A stretch of DNA of 60,822 bases from an uncultured Bacteroidota bacterium. GTDB taxonomy: Bacteria > Bacteroidota > Bacteroidia > 2-12-FULL-35-15. Every line of letters starts with the position of its first letter. The first letter of the stretch is position 1. The notes beneath the pieces were generated by a model. It ran no database searches. It had not been told where the DNA came from and saw only the letters and a list, made by a program, of their open reading frames with translations. The position numbers and the translations under genes were made by a program. The DNA lies in NCBI GenBank assembly GCA_903919535.1, contig CAIXIP010000081.1, positions 1-60,822 of the forward strand. The letters are read 5' to 3'. Below, piece by piece: positions 1-60,822 of the stretch.

Positions 1-35
1 AAGTGGCAATAGCTTTTAATGATAAATAATTAGTT

Positions 36-43
36 TAACTTTG
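36..43 (+). promoter_or_regulatory. Candidate -7 promoter element (TAACTTTG)
   Basis: TAACTTTG fits the Bacteroidota -7 consensus TAnnTTTG and lies 16 bases before the ATG of the SPOR-like gene. No clear -33 TTTG is visible at the expected distance, so only the -7 part is supported. Confidence 0.4.
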
Positions 44-59
44 CATCAATAAAATAAAA

Positions 60-482
60 ATGAAACGAGCTGTTATTTTAATATTTTCTATTCTTATACT
101 ATGCAATAATTCCCAAGCCCAGAGTGCTTCATCTGACACAGGAAAAGTTGAGCTGGTGCAGGATTATAAAGTAAAAGCCTTGTTGAACAAACATGTTGAG
201 ATAAATGCAAAATCTTCAATAAAAGGATATCGTGTGAAAATACATTTTGGTTCAGATAAGAATAAAGCGAATGAAATAAAAGCAAAATTTTCTACGTTGT
301 TTCCAGATGTGCCCTCATATGCAAAATATGATCAACCGAATTTTAATATTAGGGTTGGGGATTTCCGAACCAAACTAGAAGCGTATAAATTTTTAAAAGA
401 AATACAAACAGAATTTCCGTCTGCTTTTATTGTTCAGGATGATATTGAGTTTCCAAAACTTGATTTGAGTGAAAAAAAATAA
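60..482 (+). CDS. Secreted SPOR-domain-like protein
   Basis: This is a 140-residue protein with an N-terminal signal peptide (residues 1-21, hydrophobic core ILIFSILIL, ending NNSQAQ). Residues about 56-128 read YRVKIHFG, then FPDVPSYAKYDQPNFNIRVGDF, LEAYKFLKEI and FPSAFIVQD. That pattern (an R/Y-rich beta strand, 'P.Y..Y..PN..VRVGDF', then a helix) matches the SPOR/cell-division sporulation-related repeat fold that binds peptidoglycan glycan strands. Bacteroidota carry many small secreted proteins of this form. It is likely periplasmic. It stands alone, followed by a 190-base gap to a separately promoted gene. Its role in this organism is unknown. Confidence 0.8.
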   Translation: MKRAVILIFSILILCNNSQAQSASSDTGKVELVQDYKVKALLNKHVEINAKSSIKGYRVKIHFGSDKNKANEIKAKFSTLFPDVPSYAKYDQPNFNIRVGDFRTKLEAYKFLKEIQTEFPSAFIVQDDIEFPKLDLSEKK

Positions 483-600
483 AATATCTTAATAATTCAT
501 CATCCTCAGTATTTCAATTTTTTTCTTCAATTTACTACTGTTAAAACCCTTGTTAATCAAGGCTGTTTTGTTTCAAAGCCTAAAAAATGTCAATTTATAA

Positions 601-632
601 TTTGGAATTGGAATTTCATGTTATTACCTTAG
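601..632 (+). promoter_or_regulatory. Bacteroidota-type promoter, TTAG variant, for first T9SS paralogue
   Basis: TTTG (601-604), 20 bases, then TACCTTAG (625-632). The spacing is as expected for a Bacteroidota -33/-7 promoter, but the -7 box ends TTAG instead of TTTG. The paralogue downstream has the same arrangement and the same variant, which supports both calls. The leader to the chosen ATG is about 40 bases. Confidence 0.5.
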
Positions 633-677
633 CCTGATAGATAACTCTCTAAAATAATAATTTAATTAATGTTCCCC

Positions 678-2513
678 ATGAAAAAAATTACATTGCTTAT
701 GTCGAGTATAATGGCTTTTGGTGTCATTTATGCTCAAGATTCTCCATCTGATAATAAGGTAAAAGTTATATACCCTTCAGATTTTCAAATATCAAAACCA
801 GTAAGAGAGCTTTTTGAAACTAATGATGTTGAAGAAAAATCTGATTTTGTTTCAAGAGACCGTGAAAACAGAACCCCACAAGTTTTTAAATATACAGCGA
901 AAGATGGTCCTGAATATGGTAATGACCCAAGCACTATTCAACGAGTAATGGGTACAAAACAAGTGGCTGCTCCATTAACAAATTGGTTAGGTCAAAATGG
1001 AGGAGGGAGTTGTCCTCCTGATCCAAGTGGAGCTGTAGGTTTAACTCAATATGTTCAGTCAGTAAATGCAACCCCATTTAAAATATTTAATAAAACAAGC
1101 GGTGCTGCAATTGGTTCAATAAAAAATATTGGTGCACTCTGGACTCCTGCATTAACTTATAATGATGGAGATCCAATTGTGTTGTATGATAAATATGCTG
1201 ATCGTTGGGTACTTACCGAATTTGGTGACAATTATGGAGCTAACGGCAATAAAATTCATATTGCTATTTCTCAAACTAATGATGCATCAGGTGCATATTA
1301 TCTGTATACTTATACTGATACAGAATTTCCTGATTATTTAAAGTTTTCAATTTGGGCAGATGGTTATTACATGACCTCTAATGAGGCTGCTGATAAGGTT
1401 TTTTGTTTCGAAAGAACTGCAATGCTTGCAGGAACTGCTTCAGCAAGATCGATAAGTAAAACTTTCACAACTGGTTCAACCAGTGCATTCTTTGTTCCAA
1501 TGCCAGCAGATGCAGATGGAGGGCTTCCTCCAGCGGGAACTGCTTTGCCTTTTTTCTCATACTATGAAAATTCTTGGGGTACGGGTGTAGATGCAATAAA
1601 AATCTGGAATATGGCTGTAACCTGGGGAACAACACCAGCCGCAACAATTACAGGACCTGTTTCAATCAATACGGCATCTTTTGATGGAACATATAATAGT
1701 GGTTGGAATGATATTTCTCAATCTAGCGGTACTCAAAAGCTTGATGGAATTGGTGGCGTACTTAGCTATAGAGCCCAATGGAGAAAATGGCCTACTTATA
1801 ATTCAGTGGTATTATGTTGGCCTGTTGCTATTAGTACAACACAAAGGAGTATTAAATGGGCAGAGTTGCGTCAATCAGGAGCAACATGGGCTTTATTTCA
1901 AGAAGGTATTTATGCTCCAGATGGATTAAATCGTTGGCTTGGTAGTATTGCAATGGACGACAATGGAAGTATTGCATTGTGTTATGCTGTTTCTGGAACC
2001 GGTACATCACCAAGTTTGAGATATACTGGCCGTTATAAAACGGATGCTGTTGGAACGATGACTGTTGCTGAACAAGTTGCTGTTGCAGGTTCTGGTGTTA
2101 TGACAGCTTGTTCTAATCGTGTTGGTGATTATTCACAAACCACACTTGATCCTGATGGTCTTACTTTTTGGCATACTGGTGAATATGTTGCAAGCGGCCA
2201 ACCTGCAACTAGAATTTATTCATTTAAATTGCCACTAGCTGTCGGAATAAACGAAGAAGAAGTTCAACCATCATTTCTTGTTAATCAATCTGGAAATGTA
2301 TTGAATTTTTCAGCTTCAAAATTGCCTTCTGATGAAGAAATGGTAGTTGACTTATTCGACATTGAGGGAAGACAATTAAATGGAAAATCAATCAAACCGA
2401 TTTCTAATAAATTTGAAACAACTATCGATGTATCTGGCTTAGCGAAAGGAACTTACCTAGTAAGAGTTGGTAATCCAAATTTTCAAAGAGTTGTTAAAGT
2501 AGTCGTTAACTAA
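678..2513 (+). CDS. T9SS type A cargo protein, secreted (paralogue 1)
   Basis: The protein has about 611 residues: a signal peptide (MKKITLLMSSIMAFGVIYAQ), a large beta-rich central region and a C-terminal type A sorting domain over the last ~75 residues (VDLFDIEGRQL ... GLAKGTYLVRVG ... KVVVN). The central motifs PPDPSGAVG, YVQSVNATPF, NDGDPIVLYD, ADRW and SIAMDDNGSIALCYA are shared with the next gene. They suggest a beta-propeller-like secreted protein, but I do not recognise an enzyme active site. An upstream ATG at 669 would add three residues; 678 is preferred because it matches the start of the paralogue. It should be exported through T9SS and either released or attached to the surface. 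Its function is unknown. Confidence 0.85.
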   Translation: MKKITLLMSSIMAFGVIYAQDSPSDNKVKVIYPSDFQISKPVRELFETNDVEEKSDFVSRDRENRTPQVFKYTAKDGPEYGNDPSTIQRVMGTKQVAAPLTNWLGQNGGGSCPPDPSGAVGLTQYVQSVNATPFKIFNKTSGAAIGSIKNIGALWTPALTYNDGDPIVLYDKYADRWVLTEFGDNYGANGNKIHIAISQTNDASGAYYLYTYTDTEFPDYLKFSIWADGYYMTSNEAADKVFCFERTAMLAGTASARSISKTFTTGSTSAFFVPMPADADGGLPPAGTALPFFSYYENSWGTGVDAIKIWNMAVTWGTTPAATITGPVSINTASFDGTYNSGWNDISQSSGTQKLDGIGGVLSYRAQWRKWPTYNSVVLCWPVAISTTQRSIKWAELRQSGATWALFQEGIYAPDGLNRWLGSIAMDDNGSIALCYAVSGTGTSPSLRYTGRYKTDAVGTMTVAEQVAVAGSGVMTACSNRVGDYSQTTLDPDGLTFWHTGEYVASGQPATRIYSFKLPLAVGINEEEVQPSFLVNQSGNVLNFSASKLPSDEEMVVDLFDIEGRQLNGKSIKPISNKFETTIDVSGLAKGTYLVRVGNPNFQRVVKVVVN

Positions 2514-2538
2514 TTTTTTTATAAAACGTTTCGAATAG

Positions 2539-2590
2539 AACTCGTGCATTATTATTCTTATTTCAGAATAATAATGCACGAGTTTTTTTA
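2539..2590 (+). terminator. Strong intrinsic terminator
   Basis: A perfect 20-bp stem (2539-2558 with 2565-2584) and a 6-base loop are followed by a T run. It lies 25 bases past the stop of the first T9SS paralogue and separates it transcriptionally from the second. Confidence 0.9.
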
Positions 2591-2663
2591 TGGTTAATTA
2601 TAAATTTTATCATTTATTTTTTGAAACTTTTTTTTTCAGAATAGTCATAAATTTTATTTGAAA

Positions 2664-2695
2664 TTTGGAAGTCGAGTTTTCAACAACTACATTAG
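2664..2695 (+). promoter_or_regulatory. Bacteroidota-type promoter, TTAG variant, for second T9SS paralogue
   Basis: TTTG (2664-2667), 20 bases, then TACATTAG (2688-2695), with the ATG 42 bases further on. Spacing, variant -7 ending and leader length match the promoter of the preceding paralogue. Confidence 0.55.
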
Positions 2696-2737
2696 CGAAA
2701 CTTTAGGTTTTTACTATAATTATTAAAATTCTCCTCG

Positions 2738-4591
2738 ATGAAAAAAACAACTTTACTATTATCAAGTTTTATATCTATTGCATGTGCTGTAGCGCAGAAC
2801 ACACACAATCTTCCTGAGTCAGGAGTTATACCTTGTTCTGAATTTCATGTTTCTAAACCATTATCGGAATTGTTTGAAAAAAATCCGGTTATAGAAACAG
2901 AAGACATACGTGAGAAAACAGAATCACATGACAGAGATAACAGGCCTGCGCAGGTTTATAAATATAAAAGCACAGATGGTATTGAGTATGGTAATGATCC
3001 ATCTTCAGTGCAATCAGTGATGGGAAATCGTCAACAGATGGCTCCATTGACAAATTGGCTGGGACAAAACGGTGGAGGTTCATACCCTCCAGACCCAAGC
3101 GGAGCAATTGGAACAAATTATTATGTTCAATCTGTAAATGCAACACCGTTTAAGGTATTTAATAAAACTACTGGCGCACAAGTGGGTACAGTAAAACAGA
3201 TCGGTTCACTTTTTGGTTTGACTTCAAATGATGGTGACCCAATTGTATTATATGATAAATATGCTGACCGTTGGTTTCTTAGCCAATTCGGTTTGTCAGG
3301 AAATAAAATTTATATAGCTATCTCAACTACAAATGACCCAACCGGAACTTATTATTGCTATACATTTACTTCTCCTGCATTTCCAGATTATTTGAAATTT
3401 TCTATTTGGCAAGATGGATATTATATGTGTTCAAATGGACAAAAAAGAGCATTTGCTTTTGACAGAGCAAAAATGCTTGTAGGGGATTTAACTGCAAAAT
3501 CAGTATATGCTACCTACACGCAAGCAGCAACAGGAGGTTTCTTTTGTCCTTTGCCAGCTGATGCCGATGGTTCTTTAGCTCCTGTAGGAACAGCTTGTCC
3601 TTTCTTTGCATATACAGACAACGGTTGGGGTGGTGGAGCAGTTGATGCTGTAAAAATCTGGAACATGACACCAAATTGGACATTAGCAACACCAACACTA
3701 ACAATTTCTCCAACAGTAGTTACATTGCCAACTGCGGCATTTGATGCATCTTATGATCCAAATTGGGATGACATCACTCAACCAACTGCTGGTTATAAAC
3801 TAGATGGAATTGGCGGTGTAGCTACTTTCAGAGCACAATGGAGAAAATGGGCTGGTTATAATTCCGTAGTGTTGAATTGGGGGGTGTTAATAAGCTCTAC
3901 CACTGGTCAAAGAAGTATTAAATGGGTGGAATTACGTCAAAATCAAACATCTGGAACTTGGTCATTATATCAAGAAGGAACCTACACTCCTGATGTGCAT
4001 TCACGTTGGGTTGGAAGTATTGCAATGGATGACAATGGAAGTATCGCATTATGTTACGCAAAAGCTTCCAGTACTTTGTCAGCAAGTTTAGGTTATACTG
4101 GTCGTTTAGCTAGTGATCCACTAGGTACAATGACTTTTGCAGAAACAATTGCAACAACAGGAAGTGGAACACAGACAGCAGCTAATCGTTTCGGAGATTA
4201 TTCTCAAACATCACTTGACCCCTCTGATGGTGTTACCTTTTGGCATACAGGCGAATATATATCAAGTGGTAATCCTGCAACCCGTGTTTATTCTTTCAAA
4301 CTTCCGCTTTCTTCCGGAATTGATGAAATTCAGAATCAGTCAACCGTGATAGTAAATCAAGCTAACGGACTTATTAATGTAAATGTATTGAATTTGCCAT
4401 CAAACGATGAACTAGTTGTTGATCTATTTGATATTACCGGAAAGCAATTACAAGGCAAAAAAGTAGTGCCGTCATCCAATAGTTTGCAAACATCATTCGA
4501 TGTTTCGGGATTGGCTTCTGGAACATATTTATTGAGAATAGGTAAACAAAATAGTAGTTTCCAAAAGGTAACTAAAATAATTGTTAACTAG
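2738..4591 (+). CDS. T9SS type A cargo protein, secreted (paralogue 2)
   Basis: This 617-residue protein is a tandem paralogue of the preceding gene. Signal peptide MKKTTLLLSSFISIACAVAQ. Conserved blocks in the same order include LTNWLGQNGGGS, PPDPSGA, YVQSVNATPFK, NDGDPIVLYDKYADRW, FPDYLKFSIW, PADADG, KLDGIGGV, RAQWRKW, SIAMDDNGSIALCYA and GDYSQT. The C-terminus (VVDLFDITGKQLQGK ... GLASGTYLLRIG ... KIIVN) is a type A T9SS sorting domain. One visible difference is GGGSYPP here against GGGSCPP in the first copy. It is likely an extracellular beta-rich protein. No catalytic motif was recognised, and the role is unknown. Confidence 0.87.
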   Translation: MKKTTLLLSSFISIACAVAQNTHNLPESGVIPCSEFHVSKPLSELFEKNPVIETEDIREKTESHDRDNRPAQVYKYKSTDGIEYGNDPSSVQSVMGNRQQMAPLTNWLGQNGGGSYPPDPSGAIGTNYYVQSVNATPFKVFNKTTGAQVGTVKQIGSLFGLTSNDGDPIVLYDKYADRWFLSQFGLSGNKIYIAISTTNDPTGTYYCYTFTSPAFPDYLKFSIWQDGYYMCSNGQKRAFAFDRAKMLVGDLTAKSVYATYTQAATGGFFCPLPADADGSLAPVGTACPFFAYTDNGWGGGAVDAVKIWNMTPNWTLATPTLTISPTVVTLPTAAFDASYDPNWDDITQPTAGYKLDGIGGVATFRAQWRKWAGYNSVVLNWGVLISSTTGQRSIKWVELRQNQTSGTWSLYQEGTYTPDVHSRWVGSIAMDDNGSIALCYAKASSTLSASLGYTGRLASDPLGTMTFAETIATTGSGTQTAANRFGDYSQTSLDPSDGVTFWHTGEYISSGNPATRVYSFKLPLSSGIDEIQNQSTVIVNQANGLINVNVLNLPSNDELVVDLFDITGKQLQGKKVVPSSNSLQTSFDVSGLASGTYLLRIGKQNSSFQKVTKIIVN

Positions 4592-4613
4592 TTTTCTAAT
4601 AGAAATTTTCATG

Positions 4614-4668
4614 ATTAAAAAAATCAAGCGTACTATTTTAAAATATAATAGATGTTTGATTTTTTTGA
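4614..4668 (+). terminator. Probable intrinsic terminator after paralogue 2
   Basis: An A-rich left arm ending in ATCAA pairs with TTGAT followed by a T run, with an inner CTATT/AATAG pairing. The hairpin is imperfect, but it sits 25 bases past the stop and ends in seven T. Confidence 0.5.
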
Positions 4669-4692
4669 TCATTGTATTAAAATAAATATTTT

Positions 4693-5061
4693 ATGAAATC
4701 ATACATTGTATTAATAACAATTTGTTTAGCCATGGCAACAAGTTGTAAATCAAAAAAAGAAGTTGCAGCTACTGCTACGGTGCCTGTGACAACTGCAGTC
4801 ACAGAACAACCTGCGACAAAGGGGAATACTTTTGGAAAAGTTTCTCATCAATACAAAGCAACAGGATGTGCAACAGTAGTTGTTGTGAAAATAGAAGGAG
4901 AAGAAAAACCTTTAACCTTAATTCCAAAAGATATATTACCAAGTTCAATTGATATTGATGGTTTGGAAATTTCATTCAATTACCGAACATTAAAAATGCC
5001 TCAACCTGCAGGATGCAATGTTGGAATTCCGGCTGAACTAACTGAGATCTCGAAAAAATAA
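4693..5061 (+). CDS. Small lipoprotein of unknown function
   Basis: A 122-residue protein with a lipoprotein signal peptide: MKSYIVLITICLAMATSC, lipobox ATSC with Cys18, followed by KSKKE. A low-complexity Ala/Thr/Val linker (about residues 25-45) leads to a compact C-terminal domain (about 50-122) with GCATVVVVKI, LTLIPKDILP and GLEISFNYRTLKMP. The two remaining cysteines (GCATV and AGCNVG) could form a disulfide. Similar small lipoproteins occur in Bacteroidota, but I know of no assigned role. The ATG is well placed at the start of the signal peptide. Confidence 0.75.
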   Translation: MKSYIVLITICLAMATSCKSKKEVAATATVPVTTAVTEQPATKGNTFGKVSHQYKATGCATVVVVKIEGEEKPLTLIPKDILPSSIDIDGLEISFNYRTLKMPQPAGCNVGIPAELTEISKK

Positions 5062-5126
5062 TTTCATATAATGTTTCCTTTTTTAGCAACTGTGTTTTTT
5101 TGAAATGCAGTTGTTATCTTTACCGC

Positions 5127-5804
5127 GTGAATAAAAATTTCAAATTATTTTTAATATTAATTTTTTCTTGTGCCTTTCTTTCTTTAGGCGCACAGCCGAC
5201 AATTGACACCTTAAAATATTGTCTGAAGCAACGCCCGCATTTATTTGCAAAACTTGACACCAGAAATTCATTCATTAGCAATAGTAGAGCAAAAATATTC
5301 GGAGTAAAAGCCGGTTTAAAATACGGAAAACGTCTTTCTTTCGGAATAGGTTATAATCAGTTATATCCACCTGCTAAAAATTTTGACACTCAGGTATATT
5401 ATAGGAATCAGGATAATATTGAACAAAGCGTAACAGCAAATCTAAAGCTATTCTATATTTCGAGTCATGTTGAATATGTTTTTTATCAGACGAAACATTG
5501 GGAATTAAGTATGCCTTTGCAAATAGGAGTTGGTCAAACCTATTATAAATACAAGCTATTAGGTGAAACAAAAAAAATAGAAAAGAATGTAAATTTTATT
5601 TATGAGCCATGTGTTTCCATCGAATATAAATACCTGAAGTGGATAGGAGTGGGTGCCGATGTTGGCTTTCGGTTTATGGTCACAAAGGATAAAAAATTAA
5701 ATCAGAATTTTAATTCTCCAACTTATGCATTTAAACTATTGATCTATTACAACGAAATATTTAAATCTCTTTTCCCGAAGAGTAAATATTCAAAATATAT
5801 GTAG
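5127..5804 (+). CDS. Predicted outer-membrane beta-barrel protein
   Basis: A signal peptide (NFKLFLILIFSCAFLSLGAQ) is followed by alternating amphipathic strands typical of small barrels: AGLKYGKRLSFGIGYNQLY, LFYISSHVEYVFY, WELSMPLQIGVG, SIEYKYLKWIGVGADVGFRF. The length, about 225 residues, suits an 8-strand barrel, but the C-terminus (FKSLFPKSKYSKYM) is not a classic aromatic-ended strand. No ATG is available. GTG at 5127 gives a clean signal peptide, while TTG at 5100 would add nine Cys-containing residues. It ends 30 bases before a convergent gene. The product is predicted from shape only. Confidence 0.65.
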   Translation: MNKNFKLFLILIFSCAFLSLGAQPTIDTLKYCLKQRPHLFAKLDTRNSFISNSRAKIFGVKAGLKYGKRLSFGIGYNQLYPPAKNFDTQVYYRNQDNIEQSVTANLKLFYISSHVEYVFYQTKHWELSMPLQIGVGQTYYKYKLLGETKKIEKNVNFIYEPCVSIEYKYLKWIGVGADVGFRFMVTKDKKLNQNFNSPTYAFKLLIYYNEIFKSLFPKSKYSKYM

Positions 5805-5834
5805 TGTAAATGAATTAGATTTGGCAAAGAAAAA

Positions 5835-6818
5835 TCAATAAAAACTATACTCGAATTTCACAATGATAATTGAAGAATTTTTGAAATCGCGATTTACCTC
5901 AGATTTAATAAGTGTATTGGTTTCATTATACAGATAGTTGATCTCAAAGGTTGGCAGCTCATTTTTAAATTTCTTTTCAGATATTAGAACACCATTTTTA
6001 TCATATTCAAAAGTTGATTTTGTTTTAATTTCTGCGCTTTCGTTACTTTTAAATTGTTGTTCTTTTAACCTTCCATTTTCATCATATAGAAATGCGTTTT
6101 CTTGTCGCATCCAGCTAACAATAAACTCGTAATTCTCAGATAATTTATTTCCTTTTGTATCGTAGTTAATGATTGCTTTTTTATATTCGCGGCCTTCGTC
6201 ATTCAAGCAGCTTTTTTTTATTTGAGCAGGAGCGAGGGTTGTATATTCAAATGTTTCGGAGGATAGAATTTTTTGTACGCCTAATTTGAATTCATTTTTA
6301 CTTTCACTGATATTAGTTTCTCGGCAATGGAGTTCCTTTTTGAGTTGTCCTTGTGGATTGTACTCAAAGTAATAAGCATCGTAATAATCACCTGTTTGTA
6401 AGCGTTTGGCAATAATTCGGTTCTGGTCATCGTAAAAAATATTTATAAAAATTGTATCATTGATATATTGAGTGTTTGTAATTGTTCCTGCCTGACGAAT
6501 GATATGACCGTGTTTTTTAATTGCAGGAACATTTACTTCTGATGTTTGTGTTTTGTTTAGGATGGTATAAAAGTATCGTGTTAAATTACCATTTGTGTCA
6601 AATTCATAACCTTGTGTTGCATCTTTATCAATAATAACAGAGCCATCAGGCTTGTCGACAATATCGAGAACGATATTTCTTATTTTATTTTGTTTAATAA
6701 TTTCGGGATTGAAATTTATTGGTGCAACAGAAACATCAACAGGCTTTGTGTTGATAAATTGAGCACTGCAATTAGTGAATGCGATGAGTATTAAAGAAAT
6801 TAGAATTGCTTTTTTCAA
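5835..6818 (-). CDS. Lipoprotein with YD-repeat-like strands
   Basis: The N-terminus MKKAILISLILIAFTNCSAQ has a lipobox-like FTNC (Cys17), so it is likely an outer-membrane or periplasmic lipoprotein of 327 residues. At least six segments resemble RHS/YD-type repeats, with an aromatic, Asp or Asn, a turn Gly and a Leu: YEFDTNGNLTR, FYDDQNRIIAKR, FEYNPQGQLKKE, NYDTKGNKLSE, LYDENGRLKEQ and FEYDKNGVLISEKK. Such strands usually form an extended beta sheet. No toxin or core domain follows, so it is not a polymorphic toxin. The function is unknown. It is convergent with the barrel gene and follows the DUF255 gene in the same direction. Confidence 0.7.
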   Translation of the reverse strand: MKKAILISLILIAFTNCSAQFINTKPVDVSVAPINFNPEIIKQNKIRNIVLDIVDKPDGSVIIDKDATQGYEFDTNGNLTRYFYTILNKTQTSEVNVPAIKKHGHIIRQAGTITNTQYINDTIFINIFYDDQNRIIAKRLQTGDYYDAYYFEYNPQGQLKKELHCRETNISESKNEFKLGVQKILSSETFEYTTLAPAQIKKSCLNDEGREYKKAIINYDTKGNKLSENYEFIVSWMRQENAFLYDENGRLKEQQFKSNESAEIKTKSTFEYDKNGVLISEKKFKNELPTFEINYLYNETNTLIKSEVNRDFKNSSIIIVKFEYSFY

Positions 6819-6871
6819 TAGTTATTTGTCCCGTTCGGCTTATGTACGAGAATGTTTTTTGTTTATATTTA

Positions 6872-8923
6872 TTAGTTCAGCTTTTGCAAGGCTTGTTCAG
6901 CTTCAGTTACCGGTTGTAAACAGGTTTTGTTGGTGCAAACATAAATAAGTGTTTGTCCTTCAACGTTTCTATTCTTAAGCAAGGGTAACGAACTGTCAAT
7001 TGTGCTTCCTGCAAATATCACATTTGGAAGGTAATGTTTATTAAATGCTTGACGTTTTTCATCAACAGATTTACCAACAATTGCAACTTCGTAAAATGGT
7101 TGAGTGAAATTTAGCAGTAACATTCCCCAATTACTGTATCCTGCCCCATAATTCGAAATTTCATTTAAAACATTATTCAGCATTTTTTTACTCATGGAAA
7201 TATAATTTTCATTTTTGAGATGAAGCCCCAGCTTGAATAATGATTTGGCAATGCTGGAATTAGAGGCAGGAATTACATTGTCACTTAATTCCATTTTTCG
7301 GGCAATAAGAGCTTTGCTTTGGTCAGAAGTAAAATAAAACATTCCGCTGTTTGTATCCATGAAATGTTGTATACAATATTCCATCAGGTCATTTGCTTTC
7401 TGTAAATGCGTTTCGTTGAAAGTAGATTCATACAATGAAACAAGAGCTTCAATGAAGAAACAATAATCTTCGAGAAAGCCAATATTTTCTTTTTCATTTG
7501 ATTTTTCGGAAAGCACTAAATGAGAAATTTTATTCTGCTTGTCAATTCCATTTTCTAAAAGATAATTCACATTTTTAATCGCTACATCTAAAAAATGTGG
7601 TTCGTCAAACGCGTTGTATGCATCAATATATCCTTTTAACATCAGCGAATTCCAAGAGGTAAGTACTTTGTTATCCAAACCTGGACGAATACGTTTGTTA
7701 CGAATTTCTATTAATTCAGTTTTTATTTCAGCGATTGTTTTTTGCAATTCAATAACACTGATGTTATGCTTTGCAGCAATTGCTTCATCACTTTCGTGAC
7801 GCAATAAAATGTAGTTGTCATGTTCCCACAAACCTTTTTCATTGATGTTAAAATAATCAGCGAAAAGAGCAAATTTTTCTTTCAGAATAGATTGCAACTC
7901 TTCTTTTTTCCAAACATAAAATTTTCCTTCTATGCCTTCTGAATCAGCATCCAAAGCCGAATAAAAAGCTCCTTCTGCTGAAGTCATTTCACGTTCAATA
8001 AAGGCTAAAGTTTCAAAAACTATTTGTTTGTACAATGGATTTTTTGTTGCCTGAAATGCCTGAGAATATAAGGTTACCAACTGTGCATTATCATAAAGCA
8101 TTTTTTCAAAATGAGGTGCTTTCCAATAAGAATCGGTAGAGTAGCGTGCGAAACCTCCACCTATCTGATCATAAATTCCGCCATAAGCCATTTTATGAAG
8201 CGTTAGTTCCACTTGTTTTAAAACCTCCTCTTGCTTTTCATTTGAAAGAGATTTAATAAACGCGTACTGCAATAAAAATTGGTAATTATTTGGCAAAGGA
8301 AATTTTGGTGAAATGTTTGGACCACCTTCAATGGTATCAAATCTTAATTTCCATTTGCTATAGGTTTGATGAAGCAAATCAATATTGAATTCGCTTTCGT
8401 TCTCATCTACTTTCACTAGTTCGGCAAGCTTAATCCCTTCGGTAAGTTGTTCGGCATAATCCAAAAATCGCTGTGGTTTTTCATTATATAGATCAGCAAT
8501 ATTGAGCAGAACATCCATCCATTTTTGTTTCGGAAAATAAGTACCACCAAAAACTGGTCGGCCATCTGGTAATGCAAAACAATTTAGTGGCCAGCCACCT
8601 TGCCCGGTCATAAGCTGAACTGCGGTCATGTATACTTGATCAATATCGGGGCGTTCTTCTCTATCTACTTTTATGCAGACAAAATAATCGTTCATAAGTT
8701 TTGCTACTTGTTCATCTTCAAAACTTTCATGCTCCATTACATGGCACCAATGACAAGCCGAATAGCCAATACTAATTAAAATTGGTTTGTTTTCCTGCTT
8801 TGCTTTTTCGAGTGTTTCATCATTCCATGCAAACCAATTAACAGGGTTATGTGCATGCTGTAATAAGTACGGACTACTCTCTTTGATGAGGGAATTTGTA
8901 TATTTGGGTTCGGTTATTTTCAT
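6872..8923 (-). CDS. Thioredoxin-domain protein of the SSP411 / YyaL (DUF255) family
   Basis: 683 residues, the usual family length. The N-terminal ~160 residues form a DsbH-like thioredoxin domain with [10 protein letters not shown] (Cys57 and Cys60), followed by [15 protein letters not shown] and [23 protein letters not shown], all hallmark blocks of the family. The remainder ([46 protein letters not shown]) is an alpha/alpha toroid like N-acylglucosamine epimerases. The family's biochemical role is unsettled. No signal peptide is seen, so it is cytoplasmic. A TACTTTTG -7 box ends four bases before the ATG, suggesting a leaderless transcript. Confidence 0.92.
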
Positions 8924-8927
8924 TTGC

Positions 8928-8935
8928 CAAAAGTA
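8928..8935 (-). promoter_or_regulatory. -7 promoter element abutting the DUF255 gene start
   Basis: On the minus strand this reads TACTTTTG, then four bases, then the ATG at 8923. That is too close for a leader with a ribosome binding site. The -33 part is not clear. Confidence 0.45.
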
Positions 8936-8994
8936 CGAAGGATAATTTTTAAATTATTTATATCAAGACTTATATCGAAATATAATTCCATTAA

Positions 8995-9600
8995 ATGAGT
9001 CAAGACCAAAATGATATTCCCACAAATGATTTTTTTCCAAAGGAAAGCGATTTTTCTGCTATGTATGAAAATGATTATTTGCAGAAAACTAAATTTCAAC
9101 GTTTTGTAAAAACCAAAGGTGTTTATGTTGCAATGGCGAGTACAATGCTGGGTTTGTTTGCTGGCATCCCAATTCTTATTTGGTTTTCAACAGTAATAAT
9201 GATTAGCGTAGGAAGTATTTTTGTAATGATTTTTATTTTTGGTGCAATAGGATTATTGCAATGGAAATACTTCAGAAATAACATTGATATGGAATACAGG
9301 CATTATGCAATGTTTTCATTTACTGGCTTTGCAATGTTTGTAATCAATATAATTCTTTTATTAAATTTTACGGTAAGGATTTCCAAACATAGTGAAACCT
9401 GTAAAATTGGATGGATAAGACAAAACGGCTTTGAAACTGAATTGATTATTGATGGAGTAAATGAACGTTTTGAACAACATGTAAATACATATTTGAATTC
9501 ACATTCATATTATTTTCTTTCAGATGCCCAAACAGTAACCGTTGTTTTTGAAAAAGGATTATTTGGTTTTGATATGATTGGTGGATGTAAGTTTAAATAG
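8995..9600 (+). CDS. Membrane protein of unknown function
   Basis: This 201-residue protein has a hydrophilic N-terminus (about 40 residues, acidic), then three hydrophobic segments: VYVAMASTMLGLFAGIPILIW through SVGSIFVMIFIFGAIGLL (about 48-90) and FSFTGFAMFVINIILLLNF (about 107-126). The C-terminal ~75 residues (GWIRQNGFETELIIDGVNERF ... VTVVFEKGLFGFDMIGGC) are soluble and beta-rich. No family was recognised. It is transcribed divergently from the DUF255 gene and converges on the LEA-like gene. Confidence 0.7.
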   Translation: MSQDQNDIPTNDFFPKESDFSAMYENDYLQKTKFQRFVKTKGVYVAMASTMLGLFAGIPILIWFSTVIMISVGSIFVMIFIFGAIGLLQWKYFRNNIDMEYRHYAMFSFTGFAMFVINIILLLNFTVRISKHSETCKIGWIRQNGFETELIIDGVNERFEQHVNTYLNSHSYYFLSDAQTVTVVFEKGLFGFDMIGGCKFK

Positions 9601-9621
9601 TTTTGTTATTCTTAATTTAAC

Positions 9622-10086
9622 CTACTTACCACCCAAGGGAACTCTTTCACTTATATCAACAGGATAGCTCCGTTTAACAAATAGTTTGCCCACTTTTAAA
9701 TTTCCTTTCAGTCCTACTTTCACATTTTTACTCATTGCGATAGAAAGTAATTTTGGCAGATCAGTAGCACTTAAATTAGAGAAATCAGATTTCACTTTGA
9801 AGGTATAACTTTGTTCTGAATGGGCTTTAATTTTTACGTTGTTGGCTAAGTGTGCTTTCCCTGCATTCATTCCGCTAATCATAACATCCACATCTGATTT
9901 GTAAATTGTGAAAGCAACTGAATTCGGGTTTTTTATTTTAGCGGTAATTTCAGCTTCAACGCCTTGTTGTGTGAGGCTGGTAATTTGCACATTTTCAATT
10001 CCACTGAATGTTACATCCTGAAAATCCCCACAAGACGAAAGAAGCAAAACAAAAAAAGATGAAAGAAGGAAAATTATTTTTCGCAT
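9622..10086 (-). CDS. LEA14-like (WHy domain) lipoprotein
   Basis: 154 residues. MRKIIFLLSSFFVLLLSSC is a lipoprotein signal with Cys19. The mature part has the LEA type 2 / WHy pattern: a beta-rich domain with AEITAKIKNPNSVAFTIYKSDVDVMISGM, KAHSEQSYTFKV and VGLKGNLKVGKLFVKRSYPV. 'KNPN' followed by a strand is characteristic of these proteins. In Bacteroidota they are common single-domain lipoproteins of unknown role. The gene lies 25 bases downstream of the M20 dipeptidase gene in the same direction, so the two are probably co-transcribed. Confidence 0.8.
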   Translation of the reverse strand: MRKIIFLLSSFFVLLLSSCGDFQDVTFSGIENVQITSLTQQGVEAEITAKIKNPNSVAFTIYKSDVDVMISGMNAGKAHLANNVKIKAHSEQSYTFKVKSDFSNLSATDLPKLLSIAMSKNVKVGLKGNLKVGKLFVKRSYPVDISERVPLGGK

Positions 10087-10111
10087 AAAACCTAACGTGT
10101 AATTCTGAATA

Positions 10112-11485
10112 TTATTTATTTAACTCCGTAAAATTTTTATAAAAATACGGAATGGTTTCAATCCCCTTTAGATAGTTGAATACACCATAACTCTCGTTTG
10201 GCGAATGTATTGCGTCTGAATCTAAACCGAATCCCATTAATACTGAATCTAATCCCAATTCGGATTTAAACATTGCCACAATTGGAATACTTCCACCGCT
10301 GCGAACAGGCACTGGCTTTTTCCCAAAGGTAGTTTCCATGGCCATGCTTGCAGCTTTATATGCAATAGATGTTGTTGGAGTTACAACGGGTGCACCACCA
10401 TGATGAGGTGTTACTTTTACTTTCACCGATTTTGGTGCTATACTTTCGAAATAATTTTTGAAAAGTGTGGTGATATTATCACTGTTTTGATGAGGAACCA
10501 ATCGCATCGAAATTTTCGCATACGCTTTTGATGCAATAACTGTTTTTGCTCCTTCGCCTGTATAACCGCCCCAAATGCCATTTACATCTAATGTTGGTCG
10601 AATAGAAGTACGTTCGTTTGTTGAATAAGTATCTTCACCATGAATGTCAGATAATTCCAATGCTTTTTTGTATGCATCTAAACTGAATGGCGCTTTTGCC
10701 ATTTCTGCGCGTTCTTCAGCACTTATAATTTCTACATCATCATAAAACCCAGGAATGGTAATGTGGTTTTTATCGTCTTTTAATTTCGCAATCATCTCAC
10801 ACAAAATGTTAATTGGATTCGCTACAGCACCACCATATAAACCAGAATGCAAATCACGATTCGGTCCGGTAACTTCTACTTCAACATAACTTAATCCGCG
10901 CAAGCCAACAGTAACAGAAGGTATATCATTTGCAATAATTCCAGTATCGGAAATTACAATGATATCGGCTTTTAATTTGGCTTTATTTTCTTTTACAAAA
11001 ATTGCAAGGTTTGTTGAACCAACTTCTTCTTCCCCTTCAATCATAAATTTTACATTGCAAGGCAAAGTATTTGTTTGCATCATCAATTCGAATGCTTTCA
11101 CATGCATGTATAATTGTCCTTTGTCGTCACAAGCACCGCGTGCATAAATTTTTCCATCTTTTATTACGGGTTCGAATGGTCCAGAGGTCCATAATTCAAT
11201 TGGGTCAGCAGGTTGTACATCATAATGTCCATAAACTAAAACCGTTGGTAATTTTGCATCAATCATTTTTTCGCCATAAACGATTGGGTGACCTGCTGTT
11301 TTACAGACTTCAACTTTTTCGGCTCCAGCTGCGATTAATTTTTCTTTTATCGCCTCAGCCGTTTTTTGAACATCAGCAGTATATTTTGGGTCAGCACTTA
11401 CCGATGGAATTCTTAATAATTCGAAAAGTTCGCTTAGGAAACGTTCTTTGTGAGTTTCGATGTATGAGTTGATGATTGTTTTCAT
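10112..11485 (-). CDS. M20 family dipeptidase
   Basis: 457 residues, a typical M20 (carnosinase/PepV-like) length. Metal-ligand regions are present: VLVYGHYDVQPADP (His and the Asp after it), GACDDKGQ (bridging Asp), MIEGEEEVGS (catalytic Glu plus ligand Glu), DLHSGLYGG at the dimerisation-domain junction and the late GFGLDSDAIHSPNE (ligand His). This suggests a two-zinc cytoplasmic aminodipeptidase that hydrolyses dipeptides with free N-termini. No signal peptide is visible. It is followed by the LEA-like lipoprotein gene and faces a 363-base divergent intergenic region. Confidence 0.93.
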   Translation of the reverse strand: MKTIINSYIETHKERFLSELFELLRIPSVSADPKYTADVQKTAEAIKEKLIAAGAEKVEVCKTAGHPIVYGEKMIDAKLPTVLVYGHYDVQPADPIELWTSGPFEPVIKDGKIYARGACDDKGQLYMHVKAFELMMQTNTLPCNVKFMIEGEEEVGSTNLAIFVKENKAKLKADIIVISDTGIIANDIPSVTVGLRGLSYVEVEVTGPNRDLHSGLYGGAVANPINILCEMIAKLKDDKNHITIPGFYDDVEIISAEERAEMAKAPFSLDAYKKALELSDIHGEDTYSTNERTSIRPTLDVNGIWGGYTGEGAKTVIASKAYAKISMRLVPHQNSDNITTLFKNYFESIAPKSVKVKVTPHHGGAPVVTPTTSIAYKAASMAMETTFGKKPVPVRSGGSIPIVAMFKSELGLDSVLMGFGLDSDAIHSPNESYGVFNYLKGIETIPYFYKNFTELNK

Positions 11486-11730
11486 TAGAATGTTTTATTT
11501 TTTTATGAGTCTTTCTTGGTAACTTTTGAATCACAAATTTGCAATAATTATTGATAAGACAAGGACTAATTGAAAAAAGAAAACCAAGAAATTTGCAACT
11601 TTGAAACCTAATTGTTGATTAAAATAATTTTGAAAAACCAAAATTTATGCTGTTGATTTGCAAAATAAATAAGTTGCTTTGCAACTATTTAGAAGAAAAT
11701 GGCGTCTTTCCATTTACAAAATCAGATAAA

Positions 11731-11770
11731 ATTGTTGTTAGATAAGTGGTTGAATTGTTGTGATAAGTGG
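11731..11770 (+). repeat. Pair of direct repeats, candidate activator sites
   Basis: ATTGTTGTTAGATAAGTGG (11731-11749) and ATTGTTGTGATAAGTGG (11754-11770) are two copies of one unit. The shared core GATAAGTGG recurs with a 21-base period, two helical turns. They end about 42 bases before the -7 box of the choice-of-anchor L operon, where an activator would bind. Regulation by them is inferred. Confidence 0.5.
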
Positions 11771-11811
11771 ATATTATTTTTCGACTAATTATTTTGAATG
11801 GCTTTTTTTGA

Positions 11812-11819
11812 TACATTTG
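11812..11819 (+). promoter_or_regulatory. -7 promoter element of the adhesin operon
   Basis: TACATTTG fits the -7 consensus and is 29 bases before the ATG at 11849. TTTG at 11793-11796 would give only a 15-base spacer, shorter than usual, consistent with a promoter needing an activator. Confidence 0.5.
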
Positions 11820-11848
11820 CCTGCTAATCAGACTATAAACAACAATTA

Positions 11849-14014
11849 ATGAATACTATTTCCAGCAAAATCAATTTCGTTCTAATTAGCTTTTTGATTT
11901 TTTCGAACTATTCGATCGCGCAATTAACAACAAGTACAGCGATGACACCAACTCAAATGGTGCAGAATGTTTTACTTGGGAGTGGTATTACTGCAACAAA
12001 TATTACTTATTCCGGTGCAGCATTATCACGCGGTACATTCAATGGTGCCGCTTCTAATATTGGTTTAGCATCAGGTGTAATTATGTCATCGGGCGATATC
12101 GCGAATGCGTGCGGTCCAAATAATCAATCTGGTATTTCAACTTCCAATAGTTTATTGGGGGATGCCGATTTGGATATCATCATGTCGCCAACTTTAAGTT
12201 ATGATGCCGCTGTCATCGAATTTGATTTTGTTCCAACATCCGACACAGTAAAGTTTCGCTACGTTTTTGGTTCAGATGAATACATGGAGTTTGTGAGTTC
12301 AATACCTGGGGGTATTAACGATGGATTTGGATTTTTTATTAGTGGACCCGGCATTACCGGACCATTTGCTAATAATGCAAAAAATATTGCTCTTGTTCCG
12401 GGAACATCGTTGCCAGTTACTATGTTTAATTTAAATCTGAACAATAATAGTGCATATTATTTTGATAACGGTGATGGCTTTGGAAGCGGCACTGCTCCTA
12501 ACGGATTAACAGTTCAATATGATGGATTTACTAAGCCATTAACTGCAATAACACAAGTTCAATGCGGACAAACATATCATATTAAATTAGCAATTGCCGA
12601 TGGTGGTGATGGAATAATTGATTCAGGAGTTTTTTTAGAAGCAGGTAGTTTTGCAAGTACAGGAAATGTATTTATGTCGTCATCAACAAGTTTTGGCGGG
12701 AATGTTAATAGCAACAATGACACGATGATGTATGAAGGTTGCGGTTCTGCATCAATATTATTTGATCGTGGAATAAATAATTTAGCCGTTGCTGATACTT
12801 TTTATTATTCTTTGAGCGGCACTGCAACTAATGGTTTAGATTTTTCAATGATTGGTGATAGTGTTTATTTTGCCCCAGGACAAGCAACTGCAAATGTTAT
12901 AGTTAATTCTTTACCCGATGTGCTAGTTGAAGGAACCGAAACAGTAACTTTTTCGGTCTATGTGGCATCGCCATGTAATGGAAATGATACTATTTCTTTA
13001 ACCTTGTATATTCTCGATTCTCCTCCAATGACAATTTCATTAAACAATGATACAACATTAGGATGCCCAACAAATAGTCTCGCATTATCAGCTGTTGGGC
13101 ATGGTGGTGTAGGAATAGGTAATTGTAATTATGTATGGGCCAATACAACAAGTACTTCAAATACTATTAATGTGAATCCAACAGTAACTACAACTTATTA
13201 TGTAACAATTTCAGATACGTGTGGTAATTCAGCTACTGATAGCGTTAAGGTTACGGTAGTGCCATATACACCATTGCAATTGTCTTTTAATAATGATACA
13301 ATTATTTGTGGAGGCAATGAGGTATTATTGAATTCGGATGTTACTGGTGGTCGCCCGGCTTATATTTACTCTTGGTCACCTAATGTTACTTTGTCTGATT
13401 CGGTAACGGTCGCGCCTGCTTATCCAACAACCTATATGCTTACTATAACTGATGCGTGTAATCATACTGTTTCAGATTCGATGCATATAACGGTTTATCC
13501 GATTCATGCGGATTTTTCTCACACCTTCTCAACAAACCAAACGGTTCAATTTATAAATGAATCGATTGGAGCAGTAAGTTATTTTTGGAATTTTGGAGAT
13601 GGTTCACAAGATTCAACTTCCACCGAAACCAATCCAATTCATTTCTATCCAAATGACGGAAGTTATCTGGTTACATTAATATCAACAAATATTGAAGGCT
13701 GTGCTGACACCATAATATTGCCAGTTGTTGTGTTACCTGATTTTTATTTTTATTATCCAAATGCCTTCACACCTAATAACAATGAAAACAATGATGTATA
13801 TAGAGGTTATGGTTCAGGAATAAAAACCTATCATATGTCAATATTCGATCGCTGGGGCGAAAAATTATTCGAAACAACTGATATTAATACTGGTTGGGAT
13901 GGAACCTATAAAGGAGTTAAATTATCTGAAGGGATCTATATATGTAAATTTGAGCTGACCGGTTTTCATTTCGAAGAAAAGTATTATATTGGTCACGTTA
14001 ATTTAATAAGATAA
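11849..14014 (+). CDS. Choice-of-anchor L adhesin-like protein with CHU_C (T9SS) C-terminus
   Basis: 721 residues with a signal peptide ending YSIAQ. Domains in order: a choice-of-anchor L domain (about 30-275, with VIEFDFVPTSDTVKFRYVFGSDEY and KLAIADGGDGIIDSGVFLEAG); a Calx-beta-like domain (YEGCGSASILF, about 300-390); two SprB/Ig-like repeats ending TDSVKVTV and SDSMHITV; a PKD domain (FWNFGDGSQ, about 550-635); and a gliding motility-associated C-terminal domain (YYPNAFTPNNNENNDVY ... IFDRWGEKLFE ... GWDGTYKG). This is a T9SS type B-like cargo, expected to be anchored on the cell surface and adhesive. It is the first gene of a two-gene operon, four bases before the next gene. Confidence 0.9.
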   Translation: MNTISSKINFVLISFLIFSNYSIAQLTTSTAMTPTQMVQNVLLGSGITATNITYSGAALSRGTFNGAASNIGLASGVIMSSGDIANACGPNNQSGISTSNSLLGDADLDIIMSPTLSYDAAVIEFDFVPTSDTVKFRYVFGSDEYMEFVSSIPGGINDGFGFFISGPGITGPFANNAKNIALVPGTSLPVTMFNLNLNNNSAYYFDNGDGFGSGTAPNGLTVQYDGFTKPLTAITQVQCGQTYHIKLAIADGGDGIIDSGVFLEAGSFASTGNVFMSSSTSFGGNVNSNNDTMMYEGCGSASILFDRGINNLAVADTFYYSLSGTATNGLDFSMIGDSVYFAPGQATANVIVNSLPDVLVEGTETVTFSVYVASPCNGNDTISLTLYILDSPPMTISLNNDTTLGCPTNSLALSAVGHGGVGIGNCNYVWANTTSTSNTINVNPTVTTTYYVTISDTCGNSATDSVKVTVVPYTPLQLSFNNDTIICGGNEVLLNSDVTGGRPAYIYSWSPNVTLSDSVTVAPAYPTTYMLTITDACNHTVSDSMHITVYPIHADFSHTFSTNQTVQFINESIGAVSYFWNFGDGSQDSTSTETNPIHFYPNDGSYLVTLISTNIEGCADTIILPVVVLPDFYFYYPNAFTPNNNENNDVYRGYGSGIKTYHMSIFDRWGEKLFETTDINTGWDGTYKGVKLSEGIYICKFELTGFHFEEKYYIGHVNLIR

Positions 14015-14018
14015 GCAG

Positions 14019-16646
14019 ATGATTATTTCCTTCAAAAGTAAAATATCCATTCTAATTTGTTCAACGTTATGTTTTTTGGCAATTGTTTCAAAAGCTCAGT
14101 TAACGGTTAGTAATACAATGACTCCAACTCAATTAGTACAAAATGTATTATTAGGTGGTGGTGTAACAGCTTCAAATATAACTTTTAACGGTGTTTCAGT
14201 TGCAGCGGGGTCGTTTAATGGCACCTCTTCAAATATTGGATTCTCTTCGGGTGTGATTTTAGCTACAGGAGATGTTGGTGTTGCCGTTGGCCCAAACAAT
14301 AGTGGAAGTTTAAGTAATGGTGGTTCTGGTTCATCTTCTACAGATCCTGAATTAACAAGTATTGCAACAAATACATTATATGATGCTACAATACTTGAAT
14401 TTGATTTTGTACCGGTTTCTGACACAGTTAAATTTAGATATGTTTTTGCTTCTGAAGAATATCCTGAATATGTATGTTCGAATTATAATGATGTTTTTGG
14501 TTTTTTTATTTCAGGTCCTAACCCAGCAGGAGGTACTTATACAAATAAAAACATTGCAATAATTCCAACTTCTGCTCCTCCTTTAGCTGTTGCCATTAAT
14601 TCAGTTAATCCTGGTGTTGCAGGCTCTAGTGGCACAGGAACTTGTACTAGTTTAGCATACTCTTCATTGTATTTTGATAATCAAACTCCTCCCGGAACTT
14701 CAGTGCAATATGATGGATTTACCGTTCCATTAACCGCAATATCAGCTGTTAATTGCGGACAAACATATCATATAAAAATTGCGATTGCCGATGTTGGCGA
14801 TGCAGCTTTTGATTCTGGTGTTTTTTTAGAGGCAGGAAGTTTTTCCAGTGTGGGCGTTACAATTGTTCCGGAAATAAGTTATGGTGGATCCAATGACTCA
14901 ACGCTTTATGAAGGCTGCGGAACAGCTTGTATACATTTTATACGTACTTCCAATTTATCTCAAGCAGATACCATTACTGTAAACATTGGAGGTTCAGCTA
15001 TTAATGGGGTAGATTATAATACGGGTGTAGTTGGTGTTTCAATTCCAACTCAATTAATTTTCCTTGCTGGTCAGGATTCTGTTTCATATTGTATTAATGC
15101 AGTTTCTGATGGTATTACAGAAGGTTTGGATACGATAACACTAGCAATTGTTCAAACAGGACCATGCCAGAGTTTAACAACCAGAGCAACTATTTATTTG
15201 AATGAATATTCTCCAATGGCATTAACAACCAGTGATACTATACTATGTAACACTCTTGGTCCAGTAACGTTATTGGCAAATGTTACTGGTGGAGTACAGC
15301 CATATACTTACTCTTGGACTAACGGAGCCGCTGCAGTGGCAAATCCTACAGTTAATCCAGCCTCTACTACCAACTATGTTTTAACAGTTAACGATGCATG
15401 TATGGGTTCACCAGACCCAACTCCTGCTGTAATAGATAGCGCTAAGGTTACAATTATTTCTATTCCTGCTATTACAAGTGTAATAAATTCAGGTGCAATA
15501 AGTGCTTCTTCCTTTTACGAAGGTTGCGGACAAGCATGTTTTTATTTTGTAAGAACAATAAATATCGGTGCTGCTGATACCTTCAATTTAAGCGTTGCCG
15601 GAACAGCAACTAATGGAGTAGATTACACAACTTTACCCACACAATTATTTTTTGCAGCTGGACAAGATTCATTAAAATATTGTGTTTCTACAACAACTGA
15701 TGCTATTGCAGAAACAAATGAAACAATTGCATTATCGATTAGTTTAACCGGTGCGTGTAATTTAACTTCGAATAATCAACTTACTATTGTTGACCCATTA
15801 CCTTTAACTCTTTCAGTAAGCAACGATACAATTTTGCAATGTCAAACAAGTTCAATTTCAATGTTTGCAAATGTTAATGGAGGTGTTGCTCCTTATACTT
15901 ATTCCTGGACCAATGGTGCTGGCAATATATCAAATCCAACAGTAACCCCGCCATCAACAACAACTTATGTTGTTTCAGTTTCTGACAACTGTAATGGTTC
16001 GCCTGATCCAACTCCACTTGTTAGTGATAGTGTAAAAATTACTATAGTTACATATACTCCACTTGTGATTAATGCTGGTAATGATGTGAATGTTTGCCCA
16101 GGTGATTTAGTAAATTTATTGGCTTTGGTAACAGGTGGTGGAACACCTTACATTTATAACTGGACAACTTTCTCGGGAACAGGAGTTCTTACATCAACAA
16201 ATACTGCAGGAACATCTCTAATTGGAAATTCAACAGGAGTGTTTCAAGTAACCGTTATGGATGTTTGTGGAGCAATAGAAAACGATCAAGTTGAAGTTAC
16301 GGTTGAACCAAGTTGTGAAATAAGTATTCCAAATGTTATTACTCCTGATGGAAGTGGACCAATTACAAATGAAATATTTTACATTGAGAATTTAGATAAA
16401 TTTCCCAATAGTGAATTACAAATATTTAATCGTTGGGGAAAAAAGGTTTATGAAAGTGCAAGCTATCTTAATAATTGGAATGGTGGAAAATTAACTGACG
16501 GAACATATTATTATGTACTAACAGTGCCTGCATCCGGACAGGTATTGCCGAAATTAAAACCGACAATGGTTTATGATATTAATGTAAAATCAGAAACTGG
16601 TAAAAGAAGTTTTGCGGGTTATTTTCAGATCATCCGAGAAAAATAA
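14019..16646 (+). CDS. Larger choice-of-anchor L adhesin-like protein with CHU_C C-terminus
   Basis: 875 residues with a signal peptide ending VSKAQ. The choice-of-anchor L domain (about 30-285) is paralogous to the preceding protein (TMTPTQLVQNVLLGGG; LEFDFVPVSDTVKFRYVFASEEY; DSGVFLEAGSF). Two Calx-beta-like modules follow, each opening with YEGCG and containing NGVDY. They alternate with SprB/Ig-like modules containing PYTYSWTNGA and ending DSAKVTI or DSVKITI. The C-terminus (NVITPDGSGPITNE ... IFNRWGKKVYES ... NWNGGKLTDGTYYYVL) is a CHU_C/type B sorting domain. It has one more Calx-beta/Ig unit than its neighbour, so it looks like internal duplication. Surface adhesion is inferred from the family. 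Confidence 0.9.
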   Translation: MIISFKSKISILICSTLCFLAIVSKAQLTVSNTMTPTQLVQNVLLGGGVTASNITFNGVSVAAGSFNGTSSNIGFSSGVILATGDVGVAVGPNNSGSLSNGGSGSSSTDPELTSIATNTLYDATILEFDFVPVSDTVKFRYVFASEEYPEYVCSNYNDVFGFFISGPNPAGGTYTNKNIAIIPTSAPPLAVAINSVNPGVAGSSGTGTCTSLAYSSLYFDNQTPPGTSVQYDGFTVPLTAISAVNCGQTYHIKIAIADVGDAAFDSGVFLEAGSFSSVGVTIVPEISYGGSNDSTLYEGCGTACIHFIRTSNLSQADTITVNIGGSAINGVDYNTGVVGVSIPTQLIFLAGQDSVSYCINAVSDGITEGLDTITLAIVQTGPCQSLTTRATIYLNEYSPMALTTSDTILCNTLGPVTLLANVTGGVQPYTYSWTNGAAAVANPTVNPASTTNYVLTVNDACMGSPDPTPAVIDSAKVTIISIPAITSVINSGAISASSFYEGCGQACFYFVRTINIGAADTFNLSVAGTATNGVDYTTLPTQLFFAAGQDSLKYCVSTTTDAIAETNETIALSISLTGACNLTSNNQLTIVDPLPLTLSVSNDTILQCQTSSISMFANVNGGVAPYTYSWTNGAGNISNPTVTPPSTTTYVVSVSDNCNGSPDPTPLVSDSVKITIVTYTPLVINAGNDVNVCPGDLVNLLALVTGGGTPYIYNWTTFSGTGVLTSTNTAGTSLIGNSTGVFQVTVMDVCGAIENDQVEVTVEPSCEISIPNVITPDGSGPITNEIFYIENLDKFPNSELQIFNRWGKKVYESASYLNNWNGGKLTDGTYYYVLTVPASGQVLPKLKPTMVYDINVKSETGKRSFAGYFQIIREK

Positions 16647-16700
16647 TTTATCCTTATTTGCCAAATATTGCAAAAAGGTTAATGAAATTCTGTATTGTAA

Positions 16701-17051
16701 TTAAAGGTGTTCTTTTGCGGATGCAATTGTACTCTTCGAATTTCCGATAAATATTTTGTCATTGATAATTATGACAGGACGTTTAAGAAAAGTGTATTCT
16801 TCTAAAATATATTTTTTATAGTCTTCTTCTGTTAAGTCTAATTTATCTAACCCAAGCGCTCGATATTTCATTGCTATCTTGCTAAACAATGCTTCATAGC
16901 TACCAGCCAATTTTTTCATTTCAGTTAATTGTATAGCAGAAATTTTTTCTGTTTTGATATCCTGAAATTCAATTTTTTTATTTTTTAAATCGAGCTCATT
17001 AATTATTCGAGTGCAAGTTGAGCAGGAGCTTAGGTAATAGATTTTTATCAT
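16701..17051 (-). CDS. ArsC/Spx-family glutaredoxin-like protein
   Basis: 116 residues, thioredoxin-like fold. The N-terminus IKIYYLSSCSTCTRI carries CSTC (Cys10 and Cys13), then IEFQDIKTEKIS and later EEYTFLKRPVIIINDKIFIG with the cis-Pro segment (KRPVI). These are the ArsC/Spx/YffB family features. Whether it reduces arsenate cannot be told; no other ars gene is nearby, and a general thiol-redox role is equally likely. It is the last gene of the acpP-fabF-rnc-pyk operon, 13 bases after pyk. Confidence 0.85.
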   Translation of the reverse strand: MIKIYYLSSCSTCTRIINELDLKNKKIEFQDIKTEKISAIQLTEMKKLAGSYEALFSKIAMKYRALGLDKLDLTEEDYKKYILEEYTFLKRPVIIINDKIFIGNSKSTIASAKEHL

Positions 17052-17064
17052 TGATTGAAATTAT

Positions 17065-18498
17065 TTATTCAACTGCACTAAGTTTTATCATATTCGACTT
17101 CCCTTTTTCGCTAATTGGTGTACTTGCAATATTAATGATCAGATCATTTTGTTTTACGCAACCTTTGTTCTTCAATATTAATTTTATGTCAGCGATTGTA
17201 TGGTCTGTACTGATGTTCTTATCGTAAAAAAATCCATGAACGCCCCATACTAAATTTAAAGTTGTAAGAATTGAATAGTTATCAGTAAAAACGTAAATAT
17301 TTGCTTTCGGGCGATGACTTGCTAATTTGAAAGCTGTATATCCTGAGTGCGTCATTGTTACAATCGCTGAAGCGTTTGTACGCTGTGCCATCTTAGATGC
17401 AGTATAACAAATAGAGTCGGAAATAAAACGGTTGTTATGCAGATCCACATCAGGTGCAGCGTTGTCGCGATTATAAATATCTACTTTTGATTCAACATGT
17501 TCAATAATTTTTGTCATTGCTTCAATAACTTTTGCAGGGTGATTTCCAACAGATGTTTCACCGCTAAGCATTACTGCATCAGCTCCATCCATAACACTAT
17601 TAGCCACATCATTAACTTCTGCGCGCGAAGGACTAATATTTGTGATCATGCTTTCCATCATTTGTGTGGCAATGATAACAGGCTTTGAAGCTTCTAAACA
17701 TTTTCTCACTAACATTTTTTGAATCACAGGAACCTCTTGCATTGGCACCTCTACACCCAAATCGCCTCGCGCAACCATTATTGCATCAGTTTCTTTAATG
17801 ATGTTATCAATATCTAAAATAGCTTCAGGTTTTTCAATTTTTGCAACTACTTTAGTTTTTACATTGTGATCAAATTTTTGGATCAAATGTTTAAGTTCAA
17901 TTATATCAGCCGCTGAACGAACGAATGAAAGTCCAATCCAGTCAACCTTTTGAGACAAGGCAAATTCTAGATCTTTCAGATCTTTTTCTGTTAAGCAAGG
18001 CAAAGATATTTTTGTGTTCGGCAAATTCACTCCTTTTTTTGAGGATAAAATTCCTCCATGCATAACAACAGCTTTTACTTCATCTTTTCCATTTGTTTCA
18101 ACAACTTTCAACAGTAGTTTTCCATCATCAATTAAAATGTTTTCACCCGCTTTTACATCTTTCGGGAATTGAGGGTAAGTAATATAAACACGTTCTGCTG
18201 TACCTATGCACTCAATTGTTGTGATGTATATTTCTTTACCTGCAATTAATTCTACACTATTATTTTCAACGGTGCCAATACGAAGTTTTGGTCCTTGCAA
18301 ATCCGCAAGTATTGCTGTGTGAGTACCTAGCTTTTTATTAAGTTCACGAATAGTATTTATTTGGTCTAATACCGTGTCATATGCTCCATGAGAAAAATTA
18401 ATCCGACATACATCCATTCCCGCATTTATCATTCCTTCAAGCACCTCAGGAGTAGATGATGCAGGGCCAAGTGTGGCTACAATTTTTGTTCTTTTCAT
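17065..18498 (-). CDS. pyk: Pyruvate kinase
   Basis: 477 residues, the normal bacterial length. It converts phosphoenolpyruvate and ADP to pyruvate and ATP. Motifs: TKIVATLGPAS at the N-terminus, CRINFSHG (Arg/Asn/Ser substrate site), ILADLQGPKLRIG, the metal/ substrate region VVAKIEKPEA with the catalytic Lys and MVARGDLGVE, and ADAVMLSGETSVG. The C-terminal regulatory domain (about 350-477) is present. It starts two bases after the IPExxxVDY gene, so translation may be coupled. Confidence 0.97.
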   Translation of the reverse strand: MKRTKIVATLGPASSTPEVLEGMINAGMDVCRINFSHGAYDTVLDQINTIRELNKKLGTHTAILADLQGPKLRIGTVENNSVELIAGKEIYITTIECIGTAERVYITYPQFPKDVKAGENILIDDGKLLLKVVETNGKDEVKAVVMHGGILSSKKGVNLPNTKISLPCLTEKDLKDLEFALSQKVDWIGLSFVRSAADIIELKHLIQKFDHNVKTKVVAKIEKPEAILDIDNIIKETDAIMVARGDLGVEVPMQEVPVIQKMLVRKCLEASKPVIIATQMMESMITNISPSRAEVNDVANSVMDGADAVMLSGETSVGNHPAKVIEAMTKIIEHVESKVDIYNRDNAAPDVDLHNNRFISDSICYTASKMAQRTNASAIVTMTHSGYTAFKLASHRPKANIYVFTDNYSILTTLNLVWGVHGFFYDKNISTDHTIADIKLILKNKGCVKQNDLIINIASTPISEKGKSNMIKLSAVE

Positions 18499-18500
18499 TC

Positions 18501-18923
18501 TTATAATATTAAATTTTGTTTTGATTTTAGTGTGGAAGCGTCAATTCTGACTGCTGTTTGCACTAAAGTAATTTCTTTTATTTTTTTGAAAATGGTTTTT
18601 ATTTTCTCCTCTTTTATTTCTTCTTCTTTTATAATTAAAAAATAATCCATTTGTTTTTGTTCAGGAATAAGAATCCCTTTTTCACTTCTATTAGCAATTA
18701 ATAAATATTCAGAAAACTCTTCTTCTCGTGTATCAATAAATAAGGAGTAATGAGATGGCTCGTCCAGCTTTTTTTCTTTTATCTCGAGTGACTCAGTTTT
18801 AATTAGATTTAAATCCAATTTATTATTGAGTGCCCAACAAATACGATAGTCTTTTTCGTGTGATGAAATTCCAATCAACACGAAACTATAATCATATTCT
18901 ATTTCAAGCGTATGTTTTCCCAA
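18501..18923 (-). CDS. IPExxxVDY family protein
   Basis: 140 residues. The family-naming motif is present as IPEQKQMDYFLII (about residues 81-93, with Met in place of the usual Val), and the body has the family's alternating strands (YDYSFVLIGISSHEKDYRICWALN). It is a Bacteroidota-specific family of unknown function encoded between rnc and pyk, exactly as here. No signal peptide or membrane segment is present, so it is cytoplasmic. It sits two bases upstream of pyk and 67 bases after rnc. Confidence 0.9.
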   Translation of the reverse strand: MGKHTLEIEYDYSFVLIGISSHEKDYRICWALNNKLDLNLIKTESLEIKEKKLDEPSHYSLFIDTREEEFSEYLLIANRSEKGILIPEQKQMDYFLIIKEEEIKEEKIKTIFKKIKEITLVQTAVRIDASTLKSKQNLIL

Positions 18924-18990
18924 GGCAAAATTATTTGAAATGTAAAATTAGAAATCTAATATTAAGAAAGGATGTAAAAAGTATTAAATT

Positions 18991-19716
18991 TTAGATTTCT
19001 AAAGTCAGGCAAGCTTGTTCAGCAACCATTTGTTCAGCACGTTTTTTTGAAAAATGCTGCGCTACTCCATATATTTCACTGTCAACAGACAATTGAATTG
19101 AAAACTGTTTTTCTGCCGAGTTGGCGCTGTCTTGAATGGTTTCAAAGCGAAATTCTTTTTTCTCTTTTTGTGCCCATTCAATAAATTTGCTTTTAAAATC
19201 TACTTCTTTTGTTTCTACTTCCTCCATATCAATAAAGACATTGATAATTCGTGTAAGCAAAAATTGTTGTGTAAAAACAAATCCTTTATCCAGATATATT
19301 GCACCTATCAATGCTTCGTATGCATCGCCATTTATTGAGCTAGGTTTGCTGCCGAATCTGTCGTTGTTGGCTTCAATTAAATTGTTTAAACCTAATTTAA
19401 CGGCAAGTTGATTGTGTTTTGCACGGCTTACCATTTTTGAACGCATCTTAGTTAGAAAACCTTCATCCTTGAATGGAAATTTTTTAAAAAGATAATCAGC
19501 TACAACAGTTCCGATGACTGAATCGCCAAGAAATTCGAGACGTTCATTACTATCTTTTACTCCTTTTTTTATTTGTTGTGCAGCAGAGCTGTGACGGAAG
19601 GCTAATTTATATAAGTTGATATTACTTGGGTAAAAACCAAGTAGATTATGAAGGGATTCATGTAAATTTTTATCGGGCGAAAAATATACTCGAATAGGTT
19701 TTGAGAAAGTAGCCAA
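18991..19716 (-). CDS. rnc: Ribonuclease III
   Basis: 241 residues. It cleaves double-stranded RNA in rRNA and mRNA processing. The signature NERLEFLGDSVIGTV (about 57-71) carries the first catalytic acids, GDAYEALIGAIYLDKG the second set, and the C-terminal ~70 residues form the dsRNA-binding domain (FIEWAQKEKKEFRFE ... KRAEQMVAEQACL). The N-terminal extension of about 20 residues (MATFSKPIRVYFSPDKNL) is typical of Bacteroidota. It begins nine bases after fabF ends, in the same operon. Confidence 0.97.
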   Translation of the reverse strand: MATFSKPIRVYFSPDKNLHESLHNLLGFYPSNINLYKLAFRHSSAAQQIKKGVKDSNERLEFLGDSVIGTVVADYLFKKFPFKDEGFLTKMRSKMVSRAKHNQLAVKLGLNNLIEANNDRFGSKPSSINGDAYEALIGAIYLDKGFVFTQQFLLTRIINVFIDMEEVETKEVDFKSKFIEWAQKEKKEFRFETIQDSANSAEKQFSIQLSVDSEIYGVAQHFSKKRAEQMVAEQACLTLEI

Positions 19717-19725
19717 ACGAAAAAA

Positions 19726-20979
19726 TTAAGCGATGTATTTCTTCACAATAACAGAAGCATTATGTCCGCCAAAGCCAAACGTATTGCTTAATGCTGCGCG
19801 GACTTCACGTTTTTGTGCTTTGTTAAATGTAAAGTTGAATCTTGTATCCAATGTTGGGTCAACATTAAAGTGATTTATGGTTGGAGGAACAATATCATTT
19901 TTTACCGCCATTATTGAAGCAATAGCTTCAATAGCACCAGCAGCACCTAATAAATGTCCAGTCATTGATTTAGTAGAACTTACATTTAATTTAAATGCAT
20001 GTTCTCCAAAAACACCAAGAATAGCTTTTGTTTCAGAAATATCACCAAGAGGAGTGGATGTTCCATGAACATTCACATAATCAATTTGGTCTGGAGCCAT
20101 TCCTGCATCTAATAATGCGCTACGCATTACATTCAGCGCTCCTAATCCTTCAGGATGAGGTGCTGTGATATGATTTGCATCTGCACTCATTCCGCCTCCC
20201 GCAATTTCAGCGTAAATTTTTGCTCCACGTTTTAAAGCGTGTTCAAGTTCTTCTAATATTAAACAACCTGCTCCTTCACCTAAAACAAATCCATCACGAT
20301 CAACATCAAAGGGACGAGAAGCCGTAGAAGGCGAATCATTACGAGTTGAAAGTGCATGCATTGCATTAAAACCGCCAACACCTGCTTCGCAAACAGCAGC
20401 TTCGGAACCACCAGCAACGAAAAAGTCGGCTTTGCCTAATTTAATGTAGTTGGTAGCATCGATAAGTGAATTGGTTGAAGAAGCGCATGCAGAAACGGTA
20501 GTAAAGTTAGGGCCACGTAATCCAAACATAATGGAAATGTGTCCAGAACAAATATCAGCAATCATTTTTGGTATGAAGAATGGGTTGAAACGTGGTGTTC
20601 CATCACCCTTTGCAAAATTAAAACATTCATCTTGGAATGTTTGTAATCCTCCAATTCCAGAACCCCAGATAACTCCACCTCTATCAGAGTCGTAAGTGCC
20701 TTTTTCTAATCCGGCATCTTTCATCGCTTGTATAGCAGATGCTAAGCCATATTGAGAAAATGGATCGAGTTTACGAGCTTCCTTACGGTCGAAATAGTCT
20801 TCGGGATTAAACCCTTTTACTTCGCAAGCGAATTGAGTTTTGAATTTTGAAGCATCAAAACGAGTAATAGGTGCAGCTCCGCTAACACCATTCAATAAAT
20901 TGTTCCAGTATTCTGAAACGTTATTACCGAGCGGTGTAATAGCACCGAGACCTGTAACTACTACTCGTCTTAATTTCAT
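19726..20979 (-). CDS. fabF: Beta-ketoacyl-ACP synthase II
   Basis: 417 residues. It condenses malonyl-ACP with acyl-ACP in fatty-acid elongation. The Cys-His-His triad is visible: TVSACASSTNSL (nucleophilic Cys), VNVHGTSTPLGD and STKSMTGHLLGAAGA, with the final NTFGFGGHNASVIVKKY loop typical of KAS II. It follows acpP by 19 bases, so enzyme and carrier are co-expressed. Confidence 0.97.
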   Translation of the reverse strand: MKLRRVVVTGLGAITPLGNNVSEYWNNLLNGVSGAAPITRFDASKFKTQFACEVKGFNPEDYFDRKEARKLDPFSQYGLASAIQAMKDAGLEKGTYDSDRGGVIWGSGIGGLQTFQDECFNFAKGDGTPRFNPFFIPKMIADICSGHISIMFGLRGPNFTTVSACASSTNSLIDATNYIKLGKADFFVAGGSEAAVCEAGVGGFNAMHALSTRNDSPSTASRPFDVDRDGFVLGEGAGCLILEELEHALKRGAKIYAEIAGGGMSADANHITAPHPEGLGALNVMRSALLDAGMAPDQIDYVNVHGTSTPLGDISETKAILGVFGEHAFKLNVSSTKSMTGHLLGAAGAIEAIASIMAVKNDIVPPTINHFNVDPTLDTRFNFTFNKAQKREVRAALSNTFGFGGHNASVIVKKYIA

Positions 20980-20998
20980 TAAATAAATCGTTTAGGAA

Positions 20999-21235
20999 TT
21001 ATTTTGAATTTGCTTCAATGTAAGAAATCGCTTCACCTACTGTACCAATTTTTTCAGCTTGGTCATCAGGGATAGCAATGTTAAATTCTTTTTCAAATTC
21101 CATGATTAGTTCTACAGTGTCTAATGAGTCTGCTCCTAAATCATTTGTAAAGCTAGCTGTTGGTGTTACTTCTTTTTCGTCAACACCTAATTTATCAACG
21201 ATGATAGCTTTTACTTTTGTTGCAATGTCTGACAT
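20999..21235 (-). CDS. acpP: Acyl carrier protein
   Basis: 78 residues, acidic. The phosphopantetheine attachment site is Ser37 in [14 protein letters not shown]. It carries growing acyl chains for fatty-acid synthesis. It is the first gene of the leftward operon acpP-fabF-rnc-IPExxxVDY-pyk-arsC-like and has its own consensus promoter. Confidence 0.97.
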
Positions 21236-21266
21236 TTTTTTAAATGTTTAAAGGTTAATTCGGGTG

Positions 21267-21296
21267 CAAAGATATAGTTATGCTTACAATTACAAA
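21267..21296 (-). promoter_or_regulatory. Promoter of the acpP-fabF-rnc-pyk operon
   Basis: On the minus strand: TTTG (21296-21293), 18 bases, then TATCTTTG (21274-21267). Both boxes fit the Bacteroidota consensus. The expected start point leaves a leader of about 25 bases to the acpP ATG. Confidence 0.65.
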
Positions 21297-21390
21297 AAAA
21301 AATATTCAAAAATGCCCATTTTTATAATCTATTAAATGCTTTTGCCTTAATAATCAACAAGTTACATTCTCAGATTGTTGATAAACCATT

Positions 21391-21424
21391 TTTGCTTTTT
21401 TCATTGAGTTTAATATTACTTTTG
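21391..21424 (+). promoter_or_regulatory. Promoter of purN-marC-rnhA, apparently leaderless
   Basis: TTTG (21391-21394), 22 bases, then TACTTTTG (21417-21424). The -7 box ends only four bases before the purN ATG at 21429, so transcription would start at or next to the start codon. Confidence 0.55.
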
Positions 21425-21428
21425 GGGA

Positions 21429-21992
21429 ATGAAAAACATCGCCATTTTTGCATCTGGTGAAGGCACCAATGCTCAGAATATAATAGATTATTTTTCGAAA
21501 TCCGAAAAAGTAAAAATTGCGCTAGTGCTTTCCAATAAAAGCGAAGCCAATGTTTTGAATCGTGCAAAAAAAGCCGGGGTTCCATCATTAGTAATTGACC
21601 GTTTCTCCTTTTATGATTCTGATAATACAATTGAAAAGTTAAAATCTTCTAATATTGACCTTATAGTACTTGCTGGATTTTTGTGGTTAATACCTGAAAG
21701 TTTAGTAAAAGCGTTTCCAAACAAAATAATTAATATTCATCCGGCATTATTGCCAAAATTCGGTGGCAAAGGAATGTATGGAATGAATGTTCACAAAGCT
21801 GTAATTGGAGGGAAAGAAAAAGAAAGTGGAATTACTATTCATTTTGTAAATGAAAAATATGATGAAGGTGAAATTATTGCTCAACATAAATGCAGGATTG
21901 GAGAAAAGGACACTCCAGAAATGTTAGCACAAAAAATTCATCAATTGGAGTATGAATATTTTCCGAAAGCAATCGAAATGATAACAGCTTAA
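21429..21992 (+). CDS. purN: Phosphoribosylglycinamide formyltransferase
   Basis: 187 residues, normal for PurN. It transfers a formyl group from 10-formyltetrahydrofolate to GAR in purine synthesis. Motifs: AIFASGEGTNAQNI (phosphate loop), LAGFLWLIPESLV, INIHPALLPKFGGKGMYG (catalytic Asn and His) and VNEKYDEGEII (catalytic Asp). It is the first gene of a rightward cluster with marC and rnhA and is divergent from acpP. Confidence 0.95.
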   Translation: MKNIAIFASGEGTNAQNIIDYFSKSEKVKIALVLSNKSEANVLNRAKKAGVPSLVIDRFSFYDSDNTIEKLKSSNIDLIVLAGFLWLIPESLVKAFPNKIINIHPALLPKFGGKGMYGMNVHKAVIGGKEKESGITIHFVNEKYDEGEIIAQHKCRIGEKDTPEMLAQKIHQLEYEYFPKAIEMITA

Positions 21993-22019
21993 ATTCTCAT
22001 TAAATAAATTTATATTACT

Positions 22020-22592
22020 ATGGAGTTACATTTTAATTTTAAAGAAATAGCCACTATTACCATGATTTTATTCGCGGTGATTGATGTTGTTGGTTCTTTA
22101 CCAGTTTTACTTGATTTACAAAGCAAATCAGGTAAAATACAGTCAGAAAAGGCTACAGTTGTGTCAGGAGTTATAATGGTTGTTTTTATGTTTGTTGGGC
22201 AATCTATTTTAGAATTGATCGGGATTGATGTAAGTTCGTTCGCTATTGCAGGTTCCTTCATTATTTTCTTTTTGGCCTTAGAAATGATTTTGGGGATTCG
22301 CTTTTATAAGGAAGAAACAGCAGCCACGGCATCCGTTGTTCCAATTGCATTTCCACTGATTGCCGGTACAGGAACATTAACAACTCTATTGTCGATTAGG
22401 GCTGAATACCGAATAGAAAACATTCTGATTGCTATTCTTGTAAATCTCTTTTTTGTTTATCTTGTTTTACGAAATACATATCGTTTAGAAAAAATATTAG
22501 GTCCGGGAGGAATAAATATATTAAGAAAAGTTTTTGGCGTTATACTTTTAGCAATTGCTGTAAAATTATTTAGAACTCACGCAGGAGTATGA
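22020..22592 (+). CDS. MarC family integral membrane protein
   Basis: 190 residues with about six hydrophobic segments. The family signature region is present: MILFAVIDVVGSLPVLLDL near the N-terminus, FFLALEMILGI and VPIAFPLIAGTGTLTTLLS in the middle, and VFGVILLAIAVKLF near the end. MarC proteins are inner-membrane proteins whose transported substrate is not established; the old link to multidrug resistance was not upheld. Its stop overlaps the rnhA start (ATGA). Confidence 0.88.
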   Translation: MELHFNFKEIATITMILFAVIDVVGSLPVLLDLQSKSGKIQSEKATVVSGVIMVVFMFVGQSILELIGIDVSSFAIAGSFIIFFLALEMILGIRFYKEETAATASVVPIAFPLIAGTGTLTTLLSIRAEYRIENILIAILVNLFFVYLVLRNTYRLEKILGPGGINILRKVFGVILLAIAVKLFRTHAGV

Positions 22593-23065
22593 TAAAGATA
22601 TATACTGATGGCGCTTCAAGAGGAAACCCTGGTCCAGGTGGATTTGGTGTTGTAATGTTGTACGGAGCTTTACGCAAGGAGATTTCAGAAGGTTTTCGTT
22701 TAACAACAAACAATAGAATGGAATTGTTAAGTGTAATTGTGTCTCTGGAGGCCTTAAAGAAGGAAGGAACAGCAGCTACAATTTATTCCGATTCAAAGTA
22801 TGTTGTTGATTCTGTTGAAAAAAAATGGGTTTTTGGCTGGGAGAAAAAACATTTCAAAGACAAAAAGAATGAGGATCTGTGGAAACGGTTTTTACAGGTT
22901 TACAGAAAACATGAAGTAAAATTCGTTTGGGTAAAAGGACATGCTTCGAACATAGAAAATAACCGTTGTGATGAATTAGCTGTTGAAGCAGCGATGGGAG
23001 GTCATTTAAAAATTGATCATGGGTATGAGGACGAAAAGAAAAAGGAAAACGCGAAGCTTCTATAG
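22589..23065 (+). CDS. rnhA: Ribonuclease HI
   Basis: 158 residues. It degrades RNA in RNA-DNA hybrids. The DEDD active site is visible: IYTDGASRGNPGPGGFG (Asp), NNRMELLSVI (Glu), TIYSDSKYVVDSV (Asp) and RCDELAVEAA (last Asp). The ATG overlaps the marC stop by four bases, implying coupled translation. It ends in a basic/acidic tail (EDEKKKENAKLL) without a further domain. Confidence 0.95.
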   Translation: MIKIYTDGASRGNPGPGGFGVVMLYGALRKEISEGFRLTTNNRMELLSVIVSLEALKKEGTAATIYSDSKYVVDSVEKKWVFGWEKKHFKDKKNEDLWKRFLQVYRKHEVKFVWVKGHASNIENNRCDELAVEAAMGGHLKIDHGYEDEKKKENAKLL

Positions 23066-23243
23066 AATGATAACAAAGCATTAAAGCAAAACTCTTCGAA
23101 AAATTATTCTAACAGACTGGTTTGGCGTTATGTTGAGTTTGTCGAAATATGTGCAATGGGTGCCTGTTCCCTTAGACAAAATCTGGGCGACCTATATGCT
23201 TTGACATTCAAAACAAAAAACAATCTTTAAAAATGGTTTATGT
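23066..23243. other. Convergent intergenic spacer without recognised features
   Basis: 178 bases between rnhA and the SDR gene. It is slightly less AT-rich than its surroundings and contains GAGTTTGTCGAAATATGTG, reminiscent of dispersed Bacteroidota intergenic repeats. No copy elsewhere in the window was noticed, and no clear terminator. Confidence 0.3.
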
Positions 23244-24032
23244 TTATAAACATCCTGTTCTTCCACCATCAACAGGGATATTAATTCCGGTAATATAGGA
23301 AGCTGCAGGCGAAGCTAAAAATGCAACAGCGTTTGCAATTTCAGATGGCTCAGCAAATCGTCCCAAAGGAATTTCGCTTTCCATTTCATTCGTGATTTCA
23401 TTTAAAGATTCACCAGTGTTTTTTGATTTGTTTTCGATTATGCTACTTAAGCGTCCTGTAAGTGTTGCTCCTGGAAGTACATTATTTACGGTAATTCCGA
23501 AGGATGCTACTTCATTAGATAATGTTTTGCTCCAATTGGCAACGGCAGCACGAATAGTATTTGAAACACCTAAATTTTTCAAAGGCATTTTAACAGAAGT
23601 GCTTATAATATTGATAACACGACCATATTTTTCTTTTTTCATTCCTTCAAGCAAGGCTTGAACTAAAATGTGGTTACAGACCAAATGATTGCTAAATGCT
23701 TGAGTAAATTCATCAACTTTTGCATTTTGAATCAGTCCGCTTGGTGGTCCACCAGTGTTGTTTACTAAAATATGAATGGCACCATTTGTTGCAACAAAAT
23801 TTTCTACTTTTTCTTTTAGTTTATTTGGTGTTTGAAAATCGACAGCTAAAAAATCATGTTGTTGACCTTTCGAAACATCTAAGTCTTTTATTGTTTGCTT
23901 TAAAGATTCTTCGTTACGGGCAACCAAAACAATGTTTGCACCAAGCAATGCTAATTCAATGGCTGATGCTTTTCCAATTCCTTGTGTGCTTCCACAAACA
24001 AGTGCAGTTTTTCCTGATAGATCTAAATTCAT
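23244..24032 (-). CDS. Atypical short-chain dehydrogenase/reductase lacking YxxxK
   Basis: About 262 residues from ATG 24032 (MNLDLSGKTALVCG). An upstream ATG at 24071 exists, but a -7 box lies between the two. Rossmann motif GSTQGIG, then LVNNTGGPPSG (NNAG-like), INIISTSVKMPLKNLGVSNTIRAAVANWSKTL and VNNVLPGATLTGR, ending GINIPVDGGRTGCL. Where active SDRs have Tyr-x-x-x-Lys this protein has Ser-Asn-Thr-Ile-Arg, so both catalytic residues are replaced. A subgroup annotated as FabG-like shares this feature. The substrate is unknown and catalysis by the usual mechanism is doubtful. Confidence 0.88.
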   Translation of the reverse strand: MNLDLSGKTALVCGSTQGIGKASAIELALLGANIVLVARNEESLKQTIKDLDVSKGQQHDFLAVDFQTPNKLKEKVENFVATNGAIHILVNNTGGPPSGLIQNAKVDEFTQAFSNHLVCNHILVQALLEGMKKEKYGRVINIISTSVKMPLKNLGVSNTIRAAVANWSKTLSNEVASFGITVNNVLPGATLTGRLSSIIENKSKNTGESLNEITNEMESEIPLGRFAEPSEIANAVAFLASPAASYITGINIPVDGGRTGCL

Positions 24033-24037
24033 GATGT

Positions 24038-24072
24038 CAAAAGTAGCAAATTCAAGACAAATCATTATCAAA
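24038..24072 (-). promoter_or_regulatory. Promoter of the SDR gene, apparently leaderless
   Basis: On the minus strand: TTTG (24072-24069), 23 bases, then TACTTTTG (24045-24038), five bases before ATG 24032. It supports that start over the one at 24071, which would lie upstream of the -7 box. Confidence 0.5.
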
Positions 24073-24141
24073 GATTATTTTGTTTAAATTTTTATATACT
24101 TTTAAGGAACAAAAGTAATTTTAAAAACAAATTTTTAACAT

Positions 24142-25398
24142 ATGAAAAAACAGTTCTGCTTGATATCTATTGTTTTCCTACTAATTGGAATTCAAAAAGT
24201 ATCCGATGCTCAAGAAATGAAAACAGATAAAGAAATTTATACTGTAGAAGGTGCGTACAATTTTATTATCCTTAAAAAAGATATTAAAACGCAAAAAATA
24301 TTATTTAAAGCAGAAACAAAGATTCCTGATAAAAGTCAAAAAGAAATGTTCTATCCTGGTGCCAATTTTGCCGCCTTTGAGCTAGTGGGAGATAATATTA
24401 TTATTGTATATGATGTATGGCAAAAAGCAACCGGAACAAAAGATTGTTCAATAAAAACATTAAATGTTAAAACTGCTAAATTCAGTCAACCTAAGCTGTT
24501 GTATTCAACAAAGGTTAATTCGGTTTATAGCTCCAATGAAATAATTTATAAGCCGATATATTCTCCTGATAAGTCTAAGTTAGCTGTTTTAAAAGATAAT
24601 ATTTCTCCAAGTTATGATATTGAACCTGAGATCAATATTTACGACACAAAATCGCTTAATGTGATTTCAACTAAAAAAATAAGTTCGAAATATGAGAATC
24701 AAAAAAGGATCATAAATCAGAATATTACAATGGATGATAATGGGAATATTGCTCTAACTTTTAGTCTTTTAAATGAAAAAACGAAGATGACAACAAAGAG
24801 TTACTCTGCAGAGATACCATTTAAGGAAACTGATTTAAAAAACATTAAAGAAGTAACAGGAACAGCTTCAAATGATGGCGGTATTGATCAAAAAGCACAT
24901 GGTAATTTTTATAAAACTCTTCAGGATTATCTTGACGACAAACCGATAAAAGGAACAAGAATAAAGAACGGAAGTTTTAACTGGACTGTAGTAACCGGAA
25001 CTGACTATAAACTAATTGATGATGAAGGTAATATAAAAAAAGAAGATGCTAAAAATCTTCCGTCAGAATTGTTCACGTATAAAAGTGATAATTATTCTTC
25101 ACCTTTCCTTGTGAGGATTATTGACAAAAAGCCATACATTGTATTAGCTGCCGGTAAGTTGTGTTATTATTCATTGTATCAGGAGCAACAAGATCGGTTT
25201 TTTGCCGAAGGGTGGGATGGCGAATTAATGAAGTTTAAAGAAAAGGATTTCGAAGAATATTTAGCAAAATATAATTTGCTGGAAGATTATAAAAAAGATA
25301 AACCCAAGCGAGAAAGAGATGATAGTGTTAATGGATATTTTAATAAAACAGTTAATTGGCAGATAAAATATTTTAATCTTTTGAATGCAAAGATGTAA
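24142..25398 (+). CDS. Secreted protein of unknown function
   Basis: 418 residues, with a signal peptide ending KVSDAQ (about residue 24). The mature protein is Lys-rich. The N-terminal ~230 residues have repeated strand-turn patterns (FELVGDNIIIVYDVWQK, YSPDKSKLAVLKDN, ITMDDNGNIALTFSLL) suggestive of a beta-propeller. The C-terminal part (NFYKTLQDYLDDKPIKG, VTGTDYKLIDDEGN, FLVRIIDKKPYIVLAAGKLCYYS, FAEGWDGELMKF) is not recognised. There is no T9SS sorting domain and no lipobox, so it is probably periplasmic. It is a single gene ending at a bidirectional terminator. Confidence 0.7.
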   Translation: MKKQFCLISIVFLLIGIQKVSDAQEMKTDKEIYTVEGAYNFIILKKDIKTQKILFKAETKIPDKSQKEMFYPGANFAAFELVGDNIIIVYDVWQKATGTKDCSIKTLNVKTAKFSQPKLLYSTKVNSVYSSNEIIYKPIYSPDKSKLAVLKDNISPSYDIEPEINIYDTKSLNVISTKKISSKYENQKRIINQNITMDDNGNIALTFSLLNEKTKMTTKSYSAEIPFKETDLKNIKEVTGTASNDGGIDQKAHGNFYKTLQDYLDDKPIKGTRIKNGSFNWTVVTGTDYKLIDDEGNIKKEDAKNLPSELFTYKSDNYSSPFLVRIIDKKPYIVLAAGKLCYYSLYQEQQDRFFAEGWDGELMKFKEKDFEEYLAKYNLLEDYKKDKPKRERDDSVNGYFNKTVNWQIKYFNLLNAKM

Positions 25399-25415
25399 GA
25401 AGCAAAAGAAAAATT

Positions 25416-25460
25416 TTCCAATAAAAAAGCGAGGAATTTCTCCTCACTTTTTTATTGGAA
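25416..25460. terminator. Bidirectional intrinsic terminator
   Basis: A 20-bp stem (25416-25435 with 25441-25460), one mismatch, 5-base loop. Each arm has an A run or T run, so it works in both directions. It lies between the convergent secreted-protein gene and radA. Confidence 0.85.
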
Positions 25461-25484
25461 AGCCTAAGCTATAAACTTGATATT

Positions 25485-26858
25485 TTACCCGAATAACAAT
25501 CGAAATACTTCTTCGATTTTTCCGACCATGGTAATTTTAATATGGTGGTTCTTTAGGTCCAATCCTTTTTTGTTGTATTTGGAAATAAATATATGTTCGA
25601 AGCCAAGTTTTTCGGCTTCAGAAATACGCTGATCGATGCGGTTTACAGGGCGAATCTCCCCACTCAATCCAACTTCACCAGCAAAACAAACTTTAGGAGA
25701 AATAGGCATGTCTTCATTGCTTGAAAGCACAGCACAAACTAAGGCAAGGTCAATCCCTGGATCTTCTACTTTTATTCCGCCTGCAATATTTAAAAAGACA
25801 TCTTTTATTCCTAATCTAAATCCGCAACGTTTTTCTAAAACGGCTAAGAGCATAGATAATCTTCTAAGGTCAAAACCTGTTGAAGAACGCTGAGGTGTAC
25901 CATAAGCAGCGCTGCTCACTAAAGCTTGTGTCTCAATTAACATTGGACGTAAACCTTCCATTGTTGCTGAAATTGCAACTCCACTAACCAATTCTTCACG
26001 TGCTGTAATTAATATTTCGGAAGGGTTACTTACTTCGCGTAAGCCGCTTCCTTGCATCTCATAAATACCTAATTCATTGGTGGATCCAAAACGATTTTTT
26101 GTAGTACGTAGTAAACGGTATACATGATTTCTGTCTCCTTCAAATTGAAGAACTGTATCTACCATATGTTCCAAAACCTTTGGTCCTGCAAGACTTCCAT
26201 CTTTGGTGATGTGTCCGATCAAAAAAACTGCTGTGCCACTTTCCTTTGCATATCGCATTAATTCGGATGTGCATTCTCGAATTTGCGAAACGCTTCCTGG
26301 AGATGATTCAATATGAGCAGAGTGTAATGTTTGAATTGAATCAACGATCAATAAATTCGGTTCAAGAATTTCAATTTGTTTGAAAATATTTTGTGTGGAA
26401 GTTTCTGTTAAAATATAACAATTCGGATTGTTCATTCCAATGCGTTCAGCACGCATACGTATTTGCTGTTCACTCTCTTCCCCTGAAACATAAAGTACTT
26501 TCAGGTTTTTCATGTTGAGTGCAACTTGCAACATCAATGTTGATTTGCCAATGCCTGGTTCACCACCAAATAATATGAGTGATCCCGGAACTAATCCTCC
26601 ACCAAGTACTCTGGAGAGTTCAGAATCGTAAACAGAAATTCGGTGTTGTTCAGATAAATTTATTTCGCTTATCAATTGAGGTTTTGAAGCGCGTTGTGTG
26701 CTTGTGCTAGCAATACCGGGAGTTTTAACATCATCACCTTTGCTAACAACTTCTTCAACGTAAGTATTCCATTCATTGCAAGACGGGCATTTGCCGATCC
26801 ATTTACCGGATTGTGCACCACAGTTCTGACAGAAAAATGTTGTACGCGTTTTAGCCAT
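25485..26858 (-). CDS. radA: DNA repair protein RadA
   Basis: 457 residues, full length. It is a branch-migrating ATPase in recombination. The N-terminal zinc finger has Cys10, Cys13, Cys24 and Cys27 (FFCQNCG ... GKCPSCNEW). Then come Walker [11 protein letters not shown], Walker [11 protein letters not shown], the RadA-specific KNRFG motif ([13 protein letters not shown]) and a C-terminal Lon-like domain ([35 protein letters not shown]). It overlaps the end of rfaE2 by eight bases. Confidence 0.97.
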
Positions 26859-27390
26859 TTTTTATTTTGTGTTCAATTGCAGTAGTGGAAAATCCTTCTA
26901 AAAATTCTATTGTCTTCACTTCACCGCCATTAGCTTTTACAACATCGGAACCTACAATATATTTTTTGCTTTGAGGGCGGGTTTCATTGGCATCATAATC
27001 AGCCCCTTTTACCAATATATCGGGCTTTAAAAAACTGATCAATTCAAAAGGTGTTTCTTCATCAAAAATAACTACAGCGCTAACAAAATGTAATGATGCA
27101 AGCACCATTGCGCGAGTTGTTTCATCTTGTAATGGACGAGAAGCTCCCTTTTCCAAACGTTTTACAGAAGCATCGCTATTTACCGCAATAATCAATTCAT
27201 TTCCCAGGTCGCTTGCTTTTGCTAGATAATCAATGTGTCCACGGTGCAAAATGTCAAAACAACCATTGGTGAAAACAACTTTTTTTTCAAAAAATTGCCA
27301 CATTCGTATGATATTACTAAGAGCTTCCTTATCGAAAATTTTATTGCCGATAATGGTTAAGGCTTTTGTTTTTTGTGTGAACGGAATCAT
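26851..27390 (-). CDS. rfaE2: ADP-heptose synthase, adenylyltransferase domain (RfaE2/HldC type)
   Basis: About 179 residues from ATG 27390; an upstream ATG at 27441 would add 17 residues outside the family. It adenylylates D-glycero-beta-D-manno-heptose 1-phosphate for LPS core heptose. Motifs: [19 protein letters not shown] (HxGH), [33 protein letters not shown] and [11 protein letters not shown]. It is a free-standing C-terminal half of E. coli HldE, as usual in Bacteroidota. The gene overlaps radA by eight bases and follows a diverged copy of itself. Confidence 0.92.
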
Positions 27391-27427
27391 TAATGCAATT
27401 GTATAAGGTGCCTGTAAAATTATATAA

Positions 27428-28027
27428 TTATACGGCTGCAATCACATTTGAATAGGTTAATTTTTTTTCTGTAAATTCTAAGGAATTTTTTTTCATTTCT
27501 TCTCTGGTGAGGATTGATGAAATGTCTTCGAATAGGTCGATGATAATAACTTCTCCGCCATTTTCTCTAGTTTTATCCAATCCGGGAATGTATTTCTCAC
27601 TTTTCGGATTGGTTTCATTAAGATCGTAATTAGTAGATTGTACTAATATATTTGGTTTAAGAAAATTTATTAAATCAGAAGGTGTTGCTTCGTCAAAAAT
27701 TACCACGCCATCCACAAAATGGAGCGATGCAAGTAGCATGGATCTTGAATATTCATTTAGAAGAGGGGGCGTATTATTTTTAGAAAATTCTTTTAGCGAA
27801 GCATCACTATTAATTGCAACTATTAATGCATATCCCAAATCTTTTGCTTTGGCTAGATATTCAATATGACCGCTGTGAAGAATATCAAAACAGATGTGTG
27901 TCAATACAACCTTCTTACCGAAAAAATTTTGCCATGTAGTAAATGACGAAGCCCAACTTTCTTTGCTTTGTATTTTTTTGTAAGTTGTATTTAATGTTGC
28001 AGACTGAGAGAGATCAGTTTTCTTCAC
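27428..28027 (-). CDS. Degenerate RfaE2-like nucleotidyltransferase
   Basis: 199 residues, clearly paralogous to the next gene over its middle ~140 residues ([62 protein letters not shown]). HxGH survives (HSGH). However, TNGCFD became THICFD, VKGADY became VQSTNY and the nucleotide-contacting GFSTT became DISSI. These losses suggest a dead or re-purposed copy. It also has an N-terminal extension of about 30 residues and a C-terminal tail of about 30 residues ([15 protein letters not shown]). There is no frameshift or stop, so it is still maintained as a reading frame. Confidence 0.8.
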
Positions 28028-28100
28028 TATAGTTCTATTTTTGAATTACTTGGGAAAGATAAATATTCAAAGTGGATTTCAAAAAGAAATAGCAAAAAAA

Positions 28101-29132
28101 TTAACTATTCTTAACATCTTTATTCAATACCGCTAAAAGTATCAGTGAAATAAGCCCTAGCGAAAGAATAAGGATAAATTGAGAAGTCCAGACAGACCAA
28201 GCAAAAGCATTTGCTACAGTTATCGCTTCTGCAGGGTTACTTGAAATAATATAAACATTCGTGAGTATGTAAATGACAATGATTTGATACGCCCCCGTGC
28301 CTCCGGGAACAGTAATGACGCCAATACTTCCAAAAACGACAATTACTACCGCAACCATTAATGATAAATTGGCGGTTTCTGAAAAAGCAAAAAAGCAAAC
28401 GTATACTTGCAAAATATACATTAGCCAAATGAGTATGGTATGAGTAATGAACCAAAAAGGCTTGTCAACATTTTTAATACTCTTTAACCCGTCCCATAAA
28501 CCATACATAAATCCTAGAACCTTAGCAGAAACAAGTGATTGTATTTTTTTACGGAAATAATAAAAAGCAGCAATAAAAATTAATAATACAATTACAGTAA
28601 TAATTACATAAACTTGTTTTTGTATTAATGCATTAAATTTGCCTGAAAGGGGAGTAAAAATAAATTTATTAGTAATTCCCGATATTCGATCGAACTCTAA
28701 GCCGAGAGTTGCAAAAAATAGAAGTACTAAACAGATGAAATCTAGTGCACGTTCTGCAATAACGGTTCCAAACCCCTCTGTAAATGGAACCTTTTCATAC
28801 TTTGTAAGTATTCCACAACGTGTAACTTCTCCCAAACGAGGCAAAGCAAAATTTGCTAAATAGCCTACCATTACAGCAAAAAAAGTATTTGAAGTTTTTG
28901 TTTGATGACCCAAAGGTTTTAATAAAAGTTTCCATCTTAGGGCACGAAAGTAATGGCTTAAGCCACTAACAACAAGAGAAGCAAAAAGCCAAAAGTAATT
29001 TGCTTGTTTTATTGCAATAATAATATCATTAATCTCTTTTTCAGATTTATTTCGAAGTGCAAGCCAAATCAATAAAATTCCAATACTTAAAAAGAAAAAG
29101 AATTTTAGAACATTAGTTGCTTGTTTTTTCAA
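28101..29132 (-). CDS. YbhN / UPF0104-type flippase-like membrane protein
   Basis: 343 residues with about eight transmembrane segments. It belongs to the lysylphosphatidylglycerol synthase transmembrane (UPF0104, YbhN) family: ANYFWLFASLVVSGLSHYFRALRWKLLL near the N-terminus, TFFAVMVGYLANFALPRLGEVTRCGIL and GTVIAERALDFICL in the middle, and FGSIGVITVPGGTGAYQ near the C-terminus. It has no soluble synthase domain. It lies two bases after panD and upstream of the rfaE2 pair; the panD-ybhN-rfaE2-radA order is common in Bacteroidota. Lipid or glycolipid translocation is inferred. Confidence 0.88.
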   Translation of the reverse strand: MKKQATNVLKFFFFLSIGILLIWLALRNKSEKEINDIIIAIKQANYFWLFASLVVSGLSHYFRALRWKLLLKPLGHQTKTSNTFFAVMVGYLANFALPRLGEVTRCGILTKYEKVPFTEGFGTVIAERALDFICLVLLFFATLGLEFDRISGITNKFIFTPLSGKFNALIQKQVYVIITVIVLLIFIAAFYYFRKKIQSLVSAKVLGFMYGLWDGLKSIKNVDKPFWFITHTILIWLMYILQVYVCFFAFSETANLSLMVAVVIVVFGSIGVITVPGGTGAYQIIVIYILTNVYIISSNPAEAITVANAFAWSVWTSQFILILSLGLISLILLAVLNKDVKNS

Positions 29133-29134
29133 AA

Positions 29135-29485
29135 TTAACGGAGCTTATTTGTTAGGGTATCTGGGAATACAACTGTTGGTTGATGTTTTTTCGCCAATTC
29201 AAAATCCATCAAGGCATATGAAACAATAATTATTTGATGTCCCACTTTCACTTTCATTGAAGCCGGCCCATTTAAACAGATCACACCTGAACCGCGCTCA
29301 CCTTTTATTACATAGGTAGTAAAGCGCTCGCCATTGTTGTAATTAAAGATGTCAACTTTTTCATTTTCGATGAAGTTGGCTGCATCCATTAGGTCCTCAT
29401 CAATTGTAACGCTACCGATGTAATCAAGGTCAGCTTCGGTAACGCTTACGCGATGTATTTTTGATTTTAAAACTTCTATTTGCAT
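29135..29485 (-). CDS. panD: Aspartate 1-decarboxylase
   Basis: 116 residues. It makes beta-alanine from aspartate for pantothenate and CoA. The self-cleavage site is Gly24-Ser25 (DYIGSVTID), which yields the pyruvoyl group. Other blocks are [24 protein letters not shown] and [13 protein letters not shown]. It is the first gene of the leftward panD-ybhN-rfaE2-radA run. A TAGTTTTG box ends eight bases before the ATG. Confidence 0.96.
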
Positions 29486-29493
29486 ATCGGTTG

Positions 29494-29501
29494 CAAAACT
29501 A
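29494..29501 (-). promoter_or_regulatory. -7 promoter element immediately upstream of panD
   Basis: TAGTTTTG on the minus strand, ending eight bases before the panD ATG. Any leader would be at most a few bases. No convincing -33 box. Confidence 0.4.
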
Positions 29502-29567
29502 AATAAATAAACTGAAAACGTGAAAAATTTTCTTTACCGAAAAATCGGAGCTACAGGGCGAAAAGGA

Positions 29568-29611
29568 AAAGCATTGAAAAACCATGTTTTAAATAAGTTT
29601 TCCAATGCTTT
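29568..29611 (-). terminator. Terminator of the sulfur relay operon
   Basis: A 15-bp stem (29568-29582 with 29597-29611), one mismatch, 14-base loop. On the minus strand it is followed by a T/C-rich stretch. It is 26 bases past the DsrE-like stop and isolates that operon from panD. Confidence 0.7.
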
Positions 29612-29637
29612 ACCGTTAGGTTAAACGTTAATTGAAA

Positions 29638-30114
29638 TTAAATAAATAGTAGGTGGGTGCCTTCTTCGTTTGCTCTACCGTAAAAATCACCAATTGTTAA
29701 AATTCCATCCAAGTCATCAATTAAGTCGGTTTCTTTTAAATGGAACATATCAACTGCCAATTTACATGCCCATAGACTTACTCCTGAATCTTTTAATATT
29801 TCAAGAAATTCGCCAACAGGCGGCATATTTAATTTTTCCATTTCTTTTTTCATCATACTGGTAGCAAGGGCTTCCATTCCTGGCAATCCCCCTAACATGG
29901 TAGGCATGTGCATTGCAGGGTTTCCAACTGTTGCAACATGCAAATGTTCCAGTTTTTTCTTTTGGATAGCTTCCAGTCCAAAGAATGTGAAAAATATTTC
30001 AGCTTCAATTCCCTCCATTCTTGCGCCATTTGCCATCACAAAAGCAGCATACACATTTTCTAAAGTAGCTTTAGAAAGTATGAATAACATTTTTTTAACT
30101 TTAGTTTCACTCAT
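29638..30114 (-). CDS. DsrE/DsrF/DrsH-like sulfur relay protein
   Basis: 158 residues. The pattern KKMLFILSKATLENVYAAFVMANGARMEGIEAEIFFTFFGLEAI is typical of the DsrE-like (peroxiredoxin-related) family, with the conserved Cys in SLWACKLAVDMFHL and the Gly-rich TVGNPAMHMPTMLGGLPGM insert. Relatives pass persulfide sulfur between carriers. It is the last gene of a three-gene operon, 20 bases after the TusE-like gene. Sulfur transfer from the flavoprotein product through TusE is inferred from context. Confidence 0.88.
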   Translation of the reverse strand: MSETKVKKMLFILSKATLENVYAAFVMANGARMEGIEAEIFFTFFGLEAIQKKKLEHLHVATVGNPAMHMPTMLGGLPGMEALATSMMKKEMEKLNMPPVGEFLEILKDSGVSLWACKLAVDMFHLKETDLIDDLDGILTIGDFYGRANEEGTHLLFI

Positions 30115-30134
30115 GATTTCTAGTTATTAATCTA

Positions 30135-30443
30135 TTAAATACAACTTTTCGGTTTAGGAATACCAGCAATTTTACTTGCTTTTTTTAATGGACCGCCTGG
30201 GAATAATTCATAAAACTCTTTAATGTTCAAGGCTCCACTATTTTTTATTCCTCGGATTGAAAGTGGTGAATCTTTTTTAAATTCACTTTGGATCCATTCA
30301 ATGGCTTTCCAATGATCATCTCGTAATTCTACTTTTTCTTCTACAGCAATAGCATTTGCAATGTCTTTATCCCATTGTGCAAATTCTAAAAGATAACCTT
30401 CTTCGTTTACGTTTACCGGTTTTTCTGCTAACATTTTTTCCAT
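30135..30443 (-). CDS. tusE: TusE/DsrC-family sulfur carrier with one C-terminal Cys
   Basis: 102 residues. Family blocks: DEEGYLLEFAQWDKDIANAIA-like N-terminal half (here VNEEGYLLEF, WDKDIANAIA), LRDDHWKAIEWIQ, and the C-terminal arm KIAGIPKPKSCI with penultimate Cys101. DsrC proper has a second Cys eleven residues earlier; here that position is Ser (KKASKIAG). So it is the single-cysteine TusE-type persulfide carrier rather than a DsrAB partner. No dsrAB or tusBCD was seen in the window. It lies between the SQR-like and DsrE-like genes. Confidence 0.9.
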   Translation of the reverse strand: MEKMLAEKPVNVNEEGYLLEFAQWDKDIANAIAVEEKVELRDDHWKAIEWIQSEFKKDSPLSIRGIKNSGALNIKEFYELFPGGPLKKASKIAGIPKPKSCI

Positions 30444-30469
30444 GATTTCTAGTTTTTTAGTTTAAGTTT

Positions 30470-31705
30470 TTAAATTGTAATCTGTTTACCTTTTTTAGTC
30501 ATTTTTGCTGTTACGAATGGAATAGGAATACCTTTAATAAGCATATTCCAATAGATCCATCTGAATGCAAGTTTTCCCATGTGATTTAGTTTGCTTTCTT
30601 TTAAAAGACTTAATGGACCAATAGCAGCGAAGGGGAAACTCCCTTGTACGGGTTCTTGTTCGTAATTAAAATCTATTAATAATGCTTTCCCATTTCCTGT
30701 TTCAATGAAACAGTTGGCGTGGCCATCAAATTCTTCTTTTAGTTCTTTACCTTTTATATAATTTTGAATGTTTTCGGTGAGTATTTCTGCTTCAAAATGT
30801 GCTACAGAACCTGCTTTTGAAGCAGGAATGTTAGATGCATCTCCAATAACAAAAATGTTTTCATTTTCTAACGATTGCAGTGTTGCTTTGTTTGTGGGAA
30901 TAAAATTTAATTGATCACCCATCTCAGATCGTTTTATAAGATCATCACCCATGTTGGTTGGTGTAGTAACCAATAGGTCATATTCAACTTCGGTATCAGC
31001 GTAGTCAATAATCTTATTGTTTTCGTAATCTACTCTATCGATATTAAAATCGATAACCTCTTTAATTCCTTTTTCTTCTAATAAATAATGTAAGGCTGCG
31101 GTTGCTTTCGGTTTTGTGAATGCGCCTGAAAGTGGTGTTACATAAGTAATATCTACTTTGTCTCGCATCCCCTTTTTTCTAAAATAGGTGTCGGCTAAAA
31201 ATGCAAATTCAAGTGGTGCAACGGGGCATTTAATTGGCATTTCAGTAATATGGATAACCAGTTTTCCTCCTTTCCAATCTCGTAATTTGTTTCTTAATGC
31301 AAGCGAACCTTCGTAAGTATAAAAATCGAAAATGTTTTTATGCCAATTCGGGCCATTCATGCCTTCCGTTTCCTGAGGTGCAATTTTTGACCCTGTAGCA
31401 ACAATTAGTAAATCATAAGGTATTGTTTCGTTTTCTAATTGTACTTTATTTTCTTTTGGTAGAATTTTTTCAATCTTTTTTTGAATATAGTTTACTCCTT
31501 TGGGAATAAACTTTTTGCCTTCTTTTTTTACATCCTGCTCTTTATAGATGTCGAAAGGCAAGAATAAAAATCCAGGTTGGTAATAATGAGTTTTGTATTG
31601 ATCAACAATGGTAATATTCCATTCTTGTTTAGGTAATTTAGAAACTAAATGATTTGCCATCATTGTTCCTGATGTTCCTGCTCCAAGTATGATTAAATTT
31701 TTCAT
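30470..31705 (-). CDS. sqr: Sulfide:quinone oxidoreductase-like flavoprotein
   Basis: 411 residues. The FAD dinucleotide-binding motif GAGTSGTMMAN is at residues 8-18, LIVATGSKIAP near 100-110 and the second FAD motif VIGDASNIPASKAGSVAHFEAE near 286-306. The only two cysteines are Cys160 (MPIKCPVAPLEF) and Cys332 (HANCFIETGNGKALLIDF), the spacing expected for the redox pair of SQR/FCSD flavoproteins. The C-terminal amphipathic end could sit on the membrane. It would oxidise sulfide to persulfide and pass electrons to quinone; the two downstream sulfur-carrier genes support this. An SQR subtype is not assigned. Confidence 0.88.
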   Translation of the reverse strand: MKNLIILGAGTSGTMMANHLVSKLPKQEWNITIVDQYKTHYYQPGFLFLPFDIYKEQDVKKEGKKFIPKGVNYIQKKIEKILPKENKVQLENETIPYDLLIVATGSKIAPQETEGMNGPNWHKNIFDFYTYEGSLALRNKLRDWKGGKLVIHITEMPIKCPVAPLEFAFLADTYFRKKGMRDKVDITYVTPLSGAFTKPKATAALHYLLEEKGIKEVIDFNIDRVDYENNKIIDYADTEVEYDLLVTTPTNMGDDLIKRSEMGDQLNFIPTNKATLQSLENENIFVIGDASNIPASKAGSVAHFEAEILTENIQNYIKGKELKEEFDGHANCFIETGNGKALLIDFNYEQEPVQGSFPFAAIGPLSLLKESKLNHMGKLAFRWIYWNMLIKGIPIPFVTAKMTKKGKQITI

Positions 31706-31780
31706 GGTATTTAGGATTATTTTGATTAAAAACTAACTGTAATAATTTGATAGAACAAAATTAGATAGCATAAAAAAGAG

Positions 31781-31804
31781 GCTATGTAACAATTGTTACA
31801 TAGC
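31781..31804. promoter_or_regulatory. 24-bp perfect palindrome, candidate operator of the sulfur operon
   Basis: GCTATGTAACAA is followed directly by its exact reverse complement, centred 88 bases upstream of the SQR-like start. The inner part TGTAA-N6-TTACA has the half-site geometry of CRP/FNR-fold regulators (TGTGA-N6-TCACA type). The regulator is not encoded nearby, so the assignment is inference. Confidence 0.65.
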
Positions 31805-31932
31805 TCTGAAAATACCGCATGTATTATAACACAGGGTTTTGTGCTAAAAAACAATTCGTTTTTTGCGAAAAAAAATACGAGAAAAGTTTGAAATTTTACC
31901 GAAGAAATATTAGTGTGAAAAAAATCTGAAAA

Positions 31933-32382
31933 TTAGTGTTTTGTCATTTCAATATGTGGAATGTTATCTTCCAGATATTCTTCACTAATTTGAATAAAGC
32001 CAAAGCTTTCGTAGAATTTTTTTAGATATAATTGTGCTCCTATACGAATGGGAGCTGTTCCGTATTTTTGGTTTATTACTTCAATTGACTTTGTCATTAA
32101 TGCTTTCCCAGCACCTGTTCCACGAAGTTTTGGAGAGGAAACAACGCGTCCAATAGAGACTTCTGTAAAAGAGACACCCGGAGGAACAATTCGAGAGTAT
32201 GTAATTAAATTGCCATTTTCATCTCTGCCCATTAAATGCAATGATTTAAGATCTTTTCCATCAGCATCCTGATAAGGACAGTTTTGTTCAACAACAAATA
32301 CTTCCGCTCTTAAGCTCAAAATACTGTATAGCTCTATGTTGGAGAGTTCATCAAATTCTTTAATTTCCCAGGCAATTGTCAT
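31933..32382 (-). CDS. ElaA-type GNAT acetyltransferase
   Basis: 149 residues. ElaA features: WEIKEFDELSNIELYSILSLRAEVFVVEQNCPYQDADGKD at the N-terminus, the acetyl-CoA loop region IGRVVSSPKLRGTGAGKALM (R-G-x-G-A-G-K), IRIGAQLYLKKFYESFGF and a final HIEM. It is predicted to transfer acetyl from acetyl-CoA to an unknown amine substrate. It is a separate gene from the vanZ-like gene 32 bases upstream of it in transcription, though the two may share a transcript. Confidence 0.92.
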   Translation of the reverse strand: MTIAWEIKEFDELSNIELYSILSLRAEVFVVEQNCPYQDADGKDLKSLHLMGRDENGNLITYSRIVPPGVSFTEVSIGRVVSSPKLRGTGAGKALMTKSIEVINQKYGTAPIRIGAQLYLKKFYESFGFIQISEEYLEDNIPHIEMTKH

Positions 32383-32414
32383 TTATTTCATCTGCTAAAT
32401 AAAAATCGGTTTAT

Positions 32415-32810
32415 TTATTTTATCAGTTTTATCAAATATTTATTTTCCATCCAATCATATAAAATCCATCCCATTGAAGCGCCAAACGTATTAGCTATAA
32501 AATCAAAAATATCTGCACTGCGATCAGTAAACAAGGTTCCTTGCATTATTTCTAGAGAGCCACCGTAAATAATACAAATTAGTAATGCTATAAATTTTGC
32601 TAGTTTTTTTAATTGTGGAAATGCCGACTGCAGTATAAATCCTCGAACAGTCAATAATTGAAGCACAAAGAAGATTCCAGCATGAACAAATTTGTCAAAA
32701 CTTAATAGTTCTAAAAAAGAAATATGCGGAATATCCTTACCAGGAATTCCGCATAATATTAATATGAGCAATGCCCAAAGCATTGCCCATTTGGTGTGTT
32801 TTAAAAACAT
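32415..32810 (-). CDS. VanZ-family membrane protein
   Basis: 131 residues and about four membrane segments: WAMLWALLILILCGIPG at the N-terminus, FDKFVHAGIFFVLQLL (the conserved D-K-x-x-H of VanZ-like proteins), LAKFIALLICIIYGGSLEIMQ and DIFDFIANTFGASMGWILYDW (D-x-x-x-N). VanZ-like proteins in Bacteroidota are of unknown role and often sit after gcvH, as here. Confidence 0.88.
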   Translation of the reverse strand: MFLKHTKWAMLWALLILILCGIPGKDIPHISFLELLSFDKFVHAGIFFVLQLLTVRGFILQSAFPQLKKLAKFIALLICIIYGGSLEIMQGTLFTDRSADIFDFIANTFGASMGWILYDWMENKYLIKLIK

Positions 32811-32870
32811 TTTTGTTGCTTTATTGTTATCAGTGATTTATTGTTTTACAATTAAGCAATTAAGCATTTA

Positions 32871-33251
32871 TTAGTGTCCGATCAATGTTTTATAATCAGC
32901 AACACTTAACAAATGATTTAGTTCACTAGCATCTTTCATTTCCACTTTAATCATCCATCCTTCTCCATAAGGATCTTTATTTACAGATTCAGGGTTTGTT
33001 TGTAAACCTGGATTTACTTCCAATACTTTTCCTGAAATAGGCATAAATAAATCAGAAACAGTTTTCACTGCTTCAACTGTTCCGAAAATTTCTTCGTGAG
33101 CCAATTCTTCTCCTTCAGTTTCAATTTCTACATAAACAATATCGCCCAATTCGCCTTGAGCGAAATCAGTAATTCCAATGTATGCAACATTGCCTTCCAC
33201 ACGAACCCATTCGTGATCTTTAGTGTACTTTAAGTTTTCAGGAAAATTCAT
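32871..33251 (-). CDS. gcvH: Glycine cleavage system H protein
   Basis: 126 residues. It carries the lipoyl arm that shuttles the aminomethyl group in the glycine cleavage complex. The lipoylated Lys is Lys63 in [13 protein letters not shown]. Other blocks are [26 protein letters not shown] and [24 protein letters not shown]. No gcvT or gcvP is nearby; the sprA-gcvH-vanZ order is common in the phylum. Confidence 0.97.
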
Positions 33252-33293
33252 AATTTGATTTTTTAAATTAGTAATGTTGGCAAATTTATATTT

Positions 33294-33337
33294 ATTTCAA
33301 TAATAAAATAATGATTATAATAATAAATTATTGAAAT
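33294..33337 (-). terminator. Candidate terminator between sprA and gcvH
   Basis: A perfect 11-bp arm pair, ATTTCAATAAT and ATTATTGAAAT, around a 22-base AT-rich loop, 73 bases beyond the sprA stop. It lacks a long T run, so termination is uncertain. Confidence 0.35.
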
Positions 33338-33409
33338 AGGTTAAAAATTGAATAAAATTAGGTCTTTTGAAGGCTATTTCTTTTAGAATAAAAATCGTTA
33401 AAAACACCT

Positions 33410-36400
33410 TTAGTTATTCAGCATCAATCTTAAGCTAACTCCGGCATTAGTGTTAGTGGAAGGGAATGATGATGAAATAACAGGTTTGTTAATGATGCGA
33501 TCATAAAATACACGAATATTGATACGTTCGCTAATCACATAATCTGCCGCTACTTTTATCGAAATAATATTTGTTCCGCCAGTTGATTGACTTACACCTT
33601 CAACAATTCGTCTCATAACTGTTTCATTTTTACGGAATGAAAGATCAAGTTTCAAATTCAGATCGCTTTTGATTTGTTTTCCTTTTATTGTTATTTTTTT
33701 ACCCATTGATAAATTCTTTATGCGGTATCCGGTTCCACCAATTATCTCCCGACCAACCACTTCTGTAACTGTTCGGCTAGTCAAACCAAGGGACAAGTTT
33801 CTATCCTTTTTGTATTCAAAAGTTAATAAAATACTGTTATTTAAAGTCATATCCAGTTTTATCAAAGGGCTCCACTGTTCTGAAATGGTAATTGTGTTAA
33901 TAGCGTTTTGAGATAAAAAATTAGGGTTGCCGGTAATACTTGAAACTGTTTCCTTTATTGCAGTAAATCCATCTTTATTTCCATTTGCATCTTCGTCAAT
34001 AAATAAAAGATTTGACTGGTATCCTCCAACACTGTATGTCGAACGGTAAGCATGACTCAACGTAAATGATTTGAAATATTTTTTTATTGCCTCAATTTTT
34101 GATAATCCATCATAAGTTGCTCTCCAGTTTGGTAACGGAATTTTCGGGAAGGCACTTAAGGTTGAGTTGTTTGTATTCTTCCCTGCATAAGCTGCTAAGA
34201 ATGCTGGAATCAATACATCTTGTGATGTGGCGTTATATCCGTCTGCAAAACCGTTAATAGATCCGTTTGAATTCGGATTTTTTGCACCTAATCGAGCAGA
34301 AATATTAGCCCTGTCATCTAAAAATGTTTGAAATGTTTTCTCTCTATCTTTTACAAAAGAGGTGCGAAACGCCATATACGACATGCTAAAATTACCAGTT
34401 GTGATTGGTGATTGTCCTTTAAAATGATCAACTACGGAACCGTCTCTCAGTGTGTCATTTAGTGTCCATCTAAAAAATTCGCTATTGTTTTTTGCTTCAG
34501 TTCGGGTTGCCGTTAATTCAATTTTAAGATCAGGCAAAGGTTCTAAATTTGCACGGATATTCAAGTTGTTACTACTTGTTGTTGCATAGGGAGTATTTAC
34601 GGAAGGTGTTTTTACTAACCAGTCGTTATTTGGATTATTATCTTCTGTAGTTGCGATTGCTTGATCACGGATATCTTTTTGGCTACCAAAAATAAAACCA
34701 GCTGTTGGCCCTTGAAAATTACTTCCCATTCCCATTAAATGCGTTGATTGAGCATAACCAGGTAATATGGTTCCATTTGTCATGGAGTAGGTTGCAGTAA
34801 CATTTTTCGCGCTCATCAATATGCGGGCAAGGTATTCAAGTACCACGTAATTGTTTTCTTTTTCCTTTTTTGTAGTATCTTTTTGATTTTTAGGAGCAGA
34901 GTTTTTTAATGCTGTAATAGATTTTCCTGTTTTTGTGTTTTGCTGATTTTTATTGCTGCTTTTTTGATTTATTTTTTTCAAATAAGGTACTTTATTATAT
35001 AAGGTCACCATATTTAACTGTCCGTTCAATTGTATGTTACGTGAATTTTGAATCGTATTTCCCAATGTGTCGGCTCCCATCGGAGCTCTCTGCCAGCTGT
35101 AAGTGCCAGAGTAACGAACAGAAGCCGTTGTGAAGTCAAGCAATGGCAATTTATTAATAGGAATATTGTAATTAATATTTACCTGATGATTGTATTGAGT
35201 TGTGTTTCCCAGTTTCAGTAAATTGTTTTGAATTGTATCTTTCTTTTCTTTGGTATCAATTAAACCGGCTGGTTCTAAGATGCGGTTTTCGTTATTTGCA
35301 GTAAAATCGAGCTTTAATGATTTGGTGATATCATATTTAAAATCATAAGAACGATTCATACTAAAATGTTTATTGTAGGTAGGAACAATAAGCATATCAC
35401 CACCTGTAGTGTTCCTGTTTTTTGTTTCGCTGAAATCTCTTGCTACGTCTGTCGAAAAGCCTAATTTATTTGGCAATAAATAAAAGTTAACATCCTTAAT
35501 TAATTGTAAATATTTTGATTGGAAAATTTTTGTTTTTGCGAACGGTTTATAGTTTTTCGGTGTTGGTGCAAAATTATACATCAAGCCGCCATGATGATTT
35601 TTTTGATTGGCGTATTCAAGAGTCGAATTATGATGATTTAACTCACTGTATGAATATGATGCAGCCCAATTTTCCACGTCATAAACATGGCTCTTTTTCG
35701 AGTTTTTTCCTTTGTCTTTTTTTACATTCGTAAAATTGATGCTATTCCGTTTTGTATAATCCTGTGTCACTTGTTTTAATGAATCTCTTACATGTTTAGG
35801 AATAGTAGGGTCTTTTAATGTCGGAGCTAAAAGAATATCCGGATCAAGAGGATTGTATTGTGGTGTGATCAATTGTTCTGAGTAGCCAATATACATTGGA
35901 ACGTGAATGTTAGATTCCTTAGGTAAAAACTTTCCTAATTCTAAACTTGATGAAATGTCATATTGTTTTCCTGTTTCTTTTTTTCGTTCTGTGATTTTAT
36001 TTTCAATGCTACCAAAACCTGGAGTATACATACTTCCTGATACAGAAAGTGTTCCTAAATCTGCTAATTTTGCAGTTACTCGTGCATTTGCTGCCCATCC
36101 GCCTTTTTCATCGAAATCACTTAAACGTAATTCGTTTACCCAAATCTGAGCACATTTTGGTAACCCGTCATCATCAAGTCCTGGGCCCATCTTTTTAGGG
36201 TTTTTAATCCCAATCATGATAGTTTTGATAGCACTTAAATTAGGATTTCCTTTTACAACAATAGTTCTGCTGTCGTCCGAAACCTCATATTCAGAGGCAA
36301 GTGTTACACCTGATCCATTGAAAATATCAATGTTTCGTTTTTGTTTTGCATTTTGTAATTTTTCAAACTCCAATATCATTTCATTAGCTAATGGCCATAC

Positions 36401-39400
36401 TTTATATTGGTCGTCAAGGTTGCTACCATTGTAATTTCCGGGTGCTGTAATTTGTAAGGGAATTTCATATTCGTAATAGTTATCTGTATAATCAGTTCCT
36501 AAACGAATAAAAAGTTTTAGGTCATTATTGTTTAATATTTCATTCACATTTGCTGATGCTTCAGCATGAACATACATTTTTAATTTTTTATATGAGCGAA
36601 CATCCAGACTAGTGTTTTTATATGCTGCGCGAGATTTACCATCTTCTAAATTACAAACAGTGAGCGACATTGCTTGTTCATTCATTTGAATTAAATTAGC
36701 AGATGCAGCGTTAATCTCCCGTTCAATATTTGGCGGTAAAACATAATTGACAGGTTGTTTACTGCCGTTTTCTTCAATGTTTACTGCTGATATATCGAAT
36801 TGAGTATTCGCATCATCATTAGGAATATATAATCCTGGCTCTAAAAGGTCAAAACCGTATTTACGCCATTCGCCACGCACCAATTCAAGTTTAGCAAAAC
36901 GCAAAATAATTGGCTTGTCAACATTTTTATAAAACATCCGGATAAAGCGTATCGATTGAAAATTTTCGATTGGACCCACTTTTGATTCTGGTGTTTTTAA
37001 AGGAATTTTAAACTGATACCAGGTGATTGGTTTTGAGGTTCCATCCTTAATATTTTGACCTGTAGTGTGAAAAACATCAGTGATATAATTGCTTCCAACG
37101 CCACCTGCAAAATCACTTGGTTTTAATCCGATGTGATATTGAAAATAACTCTCAACAGTACTTAAATTGTTATCGTGGTTGATATCTTCAGTGTTCGGAA
37201 TAGTAGTAGATGAAGTAGGGTAATTTCCCGAAGTAATAGGGGAATTACCTTCCATGCCATTATACTTTTTATAACGTTCCAGTGTTTTTACTCCAGCAGC
37301 ATCGTAATCACTTCCTCTGAAATAATGAAAGTCGTCAGCGGAAGGGTCTCCGTTAATATTTGCAAAGACATTAGGAGTAACTATAAGTTGAGCTTTTGCT
37401 AAAAAACTATTGAAATAACTTTGTTCACCACCTAAATTTAATCCATCTAATCCAATATCTTGAGAGGGTCTATCATTTGGGTCACTGTTAAATGCATTTA
37501 CTAATGATTGTGTTGTAGGAATTAAACCCCAAACGGTACTGTCTACAGGAAGATTAAGGCCGTTGTTTTGTGCTTGTGTACTTGGCGCTGGTAAAACATT
37601 TTCAGCGCTTTTATATGAATCACGCAATACGTCTTCAGAAATATTTCCAACATTAAAATATAAATCACCGGTCGAATTCCAGTTTCCTGCCGGATTGTCA
37701 CTATTGAAAGGATCCATCACCCAGAATTGAATATATTCAATGTTTGCAGCTTCAAAATCGTTTGTTTGAACGGATCGAGTGACACCACCCCAGCGGGTTT
37801 CCGGATTCTTTAACGAACCATCAGTTTCTAAACCGGAAGAAATAACTGTAGGGTTTGAATCATAATTGTATGGACCGCGTTCATTTGGATAATACGCCAA
37901 ATCAAGTGTTGCAAGCGGAGTTACCTGCCCACTTTGAGAAGGTTTATTCGGGAAAACTTCAGTTTCAGGGATTTCACGTGCAAAATTGTTTGACATATCT
38001 GCATTGGAAATATTGCCCGGAGTTAAACCAGATGTTTGTCTTAAGAATAAAGGATCAATCACATACCATGCTAATTTTGCGCGGTTAAAACCATACGCTA
38101 AACTGTTTGATGAATCTCCTTCAGGAAACATACTTGGTTGTCCTTGTGGTGTGCTTGCAAGATTCCATGCTGCCTGTGATTTAAGATCAATGGTAGATTG
38201 GCTGCCTTCAAAATCATCAAGATAAGAATTTCCGCTTTTTCCAATTGCTTTGCTGTGACCGGGAATAAGATATGCAAATTCTCCAGCTGCAGTAATTGTA
38301 CTCATTTCCTTAGTTTCGATAAGCGGGATTTTATCTATCCATCGAGTAAGGAAAGGCGCTTCGGTTCTATAATTTCCATCTAATCCCCAAATAGTATTGG
38401 AAATAGGCTCATCCCCAATGTTTACTTTTTTGGTCATTGGACGCTCCGTAAGGTTCATGATGGTTCCGCCAATATTGAAATCTTTATTGATCTTATAATC
38501 AAAATGAGCAGCTGTCAAACGTTTTGTTTGGATTGCAAAAAGTGAATTACTTTCAGTAGAGATCTTGATAGGAGTTCCTGAATTTAAAATCCCTTCATTA
38601 ATAATTTTTACCCGCCCCAAAGCATAATCTACGGTATAATCAACGTTTTCGGTCAGCTGAACTCCTCCCGCAGAAACGGTTACAGAGCCTTGAGGTACAT
38701 TGGGCGCACCTAACGAAATTTCTGAACCTGAAGCTGATTTATATGTTCCTTTTAATTTATAACGATTCACTTGCGGGAACATTTGAGCGGATGTTCGGGT
38801 GGAATCATATAATTGTTGAAATACATATTTATTCGCTTCTGTTGGAGAACAAAGAGGGTCGAATTTTACAAACAGGTCGCTTCCAAAAGGTTCAATAACA
38901 GGAAAAATAACACGTCCGTTATTCGCATTAATGGTAACACCATCAATAAAATCGAAAACCCCATCTGGAGTATGATCCATCTGTTGGTTCAACTTATCCA
39001 AACTAACAACTTGAATTAAAGGTTTTGATATAATTAAATTTTGACAAGAGGTGACCGGTAAATAATTAATATCAGTTCCAGTTTGTGAATTGGTGTATAA
39101 TATATCTAATTTAAAATCTTGTGGATTAATTTGGTAAGCCCCAATTGAATAAATATTTTTCATCATCAAGTCCCACATCGGATGCTTGGTGTTATTAGCA
39201 GAGCTCTTCAGCATCTTTGTATACATTACCTGATTTGTTGCAATGCCACCGTCAGAAAACTCACCTACATTATAGGTGTTCCCATTATAGGTATATTGAT
39301 AAGCAACAGAAAGAACCTGATCTGGATTTAATGTTTGATTCAATGAAATAAAGCCAAGTTTTGAATTCAAGGTATATTCTGAAGGTTGTAATTTTCTGGC

Positions 39401-40753
39401 ATTAAATTTTTCGAAATTAATTTGCTCCTTCATTGTGCTTCCTGAAATTGATTTTATCGTGGAAACACTTGTATTAGGTGTTCTTACAGATGCATTGTTT
39501 TTGATATGGAGATATAGGTCATTTTGATCATTGAATGGCAACGCACCTGCTGTAGCATCCAAAATATAACTCTGGTCAGCAGGTACATGTATTGCATCTT
39601 CTGCAAGTTCTGAAAAGCCAACCATATCACGGGTGTCAGTTGTTGAATTGTTGCTGTTTGAGATCCAGACTTCTATTCTACTGATGTTGATTCCTGAATT
39701 TACAAAAGGCAAATTTGCTAATGCCGAATTATATTGATCACGGAAATACTGCCCAAGAAAAAAATGTTTATTTGCTTCGTATGCATCACCTGCTACTTCA
39801 AAATTACTTACTTGTGCACCCCCCGTAACTTCAACTTCAGATTTTTTCCCTTTTTGTTGTGAAAATAAACTGGTAACAGTCAACCTGCCAAATTGCAATT
39901 GTGTTTTTATTCCAAACAATGTTTGACTACCGGTAATCAATGAACCAGTCAAAGGCATACTCACATTTCCTGCTTCAATTTTTTTGATGATCTCATCTTC
40001 ATAGCCGGTGTACTCCAATTTCATTTGATTTTCAAAATCAAATGTTGCTTCGGTATTATAGCTGGTTGTAAGTTTTAATTTGTCTCCGATTTTTCCAACA
40101 ACATTTAATTGAATTTTTTCGTTAAAATCGAATGTGTTTACTTTACGCTGTTTTAAAGGTAGAGCAGGGTTGTCAGTTTTTGTTCCGTTGTAAGCAAAAA
40201 TTAATTCGGCAGAACCATTCGGTCGAATATCAACTGTATTGCCGCCAAAAATTCGATCAAAAATTTCTCCACCAACATGTAATTTTGGAATAATTGCATT
40301 GCTCTGATTGTTTTGTGATTCGGCATGTGAGCGGGCATTCCAATAATTTTTAACTTGTTTCCTAAACATGTAGTCCTGATATTCCTGACTATCCATATAA
40401 GTTTCCGGGCGATAATTAATTCCACCCATGTGTTGACTTATTTCATAGTTTCCTGTAGTAGGGTCGTATTGAACATCAGTAGCAATGTTAGAAGGGTTAT
40501 TTAACATCAAACCACCTGAATTAGGATAGTTTAATGGGTCACCTGTGGATTGATCTTGAAAATTATAAGGAAGAGTAATGGGTGTTATTTCTTCATCTGT
40601 TTTAGGAGTATCGATAGCAACAAGTGCACGATCTGCTTCCACTTCTTTAGCGAAATTATAGGAACTTATTTTTGCATCAGAATTAATAATGATGCTTAGT
40701 AAGACTGAAGAAACAGCGCCAACAAAAAGATATTTTGAAAATGATCTAGCCAA
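33410..40753 (-). CDS. sprA: Cell-surface protein SprA, T9SS translocon
   Basis: 2447 residues, the usual giant size (about 2,400). Signal/anchor segment YLFVGAVSSVLLSIIINSDA at the N-terminus. SprA/SOV is the very large outer-membrane barrel through which T9SS substrates cross; it is also needed for gliding in flavobacteria. Family hallmarks include GGEIFDRIFGGNTVDIRPNGSAEL, the repeated barrel-like strands, long soluble loops (AQIWVNELRLSDFDEKGGWAANARV, near residue 1535) and the C-terminal SITGNPNFLSQNA ... FDRIINKPVISSSFPSTN block. It lies 17 bases after ruvA. Together with the sorting-domain proteins in this window it shows a functional T9SS. Confidence 0.97.
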   Translation of the reverse strand: MARSFSKYLFVGAVSSVLLSIIINSDAKISSYNFAKEVEADRALVAIDTPKTDEEITPITLPYNFQDQSTGDPLNYPNSGGLMLNNPSNIATDVQYDPTTGNYEISQHMGGINYRPETYMDSQEYQDYMFRKQVKNYWNARSHAESQNNQSNAIIPKLHVGGEIFDRIFGGNTVDIRPNGSAELIFAYNGTKTDNPALPLKQRKVNTFDFNEKIQLNVVGKIGDKLKLTTSYNTEATFDFENQMKLEYTGYEDEIIKKIEAGNVSMPLTGSLITGSQTLFGIKTQLQFGRLTVTSLFSQQKGKKSEVEVTGGAQVSNFEVAGDAYEANKHFFLGQYFRDQYNSALANLPFVNSGINISRIEVWISNSNNSTTDTRDMVGFSELAEDAIHVPADQSYILDATAGALPFNDQNDLYLHIKNNASVRTPNTSVSTIKSISGSTMKEQINFEKFNARKLQPSEYTLNSKLGFISLNQTLNPDQVLSVAYQYTYNGNTYNVGEFSDGGIATNQVMYTKMLKSSANNTKHPMWDLMMKNIYSIGAYQINPQDFKLDILYTNSQTGTDINYLPVTSCQNLIISKPLIQVVSLDKLNQQMDHTPDGVFDFIDGVTINANNGRVIFPVIEPFGSDLFVKFDPLCSPTEANKYVFQQLYDSTRTSAQMFPQVNRYKLKGTYKSASGSEISLGAPNVPQGSVTVSAGGVQLTENVDYTVDYALGRVKIINEGILNSGTPIKISTESNSLFAIQTKRLTAAHFDYKINKDFNIGGTIMNLTERPMTKKVNIGDEPISNTIWGLDGNYRTEAPFLTRWIDKIPLIETKEMSTITAAGEFAYLIPGHSKAIGKSGNSYLDDFEGSQSTIDLKSQAAWNLASTPQGQPSMFPEGDSSNSLAYGFNRAKLAWYVIDPLFLRQTSGLTPGNISNADMSNNFAREIPETEVFPNKPSQSGQVTPLATLDLAYYPNERGPYNYDSNPTVISSGLETDGSLKNPETRWGGVTRSVQTNDFEAANIEYIQFWVMDPFNSDNPAGNWNSTGDLYFNVGNISEDVLRDSYKSAENVLPAPSTQAQNNGLNLPVDSTVWGLIPTTQSLVNAFNSDPNDRPSQDIGLDGLNLGGEQSYFNSFLAKAQLIVTPNVFANINGDPSADDFHYFRGSDYDAAGVKTLERYKKYNGMEGNSPITSGNYPTSSTTIPNTEDINHDNNLSTVESYFQYHIGLKPSDFAGGVGSNYITDVFHTTGQNIKDGTSKPITWYQFKIPLKTPESKVGPIENFQSIRFIRMFYKNVDKPIILRFAKLELVRGEWRKYGFDLLEPGLYIPNDDANTQFDISAVNIEENGSKQPVNYVLPPNIEREINAASANLIQMNEQAMSLTVCNLEDGKSRAAYKNTSLDVRSYKKLKMYVHAEASANVNEILNNNDLKLFIRLGTDYTDNYYEYEIPLQITAPGNYNGSNLDDQYKVWPLANEMILEFEKLQNAKQKRNIDIFNGSGVTLASEYEVSDDSRTIVVKGNPNLSAIKTIMIGIKNPKKMGPGLDDDGLPKCAQIWVNELRLSDFDEKGGWAANARVTAKLADLGTLSVSGSMYTPGFGSIENKITERKKETGKQYDISSSLELGKFLPKESNIHVPMYIGYSEQLITPQYNPLDPDILLAPTLKDPTIPKHVRDSLKQVTQDYTKRNSINFTNVKKDKGKNSKKSHVYDVENWAASYSYSELNHHNSTLEYANQKNHHGGLMYNFAPTPKNYKPFAKTKIFQSKYLQLIKDVNFYLLPNKLGFSTDVARDFSETKNRNTTGGDMLIVPTYNKHFSMNRSYDFKYDITKSLKLDFTANNENRILEPAGLIDTKEKKDTIQNNLLKLGNTTQYNHQVNINYNIPINKLPLLDFTTASVRYSGTYSWQRAPMGADTLGNTIQNSRNIQLNGQLNMVTLYNKVPYLKKINQKSSNKNQQNTKTGKSITALKNSAPKNQKDTTKKEKENNYVVLEYLARILMSAKNVTATYSMTNGTILPGYAQSTHLMGMGSNFQGPTAGFIFGSQKDIRDQAIATTEDNNPNNDWLVKTPSVNTPYATTSSNNLNIRANLEPLPDLKIELTATRTEAKNNSEFFRWTLNDTLRDGSVVDHFKGQSPITTGNFSMSYMAFRTSFVKDREKTFQTFLDDRANISARLGAKNPNSNGSINGFADGYNATSQDVLIPAFLAAYAGKNTNNSTLSAFPKIPLPNWRATYDGLSKIEAIKKYFKSFTLSHAYRSTYSVGGYQSNLLFIDEDANGNKDGFTAIKETVSSITGNPNFLSQNAINTITISEQWSPLIKLDMTLNNSILLTFEYKKDRNLSLGLTSRTVTEVVGREIIGGTGYRIKNLSMGKKITIKGKQIKSDLNLKLDLSFRKNETVMRRIVEGVSQSTGGTNIISIKVAADYVISERINIRVFYDRIINKPVISSSFPSTNTNAGVSLRLMLNN

Positions 40754-40770
40754 AATTTATAAAAACTATT

Positions 40771-41358
40771 TTAAAGATTCTTAAGTGCTGATTTAATAAG
40801 TTGTTCCACTGTTTGACCTGTTCCCTCTGTTCTGATAATTTTATCGAGCGCTTTATCTGCCGTTAATTTATTGAATCCTAACATCACAAGTGCAGATAAC
40901 GCTTCTTCTTTCAAAGTATTGTTTGCCGTGCTAAAAAAATCGGAGGCTATTTCGCCTTTTCCCATTTTGTCTTTCAAATCGACAATAATACGCTGTGCAG
41001 TTTTTTCACCAATGCCTTTTACACTTTTAATAAGTGCAACATTGCCAGTTACTATTGCATTTTGAATTTCAATAGCGCTTAATGACGAAAGCATTAATAA
41101 AGCACTTGTTCCGCCAACTCCTGATACCGAAACTAAGTGGCGGAATAAATTACGTTCAGCAATATCTGCAAAACCAAAAAAACGAGGCATGTCGTCCCTC
41201 ACATACATTTGTTCGGTAAACAACTTGCATTTTTCTGTCTCACCAATTTTAGAAAAGGTGTTTAATGAGATTTGCATTACGTATCCGACTCCCGCAACAT
41301 CAATAACGGCATACGTTGGTGTTTTTTCAACTAACTTTCCTTCAATATGATAGATCAT
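40771..41358 (-). CDS. ruvA: Holliday junction DNA helicase subunit RuvA
   Basis: 195 residues, normal length. It binds the four-way junction and recruits RuvB. The N-terminal OB-fold (IYHIEGKLVEKTPTYAVIDVAGVGYVMQI) is followed by two helix-hairpin-helix motifs (FRHLVSVSGVGGTSALLMLS and LIKSVKGIGEKTAQRIIVDLK) and the C-terminal RuvB-binding domain (EALSALVMLGF). It is immediately upstream of sprA and downstream of maeB, a common Bacteroidota order. Confidence 0.97.
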   Translation of the reverse strand: MIYHIEGKLVEKTPTYAVIDVAGVGYVMQISLNTFSKIGETEKCKLFTEQMYVRDDMPRFFGFADIAERNLFRHLVSVSGVGGTSALLMLSSLSAIEIQNAIVTGNVALIKSVKGIGEKTAQRIIVDLKDKMGKGEIASDFFSTANNTLKEEALSALVMLGFNKLTADKALDKIIRTEGTGQTVEQLIKSALKNL

Positions 41359-41441
41359 CTATGAATTATCAATCTGTTTTTATTCAAAAATTTAATGTTC
41401 CGAAGAACTAATTTAAAGACGCACTATTTTCAAATAGTTGC

Positions 41442-43709
41442 TTATTTTTTTGCTTGTGCTCCAAGAACAGCAATGGTGATCATATTTACAATCTCCCTTA
41501 CCGAACTTCCTAATTGAAGAATGTGAACAGGTTTTTTTAATCCGATCACAATTGGTCCGATTGCTTCAGCACCGCCCATTTCCTGAATTAGTTTATAAGC
41601 GATATTTCCTGATGCAAGATTAGGGAATATCAAAGTGTTGACTTTTTTATCCACTATATCTGAAAAAGGAAATTGTTCTTTTAATAACTCATTATTCAAG
41701 GCAAAGTTTGCTTGCATCTCCCCATCCACAATCATTCCCGGATAATTTTTATGGAGAATCTCTACAGCTTCTCTCATTTTATTTGGCACTTCTCCTTCAG
41801 CAGATCCAAAATTAGAGTAGGATAATAATGCTATGCGAGGAGTAATATTAAATTGTTTTACGCTATTTGCAGTAAGAACAGTAATGTCTACTAATTCCTG
41901 TGCTGTAGGATTTACATTCATTGTAGTATCAGCAAAAAAGAATGGTCCTTGCTTAGTGTTTAGAATATACATCCCGGCTACTTTAGAAACGCCATCCTGA
42001 ACTCCGATTATTTGCAATGCAGTGCGAATTGGGTCGCTATATTGACGTGTAAGGCCAGAGATCATTGCATCAGCAGCTCCGGTTTCTACCATCATGGCAC
42101 CAAAATGATTTCTCTCACGCATTATTTTGCGTGCTTCATAGAGTGTATGGCCTTTACGTTGACGTTTTTTGAAGAAAATATCTCCAAAAGAATTTCTCCT
42201 GTCATCCTCGCTTTTACTACGTGGATCAATGATTGGAATATCATGTAGATCAAGGTTGTTGTCAGCGATAAGTTTTTTAATTTTTTCTACATCACCTAGT
42301 AATATTGGTTTTGCAATGCCTTCGTCTGCTACTTGCTGAGCAGCTTTTAAAATTTTATAATGATCCGCTTCAGCGAAAACAACACGTTTTGGATTTTGTT
42401 TTGCTTTATTGGTAATGTTTCTAATGAGTTTGTTATCAAGCCCCAGCCTGTTAATTAACTCTTGAGTATAAGCTTCCCAATTGGTGATTTTATTTTGTGC
42501 CACACCTGAGTCAATTGCAGCTTTCGCAACAGCGGGAGCAACAGTGTAAATTAAGCGAGGGTCAATTGGTTTTGGAATAATATATTCTGGTCCGAATGTA
42601 ATATTTTTCGAGTCGTATGCTAGGTTAACTGTTTCTGGAACAGTTTCTTTTGCAAGATTTGCAATGGCATAAACAGCAGCCAACTTCATTTCCTCATTAA
42701 TTTGAGTTGCCCTAACATCTAATGCTCCACGAAAAATAAATGGAAATCCAAGTACATTGTTTACTTGATTAGGATGGTCGCTTCTTCCTGTTGCCATGAT
42801 GATATCTTTTCGAGCTTCCATTGCTTCAAGATAAGGAATTTCAGGATCGGGATTAGCCAAAGCAAAAACAATAGGATTTTTTGCCATTGATTGAACCATT
42901 TTTTGGCTTACGATATTTCCTTTTGAAAGTCCGATAAATACATCAGCATCTATCATCGCATCTTCTAATGTTACAGCTTTAGATTTTGAGGCGAAAAACT
43001 TTTTCATTCCATCCAAATCTTTACGGTCAACACTTAAAACACCTTTGCTATCAAGCATTAGAATGTTTTCCTTTTTAGCACCTACTGCAATGTATAGTTT
43101 AGCGCAAGAAACAGCAGCAGCACCTGCACCATTAACAACAATTTTTACATTCTCTATTTTTTTATCTGCTATCTCACATGCATTTAGAAGAGCAGCAGAG
43201 GATATGATTGCTGTTCCATGCTGATCGTCATGCATCAATGGGATATTTAATTCCTCTTTTAATCTTCTTTCTATTTCAAAACATTCTGGAGCCTTAATAT
43301 CTTCAAGGTTGATTCCACCAAAAGTAGGTGCAATAGCTTTTACAGTGCTGATAAACAATTCAATATCTTTTGCATCTACTTCAATGTCAAATACATCTAT
43401 ATCAGCAAAGATTTTGAAAAGTAATCCTTTTCCTTCCATTACTGGTTTTGAAGCCAATGGTCCAATATCGCCTAAGCCTAAAACAGCTGTTCCATTTGAT
43501 ATTACAGCTACTAAATTTCCTTTTGCCGTGTATTTATAAACATCTTCAGGGTTTTTTTCAATTTCCAAACAAGGTTCAGCAACACCTGGTGAATAGGCTA
43601 ATGATAAATCGCGCTGTGAACTATGCGGTTTTGTTGGGATTACTTCAATCTTTCCTGGTCTGCCTTGTGAATGATAATCCAAGGCTTCTTGCTTTCTGAA
43701 TTTTGCCAT
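41442..43709 (-). CDS. maeB: NADP-dependent malic enzyme with C-terminal phosphotransacetylase-like domain
   Basis: 755 residues, normal for MaeB. The malic N-terminal domain (SLAYSPGVAEPCLEI, the Lys region AKGNLVAVISNGTAVLGLGD, PLMHDDQHGTAII metal site) is followed by the Rossmann domain (IVVNGAGAAAVSCAKL) and, from about residue 430, a phosphotransacetylase-type domain (RVVFAEADHYKILKAAQ ... GNIAYKLIQEMGGAEAIGPIVIGL) that usually acts as an allosteric acetyl-CoA sensor. It makes pyruvate, CO2 and NADPH from malate. It is 83 bases upstream of ruvA. Confidence 0.96.
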   Translation of the reverse strand: MAKFRKQEALDYHSQGRPGKIEVIPTKPHSSQRDLSLAYSPGVAEPCLEIEKNPEDVYKYTAKGNLVAVISNGTAVLGLGDIGPLASKPVMEGKGLLFKIFADIDVFDIEVDAKDIELFISTVKAIAPTFGGINLEDIKAPECFEIERRLKEELNIPLMHDDQHGTAIISSAALLNACEIADKKIENVKIVVNGAGAAAVSCAKLYIAVGAKKENILMLDSKGVLSVDRKDLDGMKKFFASKSKAVTLEDAMIDADVFIGLSKGNIVSQKMVQSMAKNPIVFALANPDPEIPYLEAMEARKDIIMATGRSDHPNQVNNVLGFPFIFRGALDVRATQINEEMKLAAVYAIANLAKETVPETVNLAYDSKNITFGPEYIIPKPIDPRLIYTVAPAVAKAAIDSGVAQNKITNWEAYTQELINRLGLDNKLIRNITNKAKQNPKRVVFAEADHYKILKAAQQVADEGIAKPILLGDVEKIKKLIADNNLDLHDIPIIDPRSKSEDDRRNSFGDIFFKKRQRKGHTLYEARKIMRERNHFGAMMVETGAADAMISGLTRQYSDPIRTALQIIGVQDGVSKVAGMYILNTKQGPFFFADTTMNVNPTAQELVDITVLTANSVKQFNITPRIALLSYSNFGSAEGEVPNKMREAVEILHKNYPGMIVDGEMQANFALNNELLKEQFPFSDIVDKKVNTLIFPNLASGNIAYKLIQEMGGAEAIGPIVIGLKKPVHILQLGSSVREIVNMITIAVLGAQAKK

Positions 43710-43948
43710 TGTAATAAATTTTTGTGAGCTGCGAATATAGTAATTTTAATAGATTTAGGATGAATTTTATTAGCAAGAAACAAGCGTTTTTTTTAATAAT
43801 TTAATGATTTTCATCATCTAAATTGATGAATAGAATATTATTGAAAAAAAATCAACAAATTTAGATTTAAGTTCGGGTAGAAAATGCCAGGGGTGATTGG
43901 GGGATGATAATTGCTATTGTTGGATATTATGACATCAGTAAAAAGATA

Positions 43949-44932
43949 TTAACCTCCGAGACCGATCATGCTTCTTTCACGAGTTTCTGTGTTTTCTTTT
44001 CCCCAGTTTTCGTTTTCATTATTTCCGCCAAGCATGGCATATTTTTCCATTACACATTGTTTTATTATGGGGGCAATATCTTTACCTTGACGCAAGGAGC
44101 CAAGCAGATCGACTTCTTGCTTCGCAAATAAACAATTATACATTTTGCCGTCTGCGGTAAGCCGCATGCGATTACATCCACTGCAAAATGGCTCACTCAT
44201 GGTGCTGATAATAGCAAATGTTCCTTGATGGTCAGGAATGAAAAATTTTTTTGCAGTATCATTTTTTTCGTTTACTAATTTAATGAACTTATATTTTGCG
44301 GAAATGCAATCTAGTATTTGCTGGTGCGAAAAAACTTTTTCGGTGCTCCATTCGTTTCCTGAAAAGGGCATAAATTCAATAAACCTAACATGTATTGGAG
44401 TGTTTTTTGTCCACTCAATAAAATCGAGTATTTCGCTGTCATTAAAGGTTTTCATGACAACTACATTTACTTTCACATGAAAATTGTTTGCCAATAAGGA
44501 GTTGATGTTTTCAATAACCCGATGATACTCATCTCGTTTAGTAATAGAAAAATATTTATCCTTTTTTAATGAATCAAGACTAACATTCACAGATCTTAAT
44601 CCGGCCTCTTTAAATGTTTCAATGAACTCGTGAACAAAAACGCCATTTGTTGTTATGGCAAGTTCAACAGGATGTTTTGAAAGCCTCAAAATAATTTCTT
44701 TCGCATCTCTTCTTACTAAGGGCTCTCCACCAGTTATGCGAATTTTATTAACTCCAGCTTTTACAAAAACTGAAGCGATTTGATCAATTTCATCAACATT
44801 CATGCGCGGAGAATTCGCAAATGCTCCTTTTGGCAAATCTTCAGGACTGCAATAATTGCAACGTAAATTGCATTTGTCAGTAATGGAGATTCGTAAATAA
44901 TCGTGAATGCGGTTGAATTTGTCTACAAGCAT
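43949..44932 (-). CDS. moaA: GTP 3',8-cyclase MoaA
   Basis: 327 residues. It is a radical SAM enzyme and the first step of molybdopterin synthesis. The SAM cluster is Cys21, Cys25 and Cys28 (ITDKCNLRCNYCSPEDLP). The second cluster is in EPFCSGCNRMRLTADGKMYNCLF. The end ...SMIGLGG keeps the essential C-terminal Gly-Gly. No other moa, moe or mog gene is in the window, so the rest of the pathway must be elsewhere. Confidence 0.96.
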   Translation of the reverse strand: MLVDKFNRIHDYLRISITDKCNLRCNYCSPEDLPKGAFANSPRMNVDEIDQIASVFVKAGVNKIRITGGEPLVRRDAKEIILRLSKHPVELAITTNGVFVHEFIETFKEAGLRSVNVSLDSLKKDKYFSITKRDEYHRVIENINSLLANNFHVKVNVVVMKTFNDSEILDFIEWTKNTPIHVRFIEFMPFSGNEWSTEKVFSHQQILDCISAKYKFIKLVNEKNDTAKKFFIPDHQGTFAIISTMSEPFCSGCNRMRLTADGKMYNCLFAKQEVDLLGSLRQGKDIAPIIKQCVMEKYAMLGGNNENENWGKENTETRERSMIGLGG

Positions 44933-45204
44933 TGTATAAAGTTAAAAAAAGTAAGCAAATGCTTAAAATTTCTCCTCAAATTTATTATGTTTTTTTGGAT
45001 TATGCCTTAAATCATTCAAAAGTAGTTTAAGTGTTAAAAGTGTATGATTAGTTTTAATTGCAATTTCAAATCAACCTACTAAGTTATTCAATGATTTTTT
45101 TTACATTAGCAACCTATGAAATAATAGCATGTTGAATCAAAACATTGATTGAAGTGTGTTTTATTTTCTGTAGGAAATATTTATTTTTAAAGGATAGTCG
45201 ATAA

Positions 45205-45891
45205 ATGAAACCCACCTTAGTTGTATTTACTGGAGCAGGTATTAGTGCTGAAAGTGGCATTCAAACATTTCGTGATTCAGGAGGATTGTGGGAAAAATAT
45301 AATATAAATGATGTTGCAACACCTCAGGCTTGGGAAAAAAATCAAAAATTAGTTTTAGAATTTTACAACGATAGGCGTAAACAGGTTATGGAAGCTAAGC
45401 CCAACAAAGCGCACTATGCTTTGGTGGATCTGGAGGAAAAATATAATGTTCAAATTATTACGCAAAACATTGATGATCTGCATGAACGTGCTGGTTCAAA
45501 AAATGTATTGCATTTGCATGGAGAAATAGTTAAAAGCAGAAGTTCTGTTGATGTTTCATTGGTTTATAATATAAACGGGGACGAAATAAAGCTAGGGGAA
45601 AAATGCGAATTAGGTTCGCAACTTCGGCCACATATAGTATGGTTTGGAGAAATGGTTCCAGAGATGGAAACTGCATATTCCATCTCTGAAAAGGCTGATA
45701 TTTTTATTGTTATTGGAACATCTATGGCTGTTTACCCTGCTGCCGGATTGATAGATTATACTCCTACAAATATTCCAAAATATTTAATCGATCCAAGTGA
45801 AGTTAAAATTGCAGGAATAAACAACCTGACAGTTATAAAAGAAAAAGCCAGCATTGGATTACCAATGCTGACTCTAGAACTTTTAAAATAA
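45205..45891 (+). CDS. cobB: Sir2-family NAD-dependent protein deacylase, class III, without zinc Cys set
   Basis: 228 residues. NAD motif FTGAGISAESGIQTFRDSGGLW (residues 8-29), QNIDDLHERAG and the catalytic His105 in HLHGE. Tyr54 and Arg57 in EFYNDRR match the Tyr-x-x-Arg pair that gives SIRT5/CobB-like class III enzymes their preference for succinyl/malonyl lysine. Between HLHGE and LRPHIVWFGEMVP only one Cys is present (GEKCELG), so the usual four-Cys zinc site is absent, as in many Bacteroidota homologues. It is convergent with the next gene, only three bases between stops. Confidence 0.93.
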   Translation: MKPTLVVFTGAGISAESGIQTFRDSGGLWEKYNINDVATPQAWEKNQKLVLEFYNDRRKQVMEAKPNKAHYALVDLEEKYNVQIITQNIDDLHERAGSKNVLHLHGEIVKSRSSVDVSLVYNINGDEIKLGEKCELGSQLRPHIVWFGEMVPEMETAYSISEKADIFIVIGTSMAVYPAAGLIDYTPTNIPKYLIDPSEVKIAGINNLTVIKEKASIGLPMLTLELLK

Positions 45892-45894
45892 ATT

Positions 45895-46638
45895 TTACTT
45901 CGAGCTAATTACAAGTTTTCTAGTAGATATTGTTTTTCCATCTATTAAAAAAGAATAGAAATAGATACCAGAATTTAAATCAGTGACATTTATTTTTGCT
46001 GTGCCTTGTTTATCAATTAATTCAACTTCTTTTACTGTTTTTCCTAACATGTCATAAAATGTGATTTTCCCGTTTTGTGCAAATTCGTTCAAAATATATT
46101 TGATTGAAACGGTTGAATTTGAAGGGTTAGGATACGCAGTAGAAATTACTCCACTCGCTTTTGCAATATCATTTATTCCGTTAGAACATGAATAATGAAC
46201 TGTTACTGTAGCTGTATCTTGCGCAAAGTATGTTTGATATTTAACATAGGTATCGCAGCAAGATTGACCAACATCAAAATGTGCAACGAGACCTTGAGCT
46301 CCTATTAAATTTGTCATGCCTGCAAGGGTAGTGCCAACACCTGGCTCATCATAAACTGTATTGGTACTTGGAGCATAACAAGATGCACCTGCACAAAAAT
46401 AAACATCACAGCCATTACCTAAAGGCGGGTTTAATACAGTTCTGCGAATGTGATATGTTACAGCAGAAGATGTAATATTGTGAATATCAATATCGTTTTC
46501 GAATAGAGCATTTGAAGTTATATTTACAATAAGGGTATCATTGGTGATGTCTATACCGCCATTATATAGGCGTAAACTTTGCCCAAAACTATATGTTGCT
46601 GCTGAAATTATAATAAGAGTTGTAAGAATTTTTTTCAT
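45895..46638 (-). CDS. Small T9SS type A secreted protein
   Basis: About 247 residues from ATG 46638 (MKKILTTLIIISAATYSFGQ signal peptide); the longer frame from 46686 adds 16 residues ahead of the signal and is unlikely. The N-terminal domain (LYNGGIDITNDTLIVNI ... AVTYHIRRTVLNPPLGNGCDVYFCAGASCYAP) is cysteine-bearing and Ig-like. The C-terminus (AYPNPSNSTVSIKYILN ... KITFYDMLGKTVKEVELI ... LNSGIYFYSFLIDG) is a complete type A sorting domain. Similar small proteins are common T9SS exports; the function is unknown. A TAAATTTG box lies at 46684-46691. Confidence 0.85.
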   Translation of the reverse strand: MKKILTTLIIISAATYSFGQSLRLYNGGIDITNDTLIVNITSNALFENDIDIHNITSSAVTYHIRRTVLNPPLGNGCDVYFCAGASCYAPSTNTVYDEPGVGTTLAGMTNLIGAQGLVAHFDVGQSCCDTYVKYQTYFAQDTATVTVHYSCSNGINDIAKASGVISTAYPNPSNSTVSIKYILNEFAQNGKITFYDMLGKTVKEVELIDKQGTAKINVTDLNSGIYFYSFLIDGKTISTRKLVISSK

Positions 46639-46760
46639 GTTATTATATTTAAAGGTTTTGTGATATTTTTTATAGCTATACTCCAAATTTACAATATTGT
46701 TTCACTGCATTTTATTTTTTTTGAAAGATTCTTAGTATTCGAACGATTAAACAAAGATGA

Positions 46761-48287
46761 TTATACACTTAAAGGTTTTAATTTACTTTTAACAACTTCT
46801 GCAAATGTTTTGTTCTCAATTTTACTTTCAAGCCACGACATGATATCAAAATACATAAGTATTTTTCCTTCCAACGGGTCTTTAACAACGACTTCTAAAG
46901 CGTTTTTTAATTCCGTAAAAAAGTGCAAAGATTCTTTTTTTGAATTTACACTTATTAATTTACGAATAGATGTCAGAATTATTTTTTCGGATTGATACAT
47001 CTTTTGTTTCGAAGCCAGGAATCGATAGGTAGATTTAATACGATACTCCATGCTGTCAAATTTGCCAAGCTCATAATGCAAAATAATTTCCATAATTCGT
47101 CCAATACACTCGAGGTCTTGTCGGATATTAGAGTGTTCTGAAATATTAGCTTTTACGAGCCATTTCAACGCTTGTTTGTATTCTTCTGCAATCATTAATA
47201 TAGAAGTCACCTGCCAGTAAATGATTTCTTTTAAGAGTTTATCTGAATCGCTATTTGTTGCCAATAAGGTTTCTATTTCAGGTATCAATCGAAGGCATTT
47301 TTTCATGTTGCCCATCCTGAAGTATACATTTAACTTAGTATTGTATGCCTTAAATAAGGTATTCATTTTTTGAATATCACTTTTTGGTTTCAATACTTCC
47401 ATCTTTGCAATGTATTCAAGCGCCTCGTGATACTTGCCAATATTGTAACATTGTATGCTATGTCGATAATAAAATAGTGTTGGGAAATTTACATTTGTCT
47501 CAATTACCTGTGGATTTTCTTCAAATATTTGTATCAATTTTGATGAAAATTCATAGCATTTTTCTGAATCCTCAGTATAGTTATAGTAGCTCGCGTATAA
47601 TTCGTAATATAAAATTTTTGCATTAATTGATAACGCTTGTTTCTCATTCTTAAGTAATGGAGATTTTAAAAGCCAGTCGTAACTTTTCATTTCTGTTTCG
47701 TTGCGTAATACACCCATTTCCATATGTTGCACATACAAACGGTTTTTTAAGCTTTCGTATTCTGCCAGGTTTTTTATCCGCATTGCACACTGCTCTATCT
47801 CCTCTATTAACTTGCTAGAGTTATCCTTAATGTCGCCAACGCTATATTGCATCCTATAAATACTTTCCTCCATCAAGTTTATTTCAGGAATATACGTGAG
47901 TTTTTCGTAGGTGATAGCCATATCTTTGGCTTTCTTAAGTAGTTTTTTTGCCTGGCTGTGTAATCCTTTGTCAACAAGTATTTCTATTCTATTTAATAAA
48001 CTACGAATTTCAGAGGTTGAGTTTTTATGATAAGCCTCAAGGCTTTCTAAGATCATATCATATAAATAGTTTTTTGCTACAGCAAATTGATTTATAAAAC
48101 GTTCGTTTCTGAATTTTTGAAATAGCTTTTTTTCGTTGTATTCTTTTTGCGTGTCAATTGCATCAAAAATTTTTGTATAATTGTTTTGTTCATTTCGAAC
48201 GTGGAAGTTTGCATACTTCTTAAAATAACCTTTTTCAGATTTGTTTAAGGACTTTACTAGCCTAAAAAGATTGTCAGATGTTTTCAT
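46761..48287 (-). CDS. Helical-repeat (TPR-like) protein of unknown function
   Basis: 508 residues, with no signal peptide or membrane segment. The whole chain is predicted helical, with repeated helix pairs such as LLNRIEILVDKGLHSQAKKLLKKAKDMA, YELYASYYNYTEDSEKCYEFSSKLI and YNIGKYHEALEYIAKMEVLKPK. These look like degenerate tetratricopeptide repeats, so it may be a cytoplasmic protein-protein scaffold. The N-terminus (LVKSLNKSEKGYFKKYANFH) is a recurring start in Bacteroidota proteins of this type. No partner is evident: the upstream Omp28 gene is divergent. Confidence 0.78.
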   Translation of the reverse strand: MKTSDNLFRLVKSLNKSEKGYFKKYANFHVRNEQNNYTKIFDAIDTQKEYNEKKLFQKFRNERFINQFAVAKNYLYDMILESLEAYHKNSTSEIRSLLNRIEILVDKGLHSQAKKLLKKAKDMAITYEKLTYIPEINLMEESIYRMQYSVGDIKDNSSKLIEEIEQCAMRIKNLAEYESLKNRLYVQHMEMGVLRNETEMKSYDWLLKSPLLKNEKQALSINAKILYYELYASYYNYTEDSEKCYEFSSKLIQIFEENPQVIETNVNFPTLFYYRHSIQCYNIGKYHEALEYIAKMEVLKPKSDIQKMNTLFKAYNTKLNVYFRMGNMKKCLRLIPEIETLLATNSDSDKLLKEIIYWQVTSILMIAEEYKQALKWLVKANISEHSNIRQDLECIGRIMEIILHYELGKFDSMEYRIKSTYRFLASKQKMYQSEKIILTSIRKLISVNSKKESLHFFTELKNALEVVVKDPLEGKILMYFDIMSWLESKIENKTFAEVVKSKLKPLSV

Positions 48288-48310
48288 CGAGTGCTAAATA
48301 TAAAACGGTC

Positions 48311-48318
48311 CAAATATA
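48311..48318 (-). promoter_or_regulatory. -7 promoter element of the TPR-like gene
   Basis: TATATTTG on the minus strand, ending 23 bases before the ATG at 48287. The -33 part was not resolved. Confidence 0.4.
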
Positions 48319-48381
48319 TTAATTTTATTAGTAAATCAAAAAATATTAATGTTCCGAATACTAATTATCAATTTAATTAGA

Positions 48382-48413
48382 TTTGATATAAAAACGGGAA
48401 CAATCTACATTTG
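48382..48413 (+). promoter_or_regulatory. Consensus promoter of the envelope thiol cassette
   Basis: TTTG (48382-48385), 20 bases, then TACATTTG (48406-48413). It is the best match to the Bacteroidota consensus in the window. The leader to the ATG at 48518 is about 100 bases, much longer than for most genes here. Confidence 0.7.
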
Positions 48414-48517
48414 AAAAACAATTTACGATGAGTCCAAAATTATTTTTTATTTGCTATGGAAAACTCGTTAAACAATAAAAACCGTTCAAGATATAATAAA
48501 TTAAAACCCCAACCAAA

Positions 48518-50308
48518 ATGAAAAAAACAGTTACCTTATCAATTGCAGTTCTGTCAGCATTAGCGGCTAGTGCTCAATTACCTGTAAGTACGACACCTCA
48601 AAACAAAAAGGCTCTTATTGAAGAGTTTACTGGAATTCATTGTACATATTGCCCTGATGGTCATAAAATATCAGCGCAAATTCTTGCTGCTAATCCAGGT
48701 AATGCATTTGCAGTGAATGTTCACACAGGAAGCTACGCAACTCCAAGTGGAGCTGAATTAGATTTTAGAACAACTGAAGGTGACGCAATTGCAGCAATTT
48801 CTACAATGGGTATCACAGGTTATCCAACAGGCGATGTAAATCGTCATATCTTTACTGGTACAACATTGACAATGAGTCGTGCTGATTGGGCAACTTCAGT
48901 TGCTACAATATTAGGGCAAAGTGCCTATGTGAACATTGCAGGTGAAGCAGTACTTGATGTAAATACAAATCTTTTGACTATTAATATTCAAGCATATTAC
49001 ACTGCTAATAGCCCACAGGCGTCAAACAAACTTACTGTAATGTTAATACAAGATAATATCAACGGTACTCAGACTGGTGCTGCATCATTTAATCCAACTA
49101 TGATTAATCCTGATGGAACTTATCGCCACATGCATGCATTGCGTAAGGTTATTTCTGCAACTACAGGTGATGCAATTTCACCAACAACTGCAGGAACAAC
49201 TATTAACAAAACATATACTTATACTGTTCCGGCAATAATTAAGAATATTCCGGTTGATGTTTCTAATCTTGAATTAATTGCTTTTGTTGGGGAATCAACA
49301 AATGCTGAAATTATTAACGTTGGAAAACTTCCAATAACTTATACTGGAATTACTACAACAAACAATGCAGCAGCAAGCTCACTAAGTGTTGAGAACAATG
49401 TTTGTCAAAGTTCAACTATACCAACTTTTATATTAAAAAATAAAGGTTCTGCTACTATGACAAGTGCTTCAATAAGCTATTCTGTTAATGGTGGAACAGC
49501 GCAAGTATACAACTGGACTGGTTCATTAACTTCGTTGGGTTCAACAACAGTAACTTTGCCTGTTATTAACTTTACATTAAACCCAACAAATACAGTAAAT
49601 CTTTCAGTTCTAACAGTAAATGGTATTGCTGATCAAGATGCAACAGATAATGCTGCAACTGCAACATTTATTGAAACAACAACTTTGGTTACAACTAATT
49701 CGATTACAATTGATGTAACTCAAGATCAATACGGTACAGAAACAACATGGAAGCTTTTTGATGCTTCTGGTTCAATAATCGCTAGTGGTGGACCATACGC
49801 AGATTTAGCTGCTTCTGGAGTTCTATTGCATACATCTACTGCTACATTGCCTATTGATGGATGTTATCGCTTCGAAATATATGATGTTTATGGTGATGGA
49901 ATTAATTCTGGTTATGGTGCAGGAAAAGTAGAATTGAAAAATGCATCTGGAACTATTTTTTATTCACTTGTTGGTACTGCAGCTAATTTTGGAAGTAAAG
50001 GAGTGCGTAACTTTAAAAAAGGTCCACTTTCAATTAGCGAAAACGAACTTGTTAATAATGTGAATGTTTATCCAAATCCAATATCAACGAATGCAACTGT
50101 TAACTTCAATTTAGTTGAATCAAACAATGTTGTTATTGAAGTGGTAAATGCAATCGGACAATTAGTTTCAACAAATAACTTAGGTAAATTAAGTATTGGT
50201 GAACAAAATTATTCAATAGATGCTTCTAACCTAAACAATGGTTTATATTTCATAAACATTCGTGTAGGAGACAAAAGTGTTGTTAGAAAAGTTTCTATCA
50301 GTAAATAG
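48518..50308 (+). CDS. Omp28-family secreted protein with CxxC and T9SS type A sorting domain
   Basis: 596 residues. Signal peptide ending AASAQ (residue 20). The Omp28 thioredoxin-like domain opens with ALIEEFTGIHCTYCPDGHK (Cys42 and Cys45, a CxxC in the position of the thioredoxin active site) and continues with FAVNVHTGSYATP and YRHMHALRKV. Then come a beta-sandwich region (about 290-400), a repeat-like stretch with CYRFEIYDVYGDGINSGYGAGK, and a type A sorting domain (NVYPNPISTNATVNFNL ... GLYFINIRVGDKSVVRKVSI). It is the first gene of the 48.5-53.5 kb cluster. A role in extracytoplasmic thiol chemistry is inferred from the CxxC. Confidence 0.9.
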   Translation: MKKTVTLSIAVLSALAASAQLPVSTTPQNKKALIEEFTGIHCTYCPDGHKISAQILAANPGNAFAVNVHTGSYATPSGAELDFRTTEGDAIAAISTMGITGYPTGDVNRHIFTGTTLTMSRADWATSVATILGQSAYVNIAGEAVLDVNTNLLTINIQAYYTANSPQASNKLTVMLIQDNINGTQTGAASFNPTMINPDGTYRHMHALRKVISATTGDAISPTTAGTTINKTYTYTVPAIIKNIPVDVSNLELIAFVGESTNAEIINVGKLPITYTGITTTNNAAASSLSVENNVCQSSTIPTFILKNKGSATMTSASISYSVNGGTAQVYNWTGSLTSLGSTTVTLPVINFTLNPTNTVNLSVLTVNGIADQDATDNAATATFIETTTLVTTNSITIDVTQDQYGTETTWKLFDASGSIIASGGPYADLAASGVLLHTSTATLPIDGCYRFEIYDVYGDGINSGYGAGKVELKNASGTIFYSLVGTAANFGSKGVRNFKKGPLSISENELVNNVNVYPNPISTNATVNFNLVESNNVVIEVVNAIGQLVSTNNLGKLSIGEQNYSIDASNLNNGLYFINIRVGDKSVVRKVSISK

Positions 50309-50321
50309 ATCTGTTCTTTGA

Positions 50322-50378
50322 AAATAAATCAGCAGTTTGGCTTGTTGTTTGACAAATCACTGCTGATTTATTTTTTTT
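50322..50378 (+). terminator. Intrinsic terminator inside the thiol cassette
   Basis: A perfect 15-bp stem (50322-50336 with 50359-50373), 22-base loop, followed by a T run. It lies between the Omp28/T9SS gene and the TlpA gene. With no clear new promoter after it, it probably lets part of the transcription through. Confidence 0.8.
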
Positions 50379-50400
50379 AACTAATTTTAAAAAACATTTT

Positions 50401-50922
50401 ATGAAAAAAATAGTACTGGGTTTATTCATAATTGGAGCATTAGCTTCCGCAACAATCATCCAAAATTCAGAAGGACGGTCCATTCCTGCTGCAGATGTAA
50501 AAACGCTTGATGGAAAAACTATTAATACTTCCAAATTTTCGAATGACGGTAAGCCGATGATCATTGATTTTTGGGCTACCTGGTGTAAGCCATGTAAAAA
50601 AGAATTAGATGCTATCTCAGAAGTATATGGTGAATGGCAAAAAGAAACGGGTGTGAAATTAATTGCAATTTCAATTGATGATTCACGTAGCTCCGGTAGG
50701 GTTTCTGCTGACGCAAAAACACATGGCTGGGAATATGAAGTTTATCTTGACGAGAATCAAGATTTTAAACGCGCCCTTAATGTTGGCGACATTCCTCAGG
50801 TATTTATCATTAACGGAAAAGGCGAAATTGTTTGGCAACACAACGGATATGTTGATGGTGGAGAAGAGCATATTTTCGAGATCCTGAAAAAGGTTGTTAA
50901 AGGAGAAAAAATAACTGAATAA
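50401..50922 (+). CDS. TlpA-family thiol-disulfide protein
   Basis: 173 residues with a signal peptide or N-terminal anchor (MKKIVLGLFIIGALASATII). It is a thioredoxin-fold protein with the active site FWATWCKPCKKELD (Cys62 and Cys65) and cis-Pro segment VGDIPQVFIINGKGEIVWQHNG. TlpA/ResA-like proteins reduce specific disulfides in the periplasm. The neighbouring Omp28 proteins with CxxC and a barrel with a Cys pair are natural candidate partners. It sits 19 bases before the DUF6029-like gene. Confidence 0.93.
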   Translation: MKKIVLGLFIIGALASATIIQNSEGRSIPAADVKTLDGKTINTSKFSNDGKPMIIDFWATWCKPCKKELDAISEVYGEWQKETGVKLIAISIDDSRSSGRVSADAKTHGWEYEVYLDENQDFKRALNVGDIPQVFIINGKGEIVWQHNGYVDGGEEHIFEILKKVVKGEKITE

Positions 50923-50941
50923 TTAGAAAAATTTGCTCATT

Positions 50942-52609
50942 GTGAGAAAAAATAAATTAGGATTAATCAACGCATCTGCAATTTTATTTGCAGTATTCTA
51001 CAGCAACTTTTCAGTTGCACAATTAAATTTAAACACAATCAATAACCTTAATTTGGGTGAAGTGCATGGCAATTTTCAAGCTAATGCACAATATTATATT
51101 CCCGATTCAACGATTGGTGCTGCTGACGTTCCTGAAAAAATGTTGTTGAATGGCTTCGCAAATATTATTTATACGAAAGGGAAATTTACTGCTGGTATTC
51201 GATACGAAAGTTATTTAAATGCTTTGCAAGGATATCCTACGGGATATAAAGGAAACGGAATTCCTTATCGTTATGCAACCTATAAATCAGATGAGTTAGA
51301 GGTTACGGTTGGTAGCTTTTATGAGCAATTTGGAAATGGCTTAACATTGAGAAGTTATGAAGAACGAAATTTAGGATTAGATAACGCACTTGATGGAGCA
51401 AGATTAAAATATCAACCATTTAAAGGTGTTTATTTAAAAGCATTGGTAGGTAAACAACGTACTTACTTCACTACTGCCGGTTTAGTTCGCGGCTTTGATG
51501 GAGAAATTCAAATCAATGAAGCTTTTGCGAAACTAAAAGATAAAAAAACAGTTGTAACCTTGGGTGGAAGTTTTGTAAGTAAATTTCAAACGGATGCAGA
51601 TCCAACCTTGGTATTACCACAAAATGTTGGAAATTCAGCTGGAAGATTTGAAATCACAAGAAATAATTTCAGAATTAACGGAGAATACGCATACAAAATT
51701 AACGACCCTTCTTCTGATAATAATTTTATTTATAAATATGGTGATGCAGCGCTTTTGCAAGCAAGTTATGCTATGAAAGGATTTGCATTGTCTGTAAGCG
51801 GGTCTCGTATTGATAATATGAGTTATCGTTCAGACCGAACAGCTCAAATAACTAATTTGTTGATTAATTATATTCCCGCTTTACCAAAACAGCATACGTA
51901 TTGCTTATTGGCATTTTATCCATATGCTTCGCAATCTAAAGGGGAAATGGAGTTTTCAAGTGAGATAAAATATAAAATTAAAAAAGGGACTGCATTAGGC
52001 GGTGCTTATGGAACAGAGATCACCGTGAATTATTCGGGTGCTAATAGCCTTGATACAACTCAAATAAAAGGAACAGATACAAAACATTTAGGGTATTCAT
52101 CCAATTATTTAGGTGTAGGAAAAGAAATTTACTTCCGAGATCTTTACATTGAAATATCAAAAAAGATAAACAAAACCTGGAAAGGAACATTGGTTTATTC
52201 TAATCAGATCTATAACAAATCCATTATTCAAAAACCCGGTTCGCCAACAATTTATTCCAACATAATAATTGCTGATATTACTTATAAATTAAAAGCTACA
52301 AGTTCATTGCGATTGGAATTACAAAATTTACAAACTAAGCAGGATCATCAGGATTGGGCTTATGCTCTTTTAGAATATACTATCAATGAAAATTGGTTTA
52401 TTGCGGCAGGCGATCTATACAATTATGGAAATGAAGAAAGTGCTAAGCGTTACCATTATTATATGGGTAATATCGGATATATGAAAAATACAAATCGTAT
52501 AACGTTAAGTTATGGTAAACAGCGTGAAGGCATATTTTGTGTTGGCGGAGTTTGCCGCAATGTACCTGCTTCAAATGGTATAACACTTTCAGTTTCCAGT
52601 AGTTTCTAA
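50942..52609 (+). CDS. DUF6029-like outer-membrane protein with a C-terminal Cys pair
   Basis: About 555 residues. No ATG is available: GTG 50942 gives MRKNKLGLINASAILFAVFYSNFSVAQ, a clean signal peptide; TTG 50933 would add three residues. The chain has the beta-barrel pattern of the DUF6029 family (LNLGEVHGNFQANAQYYIPDS, GFANIIYTKGKFTAGIRYESYL, VTVGSFYEQFGNGLTLRSYEERNLGLDNALDG) and ends KQREGIFCVGGVCRNVPAS ... SSSF, with two cysteines five apart (about residues 533 and 538). The function is unknown. The cysteines are notable because every neighbour in the cluster carries a CxxC. Confidence 0.85.
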   Translation: MRKNKLGLINASAILFAVFYSNFSVAQLNLNTINNLNLGEVHGNFQANAQYYIPDSTIGAADVPEKMLLNGFANIIYTKGKFTAGIRYESYLNALQGYPTGYKGNGIPYRYATYKSDELEVTVGSFYEQFGNGLTLRSYEERNLGLDNALDGARLKYQPFKGVYLKALVGKQRTYFTTAGLVRGFDGEIQINEAFAKLKDKKTVVTLGGSFVSKFQTDADPTLVLPQNVGNSAGRFEITRNNFRINGEYAYKINDPSSDNNFIYKYGDAALLQASYAMKGFALSVSGSRIDNMSYRSDRTAQITNLLINYIPALPKQHTYCLLAFYPYASQSKGEMEFSSEIKYKIKKGTALGGAYGTEITVNYSGANSLDTTQIKGTDTKHLGYSSNYLGVGKEIYFRDLYIEISKKINKTWKGTLVYSNQIYNKSIIQKPGSPTIYSNIIIADITYKLKATSSLRLELQNLQTKQDHQDWAYALLEYTINENWFIAAGDLYNYGNEESAKRYHYYMGNIGYMKNTNRITLSYGKQREGIFCVGGVCRNVPASNGITLSVSSSF

Positions 52610-52625
52610 TTTATAAAAATAGATA

Positions 52626-53522
52626 ATGAAAATTAAATTTATTTCAACTATCGTAATCGGATTCGCTTTATTGATATCATCATGTGATTTTGTATCTATT
52701 CCCGCACAGGGAACCGTTGGCCCAACCGGCCCAACTGGTGTGGTAGATAGTACAGTGCATCGTAAGGTCTTATTGGAAGATTATACCGGACATAAATGTA
52801 CTGCATGTCCTGCTGCTGCCATTACAGCAAATTCAATTGTATTAGCCAATCCCGAAAAAGTAATTGTTATTGGAGTTCATGCAGGTTTTTTTGCTAATGC
52901 AATGACAACAGGAACACAATACTTGACAGATTTTAAAACTGCAGCAGGAACTGCTTATGATACCTATTTTGGAATTTCTGCAGTTGCAAATCCGAATGGA
53001 TTAATAAACAGAAAAGATTATACTTCTAGTACAACAAACCATATTAAATCTCCAGGAACTTGGGCTACCGAAGTTGCAATAGAATTAGCAAAACCACCAT
53101 TGGCAAAACTGGAAATTGTAAATAGCTACAATTCAGGACCCCGGGTTTTAACCTGCAATGTAAATTCTACTTTTTTGCAGGATACATTAACTGGAGGGCC
53201 ATACAAACTTATAGTTTCAGTGCTACAGGATTCTATCATAGCCGATCAACTTGATGCTGGTGTGTATGTGCCAGCATATGTTCACAGACATGTGTTGAGA
53301 GATAATATCAACGGTACCTGGGGCGATAATTTAGTAAACGCAGGGTCAATTATTACAAATTCTGTAATCAATAAAAATTACAATTATACTTTTCCTGCAA
53401 CGTATCCAGCTGCTGGTGCTAGCTCAACAAGTTGCGATGTAAATCATTGTTACATTGTTGCATATATTTATAATGATGTTACTAAAGAGGTAATTCAAGT
53501 AGAGGAGAAGAAAATACAATAG
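52626..53522 (+). CDS. Omp28-family lipoprotein with CxxC
   Basis: 298 residues. Lipoprotein signal MKIKFISTIVIGFALLISSC (Cys20). A short collagen-like linker (GTVGPTGPTG) is followed by the Omp28 domain: KVLLEDYTGHKCTACPAAA (Cys58 and Cys61), VIGVHAGFFANAM, LINRKDY and YVHRHVLRDNINGTWGD. It is the lipid-anchored counterpart of the larger Omp28 protein at the head of the cluster; shared features include 'E[ED][FY]TG.[HK]CT.CP' and 'R.MHALR / HRHVLR'. It starts 16 bases after the barrel gene and is followed by a terminator. Confidence 0.9.
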   Translation: MKIKFISTIVIGFALLISSCDFVSIPAQGTVGPTGPTGVVDSTVHRKVLLEDYTGHKCTACPAAAITANSIVLANPEKVIVIGVHAGFFANAMTTGTQYLTDFKTAAGTAYDTYFGISAVANPNGLINRKDYTSSTTNHIKSPGTWATEVAIELAKPPLAKLEIVNSYNSGPRVLTCNVNSTFLQDTLTGGPYKLIVSVLQDSIIADQLDAGVYVPAYVHRHVLRDNINGTWGDNLVNAGSIITNSVINKNYNYTFPATYPAAGASSTSCDVNHCYIVAYIYNDVTKEVIQVEEKKIQ

Positions 53523-53544
53523 AAAATTGATCATTATCAACAAG

Positions 53545-53580
53545 AATGCACCAAAGCAATAACTTTGGTGCATTTGTATT
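53545..53580 (+). terminator. Terminator of the thiol cassette
   Basis: A 12-bp perfect stem (53545-53556 with 53563-53574), 6-base loop, then a T-rich tail. It is 23 bases past the Omp28 lipoprotein stop. Its right arm also holds the candidate -33 box of the next gene. Confidence 0.7.
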
Positions 53581-53592
53581 TTATTACCTTTG
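53564..53592 (+). promoter_or_regulatory. Promoter of the barrel gene, apparently leaderless
   Basis: TTTG (53564-53567), 17 bases, then TACCTTTG (53585-53592), six bases before the ATG at 53599. The -33 box lies inside the preceding terminator stem. Confidence 0.5.
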
Positions 53593-53598
53593 TAATAC

Positions 53599-54219
53599 AT
53601 GAGAAAATTAATTTTAATAGCTGTCATATTTTTATTTTTCGTTACCGGAATAAAGGCGCAACAGCGCTTTAAAGTAGGATTGAAAGCTGGGTTAAGCACA
53701 AGTCAGGTAGCAGGTGATACCTATAGCGGATATCACAAAGCAGGTTTTGATGGAGGAGGATTCGTTACCGGAAAGTTAAGCGAAAAGTGGAGCGCCCAAT
53801 TTGAAATAATTTATATTCAAAAAGGAAGCAAGCAAAATCAAAATCCTGAAAAGGGCATGTTTAATTTTTATTTTTTGCAACTAGATTATATTGAAGTGCC
53901 GGTGTTGTTTCAGTTTCATCAGAAAAAATTCACATTTGAAGCTGGTCCCGGATTTGGCTATCTGGTAAAGGAAAGGGAGTATAATGATTACGGAGAAATA
54001 ACAGGAGCTCGCCCTTTTTTTAAAACAGAAGCAAGTTTTAATTTAGGCATAAGTTATAAAATATATAAAAATTTGGGAATGAACTGGCGATATTGTAATT
54101 CATTTTTGGCAATTCGCAAACACGCTTCAGGTGCCAGCACATGGTATAATCCAGGACAAATAAATAATGTGTTGGCTTTTACATTAACATATCAATTTGG
54201 AAATAATGAATCAGAATAA
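53599..54219 (+). CDS. Porin-family / PorT-like outer-membrane beta-barrel protein
   Basis: 206 residues. Signal peptide MRKLILIAVIFLFFVTGIKAQ, then a classic 8-strand pattern: FKVGLKAGLSTSQVAG, AGFDGGGFVTGKLSEKWSAQFEIIYIQKGSK, LDYIEVPVLFQFHQKKFTFEAGPGFGYLV, EASFNLGISYKIYKNLGMNWRY and a final strand NNVLAFTLTYQFG with an aromatic near the end. This matches the 'PorT/outer membrane protein beta-barrel' family of Bacteroidota, but it is not specific enough to call it the T9SS component PorT. It overlaps the start of ubiX by 14 bases. Confidence 0.85.
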   Translation: MRKLILIAVIFLFFVTGIKAQQRFKVGLKAGLSTSQVAGDTYSGYHKAGFDGGGFVTGKLSEKWSAQFEIIYIQKGSKQNQNPEKGMFNFYFLQLDYIEVPVLFQFHQKKFTFEAGPGFGYLVKEREYNDYGEITGARPFFKTEASFNLGISYKIYKNLGMNWRYCNSFLAIRKHASGASTWYNPGQINNVLAFTLTYQFGNNESE

Positions 54220-54781
54220 ACATAAAGTTGTTGTAGCTATTACCGGAGCAAGTGGAGCGGTTTATGCAAAAGTGTTGCTTGATAAATTAAATGAATTACA
54301 CGAACAAATTGAAGCTGTTGGTGTTGTGATGAGTGACAATGCAAAAGATGTTTGGAAATTTGAACTTGGAAATTCTGATTATGAAAAATCGAAATTTAAA
54401 ATTTACACGAAAAATGATTTCTTTGCACCCTTCGCATCAGGTTCTTCTAAATACGATACTATGATTGTTTGCCCTTGTTCCATGGGTACATTGGCGCGTA
54501 TTGCAAGTGGTGTTTCAAATGACTTGACAACCCGTGCTGCTGATGTTATTTTAAAGGAAAGAAGAAAACTTATTTTAGTGACACGTGATACTCCTCTAAG
54601 TTTAATTCATATTAATAATATGAAAACAGTTACAGAGGCCGGTGGAATTATTTGTCCTGCAAGCCCTTCCTTTTATAGTAAACCACAAACAATCGAAATG
54701 CTTGCAGCTACTGTAATTGATCGTGTTCTTGACTTGTGTGGTTTTGATCAGAATTCGTTTAGATGGGGAGCCGAAAAATAA
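54206..54781 (+). CDS. ubiX: UbiX-family flavin prenyltransferase
   Basis: About 191 residues from ATG 54206; a TTG at 54197 is not needed. It makes prenylated FMN, the cofactor of UbiD-type decarboxylases. Motifs: VVAITGASGAVYAKVLLDKL (FMN-binding loop), MIVCPCSMGTLARIASGVSNDLTTRAADVILKERRKLILVTRDTPLS and NMKTVTEAGGIICPASPSFY. No ubiD is in the window. It overlaps the end of the barrel gene, so the two are co-transcribed. Confidence 0.94.
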   Translation: MNQNKHKVVVAITGASGAVYAKVLLDKLNELHEQIEAVGVVMSDNAKDVWKFELGNSDYEKSKFKIYTKNDFFAPFASGSSKYDTMIVCPCSMGTLARIASGVSNDLTTRAADVILKERRKLILVTRDTPLSLIHINNMKTVTEAGGIICPASPSFYSKPQTIEMLAATVIDRVLDLCGFDQNSFRWGAEK

Positions 54782-54928
54782 AGTACTCAACAACAATCTG
54801 TTAGAAAATTTTATGATTTTTTATGAGAATTATTTTTCAACGATTTGTAACTTTGTTCTTGACATTTCGTTTCAAACAACGTAAATTAGTTCTAATAAAA
54901 ATTGATAAACCCTTAATAAAGCATCCTC

Positions 54929-55123
54929 ATGTTTGAATTAAGTAAAAATATTTTGCAGAAAGTAAGTTTTGATAAAGTTCTTTTTCGAAAAGAGTTGACC
55001 AAAGCAGTGAAATGGCTTAAGCCGGAAGAAAAAGCGTTGTTGATGATGTGGTGCTTAACAACATTCGGACATCAATACAAAGATGTGATCCACGAAGTGT
55101 ATAAGAGCGTTGTGAAATCATAA
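54929..55123 (+). CDS. Small conserved-looking protein, 64 residues
   Basis: MFELSKNILQKVSFDKVLFRKELTKAVKWLKPEEKALLMMWCLTTFGHQY and on to the end has no signal peptide. It is predicted largely helical and basic/aromatic-rich, with W-L-K-P-E-E-K in the middle. Proteins of this form occur in Bacteroidota with no assigned function. A TAACTTTG box at 54848-54855 may be its promoter, with a long leader of about 70 bases. The real coding status is supported by clean amino-acid composition and isolated position only. Confidence 0.6.
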   Translation: MFELSKNILQKVSFDKVLFRKELTKAVKWLKPEEKALLMMWCLTTFGHQYKDVIHEVYKSVVKS

Positions 55124-55353
55124 TAATTTTCTTTCATATAAATTAATAACGAACACTTTTATTTATAGAGAAGCTTCTTTATTAGTGCCTCCACGTTAAA
55201 TTTTTACCTAAAAAGATATCCTGTAGCATCCTGTCCCATTTTGAGTCCAATTCAGTATCTGCATGCGAATTCCGAAATAAAATGTCATTGCACATTGAAA
55301 TGATCTGGCATTTGGGCTGTAACATTTTGATTCTTCAGCCGTCCCTATTGTTG

Positions 55354-55361
55354 TACATTTG
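55354..55361 (+). promoter_or_regulatory. -7 promoter element of the head-GIN gene
   Basis: TACATTTG, 29 bases before the ATG at 55391. The nearest TTTG (55326-55329) gives a 24-base spacer, slightly long. Confidence 0.45.
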
Positions 55362-55390
55362 TATACGAACCGATTACAAAATCAAAACAC

Positions 55391-56140
55391 ATGAAAAACA
55401 TTCCAGTTATAGCGAAGCTTATTTTATTAGCAGGTATACTTTTTACAAGTTGCAACAATACTACTATTTCAACAGGTGACGGTTCCAGTAAAGTTGAAGG
55501 GAACAGAAAAATAAAATCAGAACAGCGGGATATCACATCTTTTAATAAAATAGAAACGGACGGAGTGTTTAATATTATTCTAACGCAAAGCGACAATGAA
55601 TCGCTAAAAGTAGAAACTGATGAAAACATTCAGCCCCTTATTCTTACTTCGGTTGAAAATGAGGTTTTAAAAATCAAAATGAAAGAAAATGCGTCCATTG
55701 ATAAAATGAAAAAAATAACCATTTACATTTCTTTTTCATCTCTTTCAAAACTGAATAGTAATGGAGTAGGAAGTTTAAAATGTTCAAACAAACTAAATTT
55801 AAAGGGGTTTGAATTGGATGCAAATGGAGTTGGTGCAACAGAATTGAATATAAATGCCGATAAATTAACTATTCATTCTGAAATTGTTGGAGCATTAGTT
55901 TTATCCGGAAAAGTGAAAGATGTGTTTATTAACAACAAAGGTTTGGGTGCTATTTCTGCATTTGAGCTGAAAGCCGAAAACTTAAGTTTGTATTCGGAAG
56001 GTGTTGGGGCTGCAGAGGTGTATGCTTCAAACGAGTTAAATATTAATGTAAGTGGATTGGGAAGTGTTAAATACAAAGGGAATCCGAAAACAAAAAACAT
56101 TAAAAAAGAAGGATTAAGTAAGGTGGAGGCTGTAAATTAA
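55391..56140 (+). CDS. Head-GIN domain (DUF2807) lipoprotein
   Basis: 249 residues. Lipoprotein signal MKNIPVIAKLILLAGILFTSC (Cys21). The mature part is a right-handed beta-helix-like 'putative auto-transporter adhesin, head GIN' domain: FNKIETDGVFNIILTQSDNESLKVETDENI, then repeating strands with GVGSLKCSNKLNLKGFELDANGVGATELNINA and SGLGSVKYKGNP. The alternation of G-V-G / G-L-G turns is characteristic. Such lipoproteins are widespread in Bacteroidota and their ligand is unknown. It is a single gene. Confidence 0.9.
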   Translation: MKNIPVIAKLILLAGILFTSCNNTTISTGDGSSKVEGNRKIKSEQRDITSFNKIETDGVFNIILTQSDNESLKVETDENIQPLILTSVENEVLKIKMKENASIDKMKKITIYISFSSLSKLNSNGVGSLKCSNKLNLKGFELDANGVGATELNINADKLTIHSEIVGALVLSGKVKDVFINNKGLGAISAFELKAENLSLYSEGVGAAEVYASNELNINVSGLGSVKYKGNPKTKNIKKEGLSKVEAVN

Positions 56141-56255
56141 ATTTTATTGTTGTCATGCCTTAACCACTAATTTGCAAATCACCTCCATTCACCAACCAAA
56201 TTCCACCGTATAATAAGTTTAGATCTCCAGTTAGTATAATGATGAGTACAAGAAT

Positions 56256-56263
56256 TACATTTG
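56256..56263 (+). promoter_or_regulatory. -7 promoter element of the LRR protein gene
   Basis: TACATTTG, 30 bases before ATG 56294. It overlaps the alternative upstream TTG start at 56261, which argues against that start. Confidence 0.5.
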
Positions 56264-56293
56264 ACAAGGTATTCATCTAAAAAACTATGGATT

Positions 56294-58552
56294 ATGAAAA
56301 CAAAAATTACTCTTCTGACACTTATCGTTGTTTTAAATTTTGTTTCAAAAGCGCAAACATTTGTAACAATACCTGACTCGCAGTTTGCAGCTTGGCTACA
56401 AGCGAATATACCTTCTGCAATGAATGGCAACCTGATGGATACAAGTAATTTGGCTGTTACAACAAGAACTTCAATAGTAGTTGAACGAGACTCTATTATG
56501 GATTTAAGCGGAATTCAATATTTTCATTCTCTAATAACATTAAATTTTGGTAATGGTAATTATTCTTCTATAAACAATTCATTAACGAGTTTGCCAACTT
56601 TACCTGAATCACTCGATACATTAATTTGCAACTTCAATCATCTAACAAGTTTTCCCACTTTGCCAAGCACACTTAAATATTTAGACTGTTCTTATAATTA
56701 TTTAACGCCTCTGCCTAATTTACCCAACTCCCTTATAACACTGATATGTTATAGTAATCAGTTTTGGAGTCTTCCTTCTTTGCCAAGTTCTCTCTCCTAT
56801 TTAGATTGCTCGCTGAATTTATTAAACAATTTACCTGCTTTACCCAATTCGCTTTTGACTTTACGTTGTCAAGGTTGTGATCTGTCCGCGCTTCCTACTT
56901 TGCCTAATGCACTCCAGGTTTTAGATTGTTCAATGAATCAGATAACAAGCCTGCCGGCACTGCCTAATACACTTCAATATTTAGAATGTTCAAATAATGG
57001 TCTTTTTTGTTACCCTACATTTCCAAGTTCTCTGATTTATATTTCTATTTCTAATCCGGCCAACTGCTTACCAAATTACGTTGCTGCAATGGATGCCGCA
57101 ACTTTATCAAACCCGTTATGTGTTGATGGGGATTTAACAAATAACCCCAATGGTTGTTCAAGTGGCAAAGGTATTGTTGGTACTATTTTCGAAGACGATA
57201 ATAGCAATTGTATTATGGATTTGACAGATCATCGAATTGCGAATGTCCATTTATCATTATATGATACTAATGATAATCTTATTGCTCAAACGTATTCGTT
57301 ACAAAATGGGTATTATTCCTTTCTGGATACAGCAGGTATCTATACAGTAAAAATGGATACCGTAGCTATGCCATTTAATGTGCAATGTGTTTATCCGGGA
57401 ATTGATTCTGCCATAACACTTACTTCTATTGATCCAATGGTAAGTAATGTAAATTTTAATATTACTTGCAAACCAGGTTTTGATATTGGAGTTCAATCTG
57501 TTATTCCGATAGGAGCAATATTCCCGGGACAACAGCATAAATTAAAAATTATTTCAGGAGAAATTAGCAATTGGTATAATTTGCATTGTGCAACAGGAAT
57601 TAGTGGCCAGGTAGAAGTTACGGTAACGGGTCCTGTACACTTTGATAGTATTGTCTCAGGCGCAACTACTCCTTCTATTCTGGGCAATGTGTTTACATAC
57701 AGTGTCGCAGATTTTGGTGTCATAAATAATTCTCATGATTTCGGTTTGTTATTTACAACCGACACGTCAGCGCAAACTGGTGAAAAAGTTTGCATAAATG
57801 TAAATGTTACACCTACCAATGGTGATATCGATATCTTAAACAATAATTATCAGTTTTGCTATCAGGTAAGCAATTCTTTCGATCCAAATTTAAAGGAGGT
57901 TTACCCTATAGATGTTTTACCCGGATACCAAGATTATTTTACTTATACTATCCATTTTCAAAATACAGGAAACGCACCAGCAATGAACATTCGTTTAGTG
58001 GATGTGTTAAATAATAATTTGGATTTATCTACTTTTCAGGTAATCAATTACAGCCATTATAATATCACATCTTTAAATGGCAATGTTCTGACCTTTCGTT
58101 TTCCAAATATTCAATTACCCGATAGTTTAATTGATTCCAATGGGTCTATAGGTTTTGTTCAATATAGAATTAAACCAAAATCGGGTTTAATAAACGGAAC
58201 ACAAATACAAAACACAGCGAATATTTATTTTGATTATAACTCTCCAATAACTACAAATACAACTGTGAACACATTTACAAGTGCTGCAAATGTGCCGAAT
58301 TTAAGTAGTACAGATAACGCTACGCTCATTGCCCCTAACCCCTTTACTGATATAACTACCATTACATTTACTCAGGAACAAAAAAACTCTACCATTAAAA
58401 TAATGGATGTTTTAGGCAAAGAAATAAGAGTAATAATTTTTACAGGCAAACAATTGGTAATAGAAAAAGGGGAAATGATAGCAGGGATATATTTTTTTCA
58501 GGTAGCTGATACAAATGGAAATGTGGTAAATAAAAAAATAGTGATTCAGTAA
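56294..58552 (+). CDS. T9SS cargo with eight LPX-type (YopM/IpaH-like) leucine-rich repeats
   Basis: About 752 residues from ATG 56294 (signal peptide MKTKITLLTLIVVLNFVSKAQ). An N-terminal cap (about 22-96) is followed by eight repeats of exactly 20 residues (97-256) on the pattern L-t-x-L-P-x-L-P-x-S-L-x-x-L-x-C-s-x-N. Then comes a Ca-binding/SdrD-B-like domain (GIVGTIFEDDNSNCIMDL, GYYSFLDTAGIYTVKMDT). A DUF7619-like beta domain follows (FDPNLKEVYPIDVLPGYQDYFTYTIHFQNTGNAPA, NIYFDYNSPITTNTT), and the protein ends with a type A sorting domain (IAPNPFTDITTITF ... GEMIAGIYFFQVADTNGN). It is probably a surface or released binding protein. The ligand is unknown. Confidence 0.9.
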   Translation: MKTKITLLTLIVVLNFVSKAQTFVTIPDSQFAAWLQANIPSAMNGNLMDTSNLAVTTRTSIVVERDSIMDLSGIQYFHSLITLNFGNGNYSSINNSLTSLPTLPESLDTLICNFNHLTSFPTLPSTLKYLDCSYNYLTPLPNLPNSLITLICYSNQFWSLPSLPSSLSYLDCSLNLLNNLPALPNSLLTLRCQGCDLSALPTLPNALQVLDCSMNQITSLPALPNTLQYLECSNNGLFCYPTFPSSLIYISISNPANCLPNYVAAMDAATLSNPLCVDGDLTNNPNGCSSGKGIVGTIFEDDNSNCIMDLTDHRIANVHLSLYDTNDNLIAQTYSLQNGYYSFLDTAGIYTVKMDTVAMPFNVQCVYPGIDSAITLTSIDPMVSNVNFNITCKPGFDIGVQSVIPIGAIFPGQQHKLKIISGEISNWYNLHCATGISGQVEVTVTGPVHFDSIVSGATTPSILGNVFTYSVADFGVINNSHDFGLLFTTDTSAQTGEKVCINVNVTPTNGDIDILNNNYQFCYQVSNSFDPNLKEVYPIDVLPGYQDYFTYTIHFQNTGNAPAMNIRLVDVLNNNLDLSTFQVINYSHYNITSLNGNVLTFRFPNIQLPDSLIDSNGSIGFVQYRIKPKSGLINGTQIQNTANIYFDYNSPITTNTTVNTFTSAANVPNLSSTDNATLIAPNPFTDITTITFTQEQKNSTIKIMDVLGKEIRVIIFTGKQLVIEKGEMIAGIYFFQVADTNGNVVNKKIVIQ
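56582..57061 (+). repeat. Eight tandem 60-bp units encoding 20-residue LPX leucine-rich repeats
   Basis: The protein reads LTSLPTLPESLDTLICNFNH, LTSFPTLPSTLKYLDCSYNY, LTPLPNLPNSLITLICYSNQ, FWSLPSLPSSLSYLDCSLNL, LNNLPALPNSLLTLRCQGCD, LSALPTLPNALQVLDCSMNQ, ITSLPALPNTLQYLECSNNG, LFCYPTFPSSLIYISISNPA. Each is exactly 20 residues without gaps. Confidence 0.9.
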
Positions 58553-58561
58553 TCACTATTT
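58536..58561 (+). terminator. Hairpin overlapping the LRR gene stop codon
   Basis: A perfect 11-bp stem (58536-58546 with 58551-58561) with loop CAGT. The stop codon is in the hairpin. No T run follows on the plus strand, so it may serve as an mRNA 3' stabiliser rather than a strong terminator. Confidence 0.45.
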
Positions 58562-58612
58562 CAAAAATTCAATATTCCTTTTAAATCCGGAAATTTTTGT
58601 TCGGTTATTAAC

Positions 58613-59263
58613 CTAGCTAAGTAAATTGTGTTTTACGGCATACATAATTATTCCAATCACATTTTTAGCTTTTGTTTTTTGTAAAATCCGTTCTTTGTGA
58701 CCATCAATTGTTCTTACGCTCACAAAGAGTTTTTCTGCAATTTCTTTATTTGTAAGTTCCTTGCTAATTAAACGAATGATTTCAATTTCCCTCTCCGATA
58801 AATTTACTTCCTTGAAGTTGGGACGTATTTTATTGCTGGATAAAAGTCCTTTTACTAGTGCTCTTGAAATACGATCATTAAAATAAAAATCGTTTTCAAC
58901 AACTCCATTAATAGCATCAACAACTATTTCGATATCCTGGTTTTTTAAAAGAAAACCATTCGCCCCTTTGCTAATCAGATGGTTAATAAATCCTTCTTCA
59001 TTATGCATAGTAATGATAATAATTTTTGTGCCTTCGTATTTATTTTGCAAACGTTCAGTTGCTTCAATCCCATCCATCACCGGCATTTGAAGGTCTAATA
59101 AAATTACATCAACTCTTTTATTTTTAAGTTGCTCAAGAAGCTCTTCTCCATTTTCCGCTTCAATTATTACTTCAAATTCAGGAAAATCTTTGAGCAATGC
59201 TATCAGCCCTTTTCTAAAAAGGTGATGATCGTCAACTACAGCGAGTTTAATTGTTTGATTCAT
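58613..59263 (-). CDS. NarL/FixJ-family response regulator
   Basis: About 216 residues from ATG 59263 (MNQTIKLAVVDDHHLF); a longer frame from 59278 is less likely. The receiver domain has the acidic pair VVDDH, the phospho-acceptor Asp in VILLDLQMPVMDG, Thr in IIIITMHN and Lys in FLLKNQD. The C-terminal LuxR-type helix-turn-helix (LSEREIEIIRLISKELTNKEIAEKLFVSVRTIDGHKERILQKT) binds DNA. It overlaps the end of the kinase gene by 17 bases, so they form a two-component pair; targets are unknown. Confidence 0.95.
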   Translation of the reverse strand: MNQTIKLAVVDDHHLFRKGLIALLKDFPEFEVIIEAENGEELLEQLKNKRVDVILLDLQMPVMDGIEATERLQNKYEGTKIIIITMHNEEGFINHLISKGANGFLLKNQDIEIVVDAINGVVENDFYFNDRISRALVKGLLSSNKIRPNFKEVNLSEREIEIIRLISKELTNKEIAEKLFVSVRTIDGHKERILQKTKAKNVIGIIMYAVKHNLLS

Positions 59264-60050
59264 TTGCAGGAACGTCAATAGTAATTAATGATTTTGTTGC
59301 ACAAACGGTTATGTATTGAACAGTAGCATTTATCATTTGTGCGCGACTTTGAATACTTCTTAATCCGAATCCACCTTTCCCTTCGGAGAGTTGGTTAATC
59401 ATATCGGAACTAATGCCTATTCCGTTGTGAGAAATTTCTGTGCTTTGAAATAATGTTTTAGATTGAAGTGTTATTGTTATTTCAGATGCTTGAGCATGTT
59501 TAATAATGTTATTAATCACCTCTTGCACAATTCTATATAATTGGAGTTCAACTCTTTTTGATAAATTAAAATCTTCATCCGGTGGATTAAATGTAATTTC
59601 AATAGCATTTGTGTTTTTTATCTGTCGACACAATTCAAGCAGTCCGTTTTCATATCCCAGTCGAATCAGAATAGGGGGCATTAAATCTCTTGCAATTCCA
59701 CGTATGTTTTCTATAGAAGATTCAAGCAGCCCTTTGCTTTCTTTAACTATTTCAGCAACCACAGTCTTATTGTCAAGATTTCGCGATATTCTATTCAAAT
59801 GTAAATTTAGTACATTAAGTGCAGAGCCCACATCGTCATGGATATCCTTGGCAATCTTTTCTCTTTCTAATTCCGCTACTTCAATGGATGCATCCATCAG
59901 TTTTTTCTGATGTATATTCTCTTTTTCCTTTATTATAGATCTGTTTTCAAACATCCGTCTTTGATGAAGAAGCACAAAAAAGACAACAAAGAATGCAAAA
60001 AATAGCATAACACATGTACCTATTATTAATAATGCTGTTGTAGTATTCAT
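59247..60050 (-). CDS. Single-pass sensor histidine kinase (HisKA_3 type)
   Basis: 267 residues. One transmembrane helix near residues 7-28 (LLIIGTCVMLFFAFFVVFFVLL), a coiled coil, then the HisKA_3 box ELEREKIAKDIHDDVGSALNVL with phospho-acceptor His71. The ATPase domain has ELQLYRIVQEVINNIIKHA (N box), HNGIGIS in place of the usual DNG (G1) and GKGGFGLRSIQSRAQMI (G2). It has almost no periplasmic domain, so it must sense through the membrane or through the membrane protein encoded just upstream (ATGA overlap). It pairs with the response regulator. Confidence 0.94.
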   Translation of the reverse strand: MNTTTALLIIGTCVMLFFAFFVVFFVLLHQRRMFENRSIIKEKENIHQKKLMDASIEVAELEREKIAKDIHDDVGSALNVLNLHLNRISRNLDNKTVVAEIVKESKGLLESSIENIRGIARDLMPPILIRLGYENGLLELCRQIKNTNAIEITFNPPDEDFNLSKRVELQLYRIVQEVINNIIKHAQASEITITLQSKTLFQSTEISHNGIGISSDMINQLSEGKGGFGLRSIQSRAQMINATVQYITVCATKSLITIDVPANESNN

Positions 60051-60442
60051 GAGTTACGTGATTTCCAAAAGCCAATACAAATTAATAGATTATACAGGAT
60101 ATTTAATGGCGAATTAATAAATGAATAAAGAATGTAAAAATCTTCTTTTGGAAGAGATTTGTTTACTACAAACAAAACCATATTGCCCGAAAAGTAAATA
60201 AGAATGGCAGAATTTATCCAAAAAAAAGGCATAGCTACAATGTTTTCAAAAATTAAATGCCTAATTATAAAGAAAAATGAAGCAAGTGAAATGATGATAA
60301 AAAAAGACGATTCGATGGTAACTGAAAAATTATCCATCTCATTAATTCCATTTAATTTATTGTCAAAATAATTTATTAGATAAAAGCATGGTAATAGCAG
60401 ATATAGAAATTTTAGTTTAAAATATTGTCTGTAAAAAAGCAC
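60047..60442 (-). CDS. Membrane protein, probably N-terminally truncated sensor partner
   Basis: 131 residues with several hydrophobic segments: FLYLLLPCFYLINYF, SFFIIISLASFFFIIRHL, FFWINSAILIYFSGNMVLFV, NILYNLLICIGFW. The stop overlaps the kinase ATG (ATGA). The only start is a GTG at 60442, and the frame stays open only to 60454. I recall Bacteroidota proteins in this genomic position as larger, around 200 residues and about seven membrane helices, so the N-terminal half appears missing. The loss coincides with the start of unrelated sequence on the right. Confidence 0.6.
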   Translation of the reverse strand: MLFYRQYFKLKFLYLLLPCFYLINYFDNKLNGINEMDNFSVTIESSFFIIISLASFFFIIRHLIFENIVAMPFFWINSAILIYFSGNMVLFVVNKSLPKEDFYILYSFINSPLNILYNLLICIGFWKSRNS

Positions 60443-60696
60443 GTAAAATAAGGTTTATTGAGGTAAAAAGCGTAAAAGTCAGAGACTTATCAGAAACAAA
60501 TAATTTAGATGTACAACCAGAAGATAATTTAACCTTTGCAAAATGGTCAAAATTTGTAATTAGCGTGGAAACTTATTTAAAACATAAAAATATTCCGAAA
60601 GAAACAAAATGGCAAATAGATCTAGCTTGTGTTTATATAAATACCGAAACAAGGGAGGGGAGAGTGAAGCTACTTGAGAATATACATAAGGAATAG
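60421..60696 (+). pseudogene. C-terminal fragment of a YraN (UPF0102)-like nuclease-fold protein
   Basis: Reading from a stop at 60418-60420, codons to TAG 60694 encode a protein whose recognisable part begins KIRFIEVKSV (the E-x-K of the nuclease fold). It continues with VQPEDNLTFAKW, ISVETYLKHKNIP, KWQIDLACVYIN and RVKLLENI. That is the C-terminal half of YraN proteins. The N-terminal half is missing and there is no start codon in place. As far as I recall, the form 'PEDN...ETYL...WQID...LLENI' resembles Patescibacteria/CPR versions rather than Bacteroidota ones. It is a broken or contig-joined gene. Confidence 0.7.
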
Positions 60697-60822
60697 GGGA
60701 GAGTTGAGAGTAAATACAAAATACACAGGAATTTCCTGTGTATTTTGTATTTTGTCGGAGTGCCGGGAGTTTCTTCCACAAATACTTTTTTGTCGTCACA
60801 AAAAAGTTTCGCGGACCGCTCC
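60697..60822. other. Right-edge sequence with two strong hairpins
   Basis: It contains a near-perfect palindrome (60712-60752) and a second hairpin (10-bp stem 60784-60793 with 60798-60807, loop CGTC). The sequence between is more GC-rich than the rest. On the minus strand a short frame entering from the right edge ends at a TGA (60798-60796), which could be the tail of a gene outside the window. No product can be assigned. Confidence 0.4.
60712..60752. terminator. 41-base palindromic hairpin, probable bidirectional terminator
   Basis: Two 20-base arms that are exact reverse complements around a single central T. The plus-strand right arm runs into further T. It lies 16 bases past the stop of the YraN-like fragment, as a terminator would. 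Confidence 0.65.

Follow-up and report, generated by a model that had tools for sequence, protein, structure and literature searches.

Four neighbouring genes in the genome of an uncultured Bacteroidota bacterium raise the question of why two Omp28-family proteins, a TlpA-like thiol oxidoreductase and an outer-membrane beta-barrel of the family DUF6029 (PF19494) should be encoded side by side, three of the products with a CxxC motif and the barrel with a cysteine pair of its own. A first-pass annotation of the window (i.e., the whole 60,822-nucleotide stretch of DNA that was analysed) had proposed that they form an envelope thiol-redox cassette, and its description of the locus holds: the four ORFs are adjacent on the forward strand within 48518–53522, and their translations contain CTYC, CKPC and CTAC as well as the barrel's FCVGGVC. 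The first gene, omp28a (48518..50308, +; 596 aa), matches the Pfam families Omp28 (9e-23) and Por_Secre_tail (6e-13), carries its CxxC within GIHCTYC and ends in a type A C-terminal sorting domain for the type IX secretion system (T9SS). It is followed by tlpA (50401..50922, +; 173 aa), which belongs to the AhpC-TSA/Redoxin/thioredoxin families and whose product, with the motif WATWCKPC, is a predicted periplasmic TlpA/ResA-like thiol oxidoreductase; by the DUF6029 gene (50933..52609, +; 558 aa; 1.3e-181), modelled by AlphaFold2 as a barrel of about 24 strands (pLDDT 94); and by omp28b (52626..53522, +; 298 aa; Omp28 4e-22), a lipoprotein with the lipobox SSCD, CTAC at residues 58–61 and Pro123. 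The intergenic gaps measure 92 bases between omp28a and tlpA, 10 between tlpA and the barrel gene, and 16 between the barrel gene and omp28b. The placement signals read earlier—a T9SS tail on omp28a, a lipobox on omp28b and a barrel between them—are likewise present, by Pfam/NCBIfam and by sequence. On the 3′ side of the cassette (53599–54781, +) lie a small OMP beta-barrel (PF13568) and UbiX, found at 37/130 and 29/130 of the loci compared below, respectively; they are probably lineage-specific neighbours.

The DUF6029 match is full-length (605 bits against a cut-off of 27, profile positions 15–538 of 538), and the codons of the barrel's cysteine pair, C536 to C541 (CVGGVC), occupy 52538..52555 (+), within the short hairpin that precedes the last strand. 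The earlier proposal depended on conservation of this pair, which proved complete: both cysteines occur in 108/108 barrels of the first locus set whose C-terminus is intact and in 20/20 divergent ones (128/128 in total). They persist down to about 20% overall identity, the surrounding motif reading GIxCVGGVCRxVPAxNG in barrels close to that of the window and GGPACTSGICYEILDFEG in the lineage farthest from it. For 61 of 109 barrels they are the only cysteines in the protein, and the third cysteine of the window barrel is not conserved. The apparent loss of the pair in a single barrel (L019; G023:C49:13213-14930) belongs to a frameshifted fragment, in which DUF6029 is split by an apparent frameshift near the 3′ end and the match continues in another frame; this frameshift may be an assembly error.

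In the AlphaFold2 model, C536 and C541 sit on opposite arms of the short hairpin that joins the last two strands. In outer-membrane barrels the C-terminal strand is usually closed by a Phe on the periplasmic side; because the C-terminal Phe marks that side here, the cysteine hairpin is predicted to lie at the opposite, extracellular end of this strand, in agreement with modelled loops that average 14 residues on the hairpin side and 4 on the other. Such a position would make contact with a periplasmic TlpA non-trivial once the barrel is inserted. No sequence relative of the barrel was found in the PDB, and a fold search returned large barrels of several kinds (ushers, TonB receptors, one Mtr chain); as these matches are generic and have low TM-scores, we drew no function from them. 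DUF6029, a family to which no function is assigned, is treated in one paper of the literature searched, where it is proposed, speculatively, as a polysaccharide porin on the strength of a remote similarity to Wzi-like barrels (PMC9603273). The PDB search and the generic folds offer nothing in favour of such a porin, and no obvious polysaccharide-export genes occur among the recurrent neighbours of DUF6029 at 130 loci.

Conservation of the gene neighbourhood, a check that the first-pass annotation had named beforehand, was assessed at 110 DUF6029 loci (the window, 80 loci from named genomes and 29 from a phylum sample), and 20 further loci were added for the most divergent DUF6029 members, giving 130 in all. 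The neighbourhood is kept, and cultivable carriers of the cassette include Hymenobacter duratus and Salibacter halophilus. Directly upstream of DUF6029 and on the same strand, tlpA is found at 93/110 loci, with a divergent placement in about six more; Omp28 is directly downstream at 98/110; and the cassette's gene order is retained in about 100 of the 110 (two TlpA and eleven Omp28 neighbours within these counts were identified by tblastn). Over all 130 loci, a thioredoxin-family or T9SS neighbour stands beside DUF6029 at 129, the sole exception being L096, and the next commonest neighbour family reaches 37. At eleven loci an in-frame TGA selenoprotein was suspected of replacing the downstream Omp28, but direct translation yielded ordinary CxxC proteins; a TGA within the Omp28 match of genome G031 was similarly rejected as a Sec codon and is a normal stop.

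On NCBIfam scores, the cassette TlpA is a TlpA-superfamily member outside the known named subtypes, as its product falls below the cut-off of each of them (best ResA, 86.8 bits versus 170). A close form of this protein, defined at E 1e-20, was found in 46 of the 198 genomes sampled, and all 46 also carry DUF6029 (Fisher 1e-35, a value that ignores kinship, the counts being uncorrected for relatedness). Genomes that lack DUF6029 hold many other TlpA-like candidates, none of them as close as the cassette TlpA. Three genomes that have no tlpA beside DUF6029 retain the ortholog elsewhere, at 49–52% identity. TlpA and barrel distance matrices correlate (r = 0.89), though in this mirror-tree comparison values of 0.6–0.9 are also reached by unrelated genes from these loci. 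TlpA/ResA-type proteins usually reduce, and the clients of the known TlpA/ResA/CcmG proteins are cytochrome c, cytochrome oxidase or DsbC-like proteins in the periplasm; we know of none that is dedicated to an outer-membrane barrel. TlpA/ResA/CcmG reductases are fed by DsbD/CcdA, and the cassette TlpA belongs to the same superfamily, with ResA as its best, sub-cut-off NCBIfam match. Of the inner-membrane candidates sought in this genome, DsbD was found and VKOR was not.

The two Omp28 (PF11551) proteins of the window score 81 and 79 bits against a cut-off of 34.9 and are paralogs, 28% identical over 260 aa. Both have a CxxC followed by Pro and, later, a conserved PxGx[VI]NR at the expected thioredoxin cis-proline position. 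All 57 aligned sequences of the downstream Omp28 have the CxxC, whose cysteines account for two of only three invariant columns. The AlphaFold2 model of Omp28b (pLDDT 91) combines an N-terminal thioredoxin fold with a C-terminal beta domain: strands at 48–54 and 79–85 flank a first helix (61–74) that starts at the CxxC (58–61), and P123 is nearly invariant. Its best PDB fold match is HBP35 of Porphyromonas gingivalis (E 9e-11). With these features, the N-domain of Omp28b is a predicted thioredoxin-fold oxidoreductase. HBP35 is described as a surface-attached T9SS product with thioredoxin activity, which mutation of its two active-site cysteines abolishes; it was studied alone, in the context of heme utilisation, and the abstract of that study mentions no barrel or TlpA partner (PMC2907840). 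Both window proteins also share their Pfam family with P. gingivalis Omp28 (PDB 2r2c; NCBIfam NF033782; NF045500), and 2r2c, the only solved Omp28, covers the C-terminal domain without the CxxC thioredoxin domain. No Omp28 match exceeded the cut-off of the selenoprotein family NF045500 among the 198 genomes, and both window proteins are of the CxxC form. Across the same genomes Omp28 was found in 41, 38 of them with DUF6029. An Omp28-related trypsin-degradation protein of Paraprevotella was set aside as a precedent, having been modelled as WD40 plus Ig-like domains (PMC9477747). As to which side of the membrane the lipoprotein occupies, surface export (LES) would be signalled by K-(D/E)2, QA-(D/E)2, SDDDD or an SDDFE-like stretch after Cys+1. 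The window N-terminus, CDFVSIPAQ, has no LES-like signal, and among its homologs about two of six residues are acidic on average; Omp28b may face the periplasm or perhaps the outside.

Omp28 is missing after the barrel in a divergent family of 13 loci and in one relative. Its place is taken there by TlpA/Redoxin proteins, most of which have CPHC and one CPFC. Most of the 13 carry two such redoxins, a short one that has a lipobox and another that ends in a T9SS sorting tail (the domains were confirmed by Pfam in one representative, L114), while at two closer loci (L038, L053) a redoxin with a T9SS tail occupies the omp28a position. The appearance of another thioredoxin family in the same two placements speaks for selection on thiol chemistry at these sites. 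This family replacement and the relocated TlpA are stronger arguments than the genome counts, because they represent separate events. A distant DUF6029 lineage (L117–L120) offers a further observation: a TonB-dependent receptor with CAVC in its plug region adjoins the DUF6029/redoxin cluster in several loci.

The link to T9SS extends beyond the sorting tails. DUF6029 occurs in 56 of the 198 genomes, all 56 of which carry SprA, and in 0/44 genomes that lack SprA. Many T9SS genomes are without DUF6029 or the whole cassette, so the cassette is an accessory. A frequent fifth member is a small T9SS cargo with a CX3-4C pair and a sorting domain (FCAGASCYAP; 45895..46686, − in the window), upstream of the four genes and beyond the span given in the first-pass annotation. 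Proteins of this kind, about 240 aa long, accompany DUF6029 at more than 50 loci, as a rule upstream and in divergent orientation, and 55 of 57 homologs keep both cysteines, nearly the sole conserved feature outside the sorting domain. As the profile for this cargo drifted into TlpA/Omp28 after rounds of searching, only hits below 1e-20 and of at most 340 aa were counted. The cargo was not found in 20 of the 52 loci with enough upstream sequence, and it is a frequent, not a universal, member of the cassette. Both this protein and omp28a carry the C-terminal sorting domain (TIGR04183/PF18962) by which T9SS type A cargo was recognised. The window also contains, about 8 kb from the cassette, a complete sprA/sov for the T9SS outer-membrane translocon (33410..40753, −; TIGR04189, 2636 bits), with ruvA (40771–41358, −) and malic enzyme (41442–43709, −) lying between; we count sprA as genomic context, no part of the cassette. 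Near other copies of the cassette, sprA-like genes occur in 10 loci, ruvA in 15 and malic enzyme in 25, i.e., the block is partly shared by up to 25 loci. At 30470–31705 (−) a predicted sulfide:quinone reductase scores 645 bits, versus a cut-off of 525, against the NCBIfam model NF049943 (type III SQR, selenoprotein subtype).

As far as gene sequences can tell, these comparisons show a co-inherited core composed of one TlpA subfamily, a Cys-pair DUF6029 barrel and thioredoxin-fold partners bearing a lipobox or a T9SS tail. What the first-pass annotation envisaged is supported in part: a dedicated and T9SS-linked envelope thiol-redox system has synteny, phylogenetic profile and family replacement in its favour, whereas a transfer of electrons or disulfides across the outer membrane and an action of TlpA on the barrel are hypothetical, and the N-terminus of Omp28b does not fit the known signal for surface export. 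We infer redox activity, direction and clients for the system. The likeliest explanation, though evenly balanced for and against, is in our view that the cassette is a dedicated outer-membrane thiol–disulfide relay in T9SS-bearing Bacteroidota. In such a relay, the barrel hairpin (CxGG[VI]C) would switch between its dithiol and disulfide states on the extracellular face, and the T9SS-exported Omp28, perhaps with the Omp28 lipoprotein, or else the replacing redoxin pair, would exchange with it. These surface thioredoxin-like proteins would also exchange with surface clients, e.g., the small CX3-4C T9SS cargo. TlpA, presumably charged by a DsbD-type inner-membrane reductase, would feed the relay from the periplasmic side. 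It might operate inside the barrel, or else fix the redox state of the barrel, or of the exported partners, while these are still periplasmic. Against the relay, a soluble TlpA in the periplasm could not easily reach the hairpin at its predicted extracellular position, Omp28b would have to be exposed at the surface without a clear export signal, the cassette is absent from many T9SS genomes, and the invariant Cys pair could be purely structural.

A structural role for the pair is central to a maturation-only reading, in which the two cysteines form a cross-strand disulfide, TlpA and Omp28b are dedicated periplasmic folding factors, much as Dsb proteins serve LptD, and the function of the barrel itself is unrelated to thiols (e.g., polymer or solute transport). 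We think this unlikely. A barrel with two cysteines cannot mispair internally and needs no isomerase, so that a dedicated partner of a type that usually reduces favours redox cycling over isomerisation or simple maturation; the T9SS-exported Omp28a, the T9SS-tailed redoxin and the CX3-4C cargo would also be left unexplained, and the recurrent neighbours of DUF6029 include no obvious polysaccharide-export genes. What speaks for it is that a CX4C spanning a GG turn lends itself to a cross-strand disulfide, that TlpA resides in the periplasm, which Omp28b may face as well, and that DUF6029 was earlier proposed as a polysaccharide porin (PMC9603273).

The cassette might instead serve the quality control of T9SS cargo, with TlpA and the Omp28 proteins as a disulfide reductase or isomerase for Cys-containing cargo and the barrel as their anchor or docking site. 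Such a role would suit the confinement of DUF6029 to SprA genomes, the proximity of sprA to the cassette and the cargo with Cys pairs encoded alongside, and T9SS machinery in the phylum does use functional disulfides, from SprF/PorG to GldK (PMC12635249). Yet many T9SS genomes manage without the cassette, and cargo quality control by itself leaves the invariant barrel Cys pair unexplained; we consider this reading unlikely too. Finally, the genes might be unrelated in their biochemistry and held together by operon inheritance, as the housekeeping genes UbiX, SIR2, RuvA and malic enzyme likewise persist in part of the loci. Those neighbours, however, reach at most 37/130 loci against 129/130 for thioredoxin-family or T9SS genes, TlpA is kept even after relocation, and the Omp28 family has been swapped for an analogous one, all of which makes mere linkage a very remote prospect.

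How does a thiol–disulfide relay of this kind compare with known systems? The first-pass annotation had known of no described system of this composition, and the literature searched has no text describing these parts together: nothing links Omp28 with TlpA and Bacteroidetes, or TlpA with type IX secretion and disulfide. The gene families are known singly, and it is their combination that is undescribed in that literature. LptD is a barrel whose cysteines are handled by Dsb-type proteins (DsbA/DsbC), but it rearranges disulfides among four cysteines, whereas the cassette barrel has two and a TlpA-type partner. Functional outer-membrane protein disulfides were reported in 2025 for SprF/PorG–GldK in T9SS/gliding in the same phylum (PMC12635249); there, in contrast, the cysteines lie in periplasmic C-tails and form a link to GldK, and SprF and PorG are barrels other than DUF6029.

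The porin–cytochrome conduit MtrCAB, of which a chain appeared among the weak fold matches of the DUF6029 barrel, has a similar overall arrangement, with one carrier in the periplasm, a large barrel and another carrier outside. The cassette differs in having no hemes; its carriers would be thiols, and a path through the barrel is hypothetical. A relay taken to this extreme would be a trans-outer-membrane dithiol–disulfide conduit running from DsbD to TlpA, through or along the barrel by way of its Cys hairpin, and on to the surface thioredoxin-like proteins. We hold this to be possible but doubtful; if true, the conduit would be a T9SS-coupled, heme-free analogue of porin–cytochrome conduits and a new kind of system.

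On these data, DUF6029, one particular TlpA and Omp28 belong to a single system, which is amenable to knockout and assay and offers the two barrel cysteines as a residue-level target. The outer membrane and cell surface of T9SS-bearing Bacteroidota are thereby connected with thiol chemistry, in a setting that has seen little study of surface redox control, and the make-up of the cassette suggests that these bacteria may handle thiols or electrons at the cell surface in a way not previously described.
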